A stretch of 64,000 nucleotides of DNA from Calothrix sp. NIES-4105 (GTDB lineage Bacteria; Cyanobacteriota; Cyanobacteriia; Cyanobacteriales; Nostocaceae), in NCBI RefSeq assembly GCF_002368415.1, contig NZ_AP018290.1:3423614-3487613 (forward strand), in the 5' to 3' direction. Of this stretch, positions 1-64,000 are shown piece by piece; position 1 is the stretch's first letter; each line of letters begins with the position of its first letter. Below the pieces are notes generated by a model. The model had not been told where the DNA came from and searched no databases. It saw only the letters and a list, made by a program, of their open reading frames with translations. A program made the translations under genes and the position numbers.

Positions 1-807
1 AAGAAATATGACCAATTTGGTCAGTATTGGAAGCAAGCTGGACAAGGTTTCCCCAATGGTGCAGGTGCAGGTGTTGGGGTTGACATGAATGGGTTTGACT
101 TTGGTCAGTATGGCAGTTTCGAGGACTTTATTAATGAGCTATTAGGTCGCTTTGGAGGTCCTGGTGGTGCAGGCGCCCGTAGTCAAAGCTATTCCTACCG
201 TTCAACTGGTGGTGCAAGTGGCTTTGATGGTTTTGGTTTCCAGCAAGATTTTGGCGGGGCAAGTGGAGTTCAAGATAGCGAAGCAATGATTTCGCTAACT
301 TTGGGCGAGGCATACAATGGAGTTGAAAAGAGACTTCAAGTAGCGAACGATGTTATCACCGTTCGCATTCCCGCAGGCGCCAAAACAGGTAGTAGGTTAC
401 GTGTACGTGGTAAAGGGCCAACCAACCCACAAACAAAACAACGTGGTGATTTATATTTAAAGGTCCAACTTCAGCCACATTCGTTTTTCCAACTTGACGG
501 CGATAACTTAGTATGCGAAGTGCCCATAGCACCCGATGAAGCAGTGCTAGGAGCATCTATCGACGTACCAACACCTGATGGTACTACCGCAAAAGTAAAT
601 GTACCCGCAGGAATTCGTTCCGGGCAGTCACTACGGTTACGTGGTAAAGGTTGGGTATTAGGAAAAGGTGGACGCGGTGATTTACTTATAAAAATTACAA
701 TTGTGGCGCCTAAAGATTTGAGTCAGCAAGAACGCGAGTTATACGAAAAGCTACGTGCGATTCGTTCGTATAATCCACGTATTAGTTTGAATAATGTGAG
801 ATTGTAA
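1..807 (+). CDS. DnaJ-type (J-domain) co-chaperone, 3' part
   Basis: The frame is open from base 1, so the gene starts outside the window. It enters at the end of the J domain (KKYDQFGQYWKQAG), followed by a Gly/Phe-rich linker and two beta-sandwich substrate-binding domains of the DnaJ C-terminal type (VRIPAGAKTGSRLRVRGKG, then VNVPAGIRSGQSLRLRGKG). There is no CxxCxGxG zinc-finger block between linker and C-terminal domains, which makes it a type II (CbpA/DnaJ2-like) Hsp40. Such proteins deliver unfolded clients to DnaK in the cytoplasm and stimulate its ATPase. The first internal Met at base 85 is not the true start. Confidence 0.9.
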   Translation, partial: KKYDQFGQYWKQAGQGFPNGAGAGVGVDMNGFDFGQYGSFEDFINELLGRFGGPGGAGARSQSYSYRSTGGASGFDGFGFQQDFGGASGVQDSEAMISLTLGEAYNGVEKRLQVANDVITVRIPAGAKTGSRLRVRGKGPTNPQTKQRGDLYLKVQLQPHSFFQLDGDNLVCEVPIAPDEAVLGASIDVPTPDGTTAKVNVPAGIRSGQSLRLRGKGWVLGKGGRGDLLIKITIVAPKDLSQQERELYEKLRAIRSYNPRISLNNVRL

Positions 808-811
808 ATTT

Positions 812-956
812 GGCAACGGATAGAACGGATGTAACGGATGGTTTATTCGTTATGTCCGTTATTTAATTTAGTAGCATCTTAAGCCGTTGGTTGGGTCGAG
901 GAACGAGACCCAACGTTTTAAGCGAGAGTATTGTAACGGATAGTTTATTCGTTAGA
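812..956. repeat. Short AACGGAT-type tandem repeats
   Basis: Several copies of a roughly 9-base unit (GTAACGGAT and variants) sit at 812-862 and again at 932-955. The same unit in reverse orientation occurs at 2711-2758, on the other side of the neighbouring gene. It resembles the short tandem repeats known from heterocystous cyanobacteria. No gene is visible between 808 and 944. Confidence 0.6.
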
Positions 957-2409
957 TTTGCCAGAAGCTTTTGCAGCAGCACGAACGATACGATTAGCAT
1001 CTTGCGTAAGAAGTTGGCGTATATAGGAAGGGGTATTTGGATTTTGAGCTATGGCGTATCTTTCTAACCAGTAGCTAGAACGATAATTTTTGATAAGTAA
1101 ATGAGTTGGCGCCAGTGGATGTAGCAAGGCAAACAAGCGGCTTAAACTAAATGGAGAGTCTTTTATATACCGACCAATAAATTTACTAGCTCGTTCAGAA
1201 CCTCTCAAAATCAGGTTTTTGACTGCTGTTGTATGAACCTCAGTATTCCATTTATGTCTGTTAGCTAGCTTTTCCAGAATTTCATCGGGAGTATTAGGAT
1301 TTTGTGCAACAGCAAGCTGTACATGCGTTGCTTTATCTTCAGATAGTTTTGTTAATGTATGTATAGAAGTATTTCCGTGAATTGCAACACGTTCTCTAAT
1401 AATTAACCATTTGCTCGTAGCAATTTCATCAAGAATACCCGATGCTGTATTCATATTTTGAACAATTTGTAGTTGCTCATCTAAATTAATATCTTTTTCC
1501 TCTGAGAAATTTTGCTGATAAACAACTAAAGCTGACTCTCTGACTAGTTTATTTTTGTCTTCAATAAAAATCTCGATAAGATTGATTGGAGTTTTAGGAT
1601 TTTTGGTAATTAACAGACGGATATTAGCCTTACGATGTTTTGCAAATCGCTGCAATATTTCTACGGATGTATTTGGATGACGAATAATAGCAGATTCTAA
1701 AGCAAGATTTGGAATTTTTAGGTAAATAAGCAAATATATAATAACTAAATTTAATCATTAATGATTCTGGTATTAAACCTATTTGATAAGCTATAAAATC
1801 TCTTAAACTGCGCCCAAAAACTGTATTTTGCATGATTGTAAAAGCTTCTTCTTGCCAGTTAGCCTTTACTTCGCTAGACCAATTAACGTGTAGCTTTGCT
1901 GAATCAATAATATGTTCATAATTTATATGGTGATATTCAAATGTTATATCTTGATTGACAAGTTTTTCTAAAATATCTTTAGAGGTTTTTGGATTCATCG
2001 TCACTGCCAGCGCTAAATCATCTTGTTTTTTGCTATTTATTACCCACTTAATCAACGAATCTGGTACTATATCAACTTTTAAAAAACTTTCTAAAGTATT
2101 ATCTGGAATTTCTTCTACTAAATTAGGATTTTCCAGAAGTAACAGTGGAAATACTGGGTTACTTAAAACTTCTTCTGGAAATTCCACACCTACCTTCCAC
2201 AACACATCAGTAGGGGTATTTGGGTTATTCGCAACTGCCGAAAGTATTTTATAATCAGACCTATTTGCTAATTCTCGTAATAACCCTGGTTCTGCATTAG
2301 GATTAGTACATACTAACCTTGCTAGCTGTGTACTTTGTGCTGCAAGCGCGCGCAGTTGTTCTGGTGTAGTATTTTGATTACAAGCTTGTTGTTCCGGTAT
2401 TAAATCCAT
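945..2409 (-). pseudogene. Leucine-rich-variant (LRV) repeat protein, frameshifted
   Basis: Two overlapping reading frames give one protein of about 480 residues built from NPNTP-x-LxxLA units (NPNAEPGLLRELA, NNPNTPTDVLWKV, RHPNTSVEILQRFAKH, QNPNTPDEILEKLA), the signature of LRV helical repeats. The upstream frame (2409 to about 1720) runs into non-homologous sequence after MIKFSYYIF. The repeat pattern resumes in another frame at YLKIPNLALES. The second frame has no ATG, only a TTG at 1733. The shift lies in the AT-rich run TATATATTTGCTT near 1722-1740 and removing one base restores a single ORF. Function is unknown; LRV proteins are presumed to be binding scaffolds. A sequencing error cannot be excluded. 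Confidence 0.75.
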
Positions 2410-2760
2410 GAAAATCTATCTTAACCACTAGCTGCTGCTTTTATTATTCCCAGCAACTCAGCTATATGTAGCATTTTAATAGTTTGTAGCACACCACAAA
2501 GTACACAAGACAGGCGCCTTTCAAACTCTCTTGCATTTTCAATCTTTGTGTTCTTTGTGACCTTTGTGGTTCGTTCTCTTAATTCTCTGTGTACTCTGCG
2601 TCTCTGTGGTAAACAAAATTAATTACCGCTGCACAGGCGAGACGCCTATGCTACGTATATAAAATCCTGTGCTACGTATATAAAATCGTATGCTACGTAT
2701 ATAAAATTACGGGTGTAACGAAAGGTTTATCCGTTACATCCGTTACATCCGTTGCCAAGG
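2410..2760. repeat. Gene-free stretch with three repeat types
   Basis: No gene is seen. At 2542-2614 lies one arm of the dispersed CTTTGTG/CTCTGTGTCTCTGTGGTAAA family that recurs at 12.7, 40.5 and 63.4 kb. At 2646-2708 a unit of about 20 bases containing GCTACGTATATAAAAT is present three times in tandem. At 2711-2758 there are AACGGAT-type repeats in reverse orientation. Confidence 0.6.
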
Positions 2761-3573
2761 TTACTTCTTCGGCGCCTGTACAGGCTTCAAATTCTTCGCC
2801 TTATAAAAGGTTTCCAAACTTTGTCTATCACCAACAAAACGCCAGTGCCAAGGTTCATAACTTACACCTTGAATATTATCTATAGGAAAAGATAATTCAA
2901 AGCTAAACTTAGCAGCATTTTGTGATAACCATTCATAAGCCTTAGTTTTTTCAAAGTTAGCACTTAAATTTGTAGCAGGGACATTTCCGTCACCAATATC
3001 AAGTGCGTAACCTGTATGATGTTCACTGTAACCGGGAGGTGCCGACAGTGCCGCACGCTCTGCGGGAGTTTGGTTACGTTGGGCGCCGACAGCAAAAAAT
3101 AACTGCTCTTGTTCTTTAACCGAACGAAACGCGGAAATAACAGTTAAATTTACACCTGCACTGCGCGCGGCTTGTTGCATCGCTAAAAATTGCTGTGCAG
3201 CAGCTTTTCGCATTCGGAAGCGTCCATCGTTAGAAACAGGAGCAAGTTCAGACTCTGGTGCTTCAGGATATGGGAGGTGTCCCAACAATGAACCATTTGC
3301 TTTAGCTTGAGTATCACCCGAATTTATAGATGGACTTGCAGTGGTCGATGGTGTCGAAGCTTCTTGAGCAGATTTTTTCGGTGCAGTGATAAAAAATATA
3401 AATCCGCTTAAGATCGCAAGCAAAACAAACCCGCCAACTCCACCCAATATCAATATTGGTAGTTTACCCTTTTGAGGCGCCACATCAGAAGCGTCGCGTA
3501 ACGCTGCGGGAATATCTTCACCAGAATCAGGTGAGGGTTTTTGTGGCTTTCCAGAAAACCCAGCATTACTCAA
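2761..3573 (-). CDS. Membrane-anchored M15B family D-Ala-D-Ala (or L,D/D,D) carboxypeptidase
   Basis: The 270-residue protein has a short cytoplasmic N-terminus, one membrane segment at about residues 37-62 (LILGGVGGFVLLAILSG), a Ser/Thr-rich linker and a C-terminal peptidase domain. That domain carries the zinc/catalytic motifs SEHHTGYALDIGD and EPWHWRFV, plus FRSVKEQEQLF, typical of VanY/DacB-type M15B metallopeptidases. These trim peptidoglycan stem peptides in the periplasm. All zinc ligands (His and Asp of SxHxxGxAxD and the second His of EPWHWR) are present. It stands alone, divergent from the downstream permease. The exact peptide specificity cannot be read from the sequence. Confidence 0.85.
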   Translation of the reverse strand: MSNAGFSGKPQKPSPDSGEDIPAALRDASDVAPQKGKLPILILGGVGGFVLLAILSGFIFFITAPKKSAQEASTPSTTASPSINSGDTQAKANGSLLGHLPYPEAPESELAPVSNDGRFRMRKAAAQQFLAMQQAARSAGVNLTVISAFRSVKEQEQLFFAVGAQRNQTPAERAALSAPPGYSEHHTGYALDIGDGNVPATNLSANFEKTKAYEWLSQNAAKFSFELSFPIDNIQGVSYEPWHWRFVGDRQSLETFYKAKNLKPVQAPKK

Positions 3574-3689
3574 GGGTCAACTCCTGCATTTTCTTCAATA
3601 AACATAACCGATTGTAATCTGGAAAAAATATAACGCAATATATTGAATTAGACATTTATATTTAAAGTTGTTGAATCTATGTATATATA

Positions 3690-4610
3690 ATGTCAAGTCT
3701 TGCTGAACTATATGCGAAATTACTCAGTTTAGCCCTTATCGGTTTTATCCTAGGACGAACTTTACCCGCAACGGTTCCAGTACGTTTGGGAAAACTACTG
3801 TTTTGGGTAGGAGTACCAACAAGTATTGTAGCTTTTCTACGTAAAACGGATTTATCAGGGCAAATCTGGATTGCACCTGGAATTGCATTTACTGCGATTT
3901 TTTCCGGCGCCTTACTTTGTTGGTTTGCTATTCGTATCAAAAAAACTGTCGCGCATACAGTCCTTCAAAAACCAACTCAAGGTAGTTTACTTTTAGCGTC
4001 AATGGTTGGTAATACTGGATACCTTGGCTACCCAGTTATATTATCGTTAGTTGGTACACAATACTTCGCTTGGGCACTTTTTTATGATTTGCTCGGTACT
4101 ACTATAGGTGCCTATGGTTTGGGTGTAGCATTAGCTGCACAATATGGAGGAAGCGTTAATAATTACTGGCATATCACAAAGGCAATTGTAATTAATCCTG
4201 CTTTGTGGAGTTTTGGAGCAGGCTTACTTATACGTCAAATTACACTACCAACACTAGTTGTATCATGCTTAGATTTTGTCGCTTGGAGTTCAATCGCCGC
4301 ATCTTTAATACTAATTGGGATGCGACTAAGCAAACTTACTTCCTGGGGTAGTTTGAAATTAGCAAGTATTAGCTTAACTATCAAAATGATTGTCGTTCCT
4401 ATGATATTAGGCTTGAGCTTGTCAAGCTTTGGCTTAACGGGAAAAACAGCTCAAGTCTTAGTTTTACAGATGGCAATGCCCCCAGCGTTTGCAACTTTAG
4501 TACTTGCCGAGACTTTTAATTTGGATAGAGAGCTTGCTGTGACTGCCTTAGCGGTTGGCTCCATGATATTACTGATAACCCTACCTATATGGTTGTGGTT
4601 TTTTCGATAG
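3690..4610 (+). CDS. AEC family permease (auxin efflux carrier-like)
   Basis: This 306-residue protein is almost entirely hydrophobic, with about ten membrane segments and the family pattern SMVGNTGYLGYPV in the middle (the GNxGxxGxP half-site) and MAMPPAFATLVLAETF near the C-terminus. AEC members are inner-membrane carriers for organic acids or amino-acid-like solutes; the substrate is not deducible here. It is monocistronic, about 115 bases from the divergent peptidase gene. The start ATG follows an AT-rich leader without a strong ribosome site. Confidence 0.85.
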   Translation: MSSLAELYAKLLSLALIGFILGRTLPATVPVRLGKLLFWVGVPTSIVAFLRKTDLSGQIWIAPGIAFTAIFSGALLCWFAIRIKKTVAHTVLQKPTQGSLLLASMVGNTGYLGYPVILSLVGTQYFAWALFYDLLGTTIGAYGLGVALAAQYGGSVNNYWHITKAIVINPALWSFGAGLLIRQITLPTLVVSCLDFVAWSSIAASLILIGMRLSKLTSWGSLKLASISLTIKMIVVPMILGLSLSSFGLTGKTAQVLVLQMAMPPAFATLVLAETFNLDRELAVTALAVGSMILLITLPIWLWFFR

Positions 4611-4742
4611 CGAAAGTGATAATAAGCTGCTATGATTATTAACTTGTGACAGTGCTAAACCATGCGACCGTTAACAGCGACGCTATCGGCGCTATCACAA
4701 AAATTGACCTTGTAGTAATTTTATGATTGTAGGAACATCGAA

Positions 4743-5309
4743 ATGGAAGATTCGCGTTATGAAATTGGCGGCTGTACCGTGAACGAAGAGAATGTTAACG
4801 GTCTTGATACCAGCTTCATGAATGATGAGTTAGGTAATAGTAGTACACTTTCAACTGCTGAAGCAATAAGCAGTTTAGAATCTCAAGTGGCTCTCGCCGA
4901 TTTTACAACTTACACTCCACAAGACCCAGAAGTCCCCGTTGGAGTACACTGCATTCTAGAACTATATAACTGCCCACCGAACTTGCTCAATGATATTGAG
5001 TTCATCAGAAATACTTTAGAGGAAGCAGCTAAAACCGCGCGCTCGACTTTACTCGATAAAATAGCTCACCAATTCCATCCTCAAGGAGTGACTGCACTAG
5101 CGCTTTTAGCCGAGTCACATATTTCGATTCATACTTGGCCTGAGAATGGATATTTGGCAGCAGATGTGTTTACTTGTGGTGAACACGCTAAACCAGTCGA
5201 AGCTTGTGAATATATAGCGCGCGCATTTAAGTCTGGTAAGCACTTATTGATGAAACTTCCGCGCGGAAGATTTTCACCTAGTGTTCAACCACATATCGAA
5301 GTCGTATAG
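4743..5309 (+). CDS. speD: S-adenosylmethionine decarboxylase proenzyme, N-terminally extended
   Basis: This prokaryotic-type SpeD makes decarboxylated SAM for polyamine synthesis. The self-processing motif LAESHISIHTWPENGY is present; cleavage between Glu and Ser would create the pyruvoyl group. It is followed by DVFTCGEHAKPVEACEYI and MKLPRGRF, both conserved in the family. The protein is 188 residues against about 120-140 for the usual small SpeD. The extra 60 or so residues at the N-terminus (polar, with no recognisable domain) precede the conserved core, which begins around VPVGVHCILELYNCP. An internal start near the core is possible, but the upstream ATG is in a continuous frame. Confidence 0.9.
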   Translation: MEDSRYEIGGCTVNEENVNGLDTSFMNDELGNSSTLSTAEAISSLESQVALADFTTYTPQDPEVPVGVHCILELYNCPPNLLNDIEFIRNTLEEAAKTARSTLLDKIAHQFHPQGVTALALLAESHISIHTWPENGYLAADVFTCGEHAKPVEACEYIARAFKSGKHLLMKLPRGRFSPSVQPHIEVV

Positions 5310-5345
5310 CACTTCCTCATACAATTGAATAAATTGGCATAGTAT

Positions 5346-5366
5346 GTAGGGTGGGCACTGCCCACC
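5346..5366. repeat. Palindromic repeat GTAGGGTGGGCACTGCCCACC
   Basis: The bases 5350-5366 form a near-perfect hairpin (GGTGGGCA-C-TGCCCACC). The same 21 bases recur at 23384-23404. It lies just past the end of speD and may help end its transcript. Confidence 0.7.
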
Positions 5367-5375
5367 CCACAAATT

Positions 5376-5611
5376 AGCAACCAAAGCTTGAAATCGCGCG
5401 TCAAAACAATATTGGCAAAATAATCATCAGTTCTTGCCCATTCTAAACACCTCTCAGGACTTAAATTTATAGCTTGCTGCAAGTTTTGTAATGTTAAATC
5501 AATATTGTTGAGTAAGGAATAACAATGCGCTTTGCTATAAAATCCTTGATAGTTATCATATTCTAGTTCAATCATTTTATCAAAAGATATTAAAGCTTGT
5601 TCTATCTCTAA
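5376..5611 (-). pseudogene. TPR protein remnant
   Basis: The reverse strand encodes LEIEQALISFDKMIELEYDN followed by helices typical of a tetratricopeptide repeat (QGFYSKAHCYSLLNNIDLTL, then LQQAINLSPE), and then the WARTDDYFANI tail seen at the end of many cyanobacterial TPR proteins. A stop lies just upstream and there is no start, so only the C-terminal repeats remain. The frame then runs into the palindromic repeat at 5346-5366. It appears to be a fragment left after deletion. Confidence 0.55.
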
Positions 5612-5684
5612 TTATGACAGTATCGTAAGTCATGAAGTTATTTTTAGAAATTGTACAAGTTTCTGCTGGTAGTATTATCAATCG

Positions 5685-5918
5685 TCATTTTTGAGCCACT
5701 AGCATTGCATTTATATGAGTAAAAATTCTGTCTAATTCACCAATCTCCTCAAGTTCTATAGCTTCTTCAGTCGTGAGTAAATCTGTTTTTTTTCGTTCCA
5801 ACAGTTCTTCCATTCGTGCTTGTAACTTATTATCAAACTTAAACAAATTAAAATTATCCAACTTTTCTATTTGGATACTACTAAGCAAAGAGGAAGGTCT
5901 AACAATTACTGTCGTCAT
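5685..5918 (-). CDS. Small conserved-type hypothetical protein (77 aa)
   Basis: I do not recognise a family. The protein starts MTTVIVRPSSLL, has no membrane segment, and its C-terminal half is strongly helical and acidic (MEELLERKKTDLLTTEEAIE), which suggests a short coiled coil or an antitoxin-like protein. The composition fits a real small cyanobacterial gene rather than a chance frame. No toxin-like partner lies next to it; the flanks hold only remnants. Confidence 0.5.
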   Translation of the reverse strand: MTTVIVRPSSLLSSIQIEKLDNFNLFKFDNKLQARMEELLERKKTDLLTTEEAIELEEIGELDRIFTHINAMLVAQK

Positions 5919-6073
5919 ACATCATGTAATGCGGTTTATATATGCTTGTATTATAGCCCGTTAGCTATCCTGATCCGCAAATTTTCTAGTTAGTTCATAA
6001 GTTCTACATATATTACGTAACTATACAAGCTACTTCATTGCTATCTTTTCATGCTATAATTATGCCGCATTTA

Positions 6074-6285
6074 TTATACATAATCAAATACTTTTGTACT
6101 TTTTTCATCTAAACCACAATCTGGAATTATTCTGTCTTCTAGCTGTTCGCGCGTAAGTTGACGTTCTTGCGCTATTGACTGCTGGTCATTTAAGGGTTTT
6201 AAGTAGTGCTTTGTTTGCGCTCGGCGCCAAAAATATTACCCACGAGAGTAATGCTGTTGCCGTTCTAAATTTTTCATAGCGAGCG
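6074..6285 (-). pseudogene. DUF4132/WGR-like (MolR type) protein remnant
   Basis: The reverse strand reads PARYEKFRTATALLSWV and then ALLKTLK, and after one extra T continues in another frame as DQQSIAQERQLTREQLEDR and IIPDCGLDEKSTKVFDYV before a TAA at 6074. The second block resembles the LEDRxVPDxGLDxxGxxxFDYG stretch I associate with DUF4132 proteins. No start and no downstream domain remain. The family name rests on memory of this motif only. Confidence 0.4.
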
Positions 6286-6470
6286 GGTAAAACCATAAAA
6301 ACTGACTAGATATAAGGCAATTATGAGTAACAATAATGGCTATTTATGCGTAGAAAGCTTGTATATTTAACGCTAATAAATACTTATTTTTGGTACCATC
6401 ACCGTAATTGCCATAAGACATCTTGAAGCTTATTTATGTACACACAACAATAATTAGGTTAGTTAAAGAT

Positions 6471-8306
6471 ATGACTACTACAATTCAATGCCCAACATTT
6501 AAACCTACTCTGAGAGTTGGTAATAAAGGGCAAGATGTCAAAGATATGCAAAAACGTCTTAATGATAGATTTGCTTCAATTTACACTCCAGCTTTTAAAA
6601 TTATTGTTGATGGTGATTTTGGTTCACAGACTGAAGCTGCGGTTAGATTCCTTCAATGTCTTGCTTTTTTACCTGTGAATAGTATCACTGATGCAACAAC
6701 TTGGAATTTTATCTGCAATGGCGCCGCAGGAATGCCTATTTTAAAACTTAATAGTTCTGGAAATGTAGTTCAAGCCGTACAACAAGCTTTGTTTGAATCT
6801 AATTTCTACAATGGCGCCATTGACGGTATCTTCGCTAATCAGACACAGCAATCTGTCAAAAACTTCCAAACGTCTCAAGGTTTAACAGTCGATGGTGTTA
6901 TTGGTGTTAATACTTGGACTGCTTTAATTAAGCTTGATAGTCATATTGAGCGCTGCTACTACTTGAACAATTCTGTAGTTATTCAATGGAATAACATTTA
7001 CTTGGAAGCAGTGCGTAAATTAGGTGGCGCCCCTGGTCCAATTTCTCGTATGGGAGCAATGATGCATATTGCCATGTTTGAGGCAGTTAATCTACTTTTT
7101 GGCAGCCCCTACGAATCATATCTGCCTAACGCAAAATTACCCTCTGTGGTTAAAGGTGCAGACCCTGCCCTTGCTGCTGCCTATGCTGCCTATAAAGTGT
7201 TACTTGTCACAATTAAACAACAGCTACAAGAAGTAAATAATTCTACAGCTTTCTCACCGGAGTCATTTTTAATTGAGCGCACGCAACCACTTCGCATAGG
7301 AGCGCGAGTAAGTAGTCAGTCGCGCACTTTTGGCGAAGCTATCGCCGATGCAATTTTGAGAGAGCGTTCTAATGATGGCTCACAACAGGCAAACACGCCT
7401 CCAGTTGTGAAGTTTGGTTTTACACCTGGTGATTGGCGCCCAACAGATTCAAGCCCAGCAGCGACACCGCAGTGGGGTAAAGTAAAACCATTCGGTGGCT
7501 GGCAATTGAATCAAGTCGGTGATTTCTTACCAAAAGCATTGAACATCAATAAGTTCAGCAACTACGACCAGTTGCTCAAAAGCCGAGAATATGCAGAGCA
7601 AGTTAATGAAGTGCAGCGGTTAGGTAAAGCAGATTCTTCTGAAAGAACTCAAGAACAAACTGAAATCGCCTTCTTCTGGGCAAATGACCTAGATGGTACT
7701 TATAAGCCACCTGGTCAGCTTTACGACATTACACAGATTGTGGCAAGACAAGAAGGTGTTGAAAAAAATCTACTTGATACAGCCCGCTTATTTGCACTCG
7801 TTGGAATCGGTATGGCTGATGCAGCTATTATTGCTTGGTATGTGAAGTATCTGTTTCCTTCCGAGAAAAATCCCAATAACTTAATCCGACTATGGCGCCC
7901 AGAATCGGCGATACGTTTAGCTGATTCAGACAACAACCCTAAAACAGTAAAAGACCCCAGTTGGCAACCGCTTTCAGCCATGCGAGATGGTACACGCTTC
8001 TCACCGGCTTTTCCCGCTTATATTTCTGGACATGCCACATTTGGCGCCGCTCATGCAGTAATGATGCGTGAGTTCTTTGGACGAGATGCAATTGCTTTTA
8101 GCGCCACAACTGAAGACCCTAACGCTCCACGTGGTATATCCCGTAGGTTTACCAGCTTCACTGAAGCCGCATTAGAAAATGGTCGTAGCCGCATTTATCT
8201 CGGTGTCCACTACCAGTGGGATGCTGACGGTGGCTTTGAGTCAGGCACTCTTGTAGCTGAGTTTGCTTTCAACTGTGTATTGCGTAAGAAAAACAATGCA
8301 ATTTGA
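6471..8306 (+). CDS. Fusion: two peptidoglycan-binding domains plus vanadium-dependent haloperoxidase
   Basis: The start chosen is ATG 6471 (MTTTIQCPTF) because the paralogue at 10838 begins identically; the frame itself opens at 6423. Residues 10-145 hold two PG_binding_1 repeats (QDVKDMQKRLN with VDGDFGSQTEAAVRFLQ, and NVVQAVQQALF with GAIDGIFANQTQQSVKNFQ). The remaining 460 or so residues are a vanadium chloroperoxidase/PAP2-like domain with WYVKY (Lys), LWRPESAIR (Arg), PAYISGHATFG (Ser-Gly-His) and RIYLGVHYQWDADGG (Arg, His). These correspond to the vanadate-binding set of the family. Such enzymes use peroxide to oxidise halides. Fusion to wall-binding repeats suggests anchoring at the cell wall, although no signal peptide is visible. 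Whether it is a halogenase or a phosphatase is not decided by sequence. Confidence 0.85.
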   Translation: MTTTIQCPTFKPTLRVGNKGQDVKDMQKRLNDRFASIYTPAFKIIVDGDFGSQTEAAVRFLQCLAFLPVNSITDATTWNFICNGAAGMPILKLNSSGNVVQAVQQALFESNFYNGAIDGIFANQTQQSVKNFQTSQGLTVDGVIGVNTWTALIKLDSHIERCYYLNNSVVIQWNNIYLEAVRKLGGAPGPISRMGAMMHIAMFEAVNLLFGSPYESYLPNAKLPSVVKGADPALAAAYAAYKVLLVTIKQQLQEVNNSTAFSPESFLIERTQPLRIGARVSSQSRTFGEAIADAILRERSNDGSQQANTPPVVKFGFTPGDWRPTDSSPAATPQWGKVKPFGGWQLNQVGDFLPKALNINKFSNYDQLLKSREYAEQVNEVQRLGKADSSERTQEQTEIAFFWANDLDGTYKPPGQLYDITQIVARQEGVEKNLLDTARLFALVGIGMADAAIIAWYVKYLFPSEKNPNNLIRLWRPESAIRLADSDNNPKTVKDPSWQPLSAMRDGTRFSPAFPAYISGHATFGAAHAVMMREFFGRDAIAFSATTEDPNAPRGISRRFTSFTEAALENGRSRIYLGVHYQWDADGGFESGTLVAEFAFNCVLRKKNNAI

Positions 8307-8325
8307 TACGCGCGTCAACAGTGAA

Positions 8326-8354
8326 GTACTACTGGTTCGGAGTTAACCAGTAGC
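8326..8354. terminator. GTACTACTGGTT hairpin between convergent genes
   Basis: GTACTACTGGTT and AACCAGTAGC form an imperfect stem around a short loop. The same hairpin family is found at 12469-12498, 18745-18774 and 24074-24104. Here, and in the last two of those places, it sits between two convergent genes, so it may act as a two-way terminator. Confidence 0.5.
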
Positions 8355-8408
8355 AAAAATAATCAATATCGGCGCCCCATAACTGACTGATAAAATGCCA
8401 ACAAAACC

Positions 8409-8437
8409 GTAGAGACGCAATTAAATCGCGTCTCTAC
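8409..8437. repeat. GTAGAGACGC inverted repeat
   Basis: This is a perfect 10-base stem (GTAGAGACGC / GCGTCTCTAC) with a 9-base loop, followed by a TTTTTTACAATTTATATAGG tail. A shorter copy with the same tail lies at 45244-45273. It is probably a dispersed repeat, and here it lies in the convergent gap between the haloperoxidase and lipoxygenase genes. Confidence 0.6.
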
Positions 8438-8514
8438 TACGACATCGTTTTTTACAATTTATATAGGAATGGTGTATAATGGCGCCAGATGTAATACTAC
8501 ATTTAAGTGCAGCT

Positions 8515-10431
8515 TCAACCACTTACGCTATTAGACATCCGAGAGGGAAGAAACGCCGGGTAGCATTCTTCGCGACGTTGATTTTGTGCTTCAATCCGTT
8601 TTTCTATTGATTCTAAACGATTTTGGAAATCTCTAAGAACTCTAATGGCTTGCGGGTCTTGAAAACTGTTCACACCAAAATCAGTAAATGCTTTTGGGTC
8701 GCGCTTGGTACCGACTAACGACATAAACTGAACTTGGGTAAGGCTTGGTTTGATTCCAGGTAGGAAACTAGTAAGGCTGTTTTCGTCAGCGAATTTCCCT
8801 TTAGTTGTAGGAATAGGCTGATAAATAGCTCCAGGCATATTAGGAATAAAAGCCATATATTGATATTGAGTCCAAGCAATGGCTGAGTGTTGGGGACCAG
8901 CAGTGAAAATAATTATTGTCAAAATGTCTATCAATTGGTCGCGGTTTGTCAGGTTTGCTGGTAATGAAACTATACCAAAACCACCTTCGCTCTTTGGTTT
9001 CCGTAAAACTTGGAACCAATTTTGTAGCTCGAAATCCTCGCGGATATCTCGGTTAGATTTATAGTAAATACCGATATATTTACTTACATAGTCTTCTAAA
9101 GCATTCCAAACGAGCAACCCGTCGTCTCGATAAGGAAAATCTGGTAAGGTATAAGGATTATCAACACCGCGCTGACGTAAATTAGTAGGAAGTGCAAAGC
9201 TGCTAAAGTTGTTGAAAAAGTCAGCTACACCTGTATCGGTAAGTTTTAGCGAGCTTTCTAAAGTACCCGGTAATATAATATCTACTGCTCCGCCCGGATT
9301 AATTAGCACTTCATCACCAAGGCTATTAATTGCCATTGTAAACTCAAAGTGAGGCTTTAAGAGTACGTTTACGGGATGCTTCGCAGCTAGTTCGCGCGCT
9401 GTTGCTAAAGCAATTGGCTCCATTACTAGATGAGTCTGTCCCAAGTGCCGATATAACTGATTGACGTAGAAATCAGCCATTTGGGTTATTAACTTGGCTA
9501 AAGTCCAATCTACTCCATCATTTGGTGTGCAAAGTAAACTTGAACCCGGCGCCTGTCCTAACTGGATAGCAATGGGGATTAGCTGAAAATCGCCACGAAT
9601 TCTTTGGGCATAATAGAGTGCAATGGGGGCACAAACAAATTGCTTTTCTTTCGGCTGAATGCTATCAAGTATTGCATAATCGGTAACAAATAAGCTGCCT
9701 TCTCGAATAGCGCTGTTGAGAGTCTTATTAATGCGCTCTCTGGTTCTTGTCGCATTTAGCACAGCTTGAAAAATTTCATCTGTTATGGCGAGTTTGCTAC
9801 GAAGATTATAATCAAGTGCTAGAACGTTCTTTAGTTCCATCGGGTTACAGCCAGAAAGCCTCTGTCGTGCGAATACCGAATCATTACGGAATGTTTTAGC
9901 GATATCGGGTAGCGGCAAAACGGGAAACAGCGCGCTGTAATCATCGAAGCTTTGAAAAGGTTTGGGGTTTTGTAAAAACGCTTGTTGATTGGCTCCTATC
10001 TTCTGCGATAAGATTACTCGGTTCTTCTCGTATCCTTCAGAAAATAATTCAGTCGCGGGTAAAGTCTTCACGCGAGCAGAATTAGGCAACCGCAACCCCA
10101 ACTGATATTCTTCACGAGTCTTTCCCAACTGCGTCAGGCGTTCTTGTTGAGTCGCTTTTGTATCATTTTGAGGTAAGCTTGGGATGCTAGGATTATTTGG
10201 TGGCTTAGGTTTTGAGGGTTTATTGTCATTAGATAGTAAAGTTTCCAAACCGGGAGTACAACCATTCGGATTATCCAATTGCTTAGGTTTTGAGGATTTA
10301 TTGTCACCGACTAGTAAAGTTTCCAAACCAGGAGTACAAGCGAAGGCCATCAGCGCCATCATGGTACGGCGCGATAATACATACTGCTCAATTAACTCTT
10401 GTCGTCGTTGTTTTGGAGTTGGTGATCTCAT
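8515..10431 (-). CDS. Bacterial lipoxygenase with altered fourth iron ligand
   Basis: This 638-residue protein inserts O2 into polyunsaturated fatty acids (oxylipin formation). The signature region NQLYRHLGQTHLVMEP, then ELAAKHPVNVLLKPHF, gives iron ligands His329 and His334 and the structural His352 and His361. The third ligand is His515 in GPQHSAIAWTQYQY, and the C-terminus SNSVSG matches the family's NSxSI end. Two departures are visible: the position of soybean Asn694 (H+4) is Ala519, and the last residue is Gly instead of Ile. The N-terminus has SRRTMMALMAFAC, which may be a weak Tat- or lipoprotein-like signal, followed by a duplicated 26-residue segment. It converges on the haloperoxidase. 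Confidence 0.88.
   Translation of the reverse strand: MRSPTPKQRRQELIEQYVLSRRTMMALMAFACTPGLETLLVGDNKSSKPKQLDNPNGCTPGLETLLSNDNKPSKPKPPNNPSIPSLPQNDTKATQQERLTQLGKTREEYQLGLRLPNSARVKTLPATELFSEGYEKNRVILSQKIGANQQAFLQNPKPFQSFDDYSALFPVLPLPDIAKTFRNDSVFARQRLSGCNPMELKNVLALDYNLRSKLAITDEIFQAVLNATRTRERINKTLNSAIREGSLFVTDYAILDSIQPKEKQFVCAPIALYYAQRIRGDFQLIPIAIQLGQAPGSSLLCTPNDGVDWTLAKLITQMADFYVNQLYRHLGQTHLVMEPIALATARELAAKHPVNVLLKPHFEFTMAINSLGDEVLINPGGAVDIILPGTLESSLKLTDTGVADFFNNFSSFALPTNLRQRGVDNPYTLPDFPYRDDGLLVWNALEDYVSKYIGIYYKSNRDIREDFELQNWFQVLRKPKSEGGFGIVSLPANLTNRDQLIDILTIIIFTAGPQHSAIAWTQYQYMAFIPNMPGAIYQPIPTTKGKFADENSLTSFLPGIKPSLTQVQFMSLVGTKRDPKAFTDFGVNSFQDPQAIRVLRDFQNRLESIEKRIEAQNQRREECYPAFLPSRMSNSVSG
10204..10339. 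repeat. 78-bp tandem duplication inside the lipoxygenase gene
   Basis: Bases 10204-10261 and 10282-10339 are nearly identical (period 78), starting CTTAGGTTTTGAGG. The repeat encodes the doubled segment CTPGLETLL...DNK.SKPK near residues 32-75. The length is a multiple of three, so the frame is kept and only the N-terminal linker is lengthened. Confidence 0.8.
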
Positions 10432-10837
10432 AAAATTTCCTCCCGGTAAAATTTAAACTTTATTAAAAAACGATACCCCGCAATTTCATCTTCAACAGTG
10501 TAAGCGTGCTTTGGGCACAGCAATTCTTTTGAAGGTAAATGAGCGTGGCGCCTCAAAATATTCGTATTTTCGTAAGGGTAATCAGGATGATTTGGCGCCC
10601 CGATAAATTTTTGAAGAATTTTAATTACGACTACACCTTACATAATAATAAGTACATTATCCTATGTGTATTTTCGGCTAATTTTATTTATAATTAACAA
10701 ATACATCAGTAATATAGATGTATTAAAAAAACTGCGTATTGATTCTTTGTTTTTATTGGCGCTGTCTCCGTAATTCTCCTAAGACATCTTGAAGCTTGGT
10801 TATGTAAACAAAAGAACAATAAGCGCGAGTTACAAAT
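10432..10837. other. Intergenic region with duplicated upstream sequence
   Basis: There is no gene. The last 65 bases, from CTAAGACATCTTGAAGCTT (about 10779) to the ATG at 10838, closely match 6413-6470 upstream of the haloperoxidase fusion. The duplication of the binding-domain gene therefore included its leader and probably its promoter. Confidence 0.6.
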
Positions 10838-11353
10838 ATGACTACTACAATTCAATGCCCAACATTCAGACCTACTTTGAGAATTGGTAACAATGGACAA
10901 GATGTTAAAGAGATGCAAAAGCGTCTTAATCAAAGATTTGCTTCAATTTACACTCCAGCTTTAGAAATCCCAGTTGATGGTGATTTTGGTTCACAGACTG
11001 AAGCTGCGCTTAAATATCTCCAATGTCTTGCTTTTTTACCTGTAAATGGTATCACCGATACAACTACCTGGAATTTTATCTGCAATGGTTCTGCTAGCTT
11101 ACCTACTTTAAAACTTAATAGTTCTGGAAACGCAGTTCAGTCCGTTCAAAGAGCTTTGTTTATATCCAATTTTTATAATGGCGCCTTTGATGGTGTCTTT
11201 GGTACCAAGACGGCACAAGCTGTCAAAGACTTCCAAACCTTTTATGGTTTGACAGTCGATGGTGTTATTGGCGCCAATACTTGGACTACTTTAATCAAGC
11301 TCGATAGCCATATAGACCGCTGCTACTGTGATTATTACGGTGGCGGTTGTTAG
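10838..11353 (+). CDS. Two-repeat peptidoglycan-binding protein, paralogue of the fusion's N-terminus
   Basis: All 171 residues align with the first 155 or so of the haloperoxidase fusion at 6471: same start MTTTIQCPTF, the same two PG_binding_1 repeats (VDGDFGSQTEAALKYLQ and GTKTAQAVKDFQTFYGLTVD), and the same end KLDSHIDRCY. It then stops after CDYYGGGC, without a catalytic domain. It probably binds cell-wall glycan. It arose by duplication of the fusion gene or is the donor of the fusion's N-terminus; the two copies bracket the lipoxygenase gene. Confidence 0.85.
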   Translation: MTTTIQCPTFRPTLRIGNNGQDVKEMQKRLNQRFASIYTPALEIPVDGDFGSQTEAALKYLQCLAFLPVNGITDTTTWNFICNGSASLPTLKLNSSGNAVQSVQRALFISNFYNGAFDGVFGTKTAQAVKDFQTFYGLTVDGVIGANTWTTLIKLDSHIDRCYCDYYGGGC

Positions 11354-11517
11354 TAATCTTTTGTTGGGTGAAGGCTTTACATAACCCAACATAAACAAAG
11401 GCATTTATTAAGATTTGTATTCTTAATTTAAGTATTTATCCGGAAACCTCATACTTGCTGCATGTATTCAATACACGACTCTTCGGCGTATCATCCATGC
11501 AGCATTGCCCAGTAATT

Positions 11518-11694
11518 ATGCTCAAAATAAATCGCAAAACTTCGCCCTTCTTCCTCCCCTTAACTTTATTACTGGTGATTTTCCTTGCTGCCCCGTGGGT
11601 AAATGCAGAAGAAGTAGACAAAGAAAAACCTATACTTGCTTCCCCCATTCATAACTATCTATTTCCTCCAATGAGATACTTATGCAAGTTTTAG
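11518..11694 (+). CDS. Short putative secreted peptide
   Basis: From ATG 11518 the frame gives MLKINRKTSPFFLPL, a hydrophobic run and a possible signal cleavage after WVNA, then only about 29 residues. No homologue is recognised. It could be the 5' remnant of a longer secreted-protein gene. The frame could also be read from an ATG farther upstream at 11461, but the signal peptide favours 11518. Confidence 0.3.
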   Translation: MLKINRKTSPFFLPLTLLLVIFLAAPWVNAEEVDKEKPILASPIHNYLFPPMRYLCKF

Positions 11695-11806
11695 AGATGC
11701 ACGCATTGATAGAATAGGTGTACTGCGAATAGCCCTTCTTAGCTTTCAGGTGTTTTTTCAATGTAAGCCTTACAGTGGCTCAGTCTGACCCAGCGAAATT
11801 CGACAG

Positions 11807-12232
11807 TTAGAGTTGTTGGCAAAAAGCTGCACCATCAGCAGCAGCAACTTCAGCTGCTCTAGCCTCGTCTTTAGTCCTTACCAAATAAATATTATTGTCT
11901 TGACGCAAGATTGACTGATTTTTCAGTTCGCCTGTTTTGAACCGGAAACCTTTACGGAAAGAAACATATTTACCACCTACCAAGTTTTTAGATATGTTTG
12001 TGGGCTTCTTGCCAACAGCACGTGATTGAATAGTATAAGTTTTGTTTTTATTCAAAGTAATTTTAAAAATGGTGGGACTAAAACCTCGACATTCAAAGGA
12101 AGTAACTTCTGGGCGCCTTTGCCCTTGAGTCCCTTGAGATGGGTTTTGAGCGAAAGAAGGAGAAAAGCTAGATAGAATTGTTGTAACACAAACCAACAAG
12201 CTAGTAGTTGGAATTAAAAATGATTTTTGCAT
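11807..12232 (-). CDS. Secreted hypothetical protein with two cysteines
   Basis: The 141-residue protein has a clear signal peptide (MQKSFLIPTTSLLVCVTTIL, cleavage near SFAQ), then a mature part rich in Lys and Arg with one early Cys (FECRG) and one near the C-terminus (AAFCQQL) that could form a disulfide. I do not recognise the family. It is monocistronic, with more than 1 kb of repeats upstream. Confidence 0.7.
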   Translation of the reverse strand: MQKSFLIPTTSLLVCVTTILSSFSPSFAQNPSQGTQGQRRPEVTSFECRGFSPTIFKITLNKNKTYTIQSRAVGKKPTNISKNLVGGKYVSFRKGFRFKTGELKNQSILRQDNNIYLVRTKDEARAAEVAAADGAAFCQQL

Positions 12233-12468
12233 TTGTTTAATTAGAATTTTTAACCTAAATCACTAGTGATAAAAAATACTTTCTGTATACAAATAATTGG
12301 AATTAAAAATCACATTATACATATACAGATACTACTAGCAGAGTAATTTGCTAGCATATGTATTTTAGAAAACACATATACCTTTTGACAGTACCCGTCG
12401 GGGTACTATTAATACGCCTCGGATTAATTTATAATCAGGCGCCTGCTTTCGCATCGCGCTTAAATACA

Positions 12469-12498
12469 GTACTACTGGTTAATTTAAACCAGTAGTAC
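12469..12498. repeat. GTACTACTGGTT hairpin copy
   Basis: GTACTACTGGTT and AACCAGTAGTAC form a perfect 12-base stem with a 6-base loop. It belongs to the family described at 8326. This copy lies in the repeat island and not between convergent genes. Confidence 0.75.
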
Positions 12499-12777
12499 CA
12501 TTTTAGAGCATTTGCCCATCACTTATAATTCACAAGTACTATATTATGTGTTGCCATAAAAGTATGTACGTTGTTCCTTCCCAGCCACTAAACTTATAGT
12601 AGTAAGAGCTTGAAGCATTATTTGATGGGGTTTGAGCCTGCAACAATACCCCAAAATTAATCACACAGACCACTACTAGTTCATGTCATAAGTTTTGGTG
12701 TAATGTATTTTTTACCACAGAGACACAGAGGACGCAGAGTACTTGAGTTAAGAGAGTTCGCTCATTAGGCGCCTACA

Positions 12778-12828
12778 CCCCAAAATTAATGACATGGAGT
12801 ACTACTGCTCCATGTCATAAGTTTTGGG
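12778..12828. repeat. CCCCAAAATTAATGACATGG palindromic repeat
   Basis: An outer arm CCCCAAAA/TTTTGGG and an inner 9-base stem GACATGGAG/CTCCATGTC enclose the loop TACTACTG. A second copy is at 12649-12698 and a half copy starts at 12893. Confidence 0.7.
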
Positions 12829-13108
12829 ATGTTCACTTCTTAAAAATTCTTTCTTTGTGTCCTTTGTGTCTTTGTGGTTCATTCCTCCAACTCCCCAAAA
12901 TTAATGACACAAACTACTAGTAGCACCAAATATAAGCTATTTCAAGCCAGATAATGCTTTTGTTCTATATAAGTGTTAACCAGTAGTACCAAAAATAAGG
13001 AATTTAAAGTATTATAATGCTTTTGTTCTATATAAGTATTAACCAGTAGTACTTACTTGGCGCCAGTTGAATAATCATCGTGAATGCAGTACCACTAGTT
13101 AAAGTTAA

Positions 13109-13273
13109 CTGACCGGAATGCACTTCTACGTATAAAAACTGAATATAAAAAATCTACGTTTTTAATATTACTTATATTATTAATCCATTTTAATGGATTT
13201 CAACTATTAGCCTATGGGTTTTAACCATAGGCGGTTATAAGCGTAGTTAAAAATTTGGCAATTAATATTACAT
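13109..13273. mobile_element. MITE-like element, copy A
   Basis: This non-coding unit of about 165 bases begins CTGACCGGAATGCACTTCTAC, contains small hairpins such as TCCATTTTAATGGA and the GCCTATGG / CCATAGGC pair, and ends near AATATTACATA. Copy B with the same order of blocks lies at 22295-22461. It has no ORF, so it would be mobilised in trans or be a structured RNA repeat. Confidence 0.55.
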
Positions 13274-13279
13274 ACTGCG

Positions 13280-14101
13280 TTATTTTAGTATGGACGCTAA
13301 ATGTACTGCATAAGAGCGAGTCAGAGGTGGCAAAATAGCCATAAGCAAGCGGGCATTGAAAGAGAAGCGTTTCTTAAACTCTGGAAAATGCCAGATATAC
13401 CGAGAATCAGTAATTTTGTATCGAGAGTCCCAAGCTTCTATATCTTTAATATTCTTGATACCCCATTGGAATTTTGCAGAAGTGTGTTTTACTGCTTCGT
13501 AGCTTCTGCGGTTTTTGATAATAAATGGTGAAGCAGCATCAAATACTAGATACGAACCTGGGAATTCCTGCGCTAAGATTGCAAAGAGTGTTTTTACCTG
13601 TTCCTCTGTAAAGTAAAGCAATACCCCCTCAGCAATAAATAATTTTGGTGAATTTGGGCTATTTTGTTTGACCTGATTTATCCATTCTGGTTCTAGCACA
13701 GAACCGCTAATGAAATGTCGGCGCCCGCTTTCTTCAAAGAAATGTCTTCTTACAGCTATTGCATCAGGCAAATCTAAATCAAACCAATACAATTGTCCGT
13801 TATCAAGCCGCTCAAATCGAGTATCCAAACCGGCGCCAATTTCCACGATTGTAGATTGTGGATTTTGTTGGATAAAATGTTGTGTCAATTCGTCAATAGC
13901 TTTACCTCGAATGCACATCATCACCTGGGTGCTTTTCGCTGCTTTAAACTTGTCGAAATCATAATCTAGTTGAGAAACTATTTCTTTGGCTTTTGCATCG
14001 TACAATATCGGTTTTGGCTGACTTGCTTCTACCGCGCGCGACCATAGAGGGATTAATAAAGTTTCTTGAACTATTCCCAAATTTACTGTTTGTTTATTCA
14101 T
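13280..14101 (-). CDS. PPM1/LCMT-family (TcmP-like) carboxyl O-methyltransferase
   Basis: This class I SAM methyltransferase of the leucine-carboxyl-methyltransferase family has VEIGAGLDTRFERL (SAM loop), YWFDLDLPDAIAVRRHFF and FIAEGVLLYFTEEQVKTLF, the three family blocks. Members such as PPM1 and TcmP methylate carboxyl groups to esters. The start at 14101 is preferred because its ATG overlaps the stop of the upstream oxygenase by 8 bases (ATGAATAA), implying translational coupling; an in-frame ATG at 14119 is the alternative. Its place directly behind a carotenoid oxygenase and opposite an aldehyde dehydrogenase suggests that an apocarotenoic acid is its substrate, which is inference. Confidence 0.82.
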   Translation of the reverse strand: MNKQTVNLGIVQETLLIPLWSRAVEASQPKPILYDAKAKEIVSQLDYDFDKFKAAKSTQVMMCIRGKAIDELTQHFIQQNPQSTIVEIGAGLDTRFERLDNGQLYWFDLDLPDAIAVRRHFFEESGRRHFISGSVLEPEWINQVKQNSPNSPKLFIAEGVLLYFTEEQVKTLFAILAQEFPGSYLVFDAASPFIIKNRRSYEAVKHTSAKFQWGIKNIKDIEAWDSRYKITDSRYIWHFPEFKKRFSFNARLLMAILPPLTRSYAVHLASILK

Positions 14102-15566
14102 ATTTTTTAAATATTCCATGAAATCCCAAGGGAATTACACTCGGTAATCCTAATTTACAAACAGGTTCATCATCTAGATGTTCGCTGTCAAAAATCCATA
14201 CTTCGCTTGTGTGGTTATTGCCATCATAAACTATTGTTAAAAGCCACCCTGATTGGGGATTTATAGGATTTGCTACGTAGGTAGGTTCTAAAGGATAACG
14301 GTTCTCTCCTAAGTCGGCAATTGTCAAAGAATCGGTTTTGTAATCAATACGCGCGATAGCATTAAAAAATTCCTCTGTGGTATTCGTTCCTTTTCCAAAT
14401 CCCAAAAAATATGTATATTGCCATTTCTGTCCAGTTTCTAACGGTGATACCATTGGAAATTCAGCTAAATGATTATATCCTTTCTCAACTGCCTTTACCT
14501 TGCCTGTTTTAGGATTCAAAATTAACTGCCATAATCCTGATTTTGTTGGTGTTTGTAGCTCTCCAGTTGGCAATTCCTTTAGACGTTGATTGATATTAAA
14601 GTCTTCATAGCCAGCAAAATCTATCATTACCATACCGTTATCATCTACATAGCCGTTACCAAAGTGCCAAAGAAAAAATCCTTCAGTTTCATTACGGCTA
14701 ACTAGAGATAAGGTTTGTTTATCAAATACCAAAATTTGTGTTCCTGATTTCGGTTCCCAGGTCATAGAATTACCATAACTACGCAATCCTAAACCAACAG
14801 GCAATCCATGTACTTTAACTGGAGGAATGAAAAATATGAGATATTGCCCAGCTAACACGAAATCATGTACTAAAGGAAGCCAATCAAGGGGAAATGCTTT
14901 TGATACTAATATTTTACCAGTAGAGTCAGATTTATAAAGATTCAAACTACCTTTGAATTTACCTGTGACACCAAAATTAAAAATCTCTCCGGTTTGAGGG
15001 TCGCGTTTGGGATGTGCGGAATAAGTTAAACCCCCTTTTAAGGCGCCTAAATTATCTATACCTTTTGTTTCTAACGTTTCTAAGTCGAGTGCATGGGGTT
15101 TACCACCCTCCCACAACGCCAAAAGCTTATCGGGTAAAGCGATAACAGCAGTGTTAGCGACATTTTTTAGGGGTCTTAAGAAGTGATTCCAGAATCGTCC
15201 AGGTGCAATCATTCCATAATTGCCATACAAAAGTTTGCCCGCTACGACTTCATGTTGATACCCCTTGGTTTGTACGTAGCGGTATAAACCAGTGGCGCCA
15301 TCATCACCAAAATGAACCCTAAGAATTGCTCCATCGCCATCAAACCAGTGTCCTACATGGATACCACCACGAGAGAGGCGCCCTGGTCCAATGCGATAAA
15401 GTGTACCCCGTAAACATTCTGGTATTTTGCCTTCTAAAACAGGCAAAGGTGTGGGGGGAAACTCTTCACCTGGTTCGACAATCGCCTGCTTCCAAGCTCT
15501 ATGTGTATTTTTTAACTCTTTTCCTAACTTAGTTTCAAAATCTAAAAATGCTGAGTTTTGTACCAT
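14094..15566 (-). CDS. Carotenoid/apocarotenoid cleavage oxygenase (RPE65/ACO family)
   Basis: This is a 490-residue non-haem iron dioxygenase, the same length as Synechocystis apocarotenoid oxygenase. The four iron-binding histidines are all found: His185 (SAHPKRDP), His234 (PLVHDFV), His301 (FLWHFGN) and His483 (PLGFHGIF). The second-shell Glu369 (HLAEFP) and the early blocks GTLYRIGPGRLSRGG and HWFDGDGAILRV are also present. It would cleave a double bond of a carotenoid or apocarotenal and release aldehydes. It forms an operon with the methyltransferase and diverges from a CrtI-type gene; the 106-base gap between 15566 and 15673 must hold both promoters. The cleavage position cannot be read from sequence. 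Confidence 0.9.
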   Translation of the reverse strand: MVQNSAFLDFETKLGKELKNTHRAWKQAIVEPGEEFPPTPLPVLEGKIPECLRGTLYRIGPGRLSRGGIHVGHWFDGDGAILRVHFGDDGATGLYRYVQTKGYQHEVVAGKLLYGNYGMIAPGRFWNHFLRPLKNVANTAVIALPDKLLALWEGGKPHALDLETLETKGIDNLGALKGGLTYSAHPKRDPQTGEIFNFGVTGKFKGSLNLYKSDSTGKILVSKAFPLDWLPLVHDFVLAGQYLIFFIPPVKVHGLPVGLGLRSYGNSMTWEPKSGTQILVFDKQTLSLVSRNETEGFFLWHFGNGYVDDNGMVMIDFAGYEDFNINQRLKELPTGELQTPTKSGLWQLILNPKTGKVKAVEKGYNHLAEFPMVSPLETGQKWQYTYFLGFGKGTNTTEEFFNAIARIDYKTDSLTIADLGENRYPLEPTYVANPINPQSGWLLTIVYDGNNHTSEVWIFDSEHLDDEPVCKLGLPSVIPLGFHGIFKKYE

Positions 15567-15672
15567 AAATCTTAAAAATTTAAATAACTATGAAATTTGT
15601 TATTAAATGCCCTCTATTGGGAATCTTAAGTCTATAAAGATACTAATGTTTCAGTAATATCCACAAAATATT

Positions 15673-17160
15673 ATGAAGATTGTGATAATTGGTAGTGGAT
15701 TCGGTGGTTTATCTGCAGCGATTCGACTACAGGCACAAGGACACAAAGTCACACTGGTAGAAAAGCAGTCAGAACCTGGCGGTCGTGCTTATGTGTATAC
15801 TCTAGATGGTTTTACCTTTGATGCGGGACCAACAATCATTACAGCGCCCTATTTGCTTGATGAATTATTCCAAATCAATGGGAGAAGAGTAGAAGATTAT
15901 GTGCAACTAGTTCAGCTTGACCCTTTTTACAACATTCGTTTTAGTGATGGGTCAGTTTTTCACCTTACTGGCAACCGCGAATATATTTTGCAGCAGATTC
16001 GCTCGTTTAATTCCCAAGATATTCAAGGCTATTATCGCTTTGAGCAAGCTTTGGAGAAAATTTTCAAAAAAGTTATGCCACTGATGGAACAACCGTTGAA
16101 CAATTTTTGCGAATTGATAAAATTTGCTCCTAACATAATTGGTTTACAGCCTTTACAATCGGTTGCTAGTTTCGTTAATCAATATTTTCAAGATGAGCGG
16201 CTACAACAAGTTTTTAGTTTTCATCCTCTTTGGATAGGTAGTAATCCCTTTACAACTTCTTCAATCTTTACCACAATTCATGAATTGGAAAGAAAGTTCG
16301 GTGTATGGTTTGCTATGGGAGGAACAGGAGCCTTAGTTAATGCTTTGGTGCAACTTTTTTGTGAACTTGGGGGTAAGTTATTACTCAATACACCAGTAGC
16401 TGAAATTGCAATGAATTATAAAACTGGTTATGCCACAGGCGCCATTTTAGCGAATGGTAAATATTTACCATCTGATATAGTTGTAAGTAATGCTGATGTC
16501 GCTTTTACTTATATGAATTTAGTGCCAGCAAAGTTTCGACATCATTATAGTCTTAGTAAATTTGAACGAATGCGTCATTCAATGTCTGTGTTTGTGATTT
16601 ACTTTGGTACAAATCGTCGTTATCAGCATATGGCACATCATGAAATGCTGATGGCGCCTGAATATCACAACTTTATGCAAGACATCTTTGAACGTAAGCA
16701 TTTACCGTCATACTTTTGTTTGTACTTACATCGTCCAACTGCTACCGATGCGTCATTAGCACCCCTTGGATGTGAGTCTTGGTATGCTCTTGTCCCCGTG
16801 CCAAACTTAAGTGGACAGACAGACTGGGAAGCAAACTCCAAGCCATTTCGGAATAAAGTAATTCAGCATCTTGAACACTGTTATTTGCCAGATTTATCAA
16901 AACATATAGTCACCGAGCATAGTATTAATCCTTTATATTTTCGCGATACACTCAACAGTTTCCAAGGAAGTGCTTTTGCAATGGAATCAACTTTTAGACA
17001 GTCTGGTTGGTTTCGTCCGCATCATCAAAGTGAAGATATTCCTAACCTATATTTTGTAGGCGCCGGAACTCATCCAGGTGCAGGACTGCCAAGTGTGATG
17101 ACTTCTGGCAAAATTGTCGCACGAATGATTGGCAAAGCTGGGGAAAGCGCCAATAGTTAA
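15673..17160 (+). CDS. CrtI-type carotenoid desaturase/oxidoreductase
   Basis: This 495-residue FAD protein has the N-terminal dinucleotide motif VIIGSGFGGLSAAIRL and EPGGRAY. Its C-terminal CrtI signature is NLYFVGAGTHPGAGLPSVM followed by TSGKIVARMI, with FTFDAGPTIITAPYL near the substrate entrance. This is the bacterial phytoene/diapophytoene desaturase family (CrtI, CrtN, CrtD, CrtO). Most cyanobacteria desaturate phytoene with CrtP, CrtQ and CrtH, so a CrtI-type protein beside a cleavage oxygenase and an ALDH more likely serves a specialised carotenoid. It is followed after 27 bases by the ALDH gene, probably in one transcript. Which family branch it belongs to needs a tree. Confidence 0.87.
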   Translation: MKIVIIGSGFGGLSAAIRLQAQGHKVTLVEKQSEPGGRAYVYTLDGFTFDAGPTIITAPYLLDELFQINGRRVEDYVQLVQLDPFYNIRFSDGSVFHLTGNREYILQQIRSFNSQDIQGYYRFEQALEKIFKKVMPLMEQPLNNFCELIKFAPNIIGLQPLQSVASFVNQYFQDERLQQVFSFHPLWIGSNPFTTSSIFTTIHELERKFGVWFAMGGTGALVNALVQLFCELGGKLLLNTPVAEIAMNYKTGYATGAILANGKYLPSDIVVSNADVAFTYMNLVPAKFRHHYSLSKFERMRHSMSVFVIYFGTNRRYQHMAHHEMLMAPEYHNFMQDIFERKHLPSYFCLYLHRPTATDASLAPLGCESWYALVPVPNLSGQTDWEANSKPFRNKVIQHLEHCYLPDLSKHIVTEHSINPLYFRDTLNSFQGSAFAMESTFRQSGWFRPHHQSEDIPNLYFVGAGTHPGAGLPSVMTSGKIVARMIGKAGESANS

Positions 17161-17187
17161 ACTCAAATATTATCATTTTTATAAACT

Positions 17188-18576
17188 ATGATTTATCAAC
17201 TGTCAATATCAGATATTATTTGCAAACAACGCAAATTTTTTCAAAGCGGTACAACTAAAGATTTTGCTTTTCGTCTTGCTCAAATAAAAATCCTTAAGCA
17301 AGCGATAATTCAACATCAAACAGATATTACACATGCCTTATTAGCTGATTTAAACAGAGCAGAAGTTGAAACTTATGGGACAGAAATACTGTTGATACTT
17401 AGCGAAATTGATTATGCAATTAAAAATCTAAAACAATGGATGCAGCCACAAAAATTAGCGACTAGTATCCAACAGTTTCCTGCCTCAGCACGCATTTACC
17501 CGGAACCACTTGGAGTAGTTTTAATTATTGGGGCTTGGAATTATCCATTTCAGTTGACTTTATCACCATTAGTAGGTGCAATTGCAGCGGGTAACTGTGC
17601 CATCATCAAACCATCAGAATTAGCGAGTAATTGCTCTAGAGTCACAGCCGAAATTATCAGCAAATCTTTTGCTTCAGAGTATATTAGTGTAGTAGAAGGA
17701 GGTGTAGAAACTAGTCAACTACTGCTAGCAGAAAAATTTGACCATATATTTTTTACTGGTGGAACAGCGATTGGTAAAATTGTTATGGAAGCTGCTGCAA
17801 AACATCTAACACCAGTAACTTTAGAATTGGGCGGAAAAAGTCCTTGTATTGTAGATGCTGATACTAACATTGAATGTACCGCCCAACGCATTGTATGGGG
17901 TAAGTTTCTTAATGCTGGACAAACTTGTGTGGCGCCTGATTATCTGTTAGTCAATAAAAACATCAAACCTCAATTGTTAACTGCTATTCAAAAAAGTATC
18001 AAAGAATTTTATGGCGATAATCCAGCAAAAAGTCTTGATTATGGCAGAATCATCAATCACAAACATTTTGACAGACTAGTTAACTTTTTGCAAGATGGTA
18101 ATATTTGTATAGGCGGAGAAAGCAACAAGAACGAATGTTATATTGCTCCCACCGTCATAGATAATATTTCCTTAACTTCGGCAGTCATGCAATCAGAGAT
18201 TTTTGGACCCATCCTGCCAATAATTGAATATAGTGATATCAACGAAGCTATAAGCATCATTAACTCTCAACCAAAACCCTTGGCTGTATACTTATTTTCT
18301 CAAAATAAAAAACTGCAACACCGAATTTTACAAAACACTTCATCAGGAGGAGTTTGTATTAATGACACCGTGATGCAAGCTGCTGCTTCTGGATTACCAT
18401 TTGGTGGTGTAGGTGATAGCGGTATCGGTCGCTATCATGGTAAAACTAGTTTTGAAACTTTTTCCCATTACAAAACCGTACTGCAAAGGTCTTTTTTATT
18501 TAATATAAAGCTACGATATGCTCCTTATAAAGGAAAATTGCAATGGCTGAAGAGAATTGTCGGTTCAAATATTTAA
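17188..18576 (+). CDS. Aldehyde dehydrogenase, class 3-like (fatty/apocarotenal type)
   Basis: The 462-residue enzyme has the catalytic Glu213 in LELGGKSPCIVDAD, the nucleophile Cys247 in NAGQTCVAPDYLLV, and the cofactor segment IIGAWNYPFQLTLSPLVGAI. The C-terminal block INDTVMQAAASGLPFGGVGD is that of ALDH3-type, membrane-associated dehydrogenases which oxidise long-chain aldehydes with NAD(P). It is 27 bases behind the CrtI-type gene. In Neurospora the equivalent trio (CrtI, cleavage oxygenase, ALDH) turns apocarotenals into carboxylic acids; the same role is inferred here. It could instead oxidise fatty aldehydes. Confidence 0.88.
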   Translation: MIYQLSISDIICKQRKFFQSGTTKDFAFRLAQIKILKQAIIQHQTDITHALLADLNRAEVETYGTEILLILSEIDYAIKNLKQWMQPQKLATSIQQFPASARIYPEPLGVVLIIGAWNYPFQLTLSPLVGAIAAGNCAIIKPSELASNCSRVTAEIISKSFASEYISVVEGGVETSQLLLAEKFDHIFFTGGTAIGKIVMEAAAKHLTPVTLELGGKSPCIVDADTNIECTAQRIVWGKFLNAGQTCVAPDYLLVNKNIKPQLLTAIQKSIKEFYGDNPAKSLDYGRIINHKHFDRLVNFLQDGNICIGGESNKNECYIAPTVIDNISLTSAVMQSEIFGPILPIIEYSDINEAISIINSQPKPLAVYLFSQNKKLQHRILQNTSSGGVCINDTVMQAAASGLPFGGVGDSGIGRYHGKTSFETFSHYKTVLQRSFLFNIKLRYAPYKGKLQWLKRIVGSNI

Positions 18577-18584
18577 TTTCTTAT

Positions 18585-18709
18585 CAGGACTTACGCAACC
18601 AACACATTAAAAGCGTAGGGTGTGTGACGCCTAGCTCGGAATTTGGACATAACTATAAGACTTGTAGCCTTCACGCACAGCGAGGTTTTGTGACAATACG
18701 TAAGTCCTG
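18585..18709. mobile_element. 125-bp MITE-like element with CAGGACTTACG ends
   Basis: Inverted ends CAGGACTTACG (18585-18595) and CGTAAGTCCTG (18699-18709) bound a non-coding stretch. The size and terminal repeats suggest a miniature transposable element, but no target duplication is evident and no matching full-length transposase is in the window. Confidence 0.55.
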
Positions 18710-18744
18710 CTTATATGGCGCCAGTTGAATAATCCGTCATGACA

Positions 18745-18774
18745 GTACTACTGGTTAACTTAAACCAGTAGTAC
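18745..18774. terminator. GTACTACTGGTT hairpin between convergent genes
   Basis: The perfect 12-base stem GTACTACTGGTT/AACCAGTAGTAC with loop AACTTA lies 6 bases from the stop of curA and between curA and the converging ALDH gene. It is the same family as 8326 and 24074. The position suits a bidirectional terminator. Confidence 0.55.
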
Positions 18775-18779
18775 TAAAG

Positions 18780-19817
18780 TCAAGCAACTTTGACAATTAA
18801 TTTACCTATTTTGTTGGCATTAAAAAGTTTTAGAATTTCCTTTGGTGCCTTTTCTAAACCTTCAACTATTTCATACTCCTGTTTTATTTTTCCTAATTTC
18901 GTCCATTCCCCAAGTTCCTTAATTGCTTCATGCCAACGATTATGATAATCACTAATGATAAATCCTTGTACCCGCAAACGCTTCATCAAAATCAAATTAA
19001 AGTTTAATGGTCCTGGTACTGGTTGGGTAGAGTTATAAGTTGAGATTAAACCACATAGGGGAATGCGCGCGAACAGGTTTAGATGCGACATCACTGTATC
19101 TAAGATTGAACCGCCGACATTATCGAAATATATATCAACACCATTTGGGCAAGCGTTTGCTAATGCGGTGTTTAGGTCGGTAGTTTTATAGTTGATTGCT
19201 GCGTCAAAGCCAACAGAAGTTAACCATTGGCATTTCTCATCAGAACTTGTAATTCCGACTACACGGCAGCCTTTAATTTTAGCAATTTGTCCTACCACTG
19301 AACCGACGGCGCCTGCTGCCGCTGAAACTACAACGGTTTCTCCTGGTTTTGGTTGTCCTATATCTAACAAACCGAAATAAGCAGTGACACCAGTTGGACC
19401 TAATTGACCCACCGCAGCAAATAATGGGTCGGGTAAAGGTGGATTAATTTTAGTTATAAAGTTTGCCTGTTCATCTTTTAATAATACATAGTCCTGCCAA
19501 CCTAAAAGTCCTGTAACGTAGTCTCCTGGTTGTAAGTTGGGATTTTTAGATTCTTCTACAACTCCAATTGCGACACCCCGCATTACTTCGCCTAACTCTA
19601 CTGGGGGCATATACTGCGCCATGTCGCTCATCCAAATGCGGTTAGTTGGGTCAAGTGATAAATATAGATTTCTCACCAGTACTTCGCCTTGGTTGGGAGT
19701 TGGGACAGGCGCCTCTTTATACTCAAAATCACTTTCTTTGATATCTCCAACCGGACGACAAGCAAGCAGGAATTGCCGATTTACTCTTTTTGGTGTGTTT
19801 TCTACATTAGTACTCAT
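18780..19817 (-). CDS. curA: NADP-dependent MDR oxidoreductase (CurA / alkenal double-bond reductase type)
   Basis: The 345-residue zinc-free medium-chain reductase has LSLDPTNRIWMSD near the N-terminus, the cofactor motif VVSAAAGAVGSVVGQIAKIKG and YFDNVGGSILDTVM. These are the hallmarks of NADPH-dependent curcumin/prostaglandin/alkenal reductases. Members reduce the C=C bond of alpha,beta-unsaturated aldehydes and ketones in the cytoplasm. It converges on the ALDH of the carotenoid cluster. A role in removing enals released by the carotenoid or lipid oxygenases nearby is plausible but inferred. Confidence 0.87.
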   Translation of the reverse strand: MSTNVENTPKRVNRQFLLACRPVGDIKESDFEYKEAPVPTPNQGEVLVRNLYLSLDPTNRIWMSDMAQYMPPVELGEVMRGVAIGVVEESKNPNLQPGDYVTGLLGWQDYVLLKDEQANFITKINPPLPDPLFAAVGQLGPTGVTAYFGLLDIGQPKPGETVVVSAAAGAVGSVVGQIAKIKGCRVVGITSSDEKCQWLTSVGFDAAINYKTTDLNTALANACPNGVDIYFDNVGGSILDTVMSHLNLFARIPLCGLISTYNSTQPVPGPLNFNLILMKRLRVQGFIISDYHNRWHEAIKELGEWTKLGKIKQEYEIVEGLEKAPKEILKLFNANKIGKLIVKVA

Positions 19818-19867
19818 GTTGCTACCCTGATAACGTGCGCTGTTATTTTAACTCTTTTTGCGGAATT

Positions 19868-19940
19868 CCCCACCCACAACGAGTGTAGGGTGGGGATGGA
19901 TAGCAGTAAAATAGTAGGGTTCAATACCCTACTATTTTAC
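19868..19940. mobile_element. Left-end hairpins of the IS605-like element
   Basis: Two hairpins stand in tandem. CCCCACCC (19868-19875) pairs with GGGTGGGG (19888-19895), and a perfect 15-base stem GTAAAATAGTAGGGT/ACCCTACTATTTTAC (19906-19940) encloses TCAAT and includes the tnpA stop codon. IS200/IS605 transposases recognise subterminal hairpins; the second stem may alternatively end the tnpA transcript. The exact left boundary is not determined. Confidence 0.5.
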
Positions 19941-20350
19941 TCTCTCCCACCTGATTGATTTTGGATGTATTGCTTCACTGTTTCTAACGGAGCGCCACCA
20001 CAAGACACAATGCATTTTGAATCGTGCCAAAGTTTAGCTTTCCCCCAGTAGTATTTATCAATTGTAGATTTATATCGTTCTCTCAATATTCTACTGCTTG
20101 CTGATTTTAGGGATGCGATCAAATCAGAAATATTATTGTCTGGATGCAAATCAATAAGTAAATGCACGTGGTCTGGTTCACCATTACAATCCTCTAAGTT
20201 AGATTTATTTGCTACCAGTACACGATCAAAAACTTCTTTCATGTCTTCAATCATTTGGTTTGTAAAAACCTTGCGCCGATACTTTGTCACAAATACTACA
20301 TGCAGGTGAATAGAAAAAACAACGTGTGACCCGCTTCTCAAATTAGTCAT
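19937..20350 (-). CDS. tnpA: IS200/IS605 family Y1 transposase
   Basis: This 137-residue HUH-superfamily single-strand transposase has the metal-binding motif DHVHLLIDL and the catalytic Tyr in VKQYIQNQ near the C-terminus, with the family start VVFSIHLHVVFVTKYRRKVF. It would cut and rejoin single-stranded IS ends by a 5'-phosphotyrosine intermediate. It is divergent from tnpB (IS605 layout) and appears intact, so the element may still be mobile even though tnpB is broken. Confidence 0.93.
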   Translation of the reverse strand: MTNLRSGSHVVFSIHLHVVFVTKYRRKVFTNQMIEDMKEVFDRVLVANKSNLEDCNGEPDHVHLLIDLHPDNNISDLIASLKSASSRILRERYKSTIDKYYWGKAKLWHDSKCIVSCGGAPLETVKQYIQNQSGGRE

Positions 20351-20497
20351 AAAGATTTCTTATCATATCTAAGAACTATGGTATATTAATTGTAGTCAAC
20401 AACATCGAGTCAAACAAGTCAATCAAAGCGATTATTGACTGGTGAAGTGTATTGGCTATATCGGGTGATAGAAATTTGTTGTATTTTGGGAGTAATT

Positions 20498-22013
20498 ATG
20501 ACTTTCAAAAGTAAAGAGAAAAAAGAACAAGATAAGGAGAAGAATAAAAATACGTATGTATCAACTGTTGTGCAGCATCTAAAACTATCAAGTCTTGGGT
20601 ACGCTGTAGTATCTGATATTTTGGAACACGCGAACAGTTTGTATAACACCTTGACCTACAACTTGAGACAAGGTTTTTTTGTATACAACACATTAAATTT
20701 TCAGTCTATAGCTTATGATTTGCAGACTGATTTCAAGGAAAATTACCATTACAAAATGCTGCAATCACAGGCTGCACAGTCTGTATGTCATAAAGTGGCT
20801 GAGAATTTTAAGTCATTTAAGCAACTTTTGGATAAGCATTATATTGATGGTTCTAAAAAACCCAAGCTACCTGGTTATCGTATCCCTGGAGGTATGTTTG
20901 AGGTTACTTACCCAGCGTCATCCGTTAAGATTGGGGTCGAGCATGGGATAAGATTTGCGTCAGTTTCAACAGGTTTGTTATTCAAAAAGCGGCACAAAGA
21001 AGATGTAGTAGGTACTCATCTAAACGAATATATAAAGTTTAGAGTACCCGACGCTGTTGATATAACAACGCTTGTTGAGTTAACTATTACCTCAAAACAT
21101 GGTGAAATCTATTTACATTGGGTGTGTAGAAAGATTCAAGAAACTGTTGCAACATTAGATAAATCAAATGTTTTAGGAATAGATATTGGCTTGAATAACT
21201 TTGTAACCTGTATTCCTAATACTGGAGAACAAGGTTTTATCATAAATGGAAGACCGTTAAAAGCGATAAATCGGTTTTATAACAAAACCGTATCGAAGTT
21301 GAAAAAAGGTAAAGATGAAAATTTTTGGAGTGGTAGTTTAGCTAGAGCTACACAAACTAGAAACAACCAAGTGCGTGATTTTCTCAAAAAATCTGCTCGT
21401 ACAATAATTAACAAATGCTTAGATTCAGGGATAGGAAAAATAGTATTTGGTTGGAACGAAGGCATCAAGAATGAGATAGATAACGGACGTGTCAATAATC
21501 AGAATTTCGTACAGGTGCCGTTCACCACATTACGCGACACACTCAAGTATCTGTGTGAAAGATACGGGGCGCGAATTTGTAGTTGTTGAAGAATCTTACA
21601 CCTCAAAAATGTCATTTTTTGATGGTGATGAATTACCCGTATACGGTGAACCAGCCACACGTGCGGCGAGCCAAGCCAGTGGACTGGTGAACCCGAAGGG
21701 TAAAGAAACCGAAGCCCAGAAGGAACAAAAACCTTCTGGTAAAAGAACAAAACGTGGAGAATACAAAACAGGAAACGGAATAATTGTAAATGCCGATGCC
21801 AACGGTGCATCAAATATTTTGAGGAAAGCAAAAATTGACATATCCAAAATTACTTTTCGGGTATGCCAAGTCATAGCTAAAATCAATATTTGGGTAGGCA
21901 ACAAACGTAAAGGTACGGCAGCTAGCGGCGAAGCTCGCCGGGTAGAAAATTCTGTCCGGCAGACTTCGCCGTCTAGTTGTACGACTATAGGAGCAACTGA
22001 ACCTGCTCAGTAA
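20498..22013 (+). pseudogene. tnpB: IS605-type TnpB, frameshifted near the RuvC-II site
   Basis: Start ATG 20498 follows GGGAGTAATT. The first frame carries RuvC-I (NVLGIDIGLNNFVTCI) and ends at 21589. The remainder, from EFVVVEESYTSKMSFFDGDE (RuvC-II Glu) through RGEYKTGNGIIVNADANGAS (RuvC-III Asp), lies in the next frame from about 21570. One extra base in the run GGGGCGCG near 21565-21573 explains the break. Between RuvC-II and III an unusually GC-rich, Ala/Glu/Lys-rich stretch (21650-21755) is inserted where relatives have a shorter loop. TnpB is an RNA-guided nuclease; this copy would be truncated before two of its catalytic residues. Confidence 0.85.
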
Positions 22014-22046
22014 ATTAGAAACCCCATCCGCCTGTGCGGTGGGGTG
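21915..22046 (+). ncRNA. Right end and probable omega (re)RNA region of the IS605-like element
   Basis: In this family the guide RNA overlaps the 3' end of tnpB and the right end. Here GGCGA-AGC-TCGCC (about 21927) and the strong hairpin CCCCATCCGC-CTGT-GCGGTGGGG (22022-22044) follow each other. If the element ends a few bases after this hairpin, the adjoining flank near TTCATGGATACATCC would be the guide. The RNA itself is inferred. Confidence 0.45.
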
Positions 22047-22593
22047 GTTCATGGATACATCCTGATTGGAAGTGGAGACAGTCAGGTGTTTGAAACATAA
22101 AATTCTCCTAACGCGCATTTTTTTAATATATAGTTTGCGTTAGTAGTGAAGAGCGCAATGTTGGTGGGTTAAGATGCATCGGCGCCAACTTCAAATTGTT
22201 TGTATAGGTACAAAATAGTTGCCGATTCAAGTATCACTGGCGCCATTCGGGTTTGCACTTGTAAGAAAGTCGGAATAAGTGTAAGACGTGGTACCTGACC
22301 AGAATGCACTTCTACATATAAATCATTAATCCAAAATTTATAAGTTATTAATATTACTTCGGTCTGTAGTCCATTTTAATGGACTTATGCCCCAAAGCCT
22401 ATAGCTTTCAGCTATAGGTGGGTATGAGCGCAGTGACATAATTAGTAAATAATATTACATATAAGAATGCACCTGCAAGATGTGAGGTACTAGATTGACA
22501 ATATTGGTTAAATTTAGACAGCATGTCGGGATGTAGCTTTCAGTCTTGTTAAAATTAAAATAAATTAAAATAAAAAAATTTGGGTTATGAGCA
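22047..22593. other. Intergenic region holding a MITE-like element
   Basis: No gene is seen. Two GGCGCC-centred short repeats occur near 22180 and 22239. The block 22295-22461 is copy B of the MITE-like element and the rest is AT-rich. A possible ribosome site is not obvious before the next start at 22594. Confidence 0.5.
22295..22461. mobile_element. MITE-like element, copy B
   Basis: It has the same block order as 13109-13273: CTGACCAGAATGCACTTCTAC, a TTAATATTACTT block, the hairpin GTCCATTTTAATGGAC, the stem GCCTATAGCT/AGCTATAGG, then TATGAGCGCAGTGA and an AATATTACATA end. A 9-base direct repeat AGAATGCAC occurs at its left part and directly after its right end (22464-22472). Confidence 0.55.
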
Positions 22594-23220
22594 ATGTCCT
22601 ATAGTGATTTTAAAGACTTAGATAGCCTAAACTCCTTGGGGATTACAACGATTGAATCAGTGCAAAATTTAATATTTTCCGAACCGATTGAACCTAGCTC
22701 GTTTCTTATTGAAGCGTTGAAAAGATTTGTACCTCTAGCAACTGCTATTAATACAGAAAAAGCACGTTCTGAATATATAATTGCTCCGATTTTGAGTGAA
22801 ATTGCATTTATTAATTCTCAGGTAAGTTTATTTTCGGGTCGTAATTTTAATGTGGACGCAAGCAGAGGATTAACAGGGTTTTGTGATTTTATTCTGACTC
22901 GCAATCCAGATAAACTGGTGATTAAAGCACCAGTTGCTGTTATTGTCGAAGCGAAAAACGAGAATATTAATGATGGACTTGCACAATGTATTGCCGAAAT
23001 GTATGCTGCACAAATAATCAATCAAAAAAATCTGGAAGAAAATATCAATACTGTTTATGGGATTGTAACAACTGGACAAGTCTGGAGATTTCTTTCAATA
23101 GATAAAACGATGCTTGTAAAAGTTGACCTTAATGAACGTTATTTAACTCCTTTAAATGAGCTTCTAGGAATCCTTGTAGCAATAACATCAATTCCTAACA
23201 GTATTTTTGAGGGTAGCTGA
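22594..23220 (+). CDS. PD-(D/E)XK nuclease-fold protein, type I R-subunit N-domain-like
   Basis: The 208-residue protein has a likely nuclease core: Asp in GLTGFCDFILTRNP, then VIVEAKNENINDGLAQCIAE (the ExK signature) and a helix with Gln/Glu. This arrangement is that of restriction-endonuclease-like domains in HsdR N-termini and many cyanobacterial solo proteins. No methyltransferase or specificity gene lies nearby, so it is an orphan. The start ATG 22594 is the only good one. Confidence 0.6.
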   Translation: MSYSDFKDLDSLNSLGITTIESVQNLIFSEPIEPSSFLIEALKRFVPLATAINTEKARSEYIIAPILSEIAFINSQVSLFSGRNFNVDASRGLTGFCDFILTRNPDKLVIKAPVAVIVEAKNENINDGLAQCIAEMYAAQIINQKNLEENINTVYGIVTTGQVWRFLSIDKTMLVKVDLNERYLTPLNELLGILVAITSIPNSIFEGS

Positions 23221-23604
23221 GAATAACTTTCAAGCCTAAGAGTATATTATCAGATATTTAGGCACCTATAAAGCAAGTATCAAATTTATCTTCAAATTTC
23301 GCTAAAATTTATCAGCACCTTTCCACAGGAGTTTTAACTGTGACTGTCCAGTTATCTACACCAGTTTGGCATGATTTTAGATTGTAGGGTGGGCACTGCC
23401 CACCATACGTATGGATAAATAAGTAGATACCACTTAAAGGCGTTTCTTATTAATGCTTGTAACAAGGAAAAGATGCTTGATTGTACGACCATATGTCAGA
23501 CAGTAAGTTATGCACCGCACCCTCTAATACAGTGAAAATAGTAAATACTACGATTATTGCTGGTTATTTTATACAGCTAATTAAATTTTATAGGTCTTGT
23601 ATAG
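23221..23604. other. Intergenic region with one palindromic repeat
   Basis: No gene is seen. A second copy of the GTAGGGTGGGCACTGCCCACC palindrome lies at 23384-23404 (first copy at 5346). The remaining bases are AT-rich and show nothing I can name. Confidence 0.5.
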
Positions 23605-23997
23605 ATGATTAATTGCAATTGGGTCTTTAAGATAGGGTTAACAGCTTTTCTTGCAACTATTGGAGTATGGATAAGTCTTGAAAGTTCTGCTAAAGCTCAA
23701 AACGCGGGAACAATAACCATTAATAGTGGTAACATTGTTTTGAATAAAGATATCCCCACTGGTTCAATTACTACAATTAATGATGATATCCCTATTCTAA
23801 TTAACAATCCAGTCCTTACTACTAATGGTGGTGATATTTCTAGTAATCCGACTAATTCAATCTCTAACGGCGGTAACATCATTATTATCACTGGCGATAT
23901 CAAAATAATATCTATTCCTGAACCGGATAGTGTAGGAGGCATTTTAGCGTTTGCTGCTACCGTTGCAGTTTTAATCAGGCACAAGCGAAAATGTTAG
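23605..23997 (+). CDS. PEP-CTERM sorted surface protein
   Basis: The 130-residue protein has an N-terminal signal peptide (about residues 1-32, ending SSAKAQ) and a low-complexity Asn/Ile/Thr-rich middle with repeated GGDI/GGNI units. Its C-terminus follows the PEP-CTERM plan: IPEP, a hydrophobic segment (GGILAFAATVAVLI) and a basic tail (RHKRK). Such proteins are processed by exosortase and exported with extracellular polysaccharide. No exosortase gene is in the window. Confidence 0.75.
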   Translation: MINCNWVFKIGLTAFLATIGVWISLESSAKAQNAGTITINSGNIVLNKDIPTGSITTINDDIPILINNPVLTTNGGDISSNPTNSISNGGNIIIITGDIKIISIPEPDSVGGILAFAATVAVLIRHKRKC

Positions 23998-24073
23998 ATA
24001 AAAGATTATGAGCGCAGTACTCTACATTAGTTACAAATTTGGCGCCTGCGCTACTAAGATGGTCGCTCCATAA

Positions 24074-24104
24074 GTACTACTAGTTCCGAGTTAACCAGTA
24101 GTAC
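24074..24104. terminator. GTACTACTAGTT hairpin between convergent genes
   Basis: GTACTACTAGTT and AACCAGTAGTAC pair with one mismatch around CCGAGTT. It lies between the PEP-CTERM gene and the converging DUF4351 fragment, the same placement as the copies at 8326 and 18745. Confidence 0.5.
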
Positions 24105-24130
24105 GTTTCATCGCGCGTTTGTGCTTTCAA

Positions 24131-24499
24131 TTAATTCCTAAACCGTGCTAACAAATCCTCGCGCGACAAGTTTGACAACTGCAACAATAAAGCAGCATAC
24201 TCTGGAGTTGATAAATTTAGTATCGGTTGAATAATAGCAGTTAACTCAGAGTCTAGCTCACCAAATCGTGCTAAAAGTAAGTTTTCCACTAAGGAGCGTC
24301 GCTCGGTTTCCTTACCTATCTCCATCCCGCGTTCCATCCCGCGTTCCATCCCAGTTAGCATCCCGCGTTCCATACCAGTTGCCATCCCACGCTCCATCCC
24401 ACGAAGCTCAGTTTCTTTTTCCCACTCTAAGTAAGCTTTTGTTAAATTCATAACTAACTCCCTGTCTTCTTCTGAATCTATCACATCATTTACTTCCAT
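24131..24499 (-). pseudogene. DUF4351 / Rpn-type nuclease, C-terminal fragment
   Basis: The 122 residues start within the family's late linker (LVMNLTKAYLEWEKETE). They continue with a Gly-Met-Glu-Arg-Gly-Met repeat and end with the DUF4351 helix bundle (LVENLLLARFGELDSEL and YAALLLQLSNLSREDLLARF). Full-length relatives carry an N-terminal PD-(D/E)XK transposase-like nuclease of about 200 residues which is absent here. Upstream there is only a partial ACCACAGAG-type repeat. The short tandem codon repeats at about 24318-24400 may vary in number between strains. Confidence 0.65.
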
Positions 24500-24549
24500 A
24501 TTAATCTTCCTCTGTGGTAAAAAAATAAGTTACTGTACAGGCGCCCATC

Positions 24550-27186
24550 CTACACTTCACCTAAATCACTAATTTGTAGCAAATCTAACCCCTGCTCAAA
24601 TATTTCATCAATAGGCGCCATTTTCCCATCTGTTGTCATAAACTTATGGTCTTGAGTCGCTCTAATAACGGCACCATTTTCTAACTCATACTCAAACACT
24701 TCTTGGCGCCCACGATTATGCCATTGAGCAATAGGTTGTGTATAAACAATTCCATTATTATCAACAGTAAATACAGAACATTCAATTTCTTTTTCTACAA
24801 TTTCACCTATTTTTAAATATCCATACTCAACTGTTAATATTTCTGTATCGTAGCTTAGGCAATATTCTGCAAACTTAAGCATTTGCTCAAATAGGTCTTC
24901 TGCAACTTGGTGCTTAACACCATTTTTAGCGGCGCCATCAATAAATTTTTCACGTTGTTTCTGCATTTCAGAAACTTTCTTTTTACCCATCGCGCGTCTT
25001 AACAAGTCAGCTTGACCTAATGTATAGCCAGCCATATCTTGAGCCATTTTCATAATTTGCTCTTGATAGCAAAGCACCCCATATGTTTCTTCCAAAATAG
25101 GTTCAAGTAAACTGTGCCCATATTCAACTTTCTCTCTACCATGTTTACGGTTGATAAACTGTGGTATTAATCCAGCGTCTAAAGGTCCTGGTCGATATAG
25201 TGCTAAAATAGATGAAATATCTTCAATATTAGATGGCTTTAAATCGCGTACTATTTGCCGCATCCCAGAAGATTCTAATTGAAAAACTCCTTCTAATTCA
25301 CCTGATTCTAATAACTCAAACGTCTTTTTAACGTCATTAGGCAATCTTGCAGCTTCTCCACCTTTTGCGAGTATTCTTTGCGCTTTACGTTCTAAAGAAG
25401 TAATATCATATGGGTCAAGCTTACATTTATGATTTTCCTGGATTAAATCAATAGCATTTTGAATCATTGTCAGGTTTTTCAAACCCAAAAAGTCCATCTT
25501 CAACAAACCAATTGAGTCTAAATCTTCCATGTAATATTGAGTTATCACCGAACCGTCGTTATTACGCTGTAATGGTACAATCTCATCTAATGGTTCGGCA
25601 GAAATTACTACACCCGCAGCGTGTACACCAAAGGTTTTATTTGTTCCCTCAATACGTATTGCCATATCAAGCCAATGCTTAACCCTAGGGTCATTGTCGT
25701 ACTTCTCTTTAAAATCCTGTGATGGAGTATCGTCGGCAATCATTTTACTAAGCGGTGTTGGTTTACCGCGCGATACCGGGATTAATTTTGCCATTTTATC
25801 TGATTCCCCATAGGGAATATTTAATACCCTGGCAACGTCTTTCAATACTGATTTTGATGTAAGACGGTTAAAAGTGATAATCTGTGCAACTCTTTCGGCG
25901 CCATATTTACTTGTAACATAATCAATAACTTCATCACGCTTAGAGATACAGAAATCTGTATCAATATCAGGCATCGATTTACGTTCAGGATTAAGGAAAC
26001 GCTCGAATAATAACCCGTGGTGTACAGGATCAATATTAGTAATACCCATTGAGAACGCAACTAATGAACCTGCAGCCGAACCTCTACCTGGCCCCACAGC
26101 TATTTTATTATCTCTAGCAAACTTAATGTAATCCCACACAATTAAAAAGTAGCCAGAGAACCCCATTTGTTGAATCATTTTTAATTCATATTCCATCCGT
26201 TCTCTATAAGTAGGGTCTAACTCGCTTCTAGTTCTACACCGCTGCTTTTCGAGTATTCCCTGCCAAGCTACTTCTTCAACATACGTATCGGTAGTATGTC
26301 CAGGTGGAATTGGATAATTAGGAATACGAGGTTCACCAAGAATGTCATATTGCTCAACTTTATCAGCAACTTCTTCGGTATTATTTATTGCTTCTTCAAT
26401 AACGTCATCAGGTAAATGGTCACGGAATAGTTGCCGCATTTCGGACTCTGATTTTAAATACTCAGTACCGCTATACCGCATCCGGTTATCTTCGACAATT
26501 AATTTACCCGTTTGAATACACAGCAATGCGTCGTGAGCTTCAACATCAAAACAAGAAATAAAATGCGAGTCATTTGTTGCAACAATCTTTATACCAAGCT
26601 CGCGCGCAATCTTGACAATTTCAACGTTGACAATTCTATCTTCTTGTGAACCGTGATCTTGAATTTCTAAGTAAAAATCATCTCCAAATACATCTTTATA
26701 CCATTGTGCTACTTTACGCGCGGCATCTGGTCTATTACTCATAATCGCTTGTGGTATTTCTCCACCCAAACAAGCGCTAGTAACTATCAAGTCCTCATGA
26801 TATTTTTGTAATAATTCTTTATTTATACAAGGACGCGAAAAAATACCTTTACCTTGTACACCCTCAAGATGCGATATCGATGTTAATTTAACTAAGTTTT
26901 TATAACCCTTCGTACTTTTCGCTAAAACGACTTGGTGATACTTAGGGCGCCGCTCTTGTTTGGTAATATCACCGTTGATAATATACATCTCATTGCCAAT
27001 TATCGGCTTAATAGTCTTACCCCGGCAAATCTTAATCAACTCAACCGCACCGTACATCACACCGTGGTCGGTCAAGGCAATTGCTTTCATCCCTAGTTCG
27101 ATAGCACGGTCTATCAATTGGGGCAACTGACTGGCGCCATCTAACAAGCTGTAGTCACTATGAATGTGTAAAGGTACGAAAGACAT
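24550..27186 (-). CDS. dnaE: DNA polymerase III alpha subunit, N-terminal half ending in split-intein N
   Basis: The start at 27186 ([20 protein letters not shown]) is the canonical DnaE N-terminus; the longer frame upstream is not homologous. The protein has the PHP domain, the polymerase catalytic core ([20 protein letters not shown] and PDIDTDFC, with the catalytic Asp pair) and the family block [18 protein letters not shown]. It stops after LKFAEY, where [16 protein letters not shown] starts the 103-residue N-intein. The C-terminal half, with the C-intein, must be encoded elsewhere. Protein trans-splicing then gives full DnaE, the replicative polymerase. This split is typical of cyanobacteria. 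Confidence 0.97.
24553..24861 (-). other. Split DnaE intein, N-part (103 residues)
   Basis: It follows extein KFAEY and begins with the splicing nucleophile Cys1. Block B reads [10 protein letters not shown] (Thr and His of TxxH), and the C-terminal end is [12 protein letters not shown]. It is closely similar in length (103 against 102) and motifs to the well-known Nostoc punctiforme DnaE N-intein. Confidence 0.95.
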
Positions 27187-27369
27187 AATATTAACATTAT
27201 ATATAAATAACCCAACTGAACATTGCTGCCCAGCTAGGTGATATATTATATGCCCGGACGCCCTTATTGACTCAATGAATGTAATCAAAAAAAATAAAAC
27301 CCCTGTACTTATATGAAACAAAACGTCTCGTTTGTGAATACAAATGTTTTAGCTTTATTGCCTATGAAT

Positions 27370-28611
27370 TTATTTTATTAATAATAATAATTTATTAAAT
27401 ATGACTAAAATCGCTATACTTATTACAGCAATTAAAGTTGTTTTACCGCCTGGAAATAATCTATGATAATTATCGATATTTTTATTGTCATGGCGCCTTT
27501 TCCACACCATTAACGCCGGAATAATACCCCCTAAAATTGAGATACAAAAAGCGCCAGCACTTTCGAGCGCATACAAGAATATATTAGGATTTAATACAGC
27601 TAAACACATTGGTGGAAATAAAACAAAACCATACTGCCATCCCCGCGCAGTTGAGAATTTTATTACACTGTTGATAAAATTTAGCAGACCGTAAAAAAAA
27701 CCAATGAAAGACGTGATAATTGCAAATTCAGAAAAGACTGAAACCATTATCCCTAGCAAATTTCCGCCACTGCCATCTCGTAAATTTTTCAGTGGGTCAA
27801 ATTTTTCTGCACCAGTAAATTCTTGCGGTAGTGCCGAGTTGACGCTACCTAAAATTACAGCGTTCCACGCGATAAACATTATCAGTGGGATTAATGAGCC
27901 AAAAAAAATTGACTGTTTAACTTTCCGTGCGTCTCCTTCTAATTGTATTGCTATTACCGGAATCACATTATGGTAAAATAGTGCTACTAACATAACCGGA
28001 ATCGCAGCAGTTAACTGAGTCCAATCTTGAAAAATAAACTGTGATAGATGAACTTGTCTACTTGCTAACAACAATAATCCAGCGAATGAAGCTATTACTG
28101 CAAAAACCAAAGCGTTATTTAATTTCTCAATTAACTTAGGGCGCCCAAAATACATAATTCCACCAAACAAGAGCGCAAATATCGTTGTCCCTGCCCAGTC
28201 TGGTAACTTAACCGGCAATGCTCTTAGCAATATTTCCCCACCTTGAGCAATATATGCAACCAGCAACCCATAATGCAAAAACAAATATGCACCACCAGCT
28301 AATATTGCTCCAGGTTTTCCTAATATATTCTCCACCATCGCCAAAAAACCGAAGAAGGTGCCTGAGCGCATCCCATCTAAACTAACTTCGGCAATTAATA
28401 ACCCAGACACTAAAGCATATAACCATACAGCGATTAATAACACCGTTGAAGGCGCCACTCCCGAAGGTAAAGTCACTGTCGGTAAAGCCAAAATTCCGGC
28501 GCCAACCGTTGTACCAGCAATTAACGCGGTACTTCCCAACACACTACCAGGTTGGTGAAGCAACTTATCACCATTAAATTCTATATTTGAAAACAAACGT
28601 GTAGTCTGCAT
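27370..28611 (-). CDS. Aromatic amino acid permease (HAAAP/TyrP-Mtr family)
   Basis: The 413-residue membrane protein has about 11 hydrophobic segments and the N-terminal family block LIAGTTVGAGILALPTVTLP; YHNVIPVIAIQLEGDARKVK lies in the middle. It probably imports tyrosine or tryptophan with protons across the inner membrane. It is upstream of dnaE on the same strand, but the gap of 183 bases to the dnaE start argues for separate transcription. Confidence 0.88.
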   Translation of the reverse strand: MQTTRLFSNIEFNGDKLLHQPGSVLGSTALIAGTTVGAGILALPTVTLPSGVAPSTVLLIAVWLYALVSGLLIAEVSLDGMRSGTFFGFLAMVENILGKPGAILAGGAYLFLHYGLLVAYIAQGGEILLRALPVKLPDWAGTTIFALLFGGIMYFGRPKLIEKLNNALVFAVIASFAGLLLLASRQVHLSQFIFQDWTQLTAAIPVMLVALFYHNVIPVIAIQLEGDARKVKQSIFFGSLIPLIMFIAWNAVILGSVNSALPQEFTGAEKFDPLKNLRDGSGGNLLGIMVSVFSEFAIITSFIGFFYGLLNFINSVIKFSTARGWQYGFVLFPPMCLAVLNPNIFLYALESAGAFCISILGGIIPALMVWKRRHDNKNIDNYHRLFPGGKTTLIAVISIAILVIFNKLLLLIK

Positions 28612-28803
28612 CCGCTCAAAATGTAAAGATATGTTACATAATCATAACAACTTTGATTAAGTAATGAAAGTTCTCCATACTAATGGCGTTATGATTCTGG
28701 TTGTTCACCTATGGTTTGCTGTGCGGCGTGCTTAATAGTCAAGAAGTTGTCAGTTAATCTTGATTCTTCTGATTCTTGTTTTATAGAAAACACAGTTAAA
28801 CAT

Positions 28804-29118
28804 TTACGCAACTAGTGTAACAACGCGCTCATAATCTTCTCCATGAGCTTGTATCGCATCCCATATATCAACCTTTTGTTGGAGATTTAACCATAGCTGA
28901 GGACCATTACCTAGTGCTTTTCCAATACGTATTGCCATATCTACAGTAATTGGTCTTCTACCCTGAATAATTTCATTAACACTACGACGGGATACACCAA
29001 GTATCTCAGCAAACTTCGTTTGGGTTATTTCCAGGTCTTCAAGTATATCCAAAATAACTGCACCTGGGTGTATTGGTCTTACCTTTCTATTGGCAACAAT
29101 TTCTTGCAGTTCTTTCAT
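28804..29118 (-). CDS. higA: HigA-type antitoxin (XRE helix-turn-helix)
   Basis: The 104-residue protein has the HigA start RPIHPGAVILDILEDLEITQ, the HTH TKFAEILGVSRRSVNEIIQG, and the C-terminal helix GPQLWLNLQQKVDIWDA that is diagnostic of the family. It neutralises a HigB-type mRNA interferase and represses its own operon. The toxin gene is upstream on the same strand, which is the usual higBA order, but 101 bases separate them, more than is typical. Confidence 0.9.
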   Translation of the reverse strand: MKELQEIVANRKVRPIHPGAVILDILEDLEITQTKFAEILGVSRRSVNEIIQGRRPITVDMAIRIGKALGNGPQLWLNLQQKVDIWDAIQAHGEDYERVVTLVA

Positions 29119-29219
29119 ATTAATTGATTATTTTTGAAATAAGTTTCTGTATTCTCTGATTGTAAAATATGCTTATGAGGTTTAAGTCGCTCATTAATAC
29201 TTTTTTTCTATCGTAATTG

Positions 29220-29441
29220 CTAGTGATAATCTACAAGGTCTATGTCATATGCTTCACCGTCCTCAAATCTAAAAATTATACGCCAATTACCTGATATTTT
29301 TATAGACCAAATCCCTTTCTTATCTCCTTTCAACTCGTGTAAATTATAACCTGGTAGTTTAATATCTTCTATATCGACTGCCGAATCTATTGCTTCAAGC
29401 CTTGCTGCAATTTTTTGTGGATATAATTTTTTACAACTCAT
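29220..29441 (-). CDS. higB: HigB-type RelE-superfamily toxin, N-terminally short
   Basis: The 73 residues match the C-terminal three quarters of HigB: KIAARLEAIDSAVDIEDIKL, LHELKGDKKGIWSIKI and GNWRIIFRFEDGEAYDIDLV. The normal first 20 or so residues (a beta strand and the start of helix 1) are missing: a TAG stands four codons before the ATG and no homologous start is visible upstream. The catalytic-site strand is intact. It may be inactive or start differently than thought. Confidence 0.75.
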   Translation of the reverse strand: MSCKKLYPQKIAARLEAIDSAVDIEDIKLPGYNLHELKGDKKGIWSIKISGNWRIIFRFEDGEAYDIDLVDYH

Positions 29442-29455
29442 ATAGGATTGCTATA

Positions 29456-29604
29456 TTATTCTGATTTACTAGCTATAATCCAACGAAAAAAAACAGGTTT
29501 ATTATATTCATATTCCATTTCATCTTCTACCTGTATTATATTGAAGCCAGTCTCCTGAACCAATGCCAAATTGGTATCTCGGTCAAAGTGGATTGCTCTT
29601 AATA
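29456..29604 (-). pseudogene. C-terminal remnant of a methyltransferase-like protein
   Basis: The reverse strand reads AIHFDRDTNLALVQETGF, then NIIQVEDEMEYEYNKPVFFR and WIIASKSE before a TAA at 29456. This resembles the last strand pair of class I methyltransferases (GFxIxxxEDExEYDxPVxFRWIxAxK). No SAM-binding part is left. Confidence 0.4.
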
Positions 29605-29786
29605 ATTTATACTTACGTATAGAGAACATATTTAAAGTAGAACCACACTTGGCAGCGATTCATTTGAAAGAACTAATCCAAGAAATAGTAGAATTAGTAG
29701 AGTTGCATATGCCACATATAGATACATCACAAGTACGACGCAAGCTTAACTGGCGCCATGAAGCTTGGGAATTTATAGAAACGTAA
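29571..29786 (+). CDS. Short helical hypothetical protein
   Basis: A 71-codon frame opens at a TTG (no ATG available). Its core, YLRIENIFKVEPHLAAIHLK and RRKLNWRHEAWEFIET, looks like structured helical protein rather than noise. It overlaps the methyltransferase remnant on the other strand. I do not recognise it; it may be a fragment. Confidence 0.3.
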   Translation: MVSRSKWIALNNLYLRIENIFKVEPHLAAIHLKELIQEIVELVELHMPHIDTSQVRRKLNWRHEAWEFIET

Positions 29787-29862
29787 ATATTTAAATACTT
29801 TGGTTAAGCTCAAAGGGCAAGATGAGCAATTGAAATAGTTAGCTTAATAATTAAGAGGTAAT

Positions 29863-30279
29863 ATGATTCAAAAAAGTACAGATTCTTCTGTTGTTCAATT
29901 TAGAATTGCAAGACCCACTGATAAACTAGCAAAAGTGGTTGAGTTCTATGAGAACGGCTTGGGTTTGAGAAAGCTATACTCATTTGAAAATCATGAAGGA
30001 TATGATGGAGTTATGCTTGGACTGCCTGATAGCCAGCATCACCTGGAATTTACAAGTCATAAAGATGGAAGTCCTTGTCCAGCCCCAACAAAAGATAATT
30101 TATTAGTACTATATATTTCTACTCAAGAAAAAGTTGTAGAAATTAAAAATCGCCTAGCTCAGATGGGTTATAACGAAGTAGAACCAGAAAATCCGTACTG
30201 GAAGGGAAAAAGTGTAACAATTGAAGACCCTGATGGTTGGCGTGTAGTTCTTTTTAATGGAAAGTTTGAGGTAGAGTGA
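29863..30279 (+). CDS. VOC (glyoxalase/bleomycin-resistance fold) family protein
   Basis: The 138 residues have the VOC pattern: VVQFRIARPTDKLAKVVEFY and ENGLGLRKLYSF in the first half, HHLEFTSHKDG at the metal strand, and VTIEDPDGWRVVLFN at the end. The ribosome site AAGAGGT lies 6 bases before the ATG. VOC proteins include lyases, dioxygenases and drug-binding proteins; the substrate is unknown. Confidence 0.82.
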   Translation: MIQKSTDSSVVQFRIARPTDKLAKVVEFYENGLGLRKLYSFENHEGYDGVMLGLPDSQHHLEFTSHKDGSPCPAPTKDNLLVLYISTQEKVVEIKNRLAQMGYNEVEPENPYWKGKSVTIEDPDGWRVVLFNGKFEVE

Positions 30280-30329
30280 ATTTATAGACACAATGAGAAT
30301 TTGCGCGCACTGGCGCCAACCCATTCTAT

Positions 30330-30974
30330 TTATCGTGTCAAAACAGCAACTCTGGTTTTTCTGTTTTTAACTGTATCAAATCCGTCTTTATACTCAGTAG
30401 CTTTAAAGCCCAGTTCGGCTAGTCTGCTGAGAATATTTTTTGTAGGGTGACTGCCTGATAGGATTGTGTTCTCTGGATGTGGATGGTCTTCTACATAATT
30501 TGCGACTAAAAGTTTACCATCTGGGTTAATATAGTTATCGAGAAGAAACTCAATATACTGCTTTTCATACTTAGCAGGAACGTAAACTAATTCGGTGCGA
30601 ACAAAATCAAATCGTTTTGGCGGTATCCAATCAAATGCATTTCTGACAAGAAAGTTATCTTTATATTGTGGAAGTCTACATTTTGCAAGTTCAACTAGCT
30701 TTGGAGAAATATCTATTCCATATGGCTCAAGAATAATATTTCTTAGGGAGTTCCATTTTTGACAACATTCTAGTAAATAACCGTTCGCACAACCGATATC
30801 TAAAAAAGACCCAGACCTATCAATGCAGTCAGCAACTGGTTTACGCAGACAAATCCATCGCTCCTCTGAACCAGACATACCTGATTGTTTCCAAGGTTCT
30901 CCATTTACTAAATATCCTGGTTCCAAGGTGTCACGCGCGTTTTCAAACCATTGTTTTAGCTCTTCTTTCGTCAT
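30330..30974 (-). CDS. Class I SAM-dependent methyltransferase
   Basis: The start is taken at 30974 (MTKEELKQWFENARD), since the longer frame upstream runs over the end of the SDR gene. The SAM site is SGSFLDIGCANGYLLECCQK, with the next acidic strand at PYGIDISPKLVELAKC and motif IV in FDFVRTELVYVPAKYEKQYI. The N-terminal WKQSGMSGSEERW resembles small-molecule methyltransferases of antibiotic or sugar type. The substrate is unknown. It lies 83 bases behind the interrupted SDR gene. Confidence 0.8.
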   Translation of the reverse strand: MTKEELKQWFENARDTLEPGYLVNGEPWKQSGMSGSEERWICLRKPVADCIDRSGSFLDIGCANGYLLECCQKWNSLRNIILEPYGIDISPKLVELAKCRLPQYKDNFLVRNAFDWIPPKRFDFVRTELVYVPAKYEKQYIEFLLDNYINPDGKLLVANYVEDHPHPENTILSGSHPTKNILSRLAELGFKATEYKDGFDTVKNRKTRVAVLTR

Positions 30975-31057
30975 GACCAAGTTTATTGTTCCTCTTGTTA
31001 CTAGTGCCTCCCGTGGAATTGGAGCTACCCTCATTTGCATTCCCATGACGAGACAAT

Positions 31058-31576
31058 TTACCAAGGCAGGGGCTTGCCATCTCTAAAGAAACCACCCGTT
31101 GGTCGATCATTAGAAAGGGTCGCAGCCCAGACGATGCTTGCTGCTCCGTCCGCAACAGGTCGTCCGCCCGCACCGCCCATCTCGGTTGCCACCCATCCCG
31201 GACAAATAGCATTCACGAGAATTCCAGTGCTTTGTAATTCCGCTGCTAGTAGTCGAGTGAAAGCATTTAGTGCTGCTTTGGATGTGCTATAGGCAGGAGT
31301 GCTAGCGCCCATACTGGCTAACGACCCGGCTTCACTCGAAACATTAACAATACGACCAGCTTTACTTTGACGTATCAACGGCAAGAACGCTTGGCACATG
31401 CGCCACGGCCCCAGCGTATTGGTGGCAAGTGCCTCCTGCACGGTGTCAAGGTTGGCATTGCTCGCAGATTGCCAGGTATCGTATAAAATGCCTGCATTAT
31501 TAACCAGAATATCCAGGCGCCCAAACTCACTTTTCAAATCAGCAGCTAGCTGGTCGATGCTGTTTTGATCGGTCAC
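31058..31576 (-). pseudogene. SDR oxidoreductase, 3' two thirds (interrupted gene)
   Basis: This part encodes LDILVNNAGILYD (structural NNAG), the catalytic Ser in IVNVSSEAGS, the YxxxK pair in PAYSTSKAALNAF, and the C-terminal PGWVATEMGG. The Rossmann N-terminus (TGANRGIG) is 2 kb away at 33536-33727. Joining GAC (ending the first part at 33536) to GTG ACC GAT (starting at 31576) restores a continuous 236-residue short-chain dehydrogenase. The gene was therefore split by the insertion of the 31577-33535 element and is presumably inactive. Confidence 0.93.
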
Positions 31577-31698
31577 GTGGTATGAGCAATTCGGTATAAA
31601 CCGGACACTCGCTTTGTGATCCTGTTTGATACACCAATCAGAAAGACGACGGAACTTGCCGCTACTTTATGTGACGGTATTTCGTTACTCATGTAACA
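31577..31698 (-). ncRNA. Possible omega RNA region 3' of the TnpB-like gene
   Basis: In TnpB elements the guide RNA covers the 3' end of the gene and the right end of the element. This 122-base stretch is relatively GC-rich against its surroundings and contains CGGT-TTAT-ACCG close to the boundary. The guide would read into GTGACCGATC of the SDR gene. This is inferred from position only. Confidence 0.35.
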
Positions 31699-33156
31699 CT
31701 ACAAACAAGACCAAGCAGGAATCACCACTTTCCCTTTACCCACAGGCTTAATTAGCCAAACAACACAACCTGTGGGCAAACCTGCATTTTTAAATACTAC
31801 AGGCTTTTCAAACTTCGCAGCTAGATATTTTAAACCAATATTTCTAGCCGCATTCTCACCAGAACATAATATTTTACCATCTGGTGTTTTAACTAATTTT
31901 CCTAACCCGGAATCACTCCATAAATAAAGATTAAGCACACCAACTTGTGAACCTCTTAAACATTTACCACCACTGCGTGAGTCAGTAATGCTGGTAAATG
32001 CTGGGTTAACTCTAACAGTATAAATAGAGTACCTGTTTAAAGCTTTATGCTCAACTCGTTTTTGTATTTTCTTTGCAACCCAAAATGAACGTTTTGTGTT
32101 GCTCCGACGCGAGTACTTACCACGTTGAGGCTTTAAACTTTTGAGGTTTTCAAAAACAATTACATTACAATTATGGTCATTAGCACTTTCCACAATTGAA
32201 TGTGAAATGGCCTCAATCAGTTGCTTTTCTAAATTTTTAATTCGTTTCCATAGCTTGGCACATAAATTCTCAGGAGGTAATACACCTAACTCTGTTTTCG
32301 TATTAGTTAAACTCTTCGCTTTGGCAATTCTACCTAGATAGCGCTTCCTAAGATGGTGGAGTCGATTGTTTCCTTTTATCCGTAGATTGGCTAATTCTAC
32401 AACAACGTCCGTATCTTCGCATCCTTCTAATACCTTGCCCACAACTATCGGGTCGTCTAAGTTGAGGTCAATGCTTAGAATTCGGAGCTTACCGTAAGCT
32501 TTTATATAGTCTGCTAACGTCCCTTTTGATGGTGTATTTTTCTGAATTACCCAAACAAGTTTTAGTATACTTTCATCATAAATTAAAGAAAAAGTTCCTT
32601 TGACGTAACCGGGCGGTAATTCTCGACACTTATAGCTGACTTTCTGAAACTGCCAAGTTTTTCCTGTCCACAATTTCACAACTAGAGAGTCTCCGGTATC
32701 GTCTTTAAACATACCAGAATAAACCTGAATTGGAAAATTTGTCGATTGCGGCAAAACCGGCGGCTTACCTGCCTTCTTTTTTAATCTTGTACGTTTTTTA
32801 AGTGTATGACATGTCTTTGACCTTTCAATTCGTTTCGTCCAACGTTCAAAATTCGTGTACCAAGACTTGACAACACCAGCAGCTTTCTTGATTGCAGCAC
32901 GTCTCAGGTTTTGAGGAATACGAGCAACATTCAGAACGGGTTCTGAGTAGATAAGTTTTTCATAAACTTTGTAAAGCGAATCTGTTGATGTATTCAGAAA
33001 TAATTCTAGATTCGATGACATCTGAGAAACATAAAACATCACACAATCGTTAAAAAGTAGCTGTGTCAGCTTCACATCTGAAGGTGTTGCTGTTTCAACA
33101 GTTGCTAAAATTGATTCATTGATTTGAAAGTGACCTTTTTGTTTCTTCAATGCCAT
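31699..33156 (-). CDS. tnpB: Large TnpB-like RNA-guided nuclease homologue with altered RuvC-III and zinc-finger sites
   Basis: This 485-residue protein has a strong ribosome site (GAGAGGTGA) before its ATG. The N-terminal half is a basic, helix-rich region. RuvC-I is RILSIDLNLDDP (Asp230) and RuvC-II is NVIVFENLKSLKPQRGKYS (Glu336) with the bridge-like segment ending VNPAFTSITDSRSGGK. Where TnpB normally has CSxCG...CxxCG and then DxNAAxNI, this protein has DSRSGG and CSGENAARNIGLKYL. The zinc ligands are mostly lost, and Gly433 stands where the third catalytic Asp is expected (Glu434 is adjacent). It could be nuclease-dead, use a shifted acidic residue, or be decaying. Confidence 0.8.
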   Translation of the reverse strand: MALKKQKGHFQINESILATVETATPSDVKLTQLLFNDCVMFYVSQMSSNLELFLNTSTDSLYKVYEKLIYSEPVLNVARIPQNLRRAAIKKAAGVVKSWYTNFERWTKRIERSKTCHTLKKRTRLKKKAGKPPVLPQSTNFPIQVYSGMFKDDTGDSLVVKLWTGKTWQFQKVSYKCRELPPGYVKGTFSLIYDESILKLVWVIQKNTPSKGTLADYIKAYGKLRILSIDLNLDDPIVVGKVLEGCEDTDVVVELANLRIKGNNRLHHLRKRYLGRIAKAKSLTNTKTELGVLPPENLCAKLWKRIKNLEKQLIEAISHSIVESANDHNCNVIVFENLKSLKPQRGKYSRRSNTKRSFWVAKKIQKRVEHKALNRYSIYTVRVNPAFTSITDSRSGGKCLRGSQVGVLNLYLWSDSGLGKLVKTPDGKILCSGENAARNIGLKYLAAKFEKPVVFKNAGLPTGCVVWLIKPVGKGKVVIPAWSCL

Positions 33157-33535
33157 ATATTAATCACCTCTCTTTAGTCGCGACTTTTAGATATTTATAA
33201 TTCTATCCTTTTTTCGCCAAAAATCAATCATTTTGCATTTAAATATTTGATTTAATCAGTTAAGTATTGATAAGTTTTATGACAATATCCTCCTTACGCA
33301 CAAATCTAATATTTCATCATATCGAATCAAAATTTGAAGTTTTAAAATGTAAACTATAACTCTTCATTTTTTAGAATTGAGAAGCATATTTTAGCCTGCT
33401 CTTCGCATAACGCGCAACAAACATATCAATTTTACTCAAGGCAATGGATATTTAGTACATTAGTGTTATTAAACCCTTGTCCATTTTACTCAGATATTGT
33501 CTAATATGTACCAATAAAGCTCTATCTAGTACCAC

Positions 33536-33727
33536 GTCTAGTTTTTTAGGAATCACCTGCAATCCTTCACTTACCAGCGTTTCTGCAGCGGCTTTTCCCT
33601 TCTCGAAATCGCGCGCTCCCAGGATGACCGTGATACCTTGTTTAGCAAGCTGGCGCGTCACTTCTAAGCCAATGCCACGATTTGCACCCGTAACGAGCGC
33701 GATTAAAGGTAAGTCGCTTTGAGTCAT
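33536..33727 (-). pseudogene. SDR oxidoreductase, 5' third (interrupted gene)
   Basis: It encodes MTQSDLPLIALVTGANRGIG (the NAD(P)-binding TGxxxGIG), continues ILGARDFEKGKAAAETL and ends in KKLD at the element boundary. The frame then reads 37 meaningless codons inside the insertion. The missing rest is at 31058-31576. An Arg directly after the cofactor strand (GAR) suggests NADPH preference, as in carbonyl-reductase-like SDRs. Confidence 0.93.
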
Positions 33728-33796
33728 TATTCCTCCTTTTGAGTCAATATTAGGTTAGCTTGAATGTTATTTCTAAGAAAGAAATAATGTTGCACC

Positions 33797-34429
33797 TTAC
33801 ATGCAGGTTTTTAATGCTTCAATATCGGCGCCAACAATTTTCTCTAAATTCCTCGTAATTTTTTCAATGTCCCAGTTCCACCAAGCAATATCTAATAAAA
33901 TCTTGATTGTTTCGTCAGGAAAACGTTTCCGTAGTATATTAGCAGGATTCCCTCCTACAATAGTGTAAGGTGGTACATATGACGTTACAACAGACTTTGC
34001 TGCAACAATTGCTCCATCGCCAATTTTTACTCCAGGCATTATTACAGCTTCGTATCCAATCCATACATCATTGCCAATAACAGTATCGCCTTTAAAAGGT
34101 AATTCATCTGATTGAGGCATTAAACGCTCCCATCCATTACCAAAAATTTGAAATGGATAAGTTGAAAAGCCAGACATTTTATGATTGGCACCGTTCATAA
34201 TGAATTTTACACCTGTAGCCAAAGCACAAAATTTTCCAATTACGAGCTTGTCACCAATAAAAGGGAAGTGATAAAGCACATTGCGCTCAAAATTTTCTGA
34301 GTCTTCTAGGTCATCGTAATAAGTGTAGTCACCAATGATTATATTCGGATTTGTAACAGTGTTTTTGATGAAGCAAACTTGTGGAAATCCTTGCATCGGA
34401 TGCGTCACTTCGGGGTCAGGGTATTGCAT
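33797..34429 (-). CDS. Xenobiotic acyltransferase (Vat/CatB hexapeptide family)
   Basis: The 210-residue left-handed beta-helix acetyltransferase has [38 protein letters not shown] with the catalytic His of the family, and [20 protein letters not shown]. The [13 protein letters not shown] motif near the C-terminus is typical of Vat/CatB enzymes. Relatives acetylate streptogramin A or chloramphenicol, but many chromosomal homologues have no known resistance role. It follows the interrupted SDR gene's start region on the same strand. Confidence 0.87.
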
Positions 34430-34724
34430 GGTAGCACTTTAGTGTAATATATACATAATACACATCTTGTATCAATCAAATTACAAACGTTGGCGCCTAC
34501 ACACGAGTTAATCAACATTGATATGCCTGCAATACCTCAGTACTAAGTTATTAGAGAAGTAAAAGTCCTCCAATCCAGGAAGCTTGCTCAAGCGATGGTA
34601 CTCCACTAATTTTTCCTGAATAAACTGCATCAACAGCTATGGCTTGTGCCTACGATCTGCGTGTTAATGACCCTAAAATATTATAAAATAACATGCATCA
34701 AAATATGATTAATATTTCATACCT
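34430..34724. other. Intergenic region with a small protein remnant
   Basis: On the reverse strand 34551-34645 reads AIAVDAVYSGKISGVPSLEQ, then ASWIGGLLLL and a TAA, which looks like the end of a lost gene that I cannot name. The remainder is AT-rich without a recognisable feature. Confidence 0.3.
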
Positions 34725-35066
34725 TTGAACTTAGTACGAACAGTAACAATTTATAAAGCAACTCAAAAAGGAAAAGGAGAAAAAATTTTACAAACAGGTT
34801 TTCAGGCTGATGATTTTCCTTACAATCCGCCATTTGCGGATGGAAAATGCTACTTCGCAGCAGAAAATAGTAGGAGTCTCGCCGAGGAGTATAATAAATA
34901 CTACAAAGATGGAATTTTAGAAGTTACAATTGACAAAGAGATATACGAAGAATACTTTCAGCCTCTTGAAAGACCTTATCAAGGTAGTGTACTAATCGAA
35001 TTACCAATTCCTCAAAATTTATTTCCCATATTAAATCAATTTTCGAGAGTCCTAAAATCCCACTGA
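34725..35066 (+). CDS. Possible ADP-ribosyltransferase-fold toxin domain (orphan C-terminus)
   Basis: The 113 residues begin at a TTG (no ATG in frame). The pattern TVTIYKATQKGKGEKILQTG, then the FADGKCYFAAENSRSLAEEY stretch and ILEVTIDKEIYEEYF, resembles the strand-helix-GxYFA-helix layout of small ADP-ribosyltransferase-like toxin domains such as those at polymorphic toxin C-termini. That assignment is an impression, not a motif match. The next gene, 5 bases on, is a small S1-domain protein that could be its partner. It may be a cut-off toxin tip without its delivery part. Confidence 0.45.
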   Translation: MNLVRTVTIYKATQKGKGEKILQTGFQADDFPYNPPFADGKCYFAAENSRSLAEEYNKYYKDGILEVTIDKEIYEEYFQPLERPYQGSVLIELPIPQNLFPILNQFSRVLKSH

Positions 35067-35071
35067 AGCTT

Positions 35072-35395
35072 ATGAGTAATGATTTCTGGAATCAAATTAA
35101 GTCTAAGTATCGCTTTGGAGAACTAGTATATGGTACAGTTGAACACCACGCACCATTCGGAATTTTCGTAGACATTGGTGATGAAAATGTTAGAGGACTT
35201 GTCCAAATTACTGATTTCGTTGATACAGGCATTATGACACCAGAAATGTATCCCGATATTGGCTCACCAATAGGTGCAATCGTAATTGGTTACACAGAAG
35301 ATAAACGCAACCAAATTTGGCTGAGTGTAAAACCTAGTGTCTTGCAGAAAGCACTTGTGCATTTAAAATTACCAGCGGCAAGCGAACAGTCATGA
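35072..35395 (+). CDS. Small S1 RNA-binding domain protein
   Basis: The 107 residues are essentially one S1/OB fold: KYRFGELVYGTVEHHAPFGI followed by FVDIGDENVRGLVQITDFVD, the normal S1 strand pattern with GxxxGxVxxxxxFGxFVDIG. Solo S1 proteins bind RNA and also occur as immunity or antitoxin-like partners. The tight spacing (5 bases) to the upstream frame suggests a two-gene unit. Confidence 0.75.
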   Translation: MSNDFWNQIKSKYRFGELVYGTVEHHAPFGIFVDIGDENVRGLVQITDFVDTGIMTPEMYPDIGSPIGAIVIGYTEDKRNQIWLSVKPSVLQKALVHLKLPAASEQS

Positions 35396-35501
35396 AAGTA
35401 AAAATAAGAATGATAAAGCTGCCTCTATTATAACTAAAGGCTATTTCATATTTTACCTTAAGGATTTTAAGATACAGTCCAAAGCTACAGAACAACCCAG
35501 G

Positions 35502-36008
35502 TCAAAAAATGGTAAAACTGTAGTAGATACAAGCTAAACTGCCAACAATGTAAACAAACCAGGTGAGAAAAAAGCCAATAGCTCGCCCAGGAGATGGTCC
35601 ATAAGTATTAATTAAACCCCAAGCATGAGCTATTCTCGCTACGGTCAAACTTACTCCCAAAAGCCAGAGCAGCCAAGTGTTTGAGTGCATTAACTCAAGC
35701 GCAATGATAAAAAGTAATGCCAAAGGTACATATTCTGTAAAATTAGCATGAGCGCGCACTTTTCGTTGTAAAGCCCCATCATCAATTGTTGGGGATGACA
35801 GAAACTTTTGAGTCATATTTTCGACAAAAGCAGCCCATGCATTCGCATTTGCAAGCGCATCTGGTTGCTTTGATATATCCTCTTTTGACTCGCCATGCCA
35901 AATTCTTGCTTTTGTCCGCTCTGTTGCAACAATATATGAAAGTATAAAAGCAATAATACCGTTTAATCCAATAAATAAAGTGGATATCGGAATTAGATGA
36001 TTGTCCAT
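35502..36008 (-). CDS. MAPEG family membrane protein
   Basis: The 168-residue protein has four membrane segments. The family core is RKVRAHANFTEYVPLALLFI with ERTKARIWHGES before it, and RIAHAWGLINTYGPSPGRAI after it. MAPEG proteins are membrane glutathione S-transferases and eicosanoid-synthesis enzymes; in bacteria the physiological substrate is mostly unknown. The Arg/Asn/Glu residues that bind glutathione in relatives (RAHANFTEY) are present. Confidence 0.87.
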   Translation of the reverse strand: MDNHLIPISTLFIGLNGIIAFILSYIVATERTKARIWHGESKEDISKQPDALANANAWAAFVENMTQKFLSSPTIDDGALQRKVRAHANFTEYVPLALLFIIALELMHSNTWLLWLLGVSLTVARIAHAWGLINTYGPSPGRAIGFFLTWFVYIVGSLACIYYSFTIF

Positions 36009-36420
36009 ATAACTAACTAAAAAAACTTCAAAAAAAATATCTATTAAAAATATACTGGCTCACCAAATTAGTTGTCTTGCCTAAAAACGCGAAAAATGTT
36101 CTAATCTTACGAAAATATTGAATAAAAATGAGTAAAAAATCTCTCAGAGCATAAACTGTAGACAAGTAATACAAAATAACTATCAAGAGCTATGAGTAAA
36201 TCATACTTTCACTAATAAGGAACAAGCCGATTAAAGCTGTCTCTTCGTTAGGATATCCACGAATAACATCCGTACACCCTACCATTTCATCATTTAAATA
36301 AATACTATGCACAAATATATCATCATAAGTTTTTCCATCAGGAAGTGCAATGAAAGCTCCAGGTAAATCCTTACCACACTAGGTTAAACTATAAATAACT
36401 TGTGGTGGAATTGTTAGCTC
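36009..36420. other. Gap with a GNAT remnant
   Basis: The only recognisable content is the acetyltransferase fragment at 36190-36378 described separately. The bases 36009-36180 are AT-rich and show nothing I can name. Confidence 0.4.
36190..36378 (-). pseudogene. GNAT acetyltransferase N-terminal remnant
   Basis: The reverse strand reads KDLPGAFIALPDGKTYDDIF, then VHSIYLNDEMVGCTDVIRGY and PNEETALIGLFLISES before a TAG at 36190. The MVGxxDVIRGYPNEETAxIG block is a typical beta strand pair of GNAT enzymes just before the acetyl-CoA loop, which is missing. No start codon is left. Confidence 0.55.
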
Positions 36421-37125
36421 ATGGCACTTAGAGATCACTTTCGTCCTCCCCTAAGCACCAGGCGCCACTGGCATAGTTTTCACAATGCCTGGTCAACGTA
36501 TATTGCTGACGACTTAAACCAATCTCTTCCAGAGGGGTACTTTGCAGAACCAAGTGCCCAATTTGGTATTGAAATTGATGTAGCAGCTTTTAGTGAAAGA
36601 ATTCCAGTTAACCCAGAGCTTCAAACAGCGGAGCTACTGGAATGGATGCCAAGCTCACCTACTGCAACTCTACCATTTCAACTCACCACAGATGCGGTTG
36701 AAGTTCAAATATTCAGTACTCAAGCAGGACCTACCCTCGTTGGAGCTATTGAGTTAATTAGCCCCGCTAATAAAGACCGTCCAGCGCAACGCTCGGCGTT
36801 TACTTCTAAATGTCAAACTTATCTTCAACAAGGTATTGGGCTAATTATAGTCGATATTGTTACAATACTTTCTGCAAACTTGCATAACGAGTTGATGAAT
36901 CGCTTAAATTTGGAAATTGACCGATTAGAAGCACGATTATACGCCGCTGCCTATAGTACTGCTCAAAAGAACGGAAGCCCTCACCTTAATATATGGCAAG
37001 AAGCGTTGGCAATTGAAGATAATCTTCCCATTTTACCCCTCTTCTTAAAAGGTGGACTTTATTTGCCGATTAATCTTGAAAAGACTTATCAATATACCTG
37101 TGTTCGACAACGCATTCCCGAATAA
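36421..37125 (+). CDS. DUF4058 family protein
   Basis: The 234-residue protein has the family features HWHSFHNAWSTYIADDLNQS, LPEGYFAEPSAQFGIEIDVA and the nuclease-like strand VGAIELISPANKDRPAQRSA, followed by FTSKCQTYL. DUF4058 proteins are common and often multicopy in cyanobacteria and planctomycetes. The EL.SP.NK pattern resembles a PD-(D/E)XK core, but the function is unknown. Confidence 0.82.
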   Translation: MALRDHFRPPLSTRRHWHSFHNAWSTYIADDLNQSLPEGYFAEPSAQFGIEIDVAAFSERIPVNPELQTAELLEWMPSSPTATLPFQLTTDAVEVQIFSTQAGPTLVGAIELISPANKDRPAQRSAFTSKCQTYLQQGIGLIIVDIVTILSANLHNELMNRLNLEIDRLEARLYAAAYSTAQKNGSPHLNIWQEALAIEDNLPILPLFLKGGLYLPINLEKTYQYTCVRQRIPE

Positions 37126-37247
37126 TCAAAAATGGTGTTTAGAAATCGAATTTTCAATTGAATTTACCTATCGGTTAAACTTTTAACAAGTTTAGGGAAT
37201 AAGATGGAACAACATTTCAAATGGCGCCTGTGGAAAAAGCTACATTA

Positions 37248-37523
37248 TTATTTACAAGTATATTGTACATTTAACTCTTTTTTCATTATCAAAGAATCAT
37301 TCAATTGAGCAGCAACCTCGAATCCCAAACGTTGGTAAAGCCGCAAGGCAGGATTTGAAGAAGATACACTTAGAGAAATTGCGGAATACATATTTTTGAT
37401 ATTCTCTAATAAATGTGTAATTATAAGATACAGATTATACCTTGCTGGTAAGCTGCTTATTCTTAATTGGGTCGTTACTTTTTTTACTCGATTCAAGTTT
37501 TGAAATTGTCGAAGAAATTTCAT
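37248..37523 (-). pseudogene. GNAT acetyltransferase C-terminal remnant
   Basis: Only the last 40 or so residues are recognisable: ISLSVSSSNPALRLYQRLGF and EVAAQLNDSLIMKKEL, the GNAT motif with the conserved N-x-A-x-x-x-Y-x-x-x-GF. The upstream half of the frame has no GNAT character, so this is a fragment. It is of a different GNAT type from the remnant at 36190. Confidence 0.55.
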
Positions 37524-37727
37524 TACATTCAGTCATTCATGTATCGGCAAGTCTTTTCTTCACAGTCGGTTCAGTACTATTCATTCCAAAAAAGTAATAT
37601 TTATACCAAATTTAGGAGATAAAGCTATGTTATTTCTGCCAGTATTAAAGGTGCTAATAAATCTGTAAGAAGGTAATTTATAGAACAATCTACTTTGGCG
37701 CCGCTTGACTGCGCCCTCAATATTTCT

Positions 37728-38495
37728 TTAATAGCATATGGTAGCAGAAAAGCACATAGTATCAGTATGCGAACTAGGTTGTAAATCATCTATATAGTTT
37801 GCACATAAAGTGATGTCTTTATAACGATTCTGTTCTAAACATAATATAAATTCATCTCGTCCAAACCAGTGAAGTGGTAAACGTTGAAGTTCTGTTGCTA
37901 ATAATTTACCATCTTTCCATTTCTCGTAACGAATAAAAGTTATATTGAGTTGAGACAGAAACGAAACCTGACTAGAAGTTTGCATTAAAATTATTGAGCC
38001 ATCAGCACATTCTATCGGCAAAGATTGCTTGATAATATTTTCTGTCTTAAAATCTTCTACAGGAAGTTCTAAATCAATGAATATACGACCTTGTGGTTCA
38101 AGGTGTCTTGCAAAAGCTTGCAATGCAGCGACAGCAGCAGACCGTTTTTCCAACAACATGAATGAGCCGAAGCTGACTACTATAGCATTATACCTACTGG
38201 GCAAATCTAAATCCTCTACATTAGCTTGATAGAGAACAGGAGACAAACCTCTGGCTGCACAATGCGAGCGACAAGAAGCAAGCATATCAGGTGAAACATC
38301 AAGACCTTCAACTTGTAAACCAGCTTCTAACAGTGGTATAAGTAGGCGCCCTGTACCTACCATCACCTCAAGAATTTTCCCACCAATCTTAGAAAGGTGC
38401 TTTATGTAGTAACTGGTGTCAGGATACTCGCCACCAATTGGCTTGGTGATATTGTAAACTTCGGTACACAGAGTTCCATATGTTGTTAGGGTCAT
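37728..38495 (-). CDS. Class I SAM-dependent methyltransferase
   Basis: The 255-residue protein has the SAM site KILEVMVGTGRLLIPLLEAG, the acidic loop LQVEGLDVSPDMLASCRSHC, and VEDLDLPSRYNAIVVSFGSF. The N-terminal AEVYN-like stretch (CTEVYNITKPIGGEYPDTSY) matches the small-molecule methyltransferase group often labelled with D-residue or UbiE-like names. The substrate is unknown. It is 20 bases downstream of the VOC gene on the same strand, probably co-transcribed. Confidence 0.82.
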   Translation of the reverse strand: MTLTTYGTLCTEVYNITKPIGGEYPDTSYYIKHLSKIGGKILEVMVGTGRLLIPLLEAGLQVEGLDVSPDMLASCRSHCAARGLSPVLYQANVEDLDLPSRYNAIVVSFGSFMLLEKRSAAVAALQAFARHLEPQGRIFIDLELPVEDFKTENIIKQSLPIECADGSIILMQTSSQVSFLSQLNITFIRYEKWKDGKLLATELQRLPLHWFGRDEFILCLEQNRYKDITLCANYIDDLQPSSHTDTMCFSATICY

Positions 38496-38515
38496 CCTAA
38501 TGCCTCTATTTGTGT

Positions 38516-38902
38516 TTATATTGGACTGGCGATTTCAATCAATATTCCATCTAAATCTCGCACGTATGCTACAGTTTGTCCCCAAGGTTTGATTTTGGGT
38601 TCTACAACTGCTGTTGCACCCGCATTAACTGCATTTACAAATGAGAAAGGTACATCTTCATCAACAAAACCTATTTCAATTCCAGCAGGCAAGTTAGACA
38701 AACTGTTTTCTTGGAATCCTTGTGGTAGATTAGATTTTGCTAGTTCATTTGAGGTAAATGCAAGAAGAGTTTCACCCGTTTCCATTTCTGCATATTGACC
38801 ACTTTCATGAATAAATCGCTGTTTTAAGCCAAAGGCTTTTTCATAAAACGTAACTGAAGAAGGTACATCTTTAACGTAGAGAATGGTATACGATAGTTTC
38901 AT
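38516..38902 (-). CDS. VOC family protein
   Basis: The start is placed at 38902 (MKLSYTILYVKDVPSSVTFY), where the family begins; the longer frame adds a non-homologous lead. The features are YEKAFGLKQRFIHESGQYAE, METGETLLAFTSNEL, and AYVRDLDGILIEIASPI at the end. A putative dioxygenase/lyase fold of unknown substrate. It probably forms a pair with the following methyltransferase. Confidence 0.82.
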   Translation of the reverse strand: MKLSYTILYVKDVPSSVTFYEKAFGLKQRFIHESGQYAEMETGETLLAFTSNELAKSNLPQGFQENSLSNLPAGIEIGFVDEDVPFSFVNAVNAGATAVVEPKIKPWGQTVAYVRDLDGILIEIASPI

Positions 38903-39051
38903 CGCTTTTGCTCTCCAACAGAAAACTAACAAGGTCAATATAGTACCAATGTTTGTTCTTAGTCAAGTAAAAGGCGCCGCTGAAAAAGCGTACAATTTTA
39001 ATACTTCCGCTCTGATTGAGAGTGGTAGTAATGTAATGGACAAGCAAATTC

Positions 39052-39526
39052 ATGGTAAAAGTTCATTTACGTAAAATAACGCACGATAATCTCCGCGAAT
39101 GCCTTAACCTTGAAGTAGATGATTCGCAGAAAACTTTAGTTGCGACAAATGCACAATCTTTATCGGAAGCATACGTCGATGCCAACCTTTTCCCTTTTGC
39201 CGTTTATGACACTAGCGTATGCGGTTATGAACAACCACAGGTGCCGATGCTTGGGTTTACTATGTATGAGGTTGTTGCAGGTGTCGGATTTCGGACTGCG
39301 TTTAATGATCGATTTTAAGTATCAGCGTCAAGGTTATGGACGGGCAACTATGATAGAAGTAATTCGGCGCCTCAAGCTACACCCCGATGTCGAGATAATT
39401 GCAACAAGTTACCGTAAGGAAAATGAAGCTGCTGCTTCTTTGTACCAAAGTTTGGGGTTTACTCCGTGGGATATAGAATGGGCACTATCCCATCCTACAG
39501 AAATTTATGTAAAGCTTGAAAGTTGA
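39052..39526 (+). pseudogene. SpeG/BltD-like GNAT acetyltransferase, frameshifted
   Basis: The first frame (39052-39318) gives VHLRKITHDNLRECLNLEVD and MLGFTMYEVV; the second (to 39526) gives FKYQRQGYGRATMIEVIRRL (acetyl-CoA loop QxxGxG/A), then ENEAAASLYQSLGF. Both are parts of one GNAT of the polyamine/amino-acid acetylating type. A one-base change near 39285-39300 separates them. The frame after the lesion is intact to its stop, which suggests a recent break. Confidence 0.78.
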
Positions 39527-39634
39527 ATTTTGTCAAATGAGTTTTACCAAACAACCTTTAAGGTAGATAAACTGTATTGCTGCCGTTTGTCAAGCTATAA
39601 TTAATTTGCTATAAATTACAGTTATGTTAGCCTT

Positions 39635-39835
39635 ATGATCACACTTGAGCAGATCGAGTCAGCAATACTTCAGCTCCCGTCTGATGAACTTGAAAAACTC
39701 ATGAAATGGTTTGCTGATTTGGACTATCAACGGTGGGATGAGCAATTAGAAAAAGATGTTGCTGATGGTAAATTAGAAGCTCTGGCAGCTGAGGCGATAG
39801 CTGAGTTTGAGGCAGGACATTGTAGAGAAATGTAA
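39635..39835 (+). CDS. Antitoxin-like protein of a decayed toxin-antitoxin pair
   Basis: The 66 residues (MITLEQIESAILQLPSDELE, LEALAAEAIAEFEAGHCREM) follow the pattern of short acidic addiction-module antitoxins: an N-terminal helix with LP..EL..L and an Ala/Glu-rich C-terminus. The stop overlaps the start of the truncated RelE-like gene (TAATG), the usual coupling in such pairs. Confidence 0.6.
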   Translation: MITLEQIESAILQLPSDELEKLMKWFADLDYQRWDEQLEKDVADGKLEALAAEAIAEFEAGHCREM

Positions 39836-39915
39836 TGCATTACACAACTCGTCGGTTTTGGCAATGCTACGACACTCTACCAGAAGAGGTACAACATACT
39901 AATTATGAAGATTAA
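39835..39915 (+). pseudogene. RelE-like toxin, N-terminal stub (26 codons)
   Basis: MHYTTRRFWQCYDTLPEEVQ and HTNYED match the first helix of RelE-type toxins (HxTTxRFWxxYxxLPEEVQ). The homology is cut off where the next gene's leader begins, and the HD-domain gene starts at 39905 inside it. The toxin has been deleted and the antitoxin left. Confidence 0.55.
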
Positions 39916-40498
39916 AGCCGAGCTTCCGCGTAACTTTCTGAATAAAGAAGTGTCAGCAATTATTGAAGCATATTTTGAGATTAATCATCTAAAACAACTT
40001 TATCGTCAAGGCTGGTTGCAACGTGGTGTTCCACCTCATCTTTGTGAGAGTGTTGCTGAACATTCCTTTTGTGTAACCCTACTTTCACTATTTTTAGCAG
40101 ACGCATATTTTCCAGAATTGGACAAATCCAAAGTAATATGCATGTCATTATTACATGATATTGGAGAAATCTATGCGGGTGACTTTACTCCTTTAGATAA
40201 TATAAAAGCGCAAGTTAAACAAAATCTTGAACGAAAATCTGTACAGCAAGTTTTATCAAAATTGCCTAATAGCTCAAAATATTTGACGTTATGGGAAGAG
40301 TGTGAAGCAGGCACTTCACCAGAAGCGCGCTTTGTTCGCCAAATTGACCGTTTAGAAATGAGTTTACAAGCAAGCGTTTATGACCATCAAGGTTTGCTTG
40401 AACCCACACCATTTTTTGCGTCTACAGAGAAAGTTGTTTCTGAAACCAATCTATTAAAAATTTTAACGGAATTAAAGTCTTTGAAGTCCGGTACTTGA
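39905..40498 (+). CDS. HD-domain phosphohydrolase (YfbR/HDDC2-like)
   Basis: The 197-residue protein has metal-binding residues in order: His in ESVAEHSFCVTLLSLFLAD, the HD pair in MSLLHDIGEIYAGDF, and the late Asp in ARFVRQIDRLEMSLQA. This matches the 5'-deoxynucleotidase/HDDC2 group, which dephosphorylates (deoxy)nucleoside monophosphates in the cytoplasm. The ATG at 39905 lies in the relic toxin frame. Confidence 0.85.
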   Translation: MKIKAELPRNFLNKEVSAIIEAYFEINHLKQLYRQGWLQRGVPPHLCESVAEHSFCVTLLSLFLADAYFPELDKSKVICMSLLHDIGEIYAGDFTPLDNIKAQVKQNLERKSVQQVLSKLPNSSKYLTLWEECEAGTSPEARFVRQIDRLEMSLQASVYDHQGLLEPTPFFASTEKVVSETNLLKILTELKSLKSGT

Positions 40499-40513
40499 AA
40501 ATAAATCAAATTT

Positions 40514-40685
40514 TGTTTTTACCGCAGAGGTACAGAGTAGCACGAGAGTTGAAAGTAAGAGGATATCAACGTCCCGAAATTAATGACATAGACAGTAGGA
40601 GGAATAAACCACAAAGGGCACAAAGGACACAAAGAAAGAATTATTATTGCTTCCTCTCTGTGCCCTCTGTGTCTCTGTGGTAAAA
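40514..40685. repeat. ACCACAGAGACACAGAG-type inverted element
   Basis: The left arm TTTTTACCGCAGAGGTACAG and the right arm CTCTGTGTCTCTGTGGTAAA bracket further CACAAAGG repeats, so the unit can fold on itself. Other copies lie at 12708-12885 and 63369-63478, and an arm at 2542-2614. It overlaps no gene. Confidence 0.65.
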
Positions 40686-40689
40686 AGGA

Positions 40690-41352
40690 TTAACTAAAAC
40701 TGTTGACTTGCTCAAAAAACGCTTTTAATTTAGGTTCATCAAGCTTATTATCAGTACGCACACCGCTACAAATATCCAGCCCATATGGTCTAACTTGTTC
40801 AATAGCAAAGCGCACGTTTTCTGGGTTCAAACCACCAGCGAGAAAAACAGGCTTATTTACAAGCTCAACTATACGACGACTAATTGACCAGTCGTGCGCG
40901 CGTCCCGTTCCACCAAGTAATTTAATAGCTAAGTTTGGATTGCCAGAGTCAAGTAAAATAGCATCAACATCCGGCGCCACTCTCAAAGCTTCAGTAACAG
41001 ATTCTTCATCATTTACATGAATCACCTGTACTAAATTAACACCCGGCAATGCTTCACGCAAGTCTTGATAATTTCCATGCGTTAAACAGTCAACTATTTG
41101 TAGTGTATTGGCGCCGACGTATTGCTGTTGTTCAATTATATTGTGTACGTTTTGTTTACTAGTCAATAGGAACGAAGCAATGTTTGGTGGTATAGTCGCA
41201 GCTATCTTAGATGCCAACTCATCAGAGATAATGCCTGGGCCTGAAGGCATTTCTGAGACAAGACCAATAGCCGAGGCGCCGTATTTTATAGCTAATGCGG
41301 CTTCTTCAATACTACTTATACAGCAAATTTTTACTTTTGGTTTGATTTCCAT
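40690..41352 (-). CDS. trpF: TrpF-like phosphoribosylanthranilate isomerase
   Basis: This 220-residue (beta/alpha)8 protein has VKICCISSIEEAALAIKYGA with the catalytic Cys, LLDSGNPNLAIKLLGGTGRA (the Asp loop with GGTGxxxDW), and PVFLAGGLNPENVRFAIE for phosphate binding. The sequence departs from standard TrpF in the N-terminal loop (KICCIS instead of KICGIT), so it may be a diverged paralogue. It is not in a trp cluster; 16 bases separate it from the SWIM-protein gene on the same strand. Confidence 0.8.
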   Translation of the reverse strand: MEIKPKVKICCISSIEEAALAIKYGASAIGLVSEMPSGPGIISDELASKIAATIPPNIASFLLTSKQNVHNIIEQQQYVGANTLQIVDCLTHGNYQDLREALPGVNLVQVIHVNDEESVTEALRVAPDVDAILLDSGNPNLAIKLLGGTGRAHDWSISRRIVELVNKPVFLAGGLNPENVRFAIEQVRPYGLDICSGVRTDNKLDEPKLKAFFEQVNSFS

Positions 41353-41368
41353 AAAAATATTATTTATT

Positions 41369-43159
41369 TTATGACTGCATTTCTTTCTGTTTCAACAATT
41401 CCACCAACTTACGCTTGCGAGAATGAATTTGCAGTAAATCATTATAATATTTTTTCCACTCAGCTTGCTTATCCAAACTTATATAAGCCGCGCGCGCTTT
41501 TTTTAACCACTCAACTGCATAATAATAGTATTCAGATTTACCTGCATCCATGATTTTTTCAGCACGGCGCCGGGAATTTTCGATTACCCATTCAGGGTTA
41601 ATGGGAATTGCTGCATCTAGAACGCGATGAATTAATTCTGAATAATAGGAACTTAATTCTGTAACACAAGCAATTGCATCGTCAACTAAGTTCTCAGAGA
41701 GAAATATATTTACTTTATCTTCAATTACCCCGAATATAGTTGAGTTCCGGAGTCCTTCGAGTAAATCTAATTTTATATTTTCCCAATCATCACCTGCTAA
41801 ATTTTCAATAATTTGATAATCAGCTAAAGAAGGACGTGCATAAAATGCATTTTTTCTAGCTAATATAGCCAAGTTGACATCGCCTAATTCTTCTGCCAAC
41901 TTAGCCGTCCAAATTCCTAAATCATACCCACAATTTCCAGGTAAATTGAAACCTTGCTGGGCTACATCTAAAGCTTGTTCTAACGCGCGCTGTTGCTGTA
42001 AAGTTTGAGCAAGTGCAAAAGCTTCCTCCATTGTTGACATTTTACGGGCGCCGACAACCGCATCATCAACTCGTCCTAGGCGCCCTAACATTGTTAAATA
42101 TTGTTTAGTTTCTCCAGAAGCTCCAGCTAAATATAAATATTCTTGATAACGTTCCTGACGCTCAAGAATTTTCAGGCGAATTAATGCCAAAGTATGAGCA
42201 TAATCTGGAATTTCTTCATCTAACCATATTCCTTGTGAGCTAATATTACCTGAAAGTATTTGTACCAATGGCGGATAATCCCAACCTTGGGTTAGTGCAG
42301 CGTTCGCTAAACCAAAATCAGCATTCCAGTCTGAGTGCCAAGTTTCTAAATTAATCTGTATATCGGTACGTTCTTCTGGTGTTAAGTCGGCAGTCAAAAT
42401 TGCTTCGCACCAAGCTTCGTTTAATGCTTGCACAACTTCATCATTATCTGCACCATAATCTGCGACATCATCCCAGTCAGATGCACAAACATCGGTAATA
42501 GCTTCGAGAGATGCTAGAGCCTTATTTGCATCTCCTTTTTCGCAATATTCAACTGCAGTTTGAATTAAACTTAATAATCCTTCATTAACATTATCGTCCT
42601 CATGGTCGTTACCATTTTCCCAACCATAAACAGCGTCGCGAAAAATTTGGCGTACACTAGCTTTGATTTGTGCTGTATTTACAGTTTTCTGATGTAATGG
42701 TTGTACTATATAAGTTTTTTGTGCAGGCGCCTTAGTTGCAATAGCATTAACATAGCCATCGATTTTGTCAATAAGTTCAGGATGTTCCTCGACTAATGAG
42801 AGTACTAGACGTTGAGTTTGTAAATGGTCAAGCTTATCTAAAAGCTGTGGTAAAGGGGGACGTTCCAATATAGAATTGGGTTGACGCGCGCATGTTAAAG
42901 CAGTGGCGACAATGTGCTTACACCACCCATCTAAACTATAAGGACAAGTGCAATTTGCATTTAACCCGTCGTTATCAAATATAATAGTGACTCGGTAAGG
43001 TTCTTGCTCACTTCCCTTAACTTCGGCTTGAACTTGTTTGCCGCGTTTAGTTAACGATGACACCATACCCGTGCGAAAATATTCGTCACCACGTTGAAAC
43101 GATTGAGCGTTCGACTTGTCACGAATAACGAGTTCACTTATATCAACACCTGACATCAC
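41369..43159 (-). CDS. SWIM zinc-finger protein
   Basis: The 596-residue protein begins with an N-terminal domain of the ARSFQRGxxYFxxG type (NAQSFQRGDEYFRTGMVSSL). The SWIM finger CTCPYSLDGWCKHIVATAL (CxC...CxH, about residues 72-90) follows. The rest is helical, with TPR-like pairs around residues 330-560 (ALAQTLQQQRALEQALDVAQ). SWIM proteins bind DNA or protein partners; many cyanobacteria have one, with unknown function. ATGATG at the start allows either Met. Confidence 0.88.
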   Translation of the reverse strand: MMSGVDISELVIRDKSNAQSFQRGDEYFRTGMVSSLTKRGKQVQAEVKGSEQEPYRVTIIFDNDGLNANCTCPYSLDGWCKHIVATALTCARQPNSILERPPLPQLLDKLDHLQTQRLVLSLVEEHPELIDKIDGYVNAIATKAPAQKTYIVQPLHQKTVNTAQIKASVRQIFRDAVYGWENGNDHEDDNVNEGLLSLIQTAVEYCEKGDANKALASLEAITDVCASDWDDVADYGADNDEVVQALNEAWCEAILTADLTPEERTDIQINLETWHSDWNADFGLANAALTQGWDYPPLVQILSGNISSQGIWLDEEIPDYAHTLALIRLKILERQERYQEYLYLAGASGETKQYLTMLGRLGRVDDAVVGARKMSTMEEAFALAQTLQQQRALEQALDVAQQGFNLPGNCGYDLGIWTAKLAEELGDVNLAILARKNAFYARPSLADYQIIENLAGDDWENIKLDLLEGLRNSTIFGVIEDKVNIFLSENLVDDAIACVTELSSYYSELIHRVLDAAIPINPEWVIENSRRRAEKIMDAGKSEYYYYAVEWLKKARAAYISLDKQAEWKKYYNDLLQIHSRKRKLVELLKQKEMQS

Positions 43160-43190
43160 GCCCCCAAAATTCCTATTATTTAATATTCAT

Positions 43191-43835
43191 TCAAGTATAA
43201 ACAGTTTCATCAAAGCCTTCCAAAGCTTCTTTTCTTTCAACACAAGTTCCGCATTTACCGCAGTGATACTCTTTACCCTTGTAGCAACTCCAGGTATATT
43301 TAAATGGAACATTAATATCTTTTCCAATTAAAGCAATATCTCGTTTTGTGATTGAAACATAAGGAGAAACAATTTCTATTTTTTCATATGTGCCTGCTTT
43401 TGCTGCTTCTTTAAACGGTTCGATGAAGGCAGATGTGCAATCAGGGTAAATCGCATGGTCCCCAAAGTGATTTGCTAAATAAATTTTTTTCAATCCTCTA
43501 CTTTCAGCTAATCCAACAGCAATAGAAAGCATTATCCCATTTCGGAATGGCACTACTGTTTGCTTCATAATCGGTTCTTGATAATGTCCATCAGGTATTT
43601 CACCACCTGTTTTGAGCAAATTTGATGAAAAATGCTTCCCGATGATGTCACTTAAATCTAATCTGACATGCTCAACACCCAATTTTTTTGTATTCAATGC
43701 AGCATAATAAAATTCTCGGTCATTATGTTTACTTCCATAATTAAAACTTACAGCAAGAGCTATCTCCTCTCTTTTATGGTAGAGAAGTACAGTAGAATCC
43801 ATACCGCCAGAGTATAAAATAAGGCTATTCTTCAT
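43191..43835 (-). CDS. queC: 7-cyano-7-deazaguanine synthase
   Basis: QueC converts carboxy-deazaguanine to preQ0 with ATP and ammonia, in queuosine synthesis. The ATP-pyrophosphatase P-loop is LILYSGGMDSTVLLYH, the substrate block is VVPFRNGIMLSIAVGLAES, and four cysteines (CYKGKEYHCGKCGTC) hold the structural zinc. The gene is divergent from ackA across 134 bases and runs towards the SWIM gene after a 31-base gap. No preQ1 riboswitch is apparent upstream. Confidence 0.92.
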   Translation of the reverse strand: MKNSLILYSGGMDSTVLLYHKREEIALAVSFNYGSKHNDREFYYAALNTKKLGVEHVRLDLSDIIGKHFSSNLLKTGGEIPDGHYQEPIMKQTVVPFRNGIMLSIAVGLAESRGLKKIYLANHFGDHAIYPDCTSAFIEPFKEAAKAGTYEKIEIVSPYVSITKRDIALIGKDINVPFKYTWSCYKGKEYHCGKCGTCVERKEALEGFDETVYT

Positions 43836-43888
43836 TTTATTTTCACAATTAGAAGGTCAAAGCCATATTTAATTGTAAGATACAATAC

Positions 43889-43907
43889 AATACTACAACG
43901 TAGTATT
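43889..43907. promoter_or_regulatory. Perfect inverted repeat in the queC/ackA divergent promoter region
   Basis: AATACTAC-AAC-GTAGTATT is an 8+8 base perfect palindrome with a 3-base spacer, in the middle of the divergent region. It has the look of a dimeric regulator's operator; the regulator is unknown. Confidence 0.4.
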
Positions 43908-43969
43908 AAGGATTAGTGCAGCTTTTATCTTAAAATAGTACCTGCAGCATTGCTTCATGGAAAAAGCAT

Positions 43970-45184
43970 ATGAATGTATTAGTTCTGAATGCAGGTAGCA
44001 ACTCACTGAAATTTGAAGTGATAGCGGTAGAGTCTAACATTACTACCCCTGACCAGGGTAAAAAATTAGTAAGCGGCATCATTGAAGGTATTGGAGGTGA
44101 TGCTGTTCTTGCACAACTTTCAGGTAAAGAAGTTATTCACAAGCAGCAAATAACTGCTCAAGATTATAAAGATGCAACTGAACGGGCATTAGAATGGCTC
44201 AATTCGGGTCAGGCGCCAGGTGTGTCATCGCTAGATAATATTGATATTGTAGGTCATCGAGTAGTGCATGGCGCCGACAAGTTTAGTGCAAGTGTGCTAA
44301 TTGATGAAGAAGTTATTGCTCAAATTGAAGAACTTGAAGAGCTGGCGCCGCTACATAATAAGCCAGCAGTAAATGTTATGCGAGCCGCGCGCGATAAATT
44401 CGACCTAAGTATAAATCAAATAGCAGTTTTCGATACCGTTTTCCACCGTAATATTCCTGAGTACGCCCAACTCTACGCTATTCCACCAGAATTATCTGAG
44501 CGCTACAAAATTCGTCGTTATGGATTTCATGGTATTTCCCATCAATATATGATGATGCGATATGCCAAAATAACTAATCGTCCCTACGAAGAAATAAAAA
44601 TTATTACATTACATTTAGAAAGTGGTTGTTCTGCAACAGCAATTAGTGGTGGCAAATCAGTAGATACATCTATGGGTTTCACACCACTCGAAGGATTAGT
44701 AATGGGCAAACGCTGTGGAGACATAGACCCGGCAATTGTAGGATATCTCGCGCGCAAAGAACAGACCGATATTGGCGAAATTGAAAATTGGTTGAATAAA
44801 AAATCAGGGTTATTAGGTTTATCAGGTTTATCTCATGATACACGAGTATTAATGAAAGAATTCGACAATAACGAGCGCGTGCGGTTGGCAATAGACGTAT
44901 TTTGTTACCGTATTCAAAAGTATATCGGTGCTTATTTATCAGTTTTAGGTGGCGCCGAAGCTATTGTGTTTGGTGGTGGAATAGGAGAAAATACACTTAA
45001 AGTACGTGAAAAAGTTTGTAAAGCATTTGAATGGTGTGGTTTAAAACTAGACTCTGAACGTAATGAGCAAACTATTGATATCGAAGGTTGTATCAGTACT
45101 CAAGATTCGAGTTTAGGCGCCTATGTTATACCAGTTGAAGAAGGTTTAATGATTGCTCTGGAAGCAACTCGTACAAAAACTTGA
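43970..45184 (+). CDS. ackA: Acetate kinase (acetate/propionate kinase family)
   Basis: The 404-residue enzyme has the start VLVLNAGSNSLKFEVI, HRVVHGADKFSASVLI, the catalytic Arg/His block YGFHGISHQYMM, and DTSMGFTPLEGLVMGKRCGD. VFGGGIGENTLKVREK follows near the end. It interconverts acetyl phosphate and acetate with ADP/ATP. The adenosine-binding loop reads LHLESGCSATAI where most acetate kinases have HLGNGAS, so it is a somewhat diverged form. No phosphotransacetylase or phosphoketolase gene is adjacent in the window. Confidence 0.9.
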   Translation: MNVLVLNAGSNSLKFEVIAVESNITTPDQGKKLVSGIIEGIGGDAVLAQLSGKEVIHKQQITAQDYKDATERALEWLNSGQAPGVSSLDNIDIVGHRVVHGADKFSASVLIDEEVIAQIEELEELAPLHNKPAVNVMRAARDKFDLSINQIAVFDTVFHRNIPEYAQLYAIPPELSERYKIRRYGFHGISHQYMMMRYAKITNRPYEEIKIITLHLESGCSATAISGGKSVDTSMGFTPLEGLVMGKRCGDIDPAIVGYLARKEQTDIGEIENWLNKKSGLLGLSGLSHDTRVLMKEFDNNERVRLAIDVFCYRIQKYIGAYLSVLGGAEAIVFGGGIGENTLKVREKVCKAFEWCGLKLDSERNEQTIDIEGCISTQDSSLGAYVIPVEEGLMIALEATRTKT

Positions 45185-45243
45185 TTTGCAAAAATTTACC
45201 TAACTATAGCATTCCGCGCATCATTTGTAAAAATCTGCATACT

Positions 45244-45273
45244 GTAGAGACAAGGGTTCAATAGCGTCTCTAC
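45244..45273. repeat. GTAGAGAC inverted repeat
   Basis: An 8-base stem GTAGAGAC/GTCTCTAC, followed by a TTTTTTACAATTCATATAAG tail, is shared with the copy at 8409. It lies 60 bases past the ackA stop and may end that transcript. Confidence 0.55.
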
Positions 45274-45436
45274 GGGATATAATTTTTTACAATTCATATA
45301 AGACTGCTATATGAAAAATAAATTGAGAATAGTTATGATTATACTAACATCAGATTATAAAATATTGTTACAGTGAAAATTGTAAAATAGTGACATTAGA
45401 ATTGATAATTATTAAGCAAATTGATTTAAAACTTTG

Positions 45437-46228
45437 ATGCTTAATAACTCTGGGCTGCTAGTTCCCAAATTAAATAATGCACGGCGAATTATAGAAGCTA
45501 AAAAGCAAGACTATCCAGAAGAACAGTACAGCAACTTAATCAAATCTTTGGATAGATTCACAAGTGCAGTTGTAAAGATAAATCGACAGCTTTCAAATGC
45601 TAGCTTGAGTGAAAAACAAGAAGATAAGTATATAGAATCTTTAAAGAAAATAGCAGCTAATATATGCAAATTTGGTAACAAATGGGGTTTGAGCAATTTA
45701 AATGACGTACCTGTTATTGTCGCAACTCAACCGACAATAAATCTTTCGACATTAGAGAGAAAAATGCTTAAAAAACTTAACGGAGGACAGAAACTACTCG
45801 ACTTATTAGATAATCAAAATGTACCAATTATCAAGAAAATATCGACAACAGAAGAAGCTAGGGTTGCTTTAGACGCTTTGAGAAGAGGGGAAAAGGTGGA
45901 AGAAGTAAGCCAAACTATTGATACAACTGGTAAAAAGGCAGGAAAGAAAAACAAAGGTGAAATTGATATTTTAACAGAGACAGAAATTATAGAGGTTAAG
46001 GGTTCTGCAAAATACGCTACAATAGAGCAACCTGACTCAGACCTTAAGGTTCAAGTTGAAAAATACATCCAAAAAGTCAAAAAAGATGCTAACGTTAATC
46101 CTTCTAAACCTCAGAGGAAAATCGTTATACATTTGACAGTCGGCGCATCGAATGGTGTAATCGATTGGTTTGCTCTTAAAGCAAGCAGATCGGGAGTAAT
46201 TATAGAAGTACGTACTGGACAAAGGTAA
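45437..46228 (+). CDS. Putative nuclease with C-terminal restriction-endonuclease-like (toxin-type) domain
   Basis: The 263-residue protein has a helical, Lys-rich N-terminal two thirds without recognisable domain. The C-terminal PD-(D/E)XK-like core is KGEIDILTETEIIEVKGSAK (Asp, then ExK), followed by IVIHLTVGASNGVIDWFALK. This layout is common for polymorphic-toxin and CDI nucleases (Tox-REase). There is no secretion domain in the protein. The next gene starts 7 bases downstream and is a good immunity candidate. The start is ATG 45437; a TTG directly before it is also in frame. Confidence 0.6.
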   Translation: MLNNSGLLVPKLNNARRIIEAKKQDYPEEQYSNLIKSLDRFTSAVVKINRQLSNASLSEKQEDKYIESLKKIAANICKFGNKWGLSNLNDVPVIVATQPTINLSTLERKMLKKLNGGQKLLDLLDNQNVPIIKKISTTEEARVALDALRRGEKVEEVSQTIDTTGKKAGKKNKGEIDILTETEIIEVKGSAKYATIEQPDSDLKVQVEKYIQKVKKDANVNPSKPQRKIVIHLTVGASNGVIDWFALKASRSGVIIEVRTGQR

Positions 46229-46235
46229 AATAGCG

Positions 46236-46787
46236 ATGAGTGAATCTTACGAAGTGCTTGTTTTAATTCCTGAAAAACTACCCGTTAAAGAGGTAGTTTA
46301 CCAAACGCACCAAATAATTTCTGAAATGGGTGGCTACATAGATGAAGATTGTATGCTTATTTTGAATGATACAAAAGATATAAGCCCTGATATTGAGTAT
46401 ATTTATAATGATGAAGTTGCATTGAATCAATTAATTAATTGGCCTGCGCTTGGGGGAATTAATTACGCTATGCCTGATGCAATAATTACTGTAGAATATG
46501 CAGGAGAATATGCTGAATCTACTGTGCAAGCCATAAGAATTACGATTCCAGATACAATAATTTTTGCGCTCGATGGGTCAGAAAGTAAAGATAGATATGC
46601 AAGTTTAGCAAGTGTTTTACATGAAAGATTGAGGGCAAAGCGGACAATTGTAGATTGGGGTTTAATGTATAGAGGTATTTATTGGAAGGAAGAAATAGAA
46701 AGACTTAACAATGGTGAATATTTGGGAAATTATTCAATTGATTTAAGAGCAGAAAAAGAAGCTTCTAAGCAAGGGCTTGTTGCGTAG
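46236..46787 (+). CDS. Hypothetical partner/immunity-type protein of the upstream nuclease
   Basis: The 183-residue acidic protein (SYEVLVLIPEKLPVKEVVYQ, NYAMPDAIITVEYAGEYAES) has no known domain that I can name. It is soluble, with alternating strands and helices. It follows the nuclease-type gene by 7 bases, as immunity genes follow their toxins. The assignment rests on gene order and acidity only. Confidence 0.5.
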   Translation: MSESYEVLVLIPEKLPVKEVVYQTHQIISEMGGYIDEDCMLILNDTKDISPDIEYIYNDEVALNQLINWPALGGINYAMPDAIITVEYAGEYAESTVQAIRITIPDTIIFALDGSESKDRYASLASVLHERLRAKRTIVDWGLMYRGIYWKEEIERLNNGEYLGNYSIDLRAEKEASKQGLVA

Positions 46788-47150
46788 ATATACATAGCCT
46801 GTTGTTCTATTTAGGTTAGACAAACCAGAACCGTACATTACTATTCGTACTAGTTGCCATAATCATAGAAAAATGATTTTTGCAATTCTAAGAGAATTAA
46901 GTTTGAACACTAATTTTGGTAAAAGTGACCATTATCACGGATAAAACCATAGTCAGTCCAGCACCAGAAATCAGTTTTGGCGCCAGTTGTTACTTGAATT
47001 AGACCATCGGTTTTAAGCGATGCGGTAGGTTCATTGTACCATTGCATACTGTTTGCTTCCGTTAGCACGTTAACTTTGATGTAATACCATGTTCGCTCTT
47101 TTTAAGTTGTATGTTGACTTTTTTTACACACTGATATAAAAGTAGTAGTT
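46788..47150. other. Gap with a DUF1349 remnant and the TetR-gene promoter
   Basis: The bases 46910-47047 hold a DUF1349 fragment on the reverse strand. Directly before the TetR gene, TTGACT (47114-47119) and TATAAA (47135-47140), spaced 15 bases, could form its promoter, although the spacing is short and the leader would be only a few bases long. Confidence 0.35.
46910..47047 (-). pseudogene. DUF1349 protein, N-terminal remnant
   Basis: MQWYNEPTASLKTDGLIQVT, then TGAKTDFWCWTDYGFIRDNG and HFYQN before a TAG. DUF1349 proteins start M.WYNEP and have the T(D/G)AKTDFWR.THYGFIRDNGHF block, followed by about 150 more residues of a concanavalin-like fold that is missing here. It is a truncated copy. 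Confidence 0.6.
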
Positions 47151-47798
47151 ATGGACAATAACAGTGTTATTCAAAAAAATGGTGTTACCAACTATCGTGC
47201 AGCCCAAGATCTGCACTACTCGAATTTACGCAAGGGAATTCTGGACGATGCCAGTAATCTACTGATGCGTGAAGGTCCAACTGCTCTTTCGATGAGGCGA
47301 ATAGCACAGCTTGTGGGTTGCTCGACTACCGTGCTTTACAACATGTTCGGTAGTAAACAAGGGTTGGTTGATGAACTGTATTTACGCGGTTTCGATATGT
47401 TGCGCCAAGCTATTGAAGCAATACCTTATCCAGGTAATCCACGAGAATATATTTTTGCTTTGTGTTATGCCTGCCGAAATTTTGCTTTAGCGAACCCAGC
47501 TTATTACTCTGTAATGTTTCTTAAAGTGATTCCAGAATATACCCCTAGTGATGCAAATCGTTGGTTGGGTGAAGAGAGTTTTAAACTTTTAGTGCAAGCT
47601 GTTCAGGATTGTATGGCGCCAGGAAGTACGATTTCCGATGATGCTTGGGAGATTGCCCGCACAATTTGGGCGACATTACACGGGCATGTATCGTTAGAAC
47701 TGGTAGGGTATTTTAACGTTCCTCAACCTCCACTGCCAAGACTTGAAAGAGGTTTGCAGGCATTGGTAGATGGGCTTTTGTCAAAAATAGATAGCTAG
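47151..47798 (+). CDS. TetR/AcrR family transcriptional regulator (WHG-type C-domain)
   Basis: The 215-residue protein has the N-terminal HTH MRRIAQLVGCSTTVLYNMFG followed by SKQGLVDELYLRGFD. The C-terminal ligand domain is of the type with FALANPAYYSVMFLKV and ARTIWATLHGHVSLELVGYF. It lies 23 bases upstream of the glycosyltransferase start and is probably co-transcribed; it likely represses this operon and responds to a small hydrophobic ligand. No clear operator palindrome was seen. Confidence 0.88.
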   Translation: MDNNSVIQKNGVTNYRAAQDLHYSNLRKGILDDASNLLMREGPTALSMRRIAQLVGCSTTVLYNMFGSKQGLVDELYLRGFDMLRQAIEAIPYPGNPREYIFALCYACRNFALANPAYYSVMFLKVIPEYTPSDANRWLGEESFKLLVQAVQDCMAPGSTISDDAWEIARTIWATLHGHVSLELVGYFNVPQPPLPRLERGLQALVDGLLSKIDS

Positions 47799-47821
47799 TA
47801 ATGAATTTAAGAGGTGAACCA

Positions 47822-49033
47822 ATGACTCATTATGGAATCATCTGTTTACAAGCGACTGGACACTTGAACACAGTATTTCCTTTAGGTCGCGAACTTCAGC
47901 AACGTGGACACACTGTTACCATCTTTAGCGGTCTAGAGGCGCTTCTTAAAGTCCAAGCAGCAGGTTTTAATTTCTGCGAAGTCTATTCACCAGAACCATC
48001 ACCTCAGCTCAAAGGATTTGCAAATATAAAAAATACCCTACAACAATTTGCAAGAATAGCGGAAACAAGACTGCAAAAGAGTCCAGCAATGCTAAGAGAA
48101 TATGGTGTAGATGTACTGTTGGTAGATTTATCTGTATTTGAAGGAGGAACAATAGCTGACCATCTTGCAATTCCTTACATCACAATATGTTGTATGTTGC
48201 CTTTCTATGAAGACCTAAATATTCCTCCCATCCCCACAACTTGGCAATATAATCCAGCATTATGGGCAAAACTCCGTAACCGCGCGGCTTATAGCTTATT
48301 CAATTTTGCAGCACAACCCGTTTGGCAAGTCATATCCAAATATCGTCAAAAGTGGAATTTACCTATATATAAGCAAACTAACGATATTTTCTCTAAACTA
48401 GCTATCATTACCCGCCACATCAGAGAATTTGAGTTTCCTCGACAGTTACCACCATATTTTCACTTCACTGGACCATTTCATAATTCGGTGGAAAGGCAAC
48501 CTGTAGAGTTTCCTTTTGAGAAATTAAACGATAAACCTTTAATCTATGCTTCAATGGGGACTTTACAAAATCGTCTAAGTGACGTTTTCTATACTATTGC
48601 CGAAGCTTGTAAACATACAAATGCCCAACTTGTAATTTCTCTTGGTGGTGGACTGGCGCCAGAAGCATTCCCAAACTTACCAGGAAATCCTCTGGTAGTT
48701 AAATATGCTCCTCAACTAGAACTATTACAAAAAGCTAGCCTTAACATAACTCATGCTGGACTGAACACTACCTTAGAATCACTTAGTTATGGTGTGCCGA
48801 TGGTTGCTATACCTGTAACTGACGATCAGCCAGGAGTCGCAGCACGCATCAAATGGACTGGTACAGGGGAATTAATAACGCTGTCTAATTTAAGTGTTAC
48901 CAAGTTAAAAGAATCTATTCAAAGGGTTTTAACACAAAACGAGTACAAGCAAAATGCAGTCAAATTGCAAAAAGCCATTAGCTGCACTGGAGGAGTCAGT
49001 CGAGCAGCCGACATTATTGAAAGGGTTGTGTAG
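47822..49033 (+). CDS. GT1 (MGT/CrtX-like) glycosyltransferase
   Basis: The start is taken at 47822 (MTHYGIICLQATGHLNTVFP) because AGAGGTG precedes it at the right distance; an in-frame ATG at 47801 also exists. This is a UDP-sugar-dependent GT-B enzyme with the C-terminal donor motif THAGLNTTLESLSYGVPMVA and then IPVTDDQPGVAARI. That wording is close to zeaxanthin glucosyltransferase CrtX and to macrolide glycosyltransferases. It would glycosylate a lipophilic acceptor. A carotenoid acceptor is plausible given the carotenoid genes elsewhere in the window but is not shown. Confidence 0.82.
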   Translation: MTHYGIICLQATGHLNTVFPLGRELQQRGHTVTIFSGLEALLKVQAAGFNFCEVYSPEPSPQLKGFANIKNTLQQFARIAETRLQKSPAMLREYGVDVLLVDLSVFEGGTIADHLAIPYITICCMLPFYEDLNIPPIPTTWQYNPALWAKLRNRAAYSLFNFAAQPVWQVISKYRQKWNLPIYKQTNDIFSKLAIITRHIREFEFPRQLPPYFHFTGPFHNSVERQPVEFPFEKLNDKPLIYASMGTLQNRLSDVFYTIAEACKHTNAQLVISLGGGLAPEAFPNLPGNPLVVKYAPQLELLQKASLNITHAGLNTTLESLSYGVPMVAIPVTDDQPGVAARIKWTGTGELITLSNLSVTKLKESIQRVLTQNEYKQNAVKLQKAISCTGGVSRAADIIERVV

Positions 49034-49093
49034 TCACTATATACAGGCGCCGCTTTAAAGCAACGTAAACTTAAGACTGTAGTAAATTTGATG

Positions 49094-50048
49094 CTAATTA
49101 GTCATACGAGCAAGTAATTTTTTAAATAAATTTTCCTGCACTAAATAATCAGCATCAACACATCCTAACAAACTTCCTGCTAGAATCGCGGAATTGTAAG
49201 AAGTTCTTATCTCTTTTCTTAAATACGGTTTGATGTACCAACATAAAAGCTCAATAAAATCATGACCGTGAATTTGATAACGCTTATCTTTAAGCTTTTT
49301 TACACGTAATTCTTCAAGTTTAGCAGAAAACAACAGTTTCTCTGACATCTTACTATTTTTATTCAAGTACTTTTGAATAAATATTTCTGAATCAAATACG
49401 ACTATATTTTTCTTAACTTGGCAGCATCCTCCAAAATCATCCAACCATTTCATATTAAATTTAAGTGCTTCATTTGTAGCTCTAATTAAAAATACTTCTT
49501 CTAGAACTTGAGATAATTGATTGATGATATTTTTTGCTTCAATCTCAGTTATACGAAGCAATAGCCGTAAAAATTTGTCTAAAATAAATTCATTCAATAA
49601 ATATATTTATAAGCTGGTGTAGTCGCTAAAAAGCAAGAAATCGCAAGTGTAATCATTTCCAAATAACCAGTCAAAATCTTTATCAGCGACGCATGTAAAA
49701 TGAGGTAGTTTCCCAAATTGTTTCTGTATTTCTAAAGCAAGAGCAATTACTCGACTACGATTGCTATCATTGAACCCAAGCTCAAATAGTTTTTGGGTAG
49801 GAATATCAACAGTATCAATTTCATAAACTGCAAAGTTTTCTACTCCTCTCTGTTCTAAAAACCATTCCATTAAAATTTTGTCAGTTTTACCCTCTACATA
49901 TACATCACGTAACTCAGGTTCTAACTACAAGTTTATCATCACTTATTGATAAAGTATACGTATACTTGCCAAAAAGTTTTTCTACCTCAATCCTAACAAT
50001 GGATTTTGGAAGGCTACTTTCTTCAATTCGACTAGTAATAGTTTGCAT
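49094..50048 (-). pseudogene. DUF4435 (Toprim-like) protein with frameshift and nonsense codon
   Basis: Three pieces form one gene. The frame from ATG 50048 (MQTITSRIEESSLPKSIVRI) ends in TGA after DDKLVVRT near 49920. The next frame starts EPELRDVYVEGKTDKILMEW (Toprim Glu) and contains HFTCVADKDFDWLFGND (DxD), ending at a TAA at 49607. In that same frame IYLLNEFILDKFLRL continues to 49094. In relatives the TAA position is normally a Glu codon, so GAA to TAA is likely. DUF4435 Toprim proteins occur in anti-phage systems such as the AriB subunit of PARIS. No AAA ATPase partner is adjacent. Confidence 0.7.
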
Positions 50049-50107
50049 AAATAATCAACAATTACCAATTCAAGAAAATTCAATTATATCTTATGTTGAG
50101 CTAGAAT

Positions 50108-50620
50108 TTAATCCCACCAATAGGTAACAACTACTGCGTCTCTATTTTGTTGGCTTCCTTCATCTAACAGTGCCTCTTCATATCGATATCTGAGTCGGCG
50201 CCTGAGTTGGTAACTGTATTCCTCCGAAGTGCTATCACTTACTTCTACCGAATCAGCTCGCCACTTCTTGCCAAATTCCACGAGTTGAGATACTTTTGTA
50301 TCTTGGTTTTCCGCAAGAATATATAAAGTATCTGCTGGATAAGCCACAAAATGAATAATGCTGCTATCTGGCATAGGGCGATAGTTTGCCATTGCAGCGA
50401 GCGTATCAATTACACCACCAAAACTTAAACCATGTTCATCTGGAGCAAAAATTGGTCTTGTAAACAAAAAACTTGCCCATAAATCTGTATGTTCGGAAAG
50501 GTCTGTCATGACTTCTTTTCCATCGAACTCATTAAACCGACGCTGCCAAACTAATGCTGCAAATAGTTCTTGAGGAGAATAAGATTGGGCAATAGTTTGA
50601 ACTGTAGCTAAGTTAAGCAT
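50108..50620 (-). CDS. Hypothetical protein (170 aa)
   Basis: I do not recognise the family. It is soluble, with blocks SPQELFAALVWQRRFNEFDG, SIIHFVAYPADTLYILAENQ and a basic stretch (YSYQLRRRLRYRYEEALLDE), and ends VVVTYWWD. The composition and a good ATG argue for a real gene. It is followed 59 bases later by the DUF4435 pseudogene and preceded by an aldo/keto reductase gene, without sign of an operon. Confidence 0.6.
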   Translation of the reverse strand: MLNLATVQTIAQSYSPQELFAALVWQRRFNEFDGKEVMTDLSEHTDLWASFLFTRPIFAPDEHGLSFGGVIDTLAAMANYRPMPDSSIIHFVAYPADTLYILAENQDTKVSQLVEFGKKWRADSVEVSDSTSEEYSYQLRRRLRYRYEEALLDEGSQQNRDAVVVTYWWD

Positions 50621-50705
50621 GGTTTTTAGTTATATTTTTTAAACTTGACGTATTTTGTTTAAATTGTAGAAGAGAATTTTTCTTCAATTTCTTAAGAAAC
50701 CTTAA

Positions 50706-51524
50706 TTAAACCCATTGAGTATCAAATGCATCTCGCCCAGTTCCGTAAATAAGGGCGCCGTATGATTGCCATTGTTCTACTTCTTCAGGGGACAGTGAGG
50801 GTGCATTCAAGACAGAAAGATTTTCTTGTAATTGAGAAACTGATTGTGGGGCAGTAAGAGCAAGTTTAACAGCTTGGTTGTGTAAAGCATAGCGGTAGCA
50901 ATCTGTAGCAGTAGGTAGTGAGGAATGCCAGTTGGGATGTCCTGCAAGTAAGGAACCCCATCGTGTACAGGTGAATGCTACTACTGGTATATTGGATGAA
51001 TAAGCAGCAGGTAAAACATCTTCTTCTATTTTGCGATGTGCCATGTTGTAACGAAGCATTAACACATCACAAGCTTTGTTTTCAATGAGTTGTAAAGCAA
51101 TATTATGGTTGTGGGTACTGGCGCCAACATAGCGAATAAGTTTTTGTTGTTTCCAAGACTCTAACTCATCAAGTACCGCGCGCAAGTCATTCACATCATC
51201 ATTGGGAGATACGTATTCGATAAAAAATACATCTATAAAATCAGTACTGAGACGGCGCCTAACTTGTTCAAGATATTGGCGTAATGTATTTATATCCCGT
51301 GCTTCGCTTCCTGTTGCAACTAATACTGAATTACGCTGTTTGGTAAGTAATGTTTTTAACCCTTCTAAAAAGCTGTCATTATCTGAATCGTAGAAGAAAA
51401 AGTAATTGATTCCTGAATCAAATGCTAACCGTACACAATCTGTATCCGTTTGAGGATATGCTGCTAATCCGAGAATGCTGGCATTTGTTCCTTGTTGTGT
51501 TTTCACGTTTATTAGTAATGTCAC
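50706..51524 (-). CDS. Aldo/keto reductase family protein
   Basis: The 272-residue TIM-barrel protein has the family strand DFIDVFFIEYVSPNDDVNDL, then QQKLIRYVGASTHNHNIALQ and the cofactor end VKLALTAPQSVSQLQENLSV. It starts with GTG at 51524. The usual catalytic tetrad (Asp-Tyr-Lys-His) is not clear: the tyrosine position reads FFYDSDNDSF and the His after the Lys strand is replaced (FIEYVS). It may be a non-catalytic or altered member. Confidence 0.7.
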   Translation of the reverse strand: MTLLINVKTQQGTNASILGLAAYPQTDTDCVRLAFDSGINYFFFYDSDNDSFLEGLKTLLTKQRNSVLVATGSEARDINTLRQYLEQVRRRLSTDFIDVFFIEYVSPNDDVNDLRAVLDELESWKQQKLIRYVGASTHNHNIALQLIENKACDVLMLRYNMAHRKIEEDVLPAAYSSNIPVVAFTCTRWGSLLAGHPNWHSSLPTATDCYRYALHNQAVKLALTAPQSVSQLQENLSVLNAPSLSPEEVEQWQSYGALIYGTGRDAFDTQWV

Positions 51525-51536
51525 TTACTTAACAAT

Positions 51537-51617
51537 TGTAGGTTGGGTTCCGGCTTTGCGTAACCCAACATAAATATTTGTCGGCTGTTTGGTTCCGTTC
51601 CTCCACCCAACCTACAA
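51537..51617. repeat. GTAGGTTGGGTTCCG hairpin repeat
   Basis: Two arms, GTAGGTTGGGTTCCG and the reverse CCACCCAACCTAC, enclose a second inner copy of CGTAACCCAAC. Partial copies lie at 54860-54893, 59886-59905 and 60868-60902. It is located in the divergent region between the aldo/keto reductase and the EamA gene. Confidence 0.6.
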
Positions 51618-51659
51618 TCATAATGCTGTAATATAATACAGCAGCCTTTGCGGAAAAAC

Positions 51660-52583
51660 ATGGTTTCAACTTGGAAGGTCGCTTTAGTCTTAACTATCGG
51701 GGTATTTGCTGTATCTACTTCTGCTATTTTTATCCGACTCGCATTTGAGTCTGCAGGAGTTTACAACGTTGGGTTTAGCTTGGTAATAGCAGCTTCTCGG
51801 TTGAGTCTTGCATCGCTAATTTTACTGTTGACTACTAGCTTTACACTAGGTAAGGCGCCACAAGAATCACAGCAACATGTTAATTATAATACTGCTGCTC
51901 GCTATGCTGTAGGCGCCGGATTTTTTCTAGCTCTACACTTTGCAGCTTGGATTACCTCATTAACTTACACTTCCATTGCTGCCTCTACAACCTTAGTGAC
52001 TACTAATCCTATTTGGGTAACGTTTATTTCTTGGTTTTGGTTTAAAGAAAAGCCATCTTTGTTAACTTTATTTGGTATTGGTGTAGCATTTGCTGGAGGA
52101 ATTACAATTAGCTTGAGCAGTTCAAGTGCAAATACTGGAAGTCAACCATTAATTGGTAATATTTTAGCTATAATGGCAGCATGGGCAGCAAGTCTTTACT
52201 TACTTCTAGGAAGAGAATCACAGCGGCAAGGACTTAGTATAAGTAAATATATTACAGTAGCTTATACAACTTCTGCTTTAGTACTTTTACCTGTGCCCTT
52301 TTTGGTTGGCGCCAGTTATATTAATTATCCAAGCCAAGTATATTTTTACATCGCATTAATGGCATTAATTCCCCAATTAGTCGGACATACAAGCTTTAAC
52401 TGGGCAACACGCTCCTTATCTCCTGTCATTGTTACGCTTGTACTATTGTTTGAACCGATTGGCGCCAGCCTACTTGGATATCTAATATTTAAAGAAGTTC
52501 CTAGACCATTAGAATTAGTGAGTGCAGTTGTAATACTCGTAGGTGTTGCATTCGCAATACTAGGAACTCGCCGTGTAGCGTAG
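51660..52583 (+). CDS. EamA/DMT family exporter
   Basis: The 307-residue inner-membrane protein has ten hydrophobic segments in two EamA repeats; blocks include FALHFAAWITSLTYTSIAAS in repeat 1, and SLSPVIVTLVLLFEPIGASL with LGYLIFKEVPRPLELVSAVV in repeat 2. Members export amino acids or other metabolites; the substrate is unknown. ATG 51660 is preferred over the upstream TTG at 51648. A partial second copy of its last 85 residues is found at 53740. Confidence 0.85.
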   Translation: MVSTWKVALVLTIGVFAVSTSAIFIRLAFESAGVYNVGFSLVIAASRLSLASLILLLTTSFTLGKAPQESQQHVNYNTAARYAVGAGFFLALHFAAWITSLTYTSIAASTTLVTTNPIWVTFISWFWFKEKPSLLTLFGIGVAFAGGITISLSSSSANTGSQPLIGNILAIMAAWAASLYLLLGRESQRQGLSISKYITVAYTTSALVLLPVPFLVGASYINYPSQVYFYIALMALIPQLVGHTSFNWATRSLSPVIVTLVLLFEPIGASLLGYLIFKEVPRPLELVSAVVILVGVAFAILGTRRVA

Positions 52584-52649
52584 GTTGGCTTCCGTTACAG
52601 ATTTAGTACAGTTATAATAATTTAAAACAAGCAACAGTAAGGTAAAGTT

Positions 52650-52916
52650 ATGCTACAAACCTTTAGAGCAACCTTAAGGGGCGACTCGTTGGAATGGAAA
52701 GAGGAAGTGGGGAGCAACTTGAGAAATGATCGCCCGGTACAAGTGTTAGTCACAATTTTGGAAGAAGAGCCAGCGCAAGAGACAAAAGGTCGTGGACAAC
52801 GGATGGCAGCAGCCTTGGAGAAACTAGCACAAACCCAAGCTTTTGCGGGAATTGACCCAGTGCTTTGGCAGCAAGATGTCAGACAAGATCGGGAACTTCC
52901 AGGTCGAGATGAATGA
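52650..52916 (+). CDS. vapB: VapB-type antitoxin
   Basis: The 88-residue protein has a beta-strand start (MLQTFRATLRGDSLEWKEEV), RPVQVLVTILEEE and an Arg-rich C-terminal helix. It is the type seen directly upstream of PIN-domain toxins in cyanobacteria. Its stop (TGA) overlaps the toxin's start (ATGATG), giving translational coupling. It should bind and block the toxin and repress the pair. Confidence 0.7.
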   Translation: MLQTFRATLRGDSLEWKEEVGSNLRNDRPVQVLVTILEEEPAQETKGRGQRMAAALEKLAQTQAFAGIDPVLWQQDVRQDRELPGRDE

Positions 52917-53284
52917 TGTTGCTTCTGGATAGTAATATTATTATTTATGCTGCTCAACCTGAGAATGCTTGGTTACGTGATTTTATTGCGGAACACTAGC
53001 CAACTGTTTCATCTTTAAGCTACGTTGAAACATTAGGGTATCATCGTTTGAGCGCAGTAGAAAAACAGTTTCTTGAAGAATTGTTCTCTGTATCGTTGGT
53101 TATCCCTATTTCCCAACCCGTACTAGACCAAGCAGTTGTGTTGCGCCAGATACGACGTATGAGCTTAGGGGATGCCATTATTGCTGGAACTGCATTGATG
53201 CATAGTCTAAAGCTCGTTACGCGAAACATTAAAGACTTTCAATGGATTGAAGGCTTACAGTTGTTGAATCCTTTTGAGGTATAA
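52913..53284 (+). pseudogene. vapC: VapC PIN-domain toxin with an in-frame amber codon
   Basis: From ATG 52913 the frame reads MMLLLDSNIIIYAAQPENAW and LRDFIAEH, then TAG at 52997-52999, then PTVSSLSYVETLGYHRLSAV to the stop at 53284. Relatives have FIAEHSPAVSAISYVE at that place, so one codon has become a stop. The PIN residues Asp (LLLDSN), Glu (SYVET), Asp (SLGDAIIAGTA) and Asp (RNIKDF) are all still encoded. As it stands, the toxin would be a 28-residue peptide. Confidence 0.8.
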
Positions 53285-53727
53285 ACTCGACTGATGTTGG
53301 TTATTTAGGCATAGATACTGAAGAAGTAGTAAATGAACTATCAGTAATATTAAATAATGAAAATAAAAATTTACAAGAACGCTACTCAGCAGTAGAAAGT
53401 TTGTATGCGATGGGGAAAGAGACAGAAGATTCTGTAAATTTAGCAATGCAATTGTTACAACATGAAACTACTCAGTTACGTATGCGTTCTGCTGCTATTT
53501 TAGCCGAATTTAGTAATTATATAGAAGAACCTTTAAAAGTAGTAATACCACTGCTTGACCATAATGAAAGGTCAATAAATAATCGTGCGGCTACTGCTTT
53601 AGGTCATTTAATAAAAAAATCTGAAAAAGCTACTCAAGTTGCTGTTGGGTGGTTAGATGAAAATGAAAATTCGACCTATACTGGCAAGGTAATTGATGGT
53701 TTGTATAATTCTGTAGTAGATTCGTGA
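53285..53727 (+). pseudogene. HEAT-repeat protein, C-terminal remnant
   Basis: The open frame reads DVGYLGIDTEEVVNELSVIL, NLQERYSAVESLYAMGKETE, LRMRSAAILAEFSNYIEEPL and RAATALGHLIKKSEKATQVA: three or four HEAT helices. It has no ATG before 53410 and begins directly at the end of vapC, so it is the tail of a deleted gene. Confidence 0.5.
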
Positions 53728-53739
53728 GGAAGGCGCCTT

Positions 53740-54001
53740 ACTTCAAGGACACACAAGTTTTAACTGGGCAACACGCTCGTTATCTCCTGTTATTCTTACA
53801 CTTGTACTATTGTTTGAACCTATTGGCGCCAGTTTACTCGCATACGTAATATTTAAAGAAATTCCTAAACCGCTAGAACTAGTAAGCGCAGTAATAATAC
53901 TTATAGGTGTTGCGTCTGCAATATTAGGAACTTTCCAAACTTTAATGGCAACGTACACCACCCAACAAAAAACATTCTTTAATACGCTGCTCAATTATTA
54001 G
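53740..54001 (+). pseudogene. Partial duplicate of the EamA gene (C-terminal 85 residues)
   Basis: The nucleotide sequence 53743-53940 is closely similar to 52386-52570 of the EamA gene (HTSFNWATRSLSPVILTLVL, then LVSAVIILIGVASAILGT). It then runs on into unrelated codons (FQTLMATYTTQQKTFFNTLL). There is no start; it is a fragment. Confidence 0.75.
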
Positions 54002-54116
54002 CGGTATATTATAAACTAGTTATAGTATACTACAGCGCTCTCAGCATAATATATACTTACTACCATGAAATTACCCCTATTTAAAACGACTGCACGATTT
54101 GTCCTGAGATAGTAAA

Positions 54117-54533
54117 ATGGCTAAAGACGTTTTTCATCAACAAGTTAAAAATGCATTAATCAAAGATGGATGGACAATCACTAATGACCCTTTAACAATT
54201 CGTATTAGCGAAGCGGTTAAAGTACAAATAGATTTAGCAGCCGAGAACGCAATTGGAGCAGAGCGCGATTCTGAAAAAATAGCAGTCGAAATTAAAAGCT
54301 TTATTGCAGAATCTGATATAAGCGAATTTCACACTGCGCTCGGTCAATATCTCAATTACTGTCAAGCTCTAGAAGAAAAGCAACCAGAACGAACTGTCTA
54401 TTTAGCAGTTCCAGATGAAACCTATAAAAATTTTTTTCAACTCCCTTTTATATAACGTGCTATTCAACGTTATGAAGTTAAATTAATAACTTACGACCCG
54501 AAAAAGGAGGAAATACGGCAATGGATAAGATAG
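54117..54533 (+). pseudogene. xisH: XisH-like protein with early stop
   Basis: MAKDVFHQQVKNALIKDGWT and AVEIKSFIAESDISEFHTAL are typical of XisH, a factor first found for fdxN-element excision in Anabaena, with a PD-(D/E)XK-like core (Asp, ExK in AVEIKSF). A TAA at 54453 ends the frame after NFFQLPFI. In the same frame RAIQRYEVKLITYDPKKEEI and RQWIR follow up to TAG 54533, which is the usual end. The C-terminal 25 or so residues are therefore lost; the xisI start overlaps the original end. Confidence 0.8.
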
Positions 54534-54856
54534 AAAAATATCGGCAACTAATCAAGCAAGTTTTGAGCGAACATGCACACATTAGTATTGATGAAGATAC
54601 AGTAAAGCCACAATTAATTTTTGATTCAGAAAATGACCATTACCAGCTAGCTTTCGTTGGTTGGGAGGGAGATAAACGAGTATTTGGTCCCATGATGCAC
54701 TTTGATATTATTCAGGGTAAAATATGGATTCAATACAATGGTACAGAAGAAGCTGTTGCCGAGAGGTTAGTTAAATTGGGTGTACCTGCTTCGGATATTG
54801 TTATTGGTTTTCATTCTCCTTTCAAGCGCCAATTTACTCCTTATGCTGTTGAGTAA
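54521..54856 (+). CDS. xisI: XisI-like protein
   Basis: The 111-residue XisI partner begins MDKIEKYRQLIKQVLSEHAH and contains DNDHYQL-type and GWEGDKRVFGPMMHFDII blocks, WIQYNGTEEAVAERLVKLGV and a VIGFHSPFKRQFTPYAVE end. All are hallmarks of the family, which always follows xisH. The full length is present. XisHI pairs are widespread in cyanobacteria, mostly far from excision elements, and their general role is unsettled. Confidence 0.9.
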   Translation: MDKIEKYRQLIKQVLSEHAHISIDEDTVKPQLIFDSENDHYQLAFVGWEGDKRVFGPMMHFDIIQGKIWIQYNGTEEAVAERLVKLGVPASDIVIGFHSPFKRQFTPYAVE

Positions 54857-54900
54857 AGCTTGTTGGGTTCCACTTTGTAAAGCCAACCTACAGCATATAT

Positions 54901-55887
54901 ATGTCTCACATTTTTGTCGAAGACCTTAAGAAAAGCTTCTTTGTATCTGAACGTACTTCTGGAGTTCTTGGTTCAATACGAGGGTTTGTGCAGCGAAAAA
55001 CGAAAGAAGTGTATGCGTTGAAAGGAGTCTCGTTTTCACTTGAACAAGGAGAACTTGTAGGTTACATCGGTCCCAATGGCGCCGGAAAATCAACTACAAT
55101 CAAAATTCTAAGTGGTATTTTAGTACCTACTAGTGGAAAATGTATAATTGGTGGGCGAACTCCTTGGAAAGATAGAATTAAACATGTTGCTCGTATTGGA
55201 GTAGTATTTGGTCAGCGAACGCAGTTATGGTGGGACTTGCCGGTAATTGAGTCTTTCGATTTGCTTCGGGATATTTATAGTGTTCCAAATTCAGAATATC
55301 GAAAGACGCGCGATGAAATGATAGATTTACTTGCTCTTGAAAGTTTTCTTTACACTCCTGTTCGGCAATTAAGTCTTGGTCAAAGGATGCGGTGCGACTT
55401 TGCCGCAGCAATGCTTCATAGACCAGAAATTCTTTTTCTTGATGAACCCACCATCGGACTTGATGCAGTTTCAAAGCTTGCGGTTAGAAAATTTATCAAA
55501 GCTCTCAATAAAACACATAAAGTAACTACTATCCTTACTACCCATGATATGGATGATATTGAAGCACTATGTGAACGGGTAATTATTATTGGTGGTGGTG
55601 AAATTTTATGTGATGGTTCTTTAACAAAGCTTCGTTCTCAAGTATCCTCACGTCGTTATTTAAAAATACATCTGGCAAATGATGATTTCTTTTTTCAGGA
55701 AGAAGGGGTTAATATTATCTCTAAAGAGGGTCGCACTGTAAAACTCGCCTTTGACCCTACGAAACTTTCTGCTGCATCTTTAATTAGTCATGTTACCTCA
55801 AACCACGAAGTAGAAGACCTGTTTGTTGAGAATCCACCAATTGAAGAAATAATTGCCGAACTTTATGCAAATGGAGGGATGGAATGA
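54901..55887 (+). CDS. ABC-2 exporter ATP-binding subunit
   Basis: The 328-residue ATPase has Walker A GYIGPNGAGKSTTIKILSGI, signature QLSLGQRMRCDFAAAMLHRP, Walker B EILFLDEPTIGLDAV and the switch His in TILTTHDMDDIEAL. It is the COG4586 type, which works with two ABC-2 permeases of the COG4587 and COG3694 kinds. The stop overlaps the next start by 4 bases (ATGA). The exported substrate is not known. Confidence 0.93.
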   Translation: MSHIFVEDLKKSFFVSERTSGVLGSIRGFVQRKTKEVYALKGVSFSLEQGELVGYIGPNGAGKSTTIKILSGILVPTSGKCIIGGRTPWKDRIKHVARIGVVFGQRTQLWWDLPVIESFDLLRDIYSVPNSEYRKTRDEMIDLLALESFLYTPVRQLSLGQRMRCDFAAAMLHRPEILFLDEPTIGLDAVSKLAVRKFIKALNKTHKVTTILTTHDMDDIEALCERVIIIGGGEILCDGSLTKLRSQVSSRRYLKIHLANDDFFFQEEGVNIISKEGRTVKLAFDPTKLSAASLISHVTSNHEVEDLFVENPPIEEIIAELYANGGME

Positions 55888-56702
55888 AAGCATATTGGTC
55901 ACTATTTGTTGCTAGGTTTGCACTACTATTACAATACCGTGCTGCGGCTTTAGCTGGAATTGCTACTCAGCTTTTTTGGGGGTTTTTGAAAGTTATGGTT
56001 TTTGAAGCATTTTTTACCCATACAACTTCTGCTCAACCTATGACTTTTCGTGAGACTGTAGGGTATACATGGCTGGGACAAGCATTTTTATTTGCGCTTG
56101 TTCCTTGGTCTGGTGACAGAGAAATTCAAGAGTTAATACGTTCCGGCGCCGTAGGATATGACTTACTTCGACCTACCGACCTTTATAATTTTTGGTTTAC
56201 CCGTGCGCTTGCACTTCGCGTAACACCTATTTTTCTACGTGCTATTCCGCTTCTTTGTGTAGTAATTTGTATTCTTCCTATTGTAGGACTTTCTAATTGG
56301 TCGCTAGCGTTTCCACCTTCGTTGACTTCTTTTGTTGCCTTTTTTCTCTCCTTTATTGGCGCCATTTTACTTTCGTCTGCAATCACAATGTTTCTTACCG
56401 TATCGATGATGTGGACACTTTCAGGCGAGGGAATTAATAGTATACTTCCTAATCTAATTATTATCTTTTCTGGAATGATTGTCCCTCTACAACTTTTCCC
56501 TGAATGGATAAAACCTGTGCTTTATGCACTTCCTTTTTCTGGGCTTCTTGACCAACCTTTTCGTCTTTTCACTGGTAATCTTTCACCCAATTTTCTACCT
56601 AATGTGTTGTTTCATCAAGCTTTTTGGATTTTTATCCTTGTTATGCTTGGGCGCCTGCTTGTCAAACGTGGTGTAAAAAAGCTTGTAATTCAAGGGGGAT
56701 AA
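55884..56702 (+). CDS. ABC-2 exporter permease subunit 1
   Basis: The 272-residue membrane protein has six hydrophobic segments and the family block GVGYDLLRPTDLYNFWFTRA-like sequence SGAVGYDLLRPTDLYNFWF. MIVPLQLFPEWIKPVLYALP lies near the C-terminus. It is translationally coupled to the ATPase and 2 bases before the next permease. Confidence 0.9.
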   Translation: MKAYWSLFVARFALLLQYRAAALAGIATQLFWGFLKVMVFEAFFTHTTSAQPMTFRETVGYTWLGQAFLFALVPWSGDREIQELIRSGAVGYDLLRPTDLYNFWFTRALALRVTPIFLRAIPLLCVVICILPIVGLSNWSLAFPPSLTSFVAFFLSFIGAILLSSAITMFLTVSMMWTLSGEGINSILPNLIIIFSGMIVPLQLFPEWIKPVLYALPFSGLLDQPFRLFTGNLSPNFLPNVLFHQAFWIFILVMLGRLLVKRGVKKLVIQGG

Positions 56703-56704
56703 CT

Positions 56705-57499
56705 ATGAACGCTTTTTATCTCTATGGACGATATATATCTATATCTTTGAAATCGCAAATGCAGTATAAAGTTTCCTTTTTACTTCAAGTTTTAGGGCAA
56801 TTTTTAGGAACTGTAATGGAGTTTTTTGGAATATGGGCACTTTTTACTCGTTTTAATAGTATTGGTACGTGGCATTTACCCGAAGTTGGTTTATTTTACG
56901 GAATAGTCAATATTTCTTTTGCCTGCGCTGATGCTCTTGGGCGAGGGTTTGATGCGTTTTCACGGATAATTAAAAGCGGTGACTTTGACCGTTTGCTGCT
57001 TCGTCCACGCACTACAGTACTTCAACTTCTTGGTACAGAATTTACGTTAAAGCGAATTGGAAGATTCTTGCAAGGACTTTTCATTGCCGGATGGTCGCTT
57101 ACAACTCTTCATATTCCATTGACTCTAAACACATTATGGCTTTTAGGCGCCTCATTTATCGGGTCAATTGCACTCTTTGTAGGTATTATTATTGTACAAG
57201 CAACGCTCACATTCTGGACTATCGAATCTCTCGAAGTTATGAATATACTCACATACGGAGGTGTCGAAACGGCTCAGTACCCTCTCTCAATTTATAGTAA
57301 ATGGTTTCAAAGGTTCTTTACTTTTGTTATACCACTTGGCTGCGTTAGCTATTTTCCTTTAGTTGCAGTGCTTGGAAAAGATATTTCAGTACCTTTGTGG
57401 TTTTGTTACCTTTCTCCAATGGCTGGTATTATCTTTCTATTTATTGCGCTAAAGTTATGGAAAAGAGGAGAAAAATACTATTGTTCTACTGGTAGTTAA
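56705..57499 (+). CDS. ABC-2 exporter permease subunit 2
   Basis: From ATG 56705 (MNAFYLYGRYISISLKSQMQ) the 264-residue protein has six membrane segments, with DALGRGFDAFSRIIKSGDFD and RLLLRPRTTVLQLLGTEF, the conserved cytoplasmic loop of COG3694-type permeases. The longer frame upstream overlaps permease 1 and is not homologous. It completes the three-gene exporter operon. Confidence 0.9.
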   Translation: MNAFYLYGRYISISLKSQMQYKVSFLLQVLGQFLGTVMEFFGIWALFTRFNSIGTWHLPEVGLFYGIVNISFACADALGRGFDAFSRIIKSGDFDRLLLRPRTTVLQLLGTEFTLKRIGRFLQGLFIAGWSLTTLHIPLTLNTLWLLGASFIGSIALFVGIIIVQATLTFWTIESLEVMNILTYGGVETAQYPLSIYSKWFQRFFTFVIPLGCVSYFPLVAVLGKDISVPLWFCYLSPMAGIIFLFIALKLWKRGEKYYCSTGS

Positions 57500-57528
57500 C
57501 ACCATTTACCGTTTCCTGACTGAATGAT

Positions 57529-58131
57529 TTATTTGAATGAACTATAAAATGAAAAGTTTGCACGAGAACCAAATACTTGTAGATTCCATGTTTTAAAATC
57601 CTCTGCCGACATGCAATTACCTCCCCTACCTTGTAATACAAGACGGAATTTTGTATCGGGGGTTATACCTTTGGCAAATATACCGTTACCTGCAACTTTT
57701 CCTTCTAAACGTAGTTCTTTATACAAGATTACTTGATTGCTTGACCCTCGATTCTCATATAAATCTGTTTTGAAGGATACCAGATTAGCTGGAATGGTCA
57801 AAGATAAGGTTCCTGTTTTTCCTTTCTCGTCTTTGAACAAAAAGTTCCAAATACGTTGTTTTTTATTCAGCGATACAGCATAGTTAACTGAGTCAGAAGA
57901 TACTCCTATATTTTCACCCCTTGCTGTCTAAAGTATTTTGGCTTTTGGAGAAAATTGTAAACGGTTTATTTCTTTAAATTCAAAGTCACTAATTTTTTGT
58001 GAAGTTTGAGACGATTCCCCTGCATTTGCACAACACGCACAAGCATAAACTTGTTTGGGAAAAGACAGAAGACTTAACAAAGGAATCAAAACTATACACC
58101 GATTTATTTTGTGTAGAGATTTTTTTATCAT
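57529..58131 (-). pseudogene. Secreted CACC-motif protein with an in-frame amber codon
   Basis: ATG 58131 starts a signal peptide (MIKKSLHKINRCIVLIPLLS, cleavage near VYA) followed by CACCANAGESSQ. A TAG at 57928-57930 interrupts the frame, which then continues without shift through GENIGVSSDSVNYAVSLNKK and LFKDEKGKTGTLSLTIPANL to 57529. The two halves read as one secreted protein of about 200 residues whose second half has beta-strand character. The family is not recognised, and relatives would show whether the amber codon is a mutation. Confidence 0.6.
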
Positions 58132-58334
58132 AGGTTTTAATACATTGCTTCTATGTACCATTAGTCTTACTCAGTATTTATTGTTGATTTTCTTTTGTCA
58201 ACTACTGAAACTTATGACGATTACAGTTATAAATTTATTACTCACCCGACTGGGTGAATTCAAACAATATATTACTCAAGGATGATTAAAATACTTGTAA
58301 CTTTTTAGAATGTATTAAGTAGGAGGTATAAATT

Positions 58335-58655
58335 ATGAAAATTTTTCATGTACTTACATTTGCTGGTTTTACATCTTTGTTACTGCAATCTAATGCTATT
58401 GCTCAAACGGCGCCTAACATAGGTAATTTAACACCTTCTCAAATTCAGCTAATTACACCAGGTCTTTATCCTTTCAGTTCTAGAGAATTTTTTCGACAAG
58501 GGCAGGATAAATTAGAACAGGAAGTGCAAGCTTTACAACAACAACGTTTACGTCGTTCTTTGAGAGATATAAAAGTTGATAAGATTGATGTTCAGCGCGA
58601 CCTACAAAAGTTGGAACAAATTAAAAGCGATGCTAGTAGCAACTGGTCTATGTGA
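58335..58655 (+). CDS. Small secreted hypothetical protein
   Basis: The 106 residues have a signal peptide (MKIFHVLTFAGFTSLLLQSN, cleavage after AIAQ) and a mature part with helical, charged repeats (LEQEVQALQQQRLRRSLRDI). A strong ribosome site AGGAGG stands 8 bases before the ATG. The family is not recognised. Confidence 0.7.
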   Translation: MKIFHVLTFAGFTSLLLQSNAIAQTAPNIGNLTPSQIQLITPGLYPFSSREFFRQGQDKLEQEVQALQQQRLRRSLRDIKVDKIDVQRDLQKLEQIKSDASSNWSM

Positions 58656-58750
58656 AAATTTATGATGAGTAGGTACGTAGTTGTTGCTCTAGCCCTCTAA
58701 ATACTCGCGCGCTCTCCGCGCTACTACGTACCTATCAAAATTAATGACTA

Positions 58751-59569
58751 CTAAGGAAGAGTTAAAATTTCCACTCCATCTTCTGTAACAGCGACAGTAT
58801 GCTCCCACTGTGCGGAGAGTTTTCTATCTTTAGTTATTACTGTCCAACGGTCAGGTAAAAACTTAATGTCACATTTCCCCTGGTTTAGCATTGGTTCAAT
58901 AGTAAATACCATTCCAGGACGCAGTTTTATACCTGTACCTCGTCTACCAAAGTGGGGTATTTGTGGTTCAGTGTGGAATTTTCTGCCTACACCGTGTCCA
59001 ACCATTTCTCGCACTACAGAATATCCATTTGCTTCAGCATATTCTTGTATTGCGGCGCCGATATCTCCAACTCTGGCGCCTGGTTTTACCTCCGCGATAC
59101 CCCGCATCATCGACTCTCTGGTTACTTCAACCAGTTTTCGCGCGGTTGGTGACGGGTTGCCAACTAAAAACGTTCTTGATGTATCACCGTGATAGCCATC
59201 TAAAATCAGCGTTACATCTACATTAATAATATCCCCGTCTTTTAATATATGTTTCTCGCTAGGAATTCCATGACAAATCACCTCATTAACGCTGGTGCAA
59301 ATTGAAGCTGGGAAAGGAGGATGACCTGGAGGTGCATATCCCAATGGTGCGCTCTTGGCGCCGTTTGCCTGAGTCCAGCGTTCGGCTTCATCGTTCAGTG
59401 CTTTTGTATTAACACCTGGTTGTACCATTGGTTCCAAATGGTCGAGTAAGCTTGCCGCAAGTTTTCCCACACGACGCATTTTTTCTAACTCTCTAGAAGA
59501 CAGCAGAACAAGTCCTTGATTTTGCGTTTGCTCTTGTCCAATAGTTGATAGTATATTTTGATTACCCAT
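58751..59569 (-). CDS. map: Methionine aminopeptidase, type I
   Basis: The 272-residue enzyme has the metal ligands of the pita-bread fold: Asp in IINVDVTLILDGYHGD with the second Asp in HGDTSRTF, His in VGHGVGRKFHTEPQIPHFG, Glu in VFTIEPMLN and Glu in WEHTVAVTEDG. It removes initiator Met in the cytosol. It has an N-terminal extension of about 20 residues against E. coli Map. It is monocistronic, with a possible shared promoter region to the divergent regulator gene at 59697. Confidence 0.95.
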   Translation of the reverse strand: MGNQNILSTIGQEQTQNQGLVLLSSRELEKMRRVGKLAASLLDHLEPMVQPGVNTKALNDEAERWTQANGAKSAPLGYAPPGHPPFPASICTSVNEVICHGIPSEKHILKDGDIINVDVTLILDGYHGDTSRTFLVGNPSPTARKLVEVTRESMMRGIAEVKPGARVGDIGAAIQEYAEANGYSVVREMVGHGVGRKFHTEPQIPHFGRRGTGIKLRPGMVFTIEPMLNQGKCDIKFLPDRWTVITKDRKLSAQWEHTVAVTEDGVEILTLP

Positions 59570-59600
59570 AACACTACATTTATTTCTTATACTATTCTAA

Positions 59601-59640
59601 GCTAGCACAGCATGGCACAGCATAACACAAGCTAGCACAT
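59601..59640. promoter_or_regulatory. Four tandem decamers upstream of a ribbon-helix-helix gene
   Basis: Four consecutive 10-base units each carry CACA at the same place: GCTAGCACAG, CATGGCACAG, CATAACACAA, GCTAGCACAT. A period of 10 puts the CACA sites on one face of the helix. It lies 56 bases before a CopG-like DNA-binding protein gene and on the other side of map, so it could be the operator of either. Confidence 0.5.
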
Positions 59641-59696
59641 AACTTGTATACTAGATTTTAGATCGATTTATAAAAAACAAAGAACAAGGCTAGAAC

Positions 59697-59882
59697 ATGG
59701 GCGGAAAAACAGATTTAGAACGAGTAGTTGCCTATGTAACCCCCGAATTAAAAAGGGAGTTAGAAGAATGGGCGAAAGTAGAGGAACGCTCCGTATCCTG
59801 GTTAGTTGCAAAATTAATTGATAAAGCTTTACAAGAGCGTTGTAGCCAAAAAAATTCATCAAAAGTTGTAAATATGCATTAA
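59697..59882 (+). CDS. Ribbon-helix-helix (CopG/Arc-like) regulator
   Basis: The 61-residue protein has the RHH plan: strand ERVVAYVTPELKRELEEWAK, turn, then ERSVSWLVAKLIDKALQER. Such proteins bind operators as dimers that stack along the DNA, often as plasmid copy controllers or antitoxins. No toxin gene follows. The decamer array upstream suggests self-regulation. Confidence 0.7.
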   Translation: MGGKTDLERVVAYVTPELKRELEEWAKVEERSVSWLVAKLIDKALQERCSQKNSSKVVNMH

Positions 59883-60034
59883 ATTTGTAGGTTGGGTTCC
59901 GTTCCTTCCTGACTGGTTTTGATGGTAATAACTTTACAGAATTTGCTAACGGTGATAGCTAGTTGGTTACAGCCTTTATCCCAACTAGGGGCTGTTTCAT
60001 ATTCTATTTTAAAACATAATTATGAATAATTTAG

Positions 60035-60346
60035 ATGAATCGATTGTGGCGCCCATATATTACCGTGTTGTTCGACTCCGGCGGTACAAAGTGGCATTTT
60101 ATTATAGGCGAATCCTTCTATAACCCATTTAATCTACCACGGTTGTGTTTAGAAGATTTATTTGCTACATATGGTACAAGTATGTATGAAGTTGCCAGAG
60201 AATTGGTTAAAATTAACGATGGTAAAGAAGGTTTGTATCTTGTTGATATAATGGATAAACGTTTTTATTATTGCGGTAGCACAACGCAAGATGTTAGAGC
60301 AAAATTAATCGAACTTGGTATCGGGTGTCGTGAGCCTACTAGGTAG
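60035..60346 (+). CDS. Hypothetical protein (103 aa)
   Basis: The family is not recognised. The middle reads SGGTKWHFIIGESFYNPFNL, then FATYGTSMYEVARELVKIND and YYCGSTTQDVRAKLIELGIG, a plausible small alpha/beta fold. An ATG at 60021 in another frame gives MNNLDESIVAPIYYRVV, which could be the true N-terminus if one base has been gained near 60070. The start is therefore uncertain. Confidence 0.5.
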   Translation: MNRLWRPYITVLFDSGGTKWHFIIGESFYNPFNLPRLCLEDLFATYGTSMYEVARELVKINDGKEGLYLVDIMDKRFYYCGSTTQDVRAKLIELGIGCREPTR

Positions 60347-60391
60347 AGTTTGCGTTATATAATAATATTGCTTTATCTTGAACAAAAAGAT

Positions 60392-60868
60392 GTGAAAACT
60401 AACGCAATACGAGTTCTTGATGGTATGAATATACCTTACAAGTTACGAGAGTATGAAGTTGATATAGAAGATTTATCTGCGGAAACTGCTGCTCAAAAAA
60501 TAGGGCTGCCACCTGAGCAGGTATTTAAGACTTTGGTGGTAAGAGGAGACTGTACAGGAGTTTTCTTGGCTGTTATTCCTGGTAATACTCATCTTGACCT
60601 GAAAGCATTAGCGCCACTTTCAGGAAATCGTAGAGTGGAAACAGTTTCCCTCAAAGAAGTACAACCTTTAACTGGGTATATTCGAGGTGGTGTAACAGCA
60701 TTGGCTTGTAAAAAAGATTATCCAGTGTTTGTAGATGAAATAATTGAAATATTTGATGTTGTCTCGGTTTCTGCGGGAAGACGTGGTTTACAAATATTAC
60801 TGGCGCCTGCTGATTATTTGCAAGCAGTCAAAGGAATTGTGGGCGCCATTTCCCAGGTTGTCACATGA
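60392..60868 (+). CDS. ybaK: YbaK/EbsC-type Cys-tRNA(Pro) deacylase
   Basis: The start is put at GTG 60392 (reads KTNAIRVLDGMNIPYKLREY), where the family begins; the frame itself opens 14 codons earlier without homology. YbaK hydrolyses Cys misloaded on tRNA-Pro. Conserved blocks are FKTLVVRGDCTGVFLAVIPG, the catalytic Lys in VFKTL, and VSAGRRGLQILLAPADYL. A GTAGGTTGGGTT-type repeat arm follows its stop, between it and the convergent MFS gene. Confidence 0.85.
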   Translation: MKTNAIRVLDGMNIPYKLREYEVDIEDLSAETAAQKIGLPPEQVFKTLVVRGDCTGVFLAVIPGNTHLDLKALAPLSGNRRVETVSLKEVQPLTGYIRGGVTALACKKDYPVFVDEIIEIFDVVSVSAGRRGLQILLAPADYLQAVKGIVGAISQVVT

Positions 60869-60895
60869 TGGGTTCCTTTCTAGCCTCCACCCAAC

Positions 60896-62083
60896 CTACG
60901 GTTCTTGTAAACCACGCGAAACTATCAATCCTGTTAAAGCAATAAATATTGCGGACACAAAAGCATTACCAATATACCCAAACTGTGCATATGCAAACCC
61001 CGCAGCTATACCACCAAGTCCCCCACCAAGTTGACCTATCGCTACAACTAAACTCATCAAGGAACCGCGTTGATGGTCTGGGACAAGTGTAGTTAAAAGT
61101 GCTTGCAGAGGACTTAAGCGTAATGCTAGTAATATCATGACTAAGAAAAATACTGTGTAAGCTGATAATGTCCCAGTGACAATAAAAGGTGTTGCGGTAA
61201 ACAAAACAGCAGAAGTTACACAAGAAGCAATAATTATAGGTTTACGACCGATTTTATCAGACCAACGACCTGCTTGTGGTCCAACTAATATATTCGCTAT
61301 TCCCCCTACCATAAATAATGTGGCAGTTGCTGATGGGGACATCTGAAATTCTTTTTCTAACCATGTGGGAAAAAATACTACGAAAGTGGAAACTGCAAAT
61401 AGCATTGTAGCGTAGGCGCCTGCTGCACTTTTGACTTTTGGTTCTTGTAATAACACCCAGTAGTCCTGAAGTGCGGTTTTTACTGATAACCTTTCTTGAA
61501 GACGTTTAATAGGAGGTTGAGGAATGATGACAAAAATTAGGAAAAACGAAACTACTGCAATAACTGCAAATAGAAAAAACGGCGCCCTAAACCCATATCT
61601 TTCAGCTAATATTGTGCCAACAGGTACTGCTGCAACTTGACCAAAGGCAAAACCACTCATTACCCAGCCATTAGCCCATCCCCGTTGTTCATAGGGAAAA
61701 TAATCTCCAACATAAGCAACTGCTACACCTGTTAAAATACCTCCTGATACTCCGGCGCCAATACGCACTGTCAACAAAGATATAAAATCATTCGCGAAAC
61801 CGTGCATCAACAACATAACTGCCATTAAACTCGTTCCAGCTAACAACACAGGTCGTCTGCCTAAACGGTCGGATACAGGCCCGATAATAATTGCAAATAA
61901 TGATAGCGCAACAGAATAACCAGTAACTAAGCTTCCTTGCCAAGCTGATGGTATATTCAATGCTTCACCAATACGTGGCAAAATAGGCGCCACTATTGTC
62001 GCTTGACTGCTGGAAGCTAACACCATTAACCACAATGCCAAAATAACTAGTACTGCTGGAGGTTTGCGTTTTGCAAGTTTCAT
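60896..62083 (-). CDS. MFS transporter
   Basis: The 395-residue protein has twelve membrane segments, the MFS loop motif GPVSDRLGRRPVLLAGTSLM between segments 2 and 3, and a second copy PQAGRWSDKIGRKPIIIASC in the C-half. It is of the drug/metabolite exporter type. Its ATG overlaps the stop of the glycosyltransferase gene (ATGA), so the two are coupled; it may export the glycosyltransferase's product. Confidence 0.88.
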   Translation of the reverse strand: MKLAKRKPPAVLVILALWLMVLASSSQATIVAPILPRIGEALNIPSAWQGSLVTGYSVALSLFAIIIGPVSDRLGRRPVLLAGTSLMAVMLLMHGFANDFISLLTVRIGAGVSGGILTGVAVAYVGDYFPYEQRGWANGWVMSGFAFGQVAAVPVGTILAERYGFRAPFFLFAVIAVVSFFLIFVIIPQPPIKRLQERLSVKTALQDYWVLLQEPKVKSAAGAYATMLFAVSTFVVFFPTWLEKEFQMSPSATATLFMVGGIANILVGPQAGRWSDKIGRKPIIIASCVTSAVLFTATPFIVTGTLSAYTVFFLVMILLALRLSPLQALLTTLVPDHQRGSLMSLVVAIGQLGGGLGGIAAGFAYAQFGYIGNAFVSAIFIALTGLIVSRGLQEP

Positions 62084-63276
62084 ACACTAACCGACCTTTG
62101 TAATGCACACAACAAATTACCGTAAGCTTGTATTTGAGCAGAGCGCGAAAAGTGAAGTTGAATCTTATCTCTTAGAGAGTCGCGAAATGAGTGATAGTTC
62201 AAAGGAGTATTAAACAACTGAACGATTTTTGCTGCCATTGCCGTCGTATCACCAGGCGCCGACAATAATTTAGCAGGCATATTTGAATCTAGAATTGACA
62301 TGATTTCTTCTAGACCACCGCAATATGTACCGACAACAGGAACTTCACAAGCCATCGCTTCGAGTGCTGCCAAACAAAAAGACTCAGATTCACTTGTAAC
62401 TAGTTGCAAATCACTAACAGCCAACCAGCGCACAACTTCTGTTGCAGAAACGGCGCCAAGAAAAATCACTTCGTTCGTAACTCCTAGTTCTTGTGCATAC
62501 TCACGAGCTTTTATGTAATTCGGTCCATTGCCAATCATTAACAATCTAGCTGGTATTCCTGCACTACGAACATGTGCTAATACAGAAATAGCATCTAAAG
62601 GACGTTTGACATCGCGGAAATTAGAAACATGACATAAATTCAAAGTATCTGAAGGCGCCGCTATCCATTTACGGAATGGATGAAATACTTCTAAATCAAT
62701 CGCATTATGAATTACTGCTGGACGCATAGGTAAAGAAAATATTTGTACTGCGCTCGTTGCTAAAGAATTTGATACAGCAGTTACACAATCACAAGCCAAA
62801 ATACAATCTCGTAATTGAGCATTATAGTTAAGGTCACATCCATATTTATTGACATCACTTCCATGTAAAGTCAAACAAACAGATAATGAGTAACCACGAC
62901 TTGCCAACTCTTGACGCGCAAGTAGTGCTGCTTCGACTAACCCAACAGCATAATGTACATTCAACACAGCAATATTATTAGTTTCAACATGCTGAATAAT
63001 TTCTTGTGCTAGTGGTGTTATCCACATTGAATCTGCAGGTGTTGGAGTTTTCGGCGCCGATACTGCTATATACTCTAATGTTTCATCATTACTTACCCAC
63101 TGTGCTTCAGGACTGGTAAGAAATATCACAGAGGCACCTGCTATTGTTAATTCTCTCGCAAGTTCGGTAGCAACTTTACCGCTACCTCCAAGACCTCCAA
63201 GAGACAAAATTGCAACTCGCAATGATGTTAAGTCAGAAGTGATGGAAGGTGAAATTGAGTATTGATGGGTAAGCAT
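62080..63276 (-). CDS. GT4 glycosyltransferase, BshA-like
   Basis: From 63276 (MLTHQYSISPSITSDLTSLR) the 398-residue GT-B protein has GGLGGSGKVATELARELTIA at the N-terminus and LHGSDVNKYG in the middle. The donor domain has LCHVSNFRDVKRPLDAISVL, MIGNGPNYIKAREYAQELGV and the EX7E region SESESFCLAALEAMACEVPV. The HVSNFRxVKR and LHGSDV blocks are those of BshA (GlcNAc-malate synthase of bacillithiol synthesis), but no bshB or bshC gene is visible. Sixty-eight upstream codons of the open frame run through repeats and are not part of the protein. Confidence 0.83.
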   Translation of the reverse strand: MLTHQYSISPSITSDLTSLRVAILSLGGLGGSGKVATELARELTIAGASVIFLTSPEAQWVSNDETLEYIAVSAPKTPTPADSMWITPLAQEIIQHVETNNIAVLNVHYAVGLVEAALLARQELASRGYSLSVCLTLHGSDVNKYGCDLNYNAQLRDCILACDCVTAVSNSLATSAVQIFSLPMRPAVIHNAIDLEVFHPFRKWIAAPSDTLNLCHVSNFRDVKRPLDAISVLAHVRSAGIPARLLMIGNGPNYIKAREYAQELGVTNEVIFLGAVSATEVVRWLAVSDLQLVTSESESFCLAALEAMACEVPVVGTYCGGLEEIMSILDSNMPAKLLSAPGDTTAMAAKIVQLFNTPLNYHSFRDSLRDKIQLHFSRSAQIQAYGNLLCALQRSVSV

Positions 63277-63368
63277 AAAGTTTGTTTTATCTGAATTTTT
63301 GACAAAAATCTTTTTCTTATTGAAGCTGTGGAACAGGCGTCCCCACCTGTAAATGAATGTCTTTTTTT

Positions 63369-63478
63369 TACCACAGAGACACAGAGAACACAGAGGAAGA
63401 GGGATAAACCACAAAGGAAGAGGTAAGACGAGAGAACTGCCCAAACCTCTCTGTGCCCTAGAAGTCTCTGTGGTAAAC
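63369..63478. repeat. ACCACAGAGACACAGAG-type inverted element
   Basis: The left arm TTTACCACAGAGACACAGAG and the right arm ending AGTCTCTGTGGTAAA can pair over the whole unit. It is inserted between the partial gene at the right edge and the glycosyltransferase gene, and gives the latter a spurious long N-terminus. Confidence 0.7.
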
Positions 63479-63489
63479 ATATATACCCA

Positions 63490-64000
63490 TTAGCGAATAG
63501 TTATTAGATGTGACTGATTATCAGGTTGAGAAATTTGCAATAAATGGGAAATTAAAGATTTACCATGTGTGGCAATTAATTCCGCAACACTTATATGACG
63601 TTCTTGAAGCGCATTTTTCGGACTTACTGAGTTAAAAGCTATAACTCCAGCTATATTCTGCTTTCGTCCTTCTCTAACTATAGTGCGTTCAAGACAAATT
63701 AATTTCTGAGCTAATTTAGAAATACCGCGCGTAGATGGTGGATAACCTGGACTTCCTGAACGCTGTAAATCTAAATATACTTTCTCTGTAAGTACAGGTA
63801 ACTCTTGTATTGCGTAAGCGAATGCTTTACAAGGACGCTTTGCTCCCCACGATGTCATTATTACTTCAGTGCTAGTCAACCATTGTTCTATATCTTGTTG
63901 GAGTATTTTAGCTATATTACCTACAGGTTGATTTGCTTTTGCTTGTTCAAATAATTTAAAACAACGCTGCTGTAATACCTTTAACTCATCGCAAGCAAGA
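63490..64000 (-). CDS. Unidentified protein, C-terminal part
   Basis: The frame is open to the right edge of the window, so the gene starts outside. The visible 169 residues (LACDELKVLQQRCFKLFEQA, EQWLTSTEVIMTSWGAKRPC, YPPSTRGISKLAQKLICLER, ending DNQSHLITIR) look like a soluble protein with a basic middle. I do not recognise it. It is on the same strand as the glycosyltransferase and MFS genes, 213 bases upstream of the former, and may belong to the same locus. Confidence 0.6.
   Translation of the reverse strand, partial: LACDELKVLQQRCFKLFEQAKANQPVGNIAKILQQDIEQWLTSTEVIMTSWGAKRPCKAFAYAIQELPVLTEKVYLDLQRSGSPGYPPSTRGISKLAQKLICLERTIVREGRKQNIAGVIAFNSVSPKNALQERHISVAELIATHGKSLISHLLQISQPDNQSHLITIR

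Follow-up and report, generated by a model that had tools for sequence, protein, structure and literature searches.

Cyanobacteria possess many carotenoid cleavage enzymes, and few of the products are known. In the fungal neurosporaxanthin pathway, AL-1 is the desaturase and YLO-1 the aldehyde dehydrogenase (ALDH); the pathway is not known to include a methyltransferase. The C30 carotenoic acids of the marine bacteria Rubritalea arise by terminal oxidation rather than by cleavage. Acyclic C30 carotenoic acids with sugar or methyl esters have been reported from these bacteria (PMC3967232), and the carotenoid cleavage oxygenase (CCD) step of the neurosporaxanthin pathway is described in a study that also reports that NosDiox2/NSC3 (all4895) of Nostoc PCC 7120 acts on torulene and C30 polyenes, seemingly cleaves ‘tetrahydrolycopene’ too, and gave no detectable product from lycopene (PMC5133782). 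The bixin pathway of Bixa orellana is described as cleavage of a linear carotene, oxidation of the aldehyde to an acid and methylation of the carboxyl group (PMC8874276, PMC8702529), with candidate methyltransferases of the SABATH family (PMC8874276).

Among cyanobacterial ALDHs, Synechocystis slr0091 is reported to convert apocarotenals and alkanals (Trautmann 2013) and is described as high-light induced. For retinal, one study concludes that enzymes converting it to retinoic acid are not present across the cyanobacterial phylum and reports an apocarotenoid ALDH unable to carry out this reaction (PMC9501733); a cyanobacterial ALDH has been reported to make retinoic acid from retinal in vitro (Miles 2019). 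Given this reported inactivity, such an ALDH may be unable to use the C20 compound that 15,15' cleavage yields.

Here we describe a cyanobacterial block of four genes that we read, with a probability of about one half, as a co-regulated cassette whose product is an apocarotenoid acid, probably converted to the methyl ester, and which moves or is lost as a unit. We recognised no paper describing this four-gene cluster in the openly licensed PMC literature.

Two divergent gene pairs and their common spacer

Positions 13280-18576 of the window (the whole 64-kb stretch of DNA analysed) hold two divergent gene pairs around 106 bp. The checked ORF coordinates and the neighbouring repeats are as follows.

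12466..12498, no strand: dispersed palindromic repeat left of the block, at 0.8 kb from the methyltransferase gene
13280..14101, minus strand: predicted LCM (PPM1/LCMT1/TcmP-type) SAM-dependent methyltransferase (MT), 273 aa from a conserved Met
14094..15566, minus strand: CCD, by elimination NosDiox2/NSC3-like; PF03055, four His, own clade
15567..15672, no strand: divergent intergenic region of 106 bp, presumed control region common to both pairs, near-invariant in congeners
15673..17160, plus strand: CrtI-type phytoene desaturase; TIGR02734, Pantoea CrtI match, GSGFGG motif
17188..18576, plus strand: ALDH of a group found widely in cyanobacteria, to which Synechocystis slr0091 probably belongs; PF00171, GQTC and ELGG motifs
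18742..18774, no strand: dispersed palindromic repeat of 33 nt at the right border of the block, 97% identical to the copy at 12466-12498

The sequence-only reading had named four open reading frames of these classes; their positions are exact, and Pfam places each in the expected family. The lengths it gave for the CrtI-ALDH gap (27 bases) and the divergent gap (106 bases) are right. The 8-base overlap of the CCD and MT genes stands with an MT start at the seventh codon, a Met kept in at least 90% of 53 aligned sequences, whereas the first ATG, at 14119, gives a protein of 279 aa and an overlap of 26 bases. In two relatives that carry the block, the CrtI-ALDH gap is 44-45 bases and the divergent gap again 106; in one of them, the CCD/MT overlap is replaced by a gap of 37 bases.

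Two congeners match the 106-bp region at 106/106 and 105/106 positions, at a dS of about 0.2, whereas the gap between the ALDH gene and the adjoining MDR reductase gene is only 15% and 34% identical in the same two. We presume the 106 bp to be a control region common to both pairs; the enzyme classes, gene pairing and shared divergent control region proposed earlier are supported. The genome holds no second copy of the region, only four weak matches of 24-37 bases, and sigma-70-like sites are at shuffle level (21 versus a mean of 21.5). An inverted repeat in the region, TTAAATAAC/GTTATTAAA, was rejected as an operator, since pairs of this kind are equally numerous in 186 of 300 mononucleotide shuffles. 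No Rfam family reaches its gathering score within the window.

Further copies of the AACCAGTAGTAC repeat lie left of the block at 12978 and 13041. Copies of the palindrome are scattered across loci of the genus, and it is therefore at most a possible recombination site. Two neighbouring genes were rejected as pathway members: the lipoxygenase gene (8515-10431), with no lipoxygenase match in the stretches around the block in two relatives, and the MDR reductase gene (18780-19817), which is found without the block in two congeneric genomes, G438 and G439.

Enzyme classes and predicted activities

The desaturase matches PF01593 at 125 bits and NCBIfam TIGR02734 (crtI_fam), the CrtI phytoene desaturase family, at 553 bits (cut-off 238), and carries a GSGFGG motif. 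As to its branch, it groups with CrtI proteins, scoring 460 bits to Pantoea CrtI (4dgk) versus 219 to gamma-carotene desaturase (4rep), and it stays below the cut-offs of the CrtD/CrtID equivalogs NF045637, NF042421 and NF058655 (234, 223 and 330 bits versus 580, 500 and 640). Since the host also has CrtP elsewhere in its genome (826 bits), this CrtI is extra. Its relatives sit divergently beside a squalene/phytoene synthase-family gene in two genomes, which we count in favour of a carotenoid function for the block. Tetradehydrolycopene is reported to be reachable by CrtI enzymes of several clades (PMC7713294).

The CCD matches PF03055 (RPE65) at 411 bits (cut-off 27), and its residues H185, H234, H301 and H483, which we take to be the iron ligands, line up with the equivalent His residues in Synechocystis ACO (PDB 2biw). 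It is one of five CCDs in the genome. With 213 bits to 2biw, versus 674 for the ACO-like CCD of the same genome, it is not, by this measure, an ACO/NosACO orthologue; with 115 bits to carotenoid 9,10-dioxygenase 9m3e, versus 393 for the CCD1-like paralogue, it is not CCD1-like. Elimination of these paralogues would place it in the NosDiox2/NSC3 group. It forms its own clade (SH-aLRT 100), apart from the genus-wide copy of the same type, a paralogue to which it is 53-55% identical. In the comparison that gave the 106-bp identities, the CCD figures count in 42 gap columns at the CCD/MT junction.

The ALDH matches PF00171 at 307 bits (cut-off 23) and carries GQTC and ELGG motifs. Beyond the block’s own kin, it is nearest to cyanobacterial ALDHs, about 68-73% identical, among the 120 matches listed, and it probably belongs to the slr0091 group, a placement made by elimination or neighbourhood rather than by direct comparison. 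The genome has a second copy, a paralogue of 64% identity, and the block ALDH forms its own clade apart from the genus’s other copy.

These affinities bear on two other readings. The block might be a turnover or detoxification module for light stress, in which damaged carotenoids and reactive apocarotenals are removed by CCD and ALDH, the acids are made less harmful by MT and the pool is refilled by CrtI, with no dedicated product. The described high-light induction of slr0091, its activity on apocarotenals as well as alkanals and the number of CCDs in the genome agree with such a role, but the genome already has another ALDH of this group and four CCDs besides the one in the block, and it is not obvious why clearance should need an extra CrtI and a methyltransferase; we consider this reading unlikely. 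A route free of cleavage would have CrtI and ALDH form a carotenoic acid oxidised at its end, in the manner of staphyloxanthin-like C30 pathways, which combine CrtI-family enzymes and an ALDH, and would leave the CCD a separate role. That the CrtI and ALDH genes adjoin on one strand is consistent with it, but the block lacks a CrtNb-type terminal oxidase and includes the CCD in all three carriers, which makes such a route very unlikely.

The MT matches PF04072 (LCM) at 59 bits (cut-off 22.3) and falls below the cut-off of the TIGR00027 subfamily (67.4 versus 93.55 bits). Its model has the PPM1/LCMT1/TYW4 fold, in agreement with the class read from the sequence, and among proteins of known function its closest structures are those of carboxyl methyltransferases: PPM1, LCMT1 and TYW4. 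A common fold shows no substrate, and the family includes enzymes that act on a protein (PP2A) and on a modified tRNA base. Relatives of the MT occupy other gene contexts at three loci inspected by eye, and membership of the family is therefore no sign of a carotenoid role. The other three enzymes might therefore yield an apocarotenoic acid while the MT has a different target, be it some other small acid or the C terminus of a protein. However, the MT gene overlaps the CCD gene or follows it within 37 bases in three of three carriers and shares its presence and absence, and we judge an acid without an ester to be quite unlikely. In our preferred reading, the MT probably methylates the apocarotenoid acid.

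Presence and absence of the block among relatives

Orthologues of all four genes (90-96% identity) are present in the same three, and missing from the same four, of seven congeneric genomes, a single pattern that marks them as more than chance neighbours. Co-occurrence, proposed earlier as a check on the cluster, held within the genus; outside it, the block was not seen in named genomes, and of 80 CCD loci only 2, both in congeners, carry it. A tree that unites the carriers is rejected (p-AU 2e-6), and the block needs three state changes on the species tree found, from which the diverged ALDH copy of G438 (one TAA) was left out. As the carriers do not form a clade, the block as a whole must have been gained or lost two or more times. 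In the non-carrier G438, an aldolase gene (98% identical) and the MDR gene, the block’s flanks in two carriers, are separated by 3.7 kb of DNA that lacks the block, and transposase-type ORFs are found where the block would sit; this relative has an unoccupied site.

Both limits of the conserved DNA fall about 15 bases or less from the outer stop codons, the left flanks of the window and the relatives have only short stretches in common, and dN/dS is 0.09-0.20 over all four genes (CrtI, 0.10-0.20; CCD, 0.13-0.15; ALDH, 0.16-0.17). Chance neighbours hitch-hiking on one DNA segment would suit a block carried by only three close genomes and surrounded by dispersed repeats and transposases, but these dN/dS values, the near-invariant 106 bp, the conserved DNA ending close to the genes and the dissimilar left flanks have already weakened that account, which we regard as extremely improbable.

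Between the window and two relatives, dS is 0.18-0.29 in the block and 0.30-0.60 in four other genes, as expected from horizontal spread. Between G437 and G442, it is 0.21-0.28 in the block, 0.07-0.22 in other genes and 0.26 in MDR; here the block is not less diverged, and the signal of horizontal spread is therefore confined to the window comparisons. Judged from the window comparisons, the block has probably moved horizontally.

Across the class, MT-like genes occur in 48 of 388 sampled genomes (E 1e-20) and CrtI-like genes in 75 of 388 (E 1e-40, four candidates scored per genome), with CrtI of at least 52% identity in 14 of 388, the window’s included. No CCD, MT or ALDH match was found at 11 CrtI loci from 10 of the other 13 of these genomes (9-19 kb each, several ended by contig ends). 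A distant CrtI (L168, 44%) next to phytoene synthase-like and cyclase-like ORFs was set aside, its genome being marked 6% contaminated. Two protein entries, P0002 (CrtI, 80%) and P0124 (MT, 76%), are each linked to two contigs, of which the longest measures 9601 bp, so that some metagenome may contain a block that has diverged further; no ALDH with the 9601-bp contig was among the 120 matches listed.

Proposed pathway and comparison with described systems

What we infer for the cassette, from substrate and cleavage position to sequential enzyme action, co-regulation, acid methylation, product and cell function, runs as follows. CrtI would convert phytoene to all-trans lycopene or to didehydro- or tetradehydrolycopene, in parallel to the house pathway (CrtP); the NosDiox2-like CCD would cleave this linear polyene to an apocarotenal, which the ALDH would oxidise to the acid and the LCM-type methyltransferase convert to the methyl ester. 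The 106-bp region would drive both gene pairs, and the cassette would be transferred or lost as one unit among close relatives. For the cassette we count the presence/absence pattern, the non-monophyly of the carriers, the G438 site, the sharp block edges and the near-invariant 106 bp, and for the proposed functions the activities of NSC3 and slr0091 and the structural matches to carboxyl methyltransferases. Against it we count its occurrence in only three genomes of one genus, the pairing of CCD with MT and of CrtI with ALDH, which differs from the order of the steps, and the MT’s relatives in other contexts and score below the TIGR00027 cut-off, together with the reported inactivity of the apocarotenoid ALDH on retinal, the G437-G442 divergences and the placement of CCD and ALDH by elimination or neighbourhood.

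A bolder version, possible but doubtful, sees a horizontally mobile bacterial equivalent of bixin biosynthesis assembled from unrelated or distant enzymes, in which a hyper-desaturating CrtI beside CrtP, a polyene-specialised CCD, the ALDH and the LCM-type MT would make a methyl apo-lycopenoate-like pigment or signal. We found no description of such a compound in cyanobacteria. As the compact cassette would unite desaturation, cleavage, oxidation and methylation, a single apocarotenoid product can be looked for directly, with Dulcicalothrix desertica PCC 7102 and Calothrix sp. PCC 7716 as named culture-collection strains and congeneric non-carriers as natural controls.

Of the single enzymes described, NosDiox2/NSC3 is, by elimination, of the same group as the block CCD, which differs in forming a separate clade. 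Synechocystis slr0091 is probably of the same group as the block ALDH, but the latter is a lineage separate from the genus’s other copy. Rubritalea offers bacterial acyclic carotenoic acid esters, unlike the block in their C30 aglycones. The neurosporaxanthin pathway (fungal desaturase, CAO-2/CarT, YLO-1) also uses a CrtI-class desaturase, a CCD and an ALDH to reach an apocarotenoic acid, a likeness of enzyme classes; it differs in its torulene substrate and in the removal of a C5 piece.

The sequence-only reading had likened the block to the bixin and neurosporaxanthin pathways, and we take the likeness, looser than proposed, to lie in the logic of the reactions rather than in homology: the MT has the LCM Pfam family and fold rather than SABATH, and the CCD is not CCD1-like. 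With the bixin pathway the block would have in common cleavage of a linear carotene, oxidation and carboxyl methylation; unlike the block’s NosDiox2-like enzyme, the plant CCDs are of CCD1/CCD4 type and cut at 5,6, and the block unit includes a desaturase. If the methyl ester is made, bacteria would have arrived by convergence at the equivalent of a plant pathway that yields a commercial dye, and the block would supply a compact set of enzymes for making apocarotenoid esters.

Gene layout and constraint

All four open reading frames of the sequence-only reading were found at their positions in the window, part of the 12.0-Mb genome of Calothrix sp. NIES-4105, forming two divergent pairs in which the CCD and CrtI starts are separated by 106 bp.

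Genes of the block
13280–14101, minus strand: MT, LCM-type methyltransferase (LCM, 59 bits; GAGLDTR motif kept)
14094–15566, minus strand: CCD, carotenoid oxygenase (RPE65, 411 bits; four His align with those of 2biw, the Synechocystis ACO structure)
15673–17160, plus strand: CrtI, desaturase (crtI_fam, 553 bits; GSGFGG motif kept)
17188–18576, plus strand: ALDH, aldehyde dehydrogenase (Aldedh, 307 bits; GQTC and ELGG motifs kept)

Judged from sequence, the family assignment of all four proteins is firm at the level of class. The MT start is best placed at the seventh codon, since this Met is conserved in at least 90% of 53 sequences, and with that start the 8-base CCD/MT overlap previously proposed is borne out.

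For all four genes, dN/dS was 0.09–0.20 in every pairwise comparison. The nearest named relatives at the locus are Dulcicalothrix desertica PCC 7102 (L006, genome G437) and Calothrix sp. PCC 7716 (L007, genome G442). The 106-bp region is unchanged between the window and G437 and carries one change in G442, at a dS of about 0.2; the computed chance of zero changes in 106 sites is about 5e-11 at the dS rate and about 8e-4 at the 6–7% difference of coding DNA. The longest identical run in the 6.7-kb G437 alignment (140 nt; the next is 86) contains this region, while in the G442 alignment its run of 85 nt is equalled by one of 86 nt in ALDH. Identity in the gap between ALDH and MDR, the reductase gene right of the block, is just 15% and 34% in the two relatives. 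We read the 106-bp region as a putative control region common to both gene pairs; no motifs beyond shuffled-sequence level were found in it.

Joint presence and borders within the genus

Seven genomes of the genus were each searched with each block protein. Orthologues of all four (90–96% identity) occur together in three genomes (the window's, G437 and G442) and are absent together from the other four (G438–G441), a co-occurrence for which the sequence-only reading had proposed a search in other cyanobacterial genomes. The protein searches of these non-carriers returned no MT relatives, a best CCD relative at 54–56% identity, ALDH relatives at 63–65% and CrtI relatives at 60–61% (none in G440 at the threshold used). 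MDR departs from this pattern, being present in 5/7. On a tree from four non-block genes, a single clade of carriers is rejected (p-AU 2.0e-6) and block presence takes three changes; one fork is weak, and two changes are therefore the safe minimum. The presence pattern, together with carriers that do not form one clade, indicates that the four genes changed state jointly at least twice, by gain or by loss. In sum, the four-gene block is real, constrained and unit-like, which confirms and strengthens the earlier observation.

The window's genome also holds a second CrtI gene (L154, G000:C1:7195064-7200038), 60% identical to the block's and adjoined by a broken near-copy in two pieces; single copies related to it occur in several congeners.

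The neighbourhoods agree with this picture. DNA identity of 93–95% sets in close to the MT stop (13280), at 13267 for G437 and at 13290 for G442, and ends at 18579, 3 bases past the stop codon of ALDH. Left of this segment, what the window has in common with the relatives is limited to repeats and short stretches (G437, 177 nt; G442, 76 nt); to the right, MDR and then a DNA polymerase III-like gene (24550–27321) are shared. A class II aldolase gene lies 1.1–1.4 kb left of MT in G437 and G442, with one short ORF between. The non-carrier G438 has this aldolase gene (98% identical to G437's) and MDR (91% identical to the window's copy) as well, oriented as in the carriers and separated by 3.7 kb that hold four ORFs, three of them of transposase type. 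This interval is an unoccupied or emptied site.

Dispersed palindromic repeat (GTACTACTGGTT...AACCAGTAGTAC), about 30 nt, one copy each side of the block
12466–12498: left copy
18742–18774: right copy

Single arms also lie at 8326, 12978, 13041 and 24093 of the window, and of 259 loci 19 contain the arm, all of them apparently from this genus. Because copies are scattered over loci of the genus, the flanking repeat is only a possible recombination site.

Several other features lie in the window. A lipoxygenase-family protein (8515–10431, minus strand; PF00305, 218 bits) is encoded 3 kb left of the block; the parts of the block's surroundings that were read in the two relatives contain no match to it. 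Peptidoglycan-binding repeats occur at 6423–8306 (plus strand), with a PAP2/vanadium chloroperoxidase-like part, and at 10838–11353. An IS200/IS605-type pair (19937–22013) comprises a Y1 transposase gene and an OrfB-like gene on opposite strands, the latter's frame seemingly interrupted near 21590. In the DNA polymerase III alpha-like protein (24550–27321, minus strand), the C-terminal part weakly matches an intein splicing domain (28 bits, below the cut-off of 35.8) and may represent the N-terminal half of a dnaE split intein.

Divergence and wider distribution

Between the window and G437 and G442, dS is 0.18–0.29 for the block and 0.30–0.60 for four other genes (MDR, 0.35–0.40). Spread of the block between lineages that had already split would give such low block values, the alternative being constraint on synonymous sites. 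Against spread, the block is not less diverged than other genes between G437 and G442 (block, 0.21–0.28; other genes, 0.07–0.22; MDR, 0.26).

When 84,980 species genomes were scanned with a CCD pattern, with records close to the window's genome possibly left out, 98 loci were confirmed; among the best 80, the block is present at two, both in congeners. Of the other 78, many on contigs ending within 10 kb, one has a distant ALDH (26%) nearby and one an MDR (48%); the remaining genes were found at none. A close CrtI occurs in 14 of 388 sampled genomes of the class, with other block genes beside it at none of the 11 other loci read. Two protein matches, the CrtI-like P0002 and MT-like P0124, hint at one further, more diverged block. 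Read by eye, L171 (G084:C4:15000-32000) carries at 7632–9786 an MT relative between flavodoxin-like and hydrolase-like ORFs, with chlorophyll-binding-protein-like ORFs nearby, perhaps an iron-stress operon.

Proposed pathway and known systems

The simplest joint reading is the order CrtI, CCD, ALDH, MT, in which we infer every step past class assignment. CrtI would yield lycopene or a linear carotene with further desaturation, CCD would cleave this carotene, ALDH would oxidise the cleavage product and MT would methylate last. CrtI enzymes from several clades can reach tetradehydrolycopene (PMC7713294), and NSC3, a Nostoc PCC 7120 carotenoid oxygenase, was active on torulene and seemingly on “3,4,3',4'-tetrahydrolycopene”, the review's term, which we take as tetradehydrolycopene, and gave no product with lycopene (PMC5133782). 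Because of this CrtI reach and this substrate range, the CrtI–CCD pairing is attractive. A C20 acid is disfavoured as product, since retinal is reported not to be converted by apocarotenoid ALDH (PMC9501733, section 2.2).

Searches of openly licensed papers listed no description of the four-gene cluster. The block had been proposed to encode a bixin/neurosporaxanthin-type pathway; its methyltransferase belongs to a different family, so the label does not hold as membership, but it stands as reaction logic.
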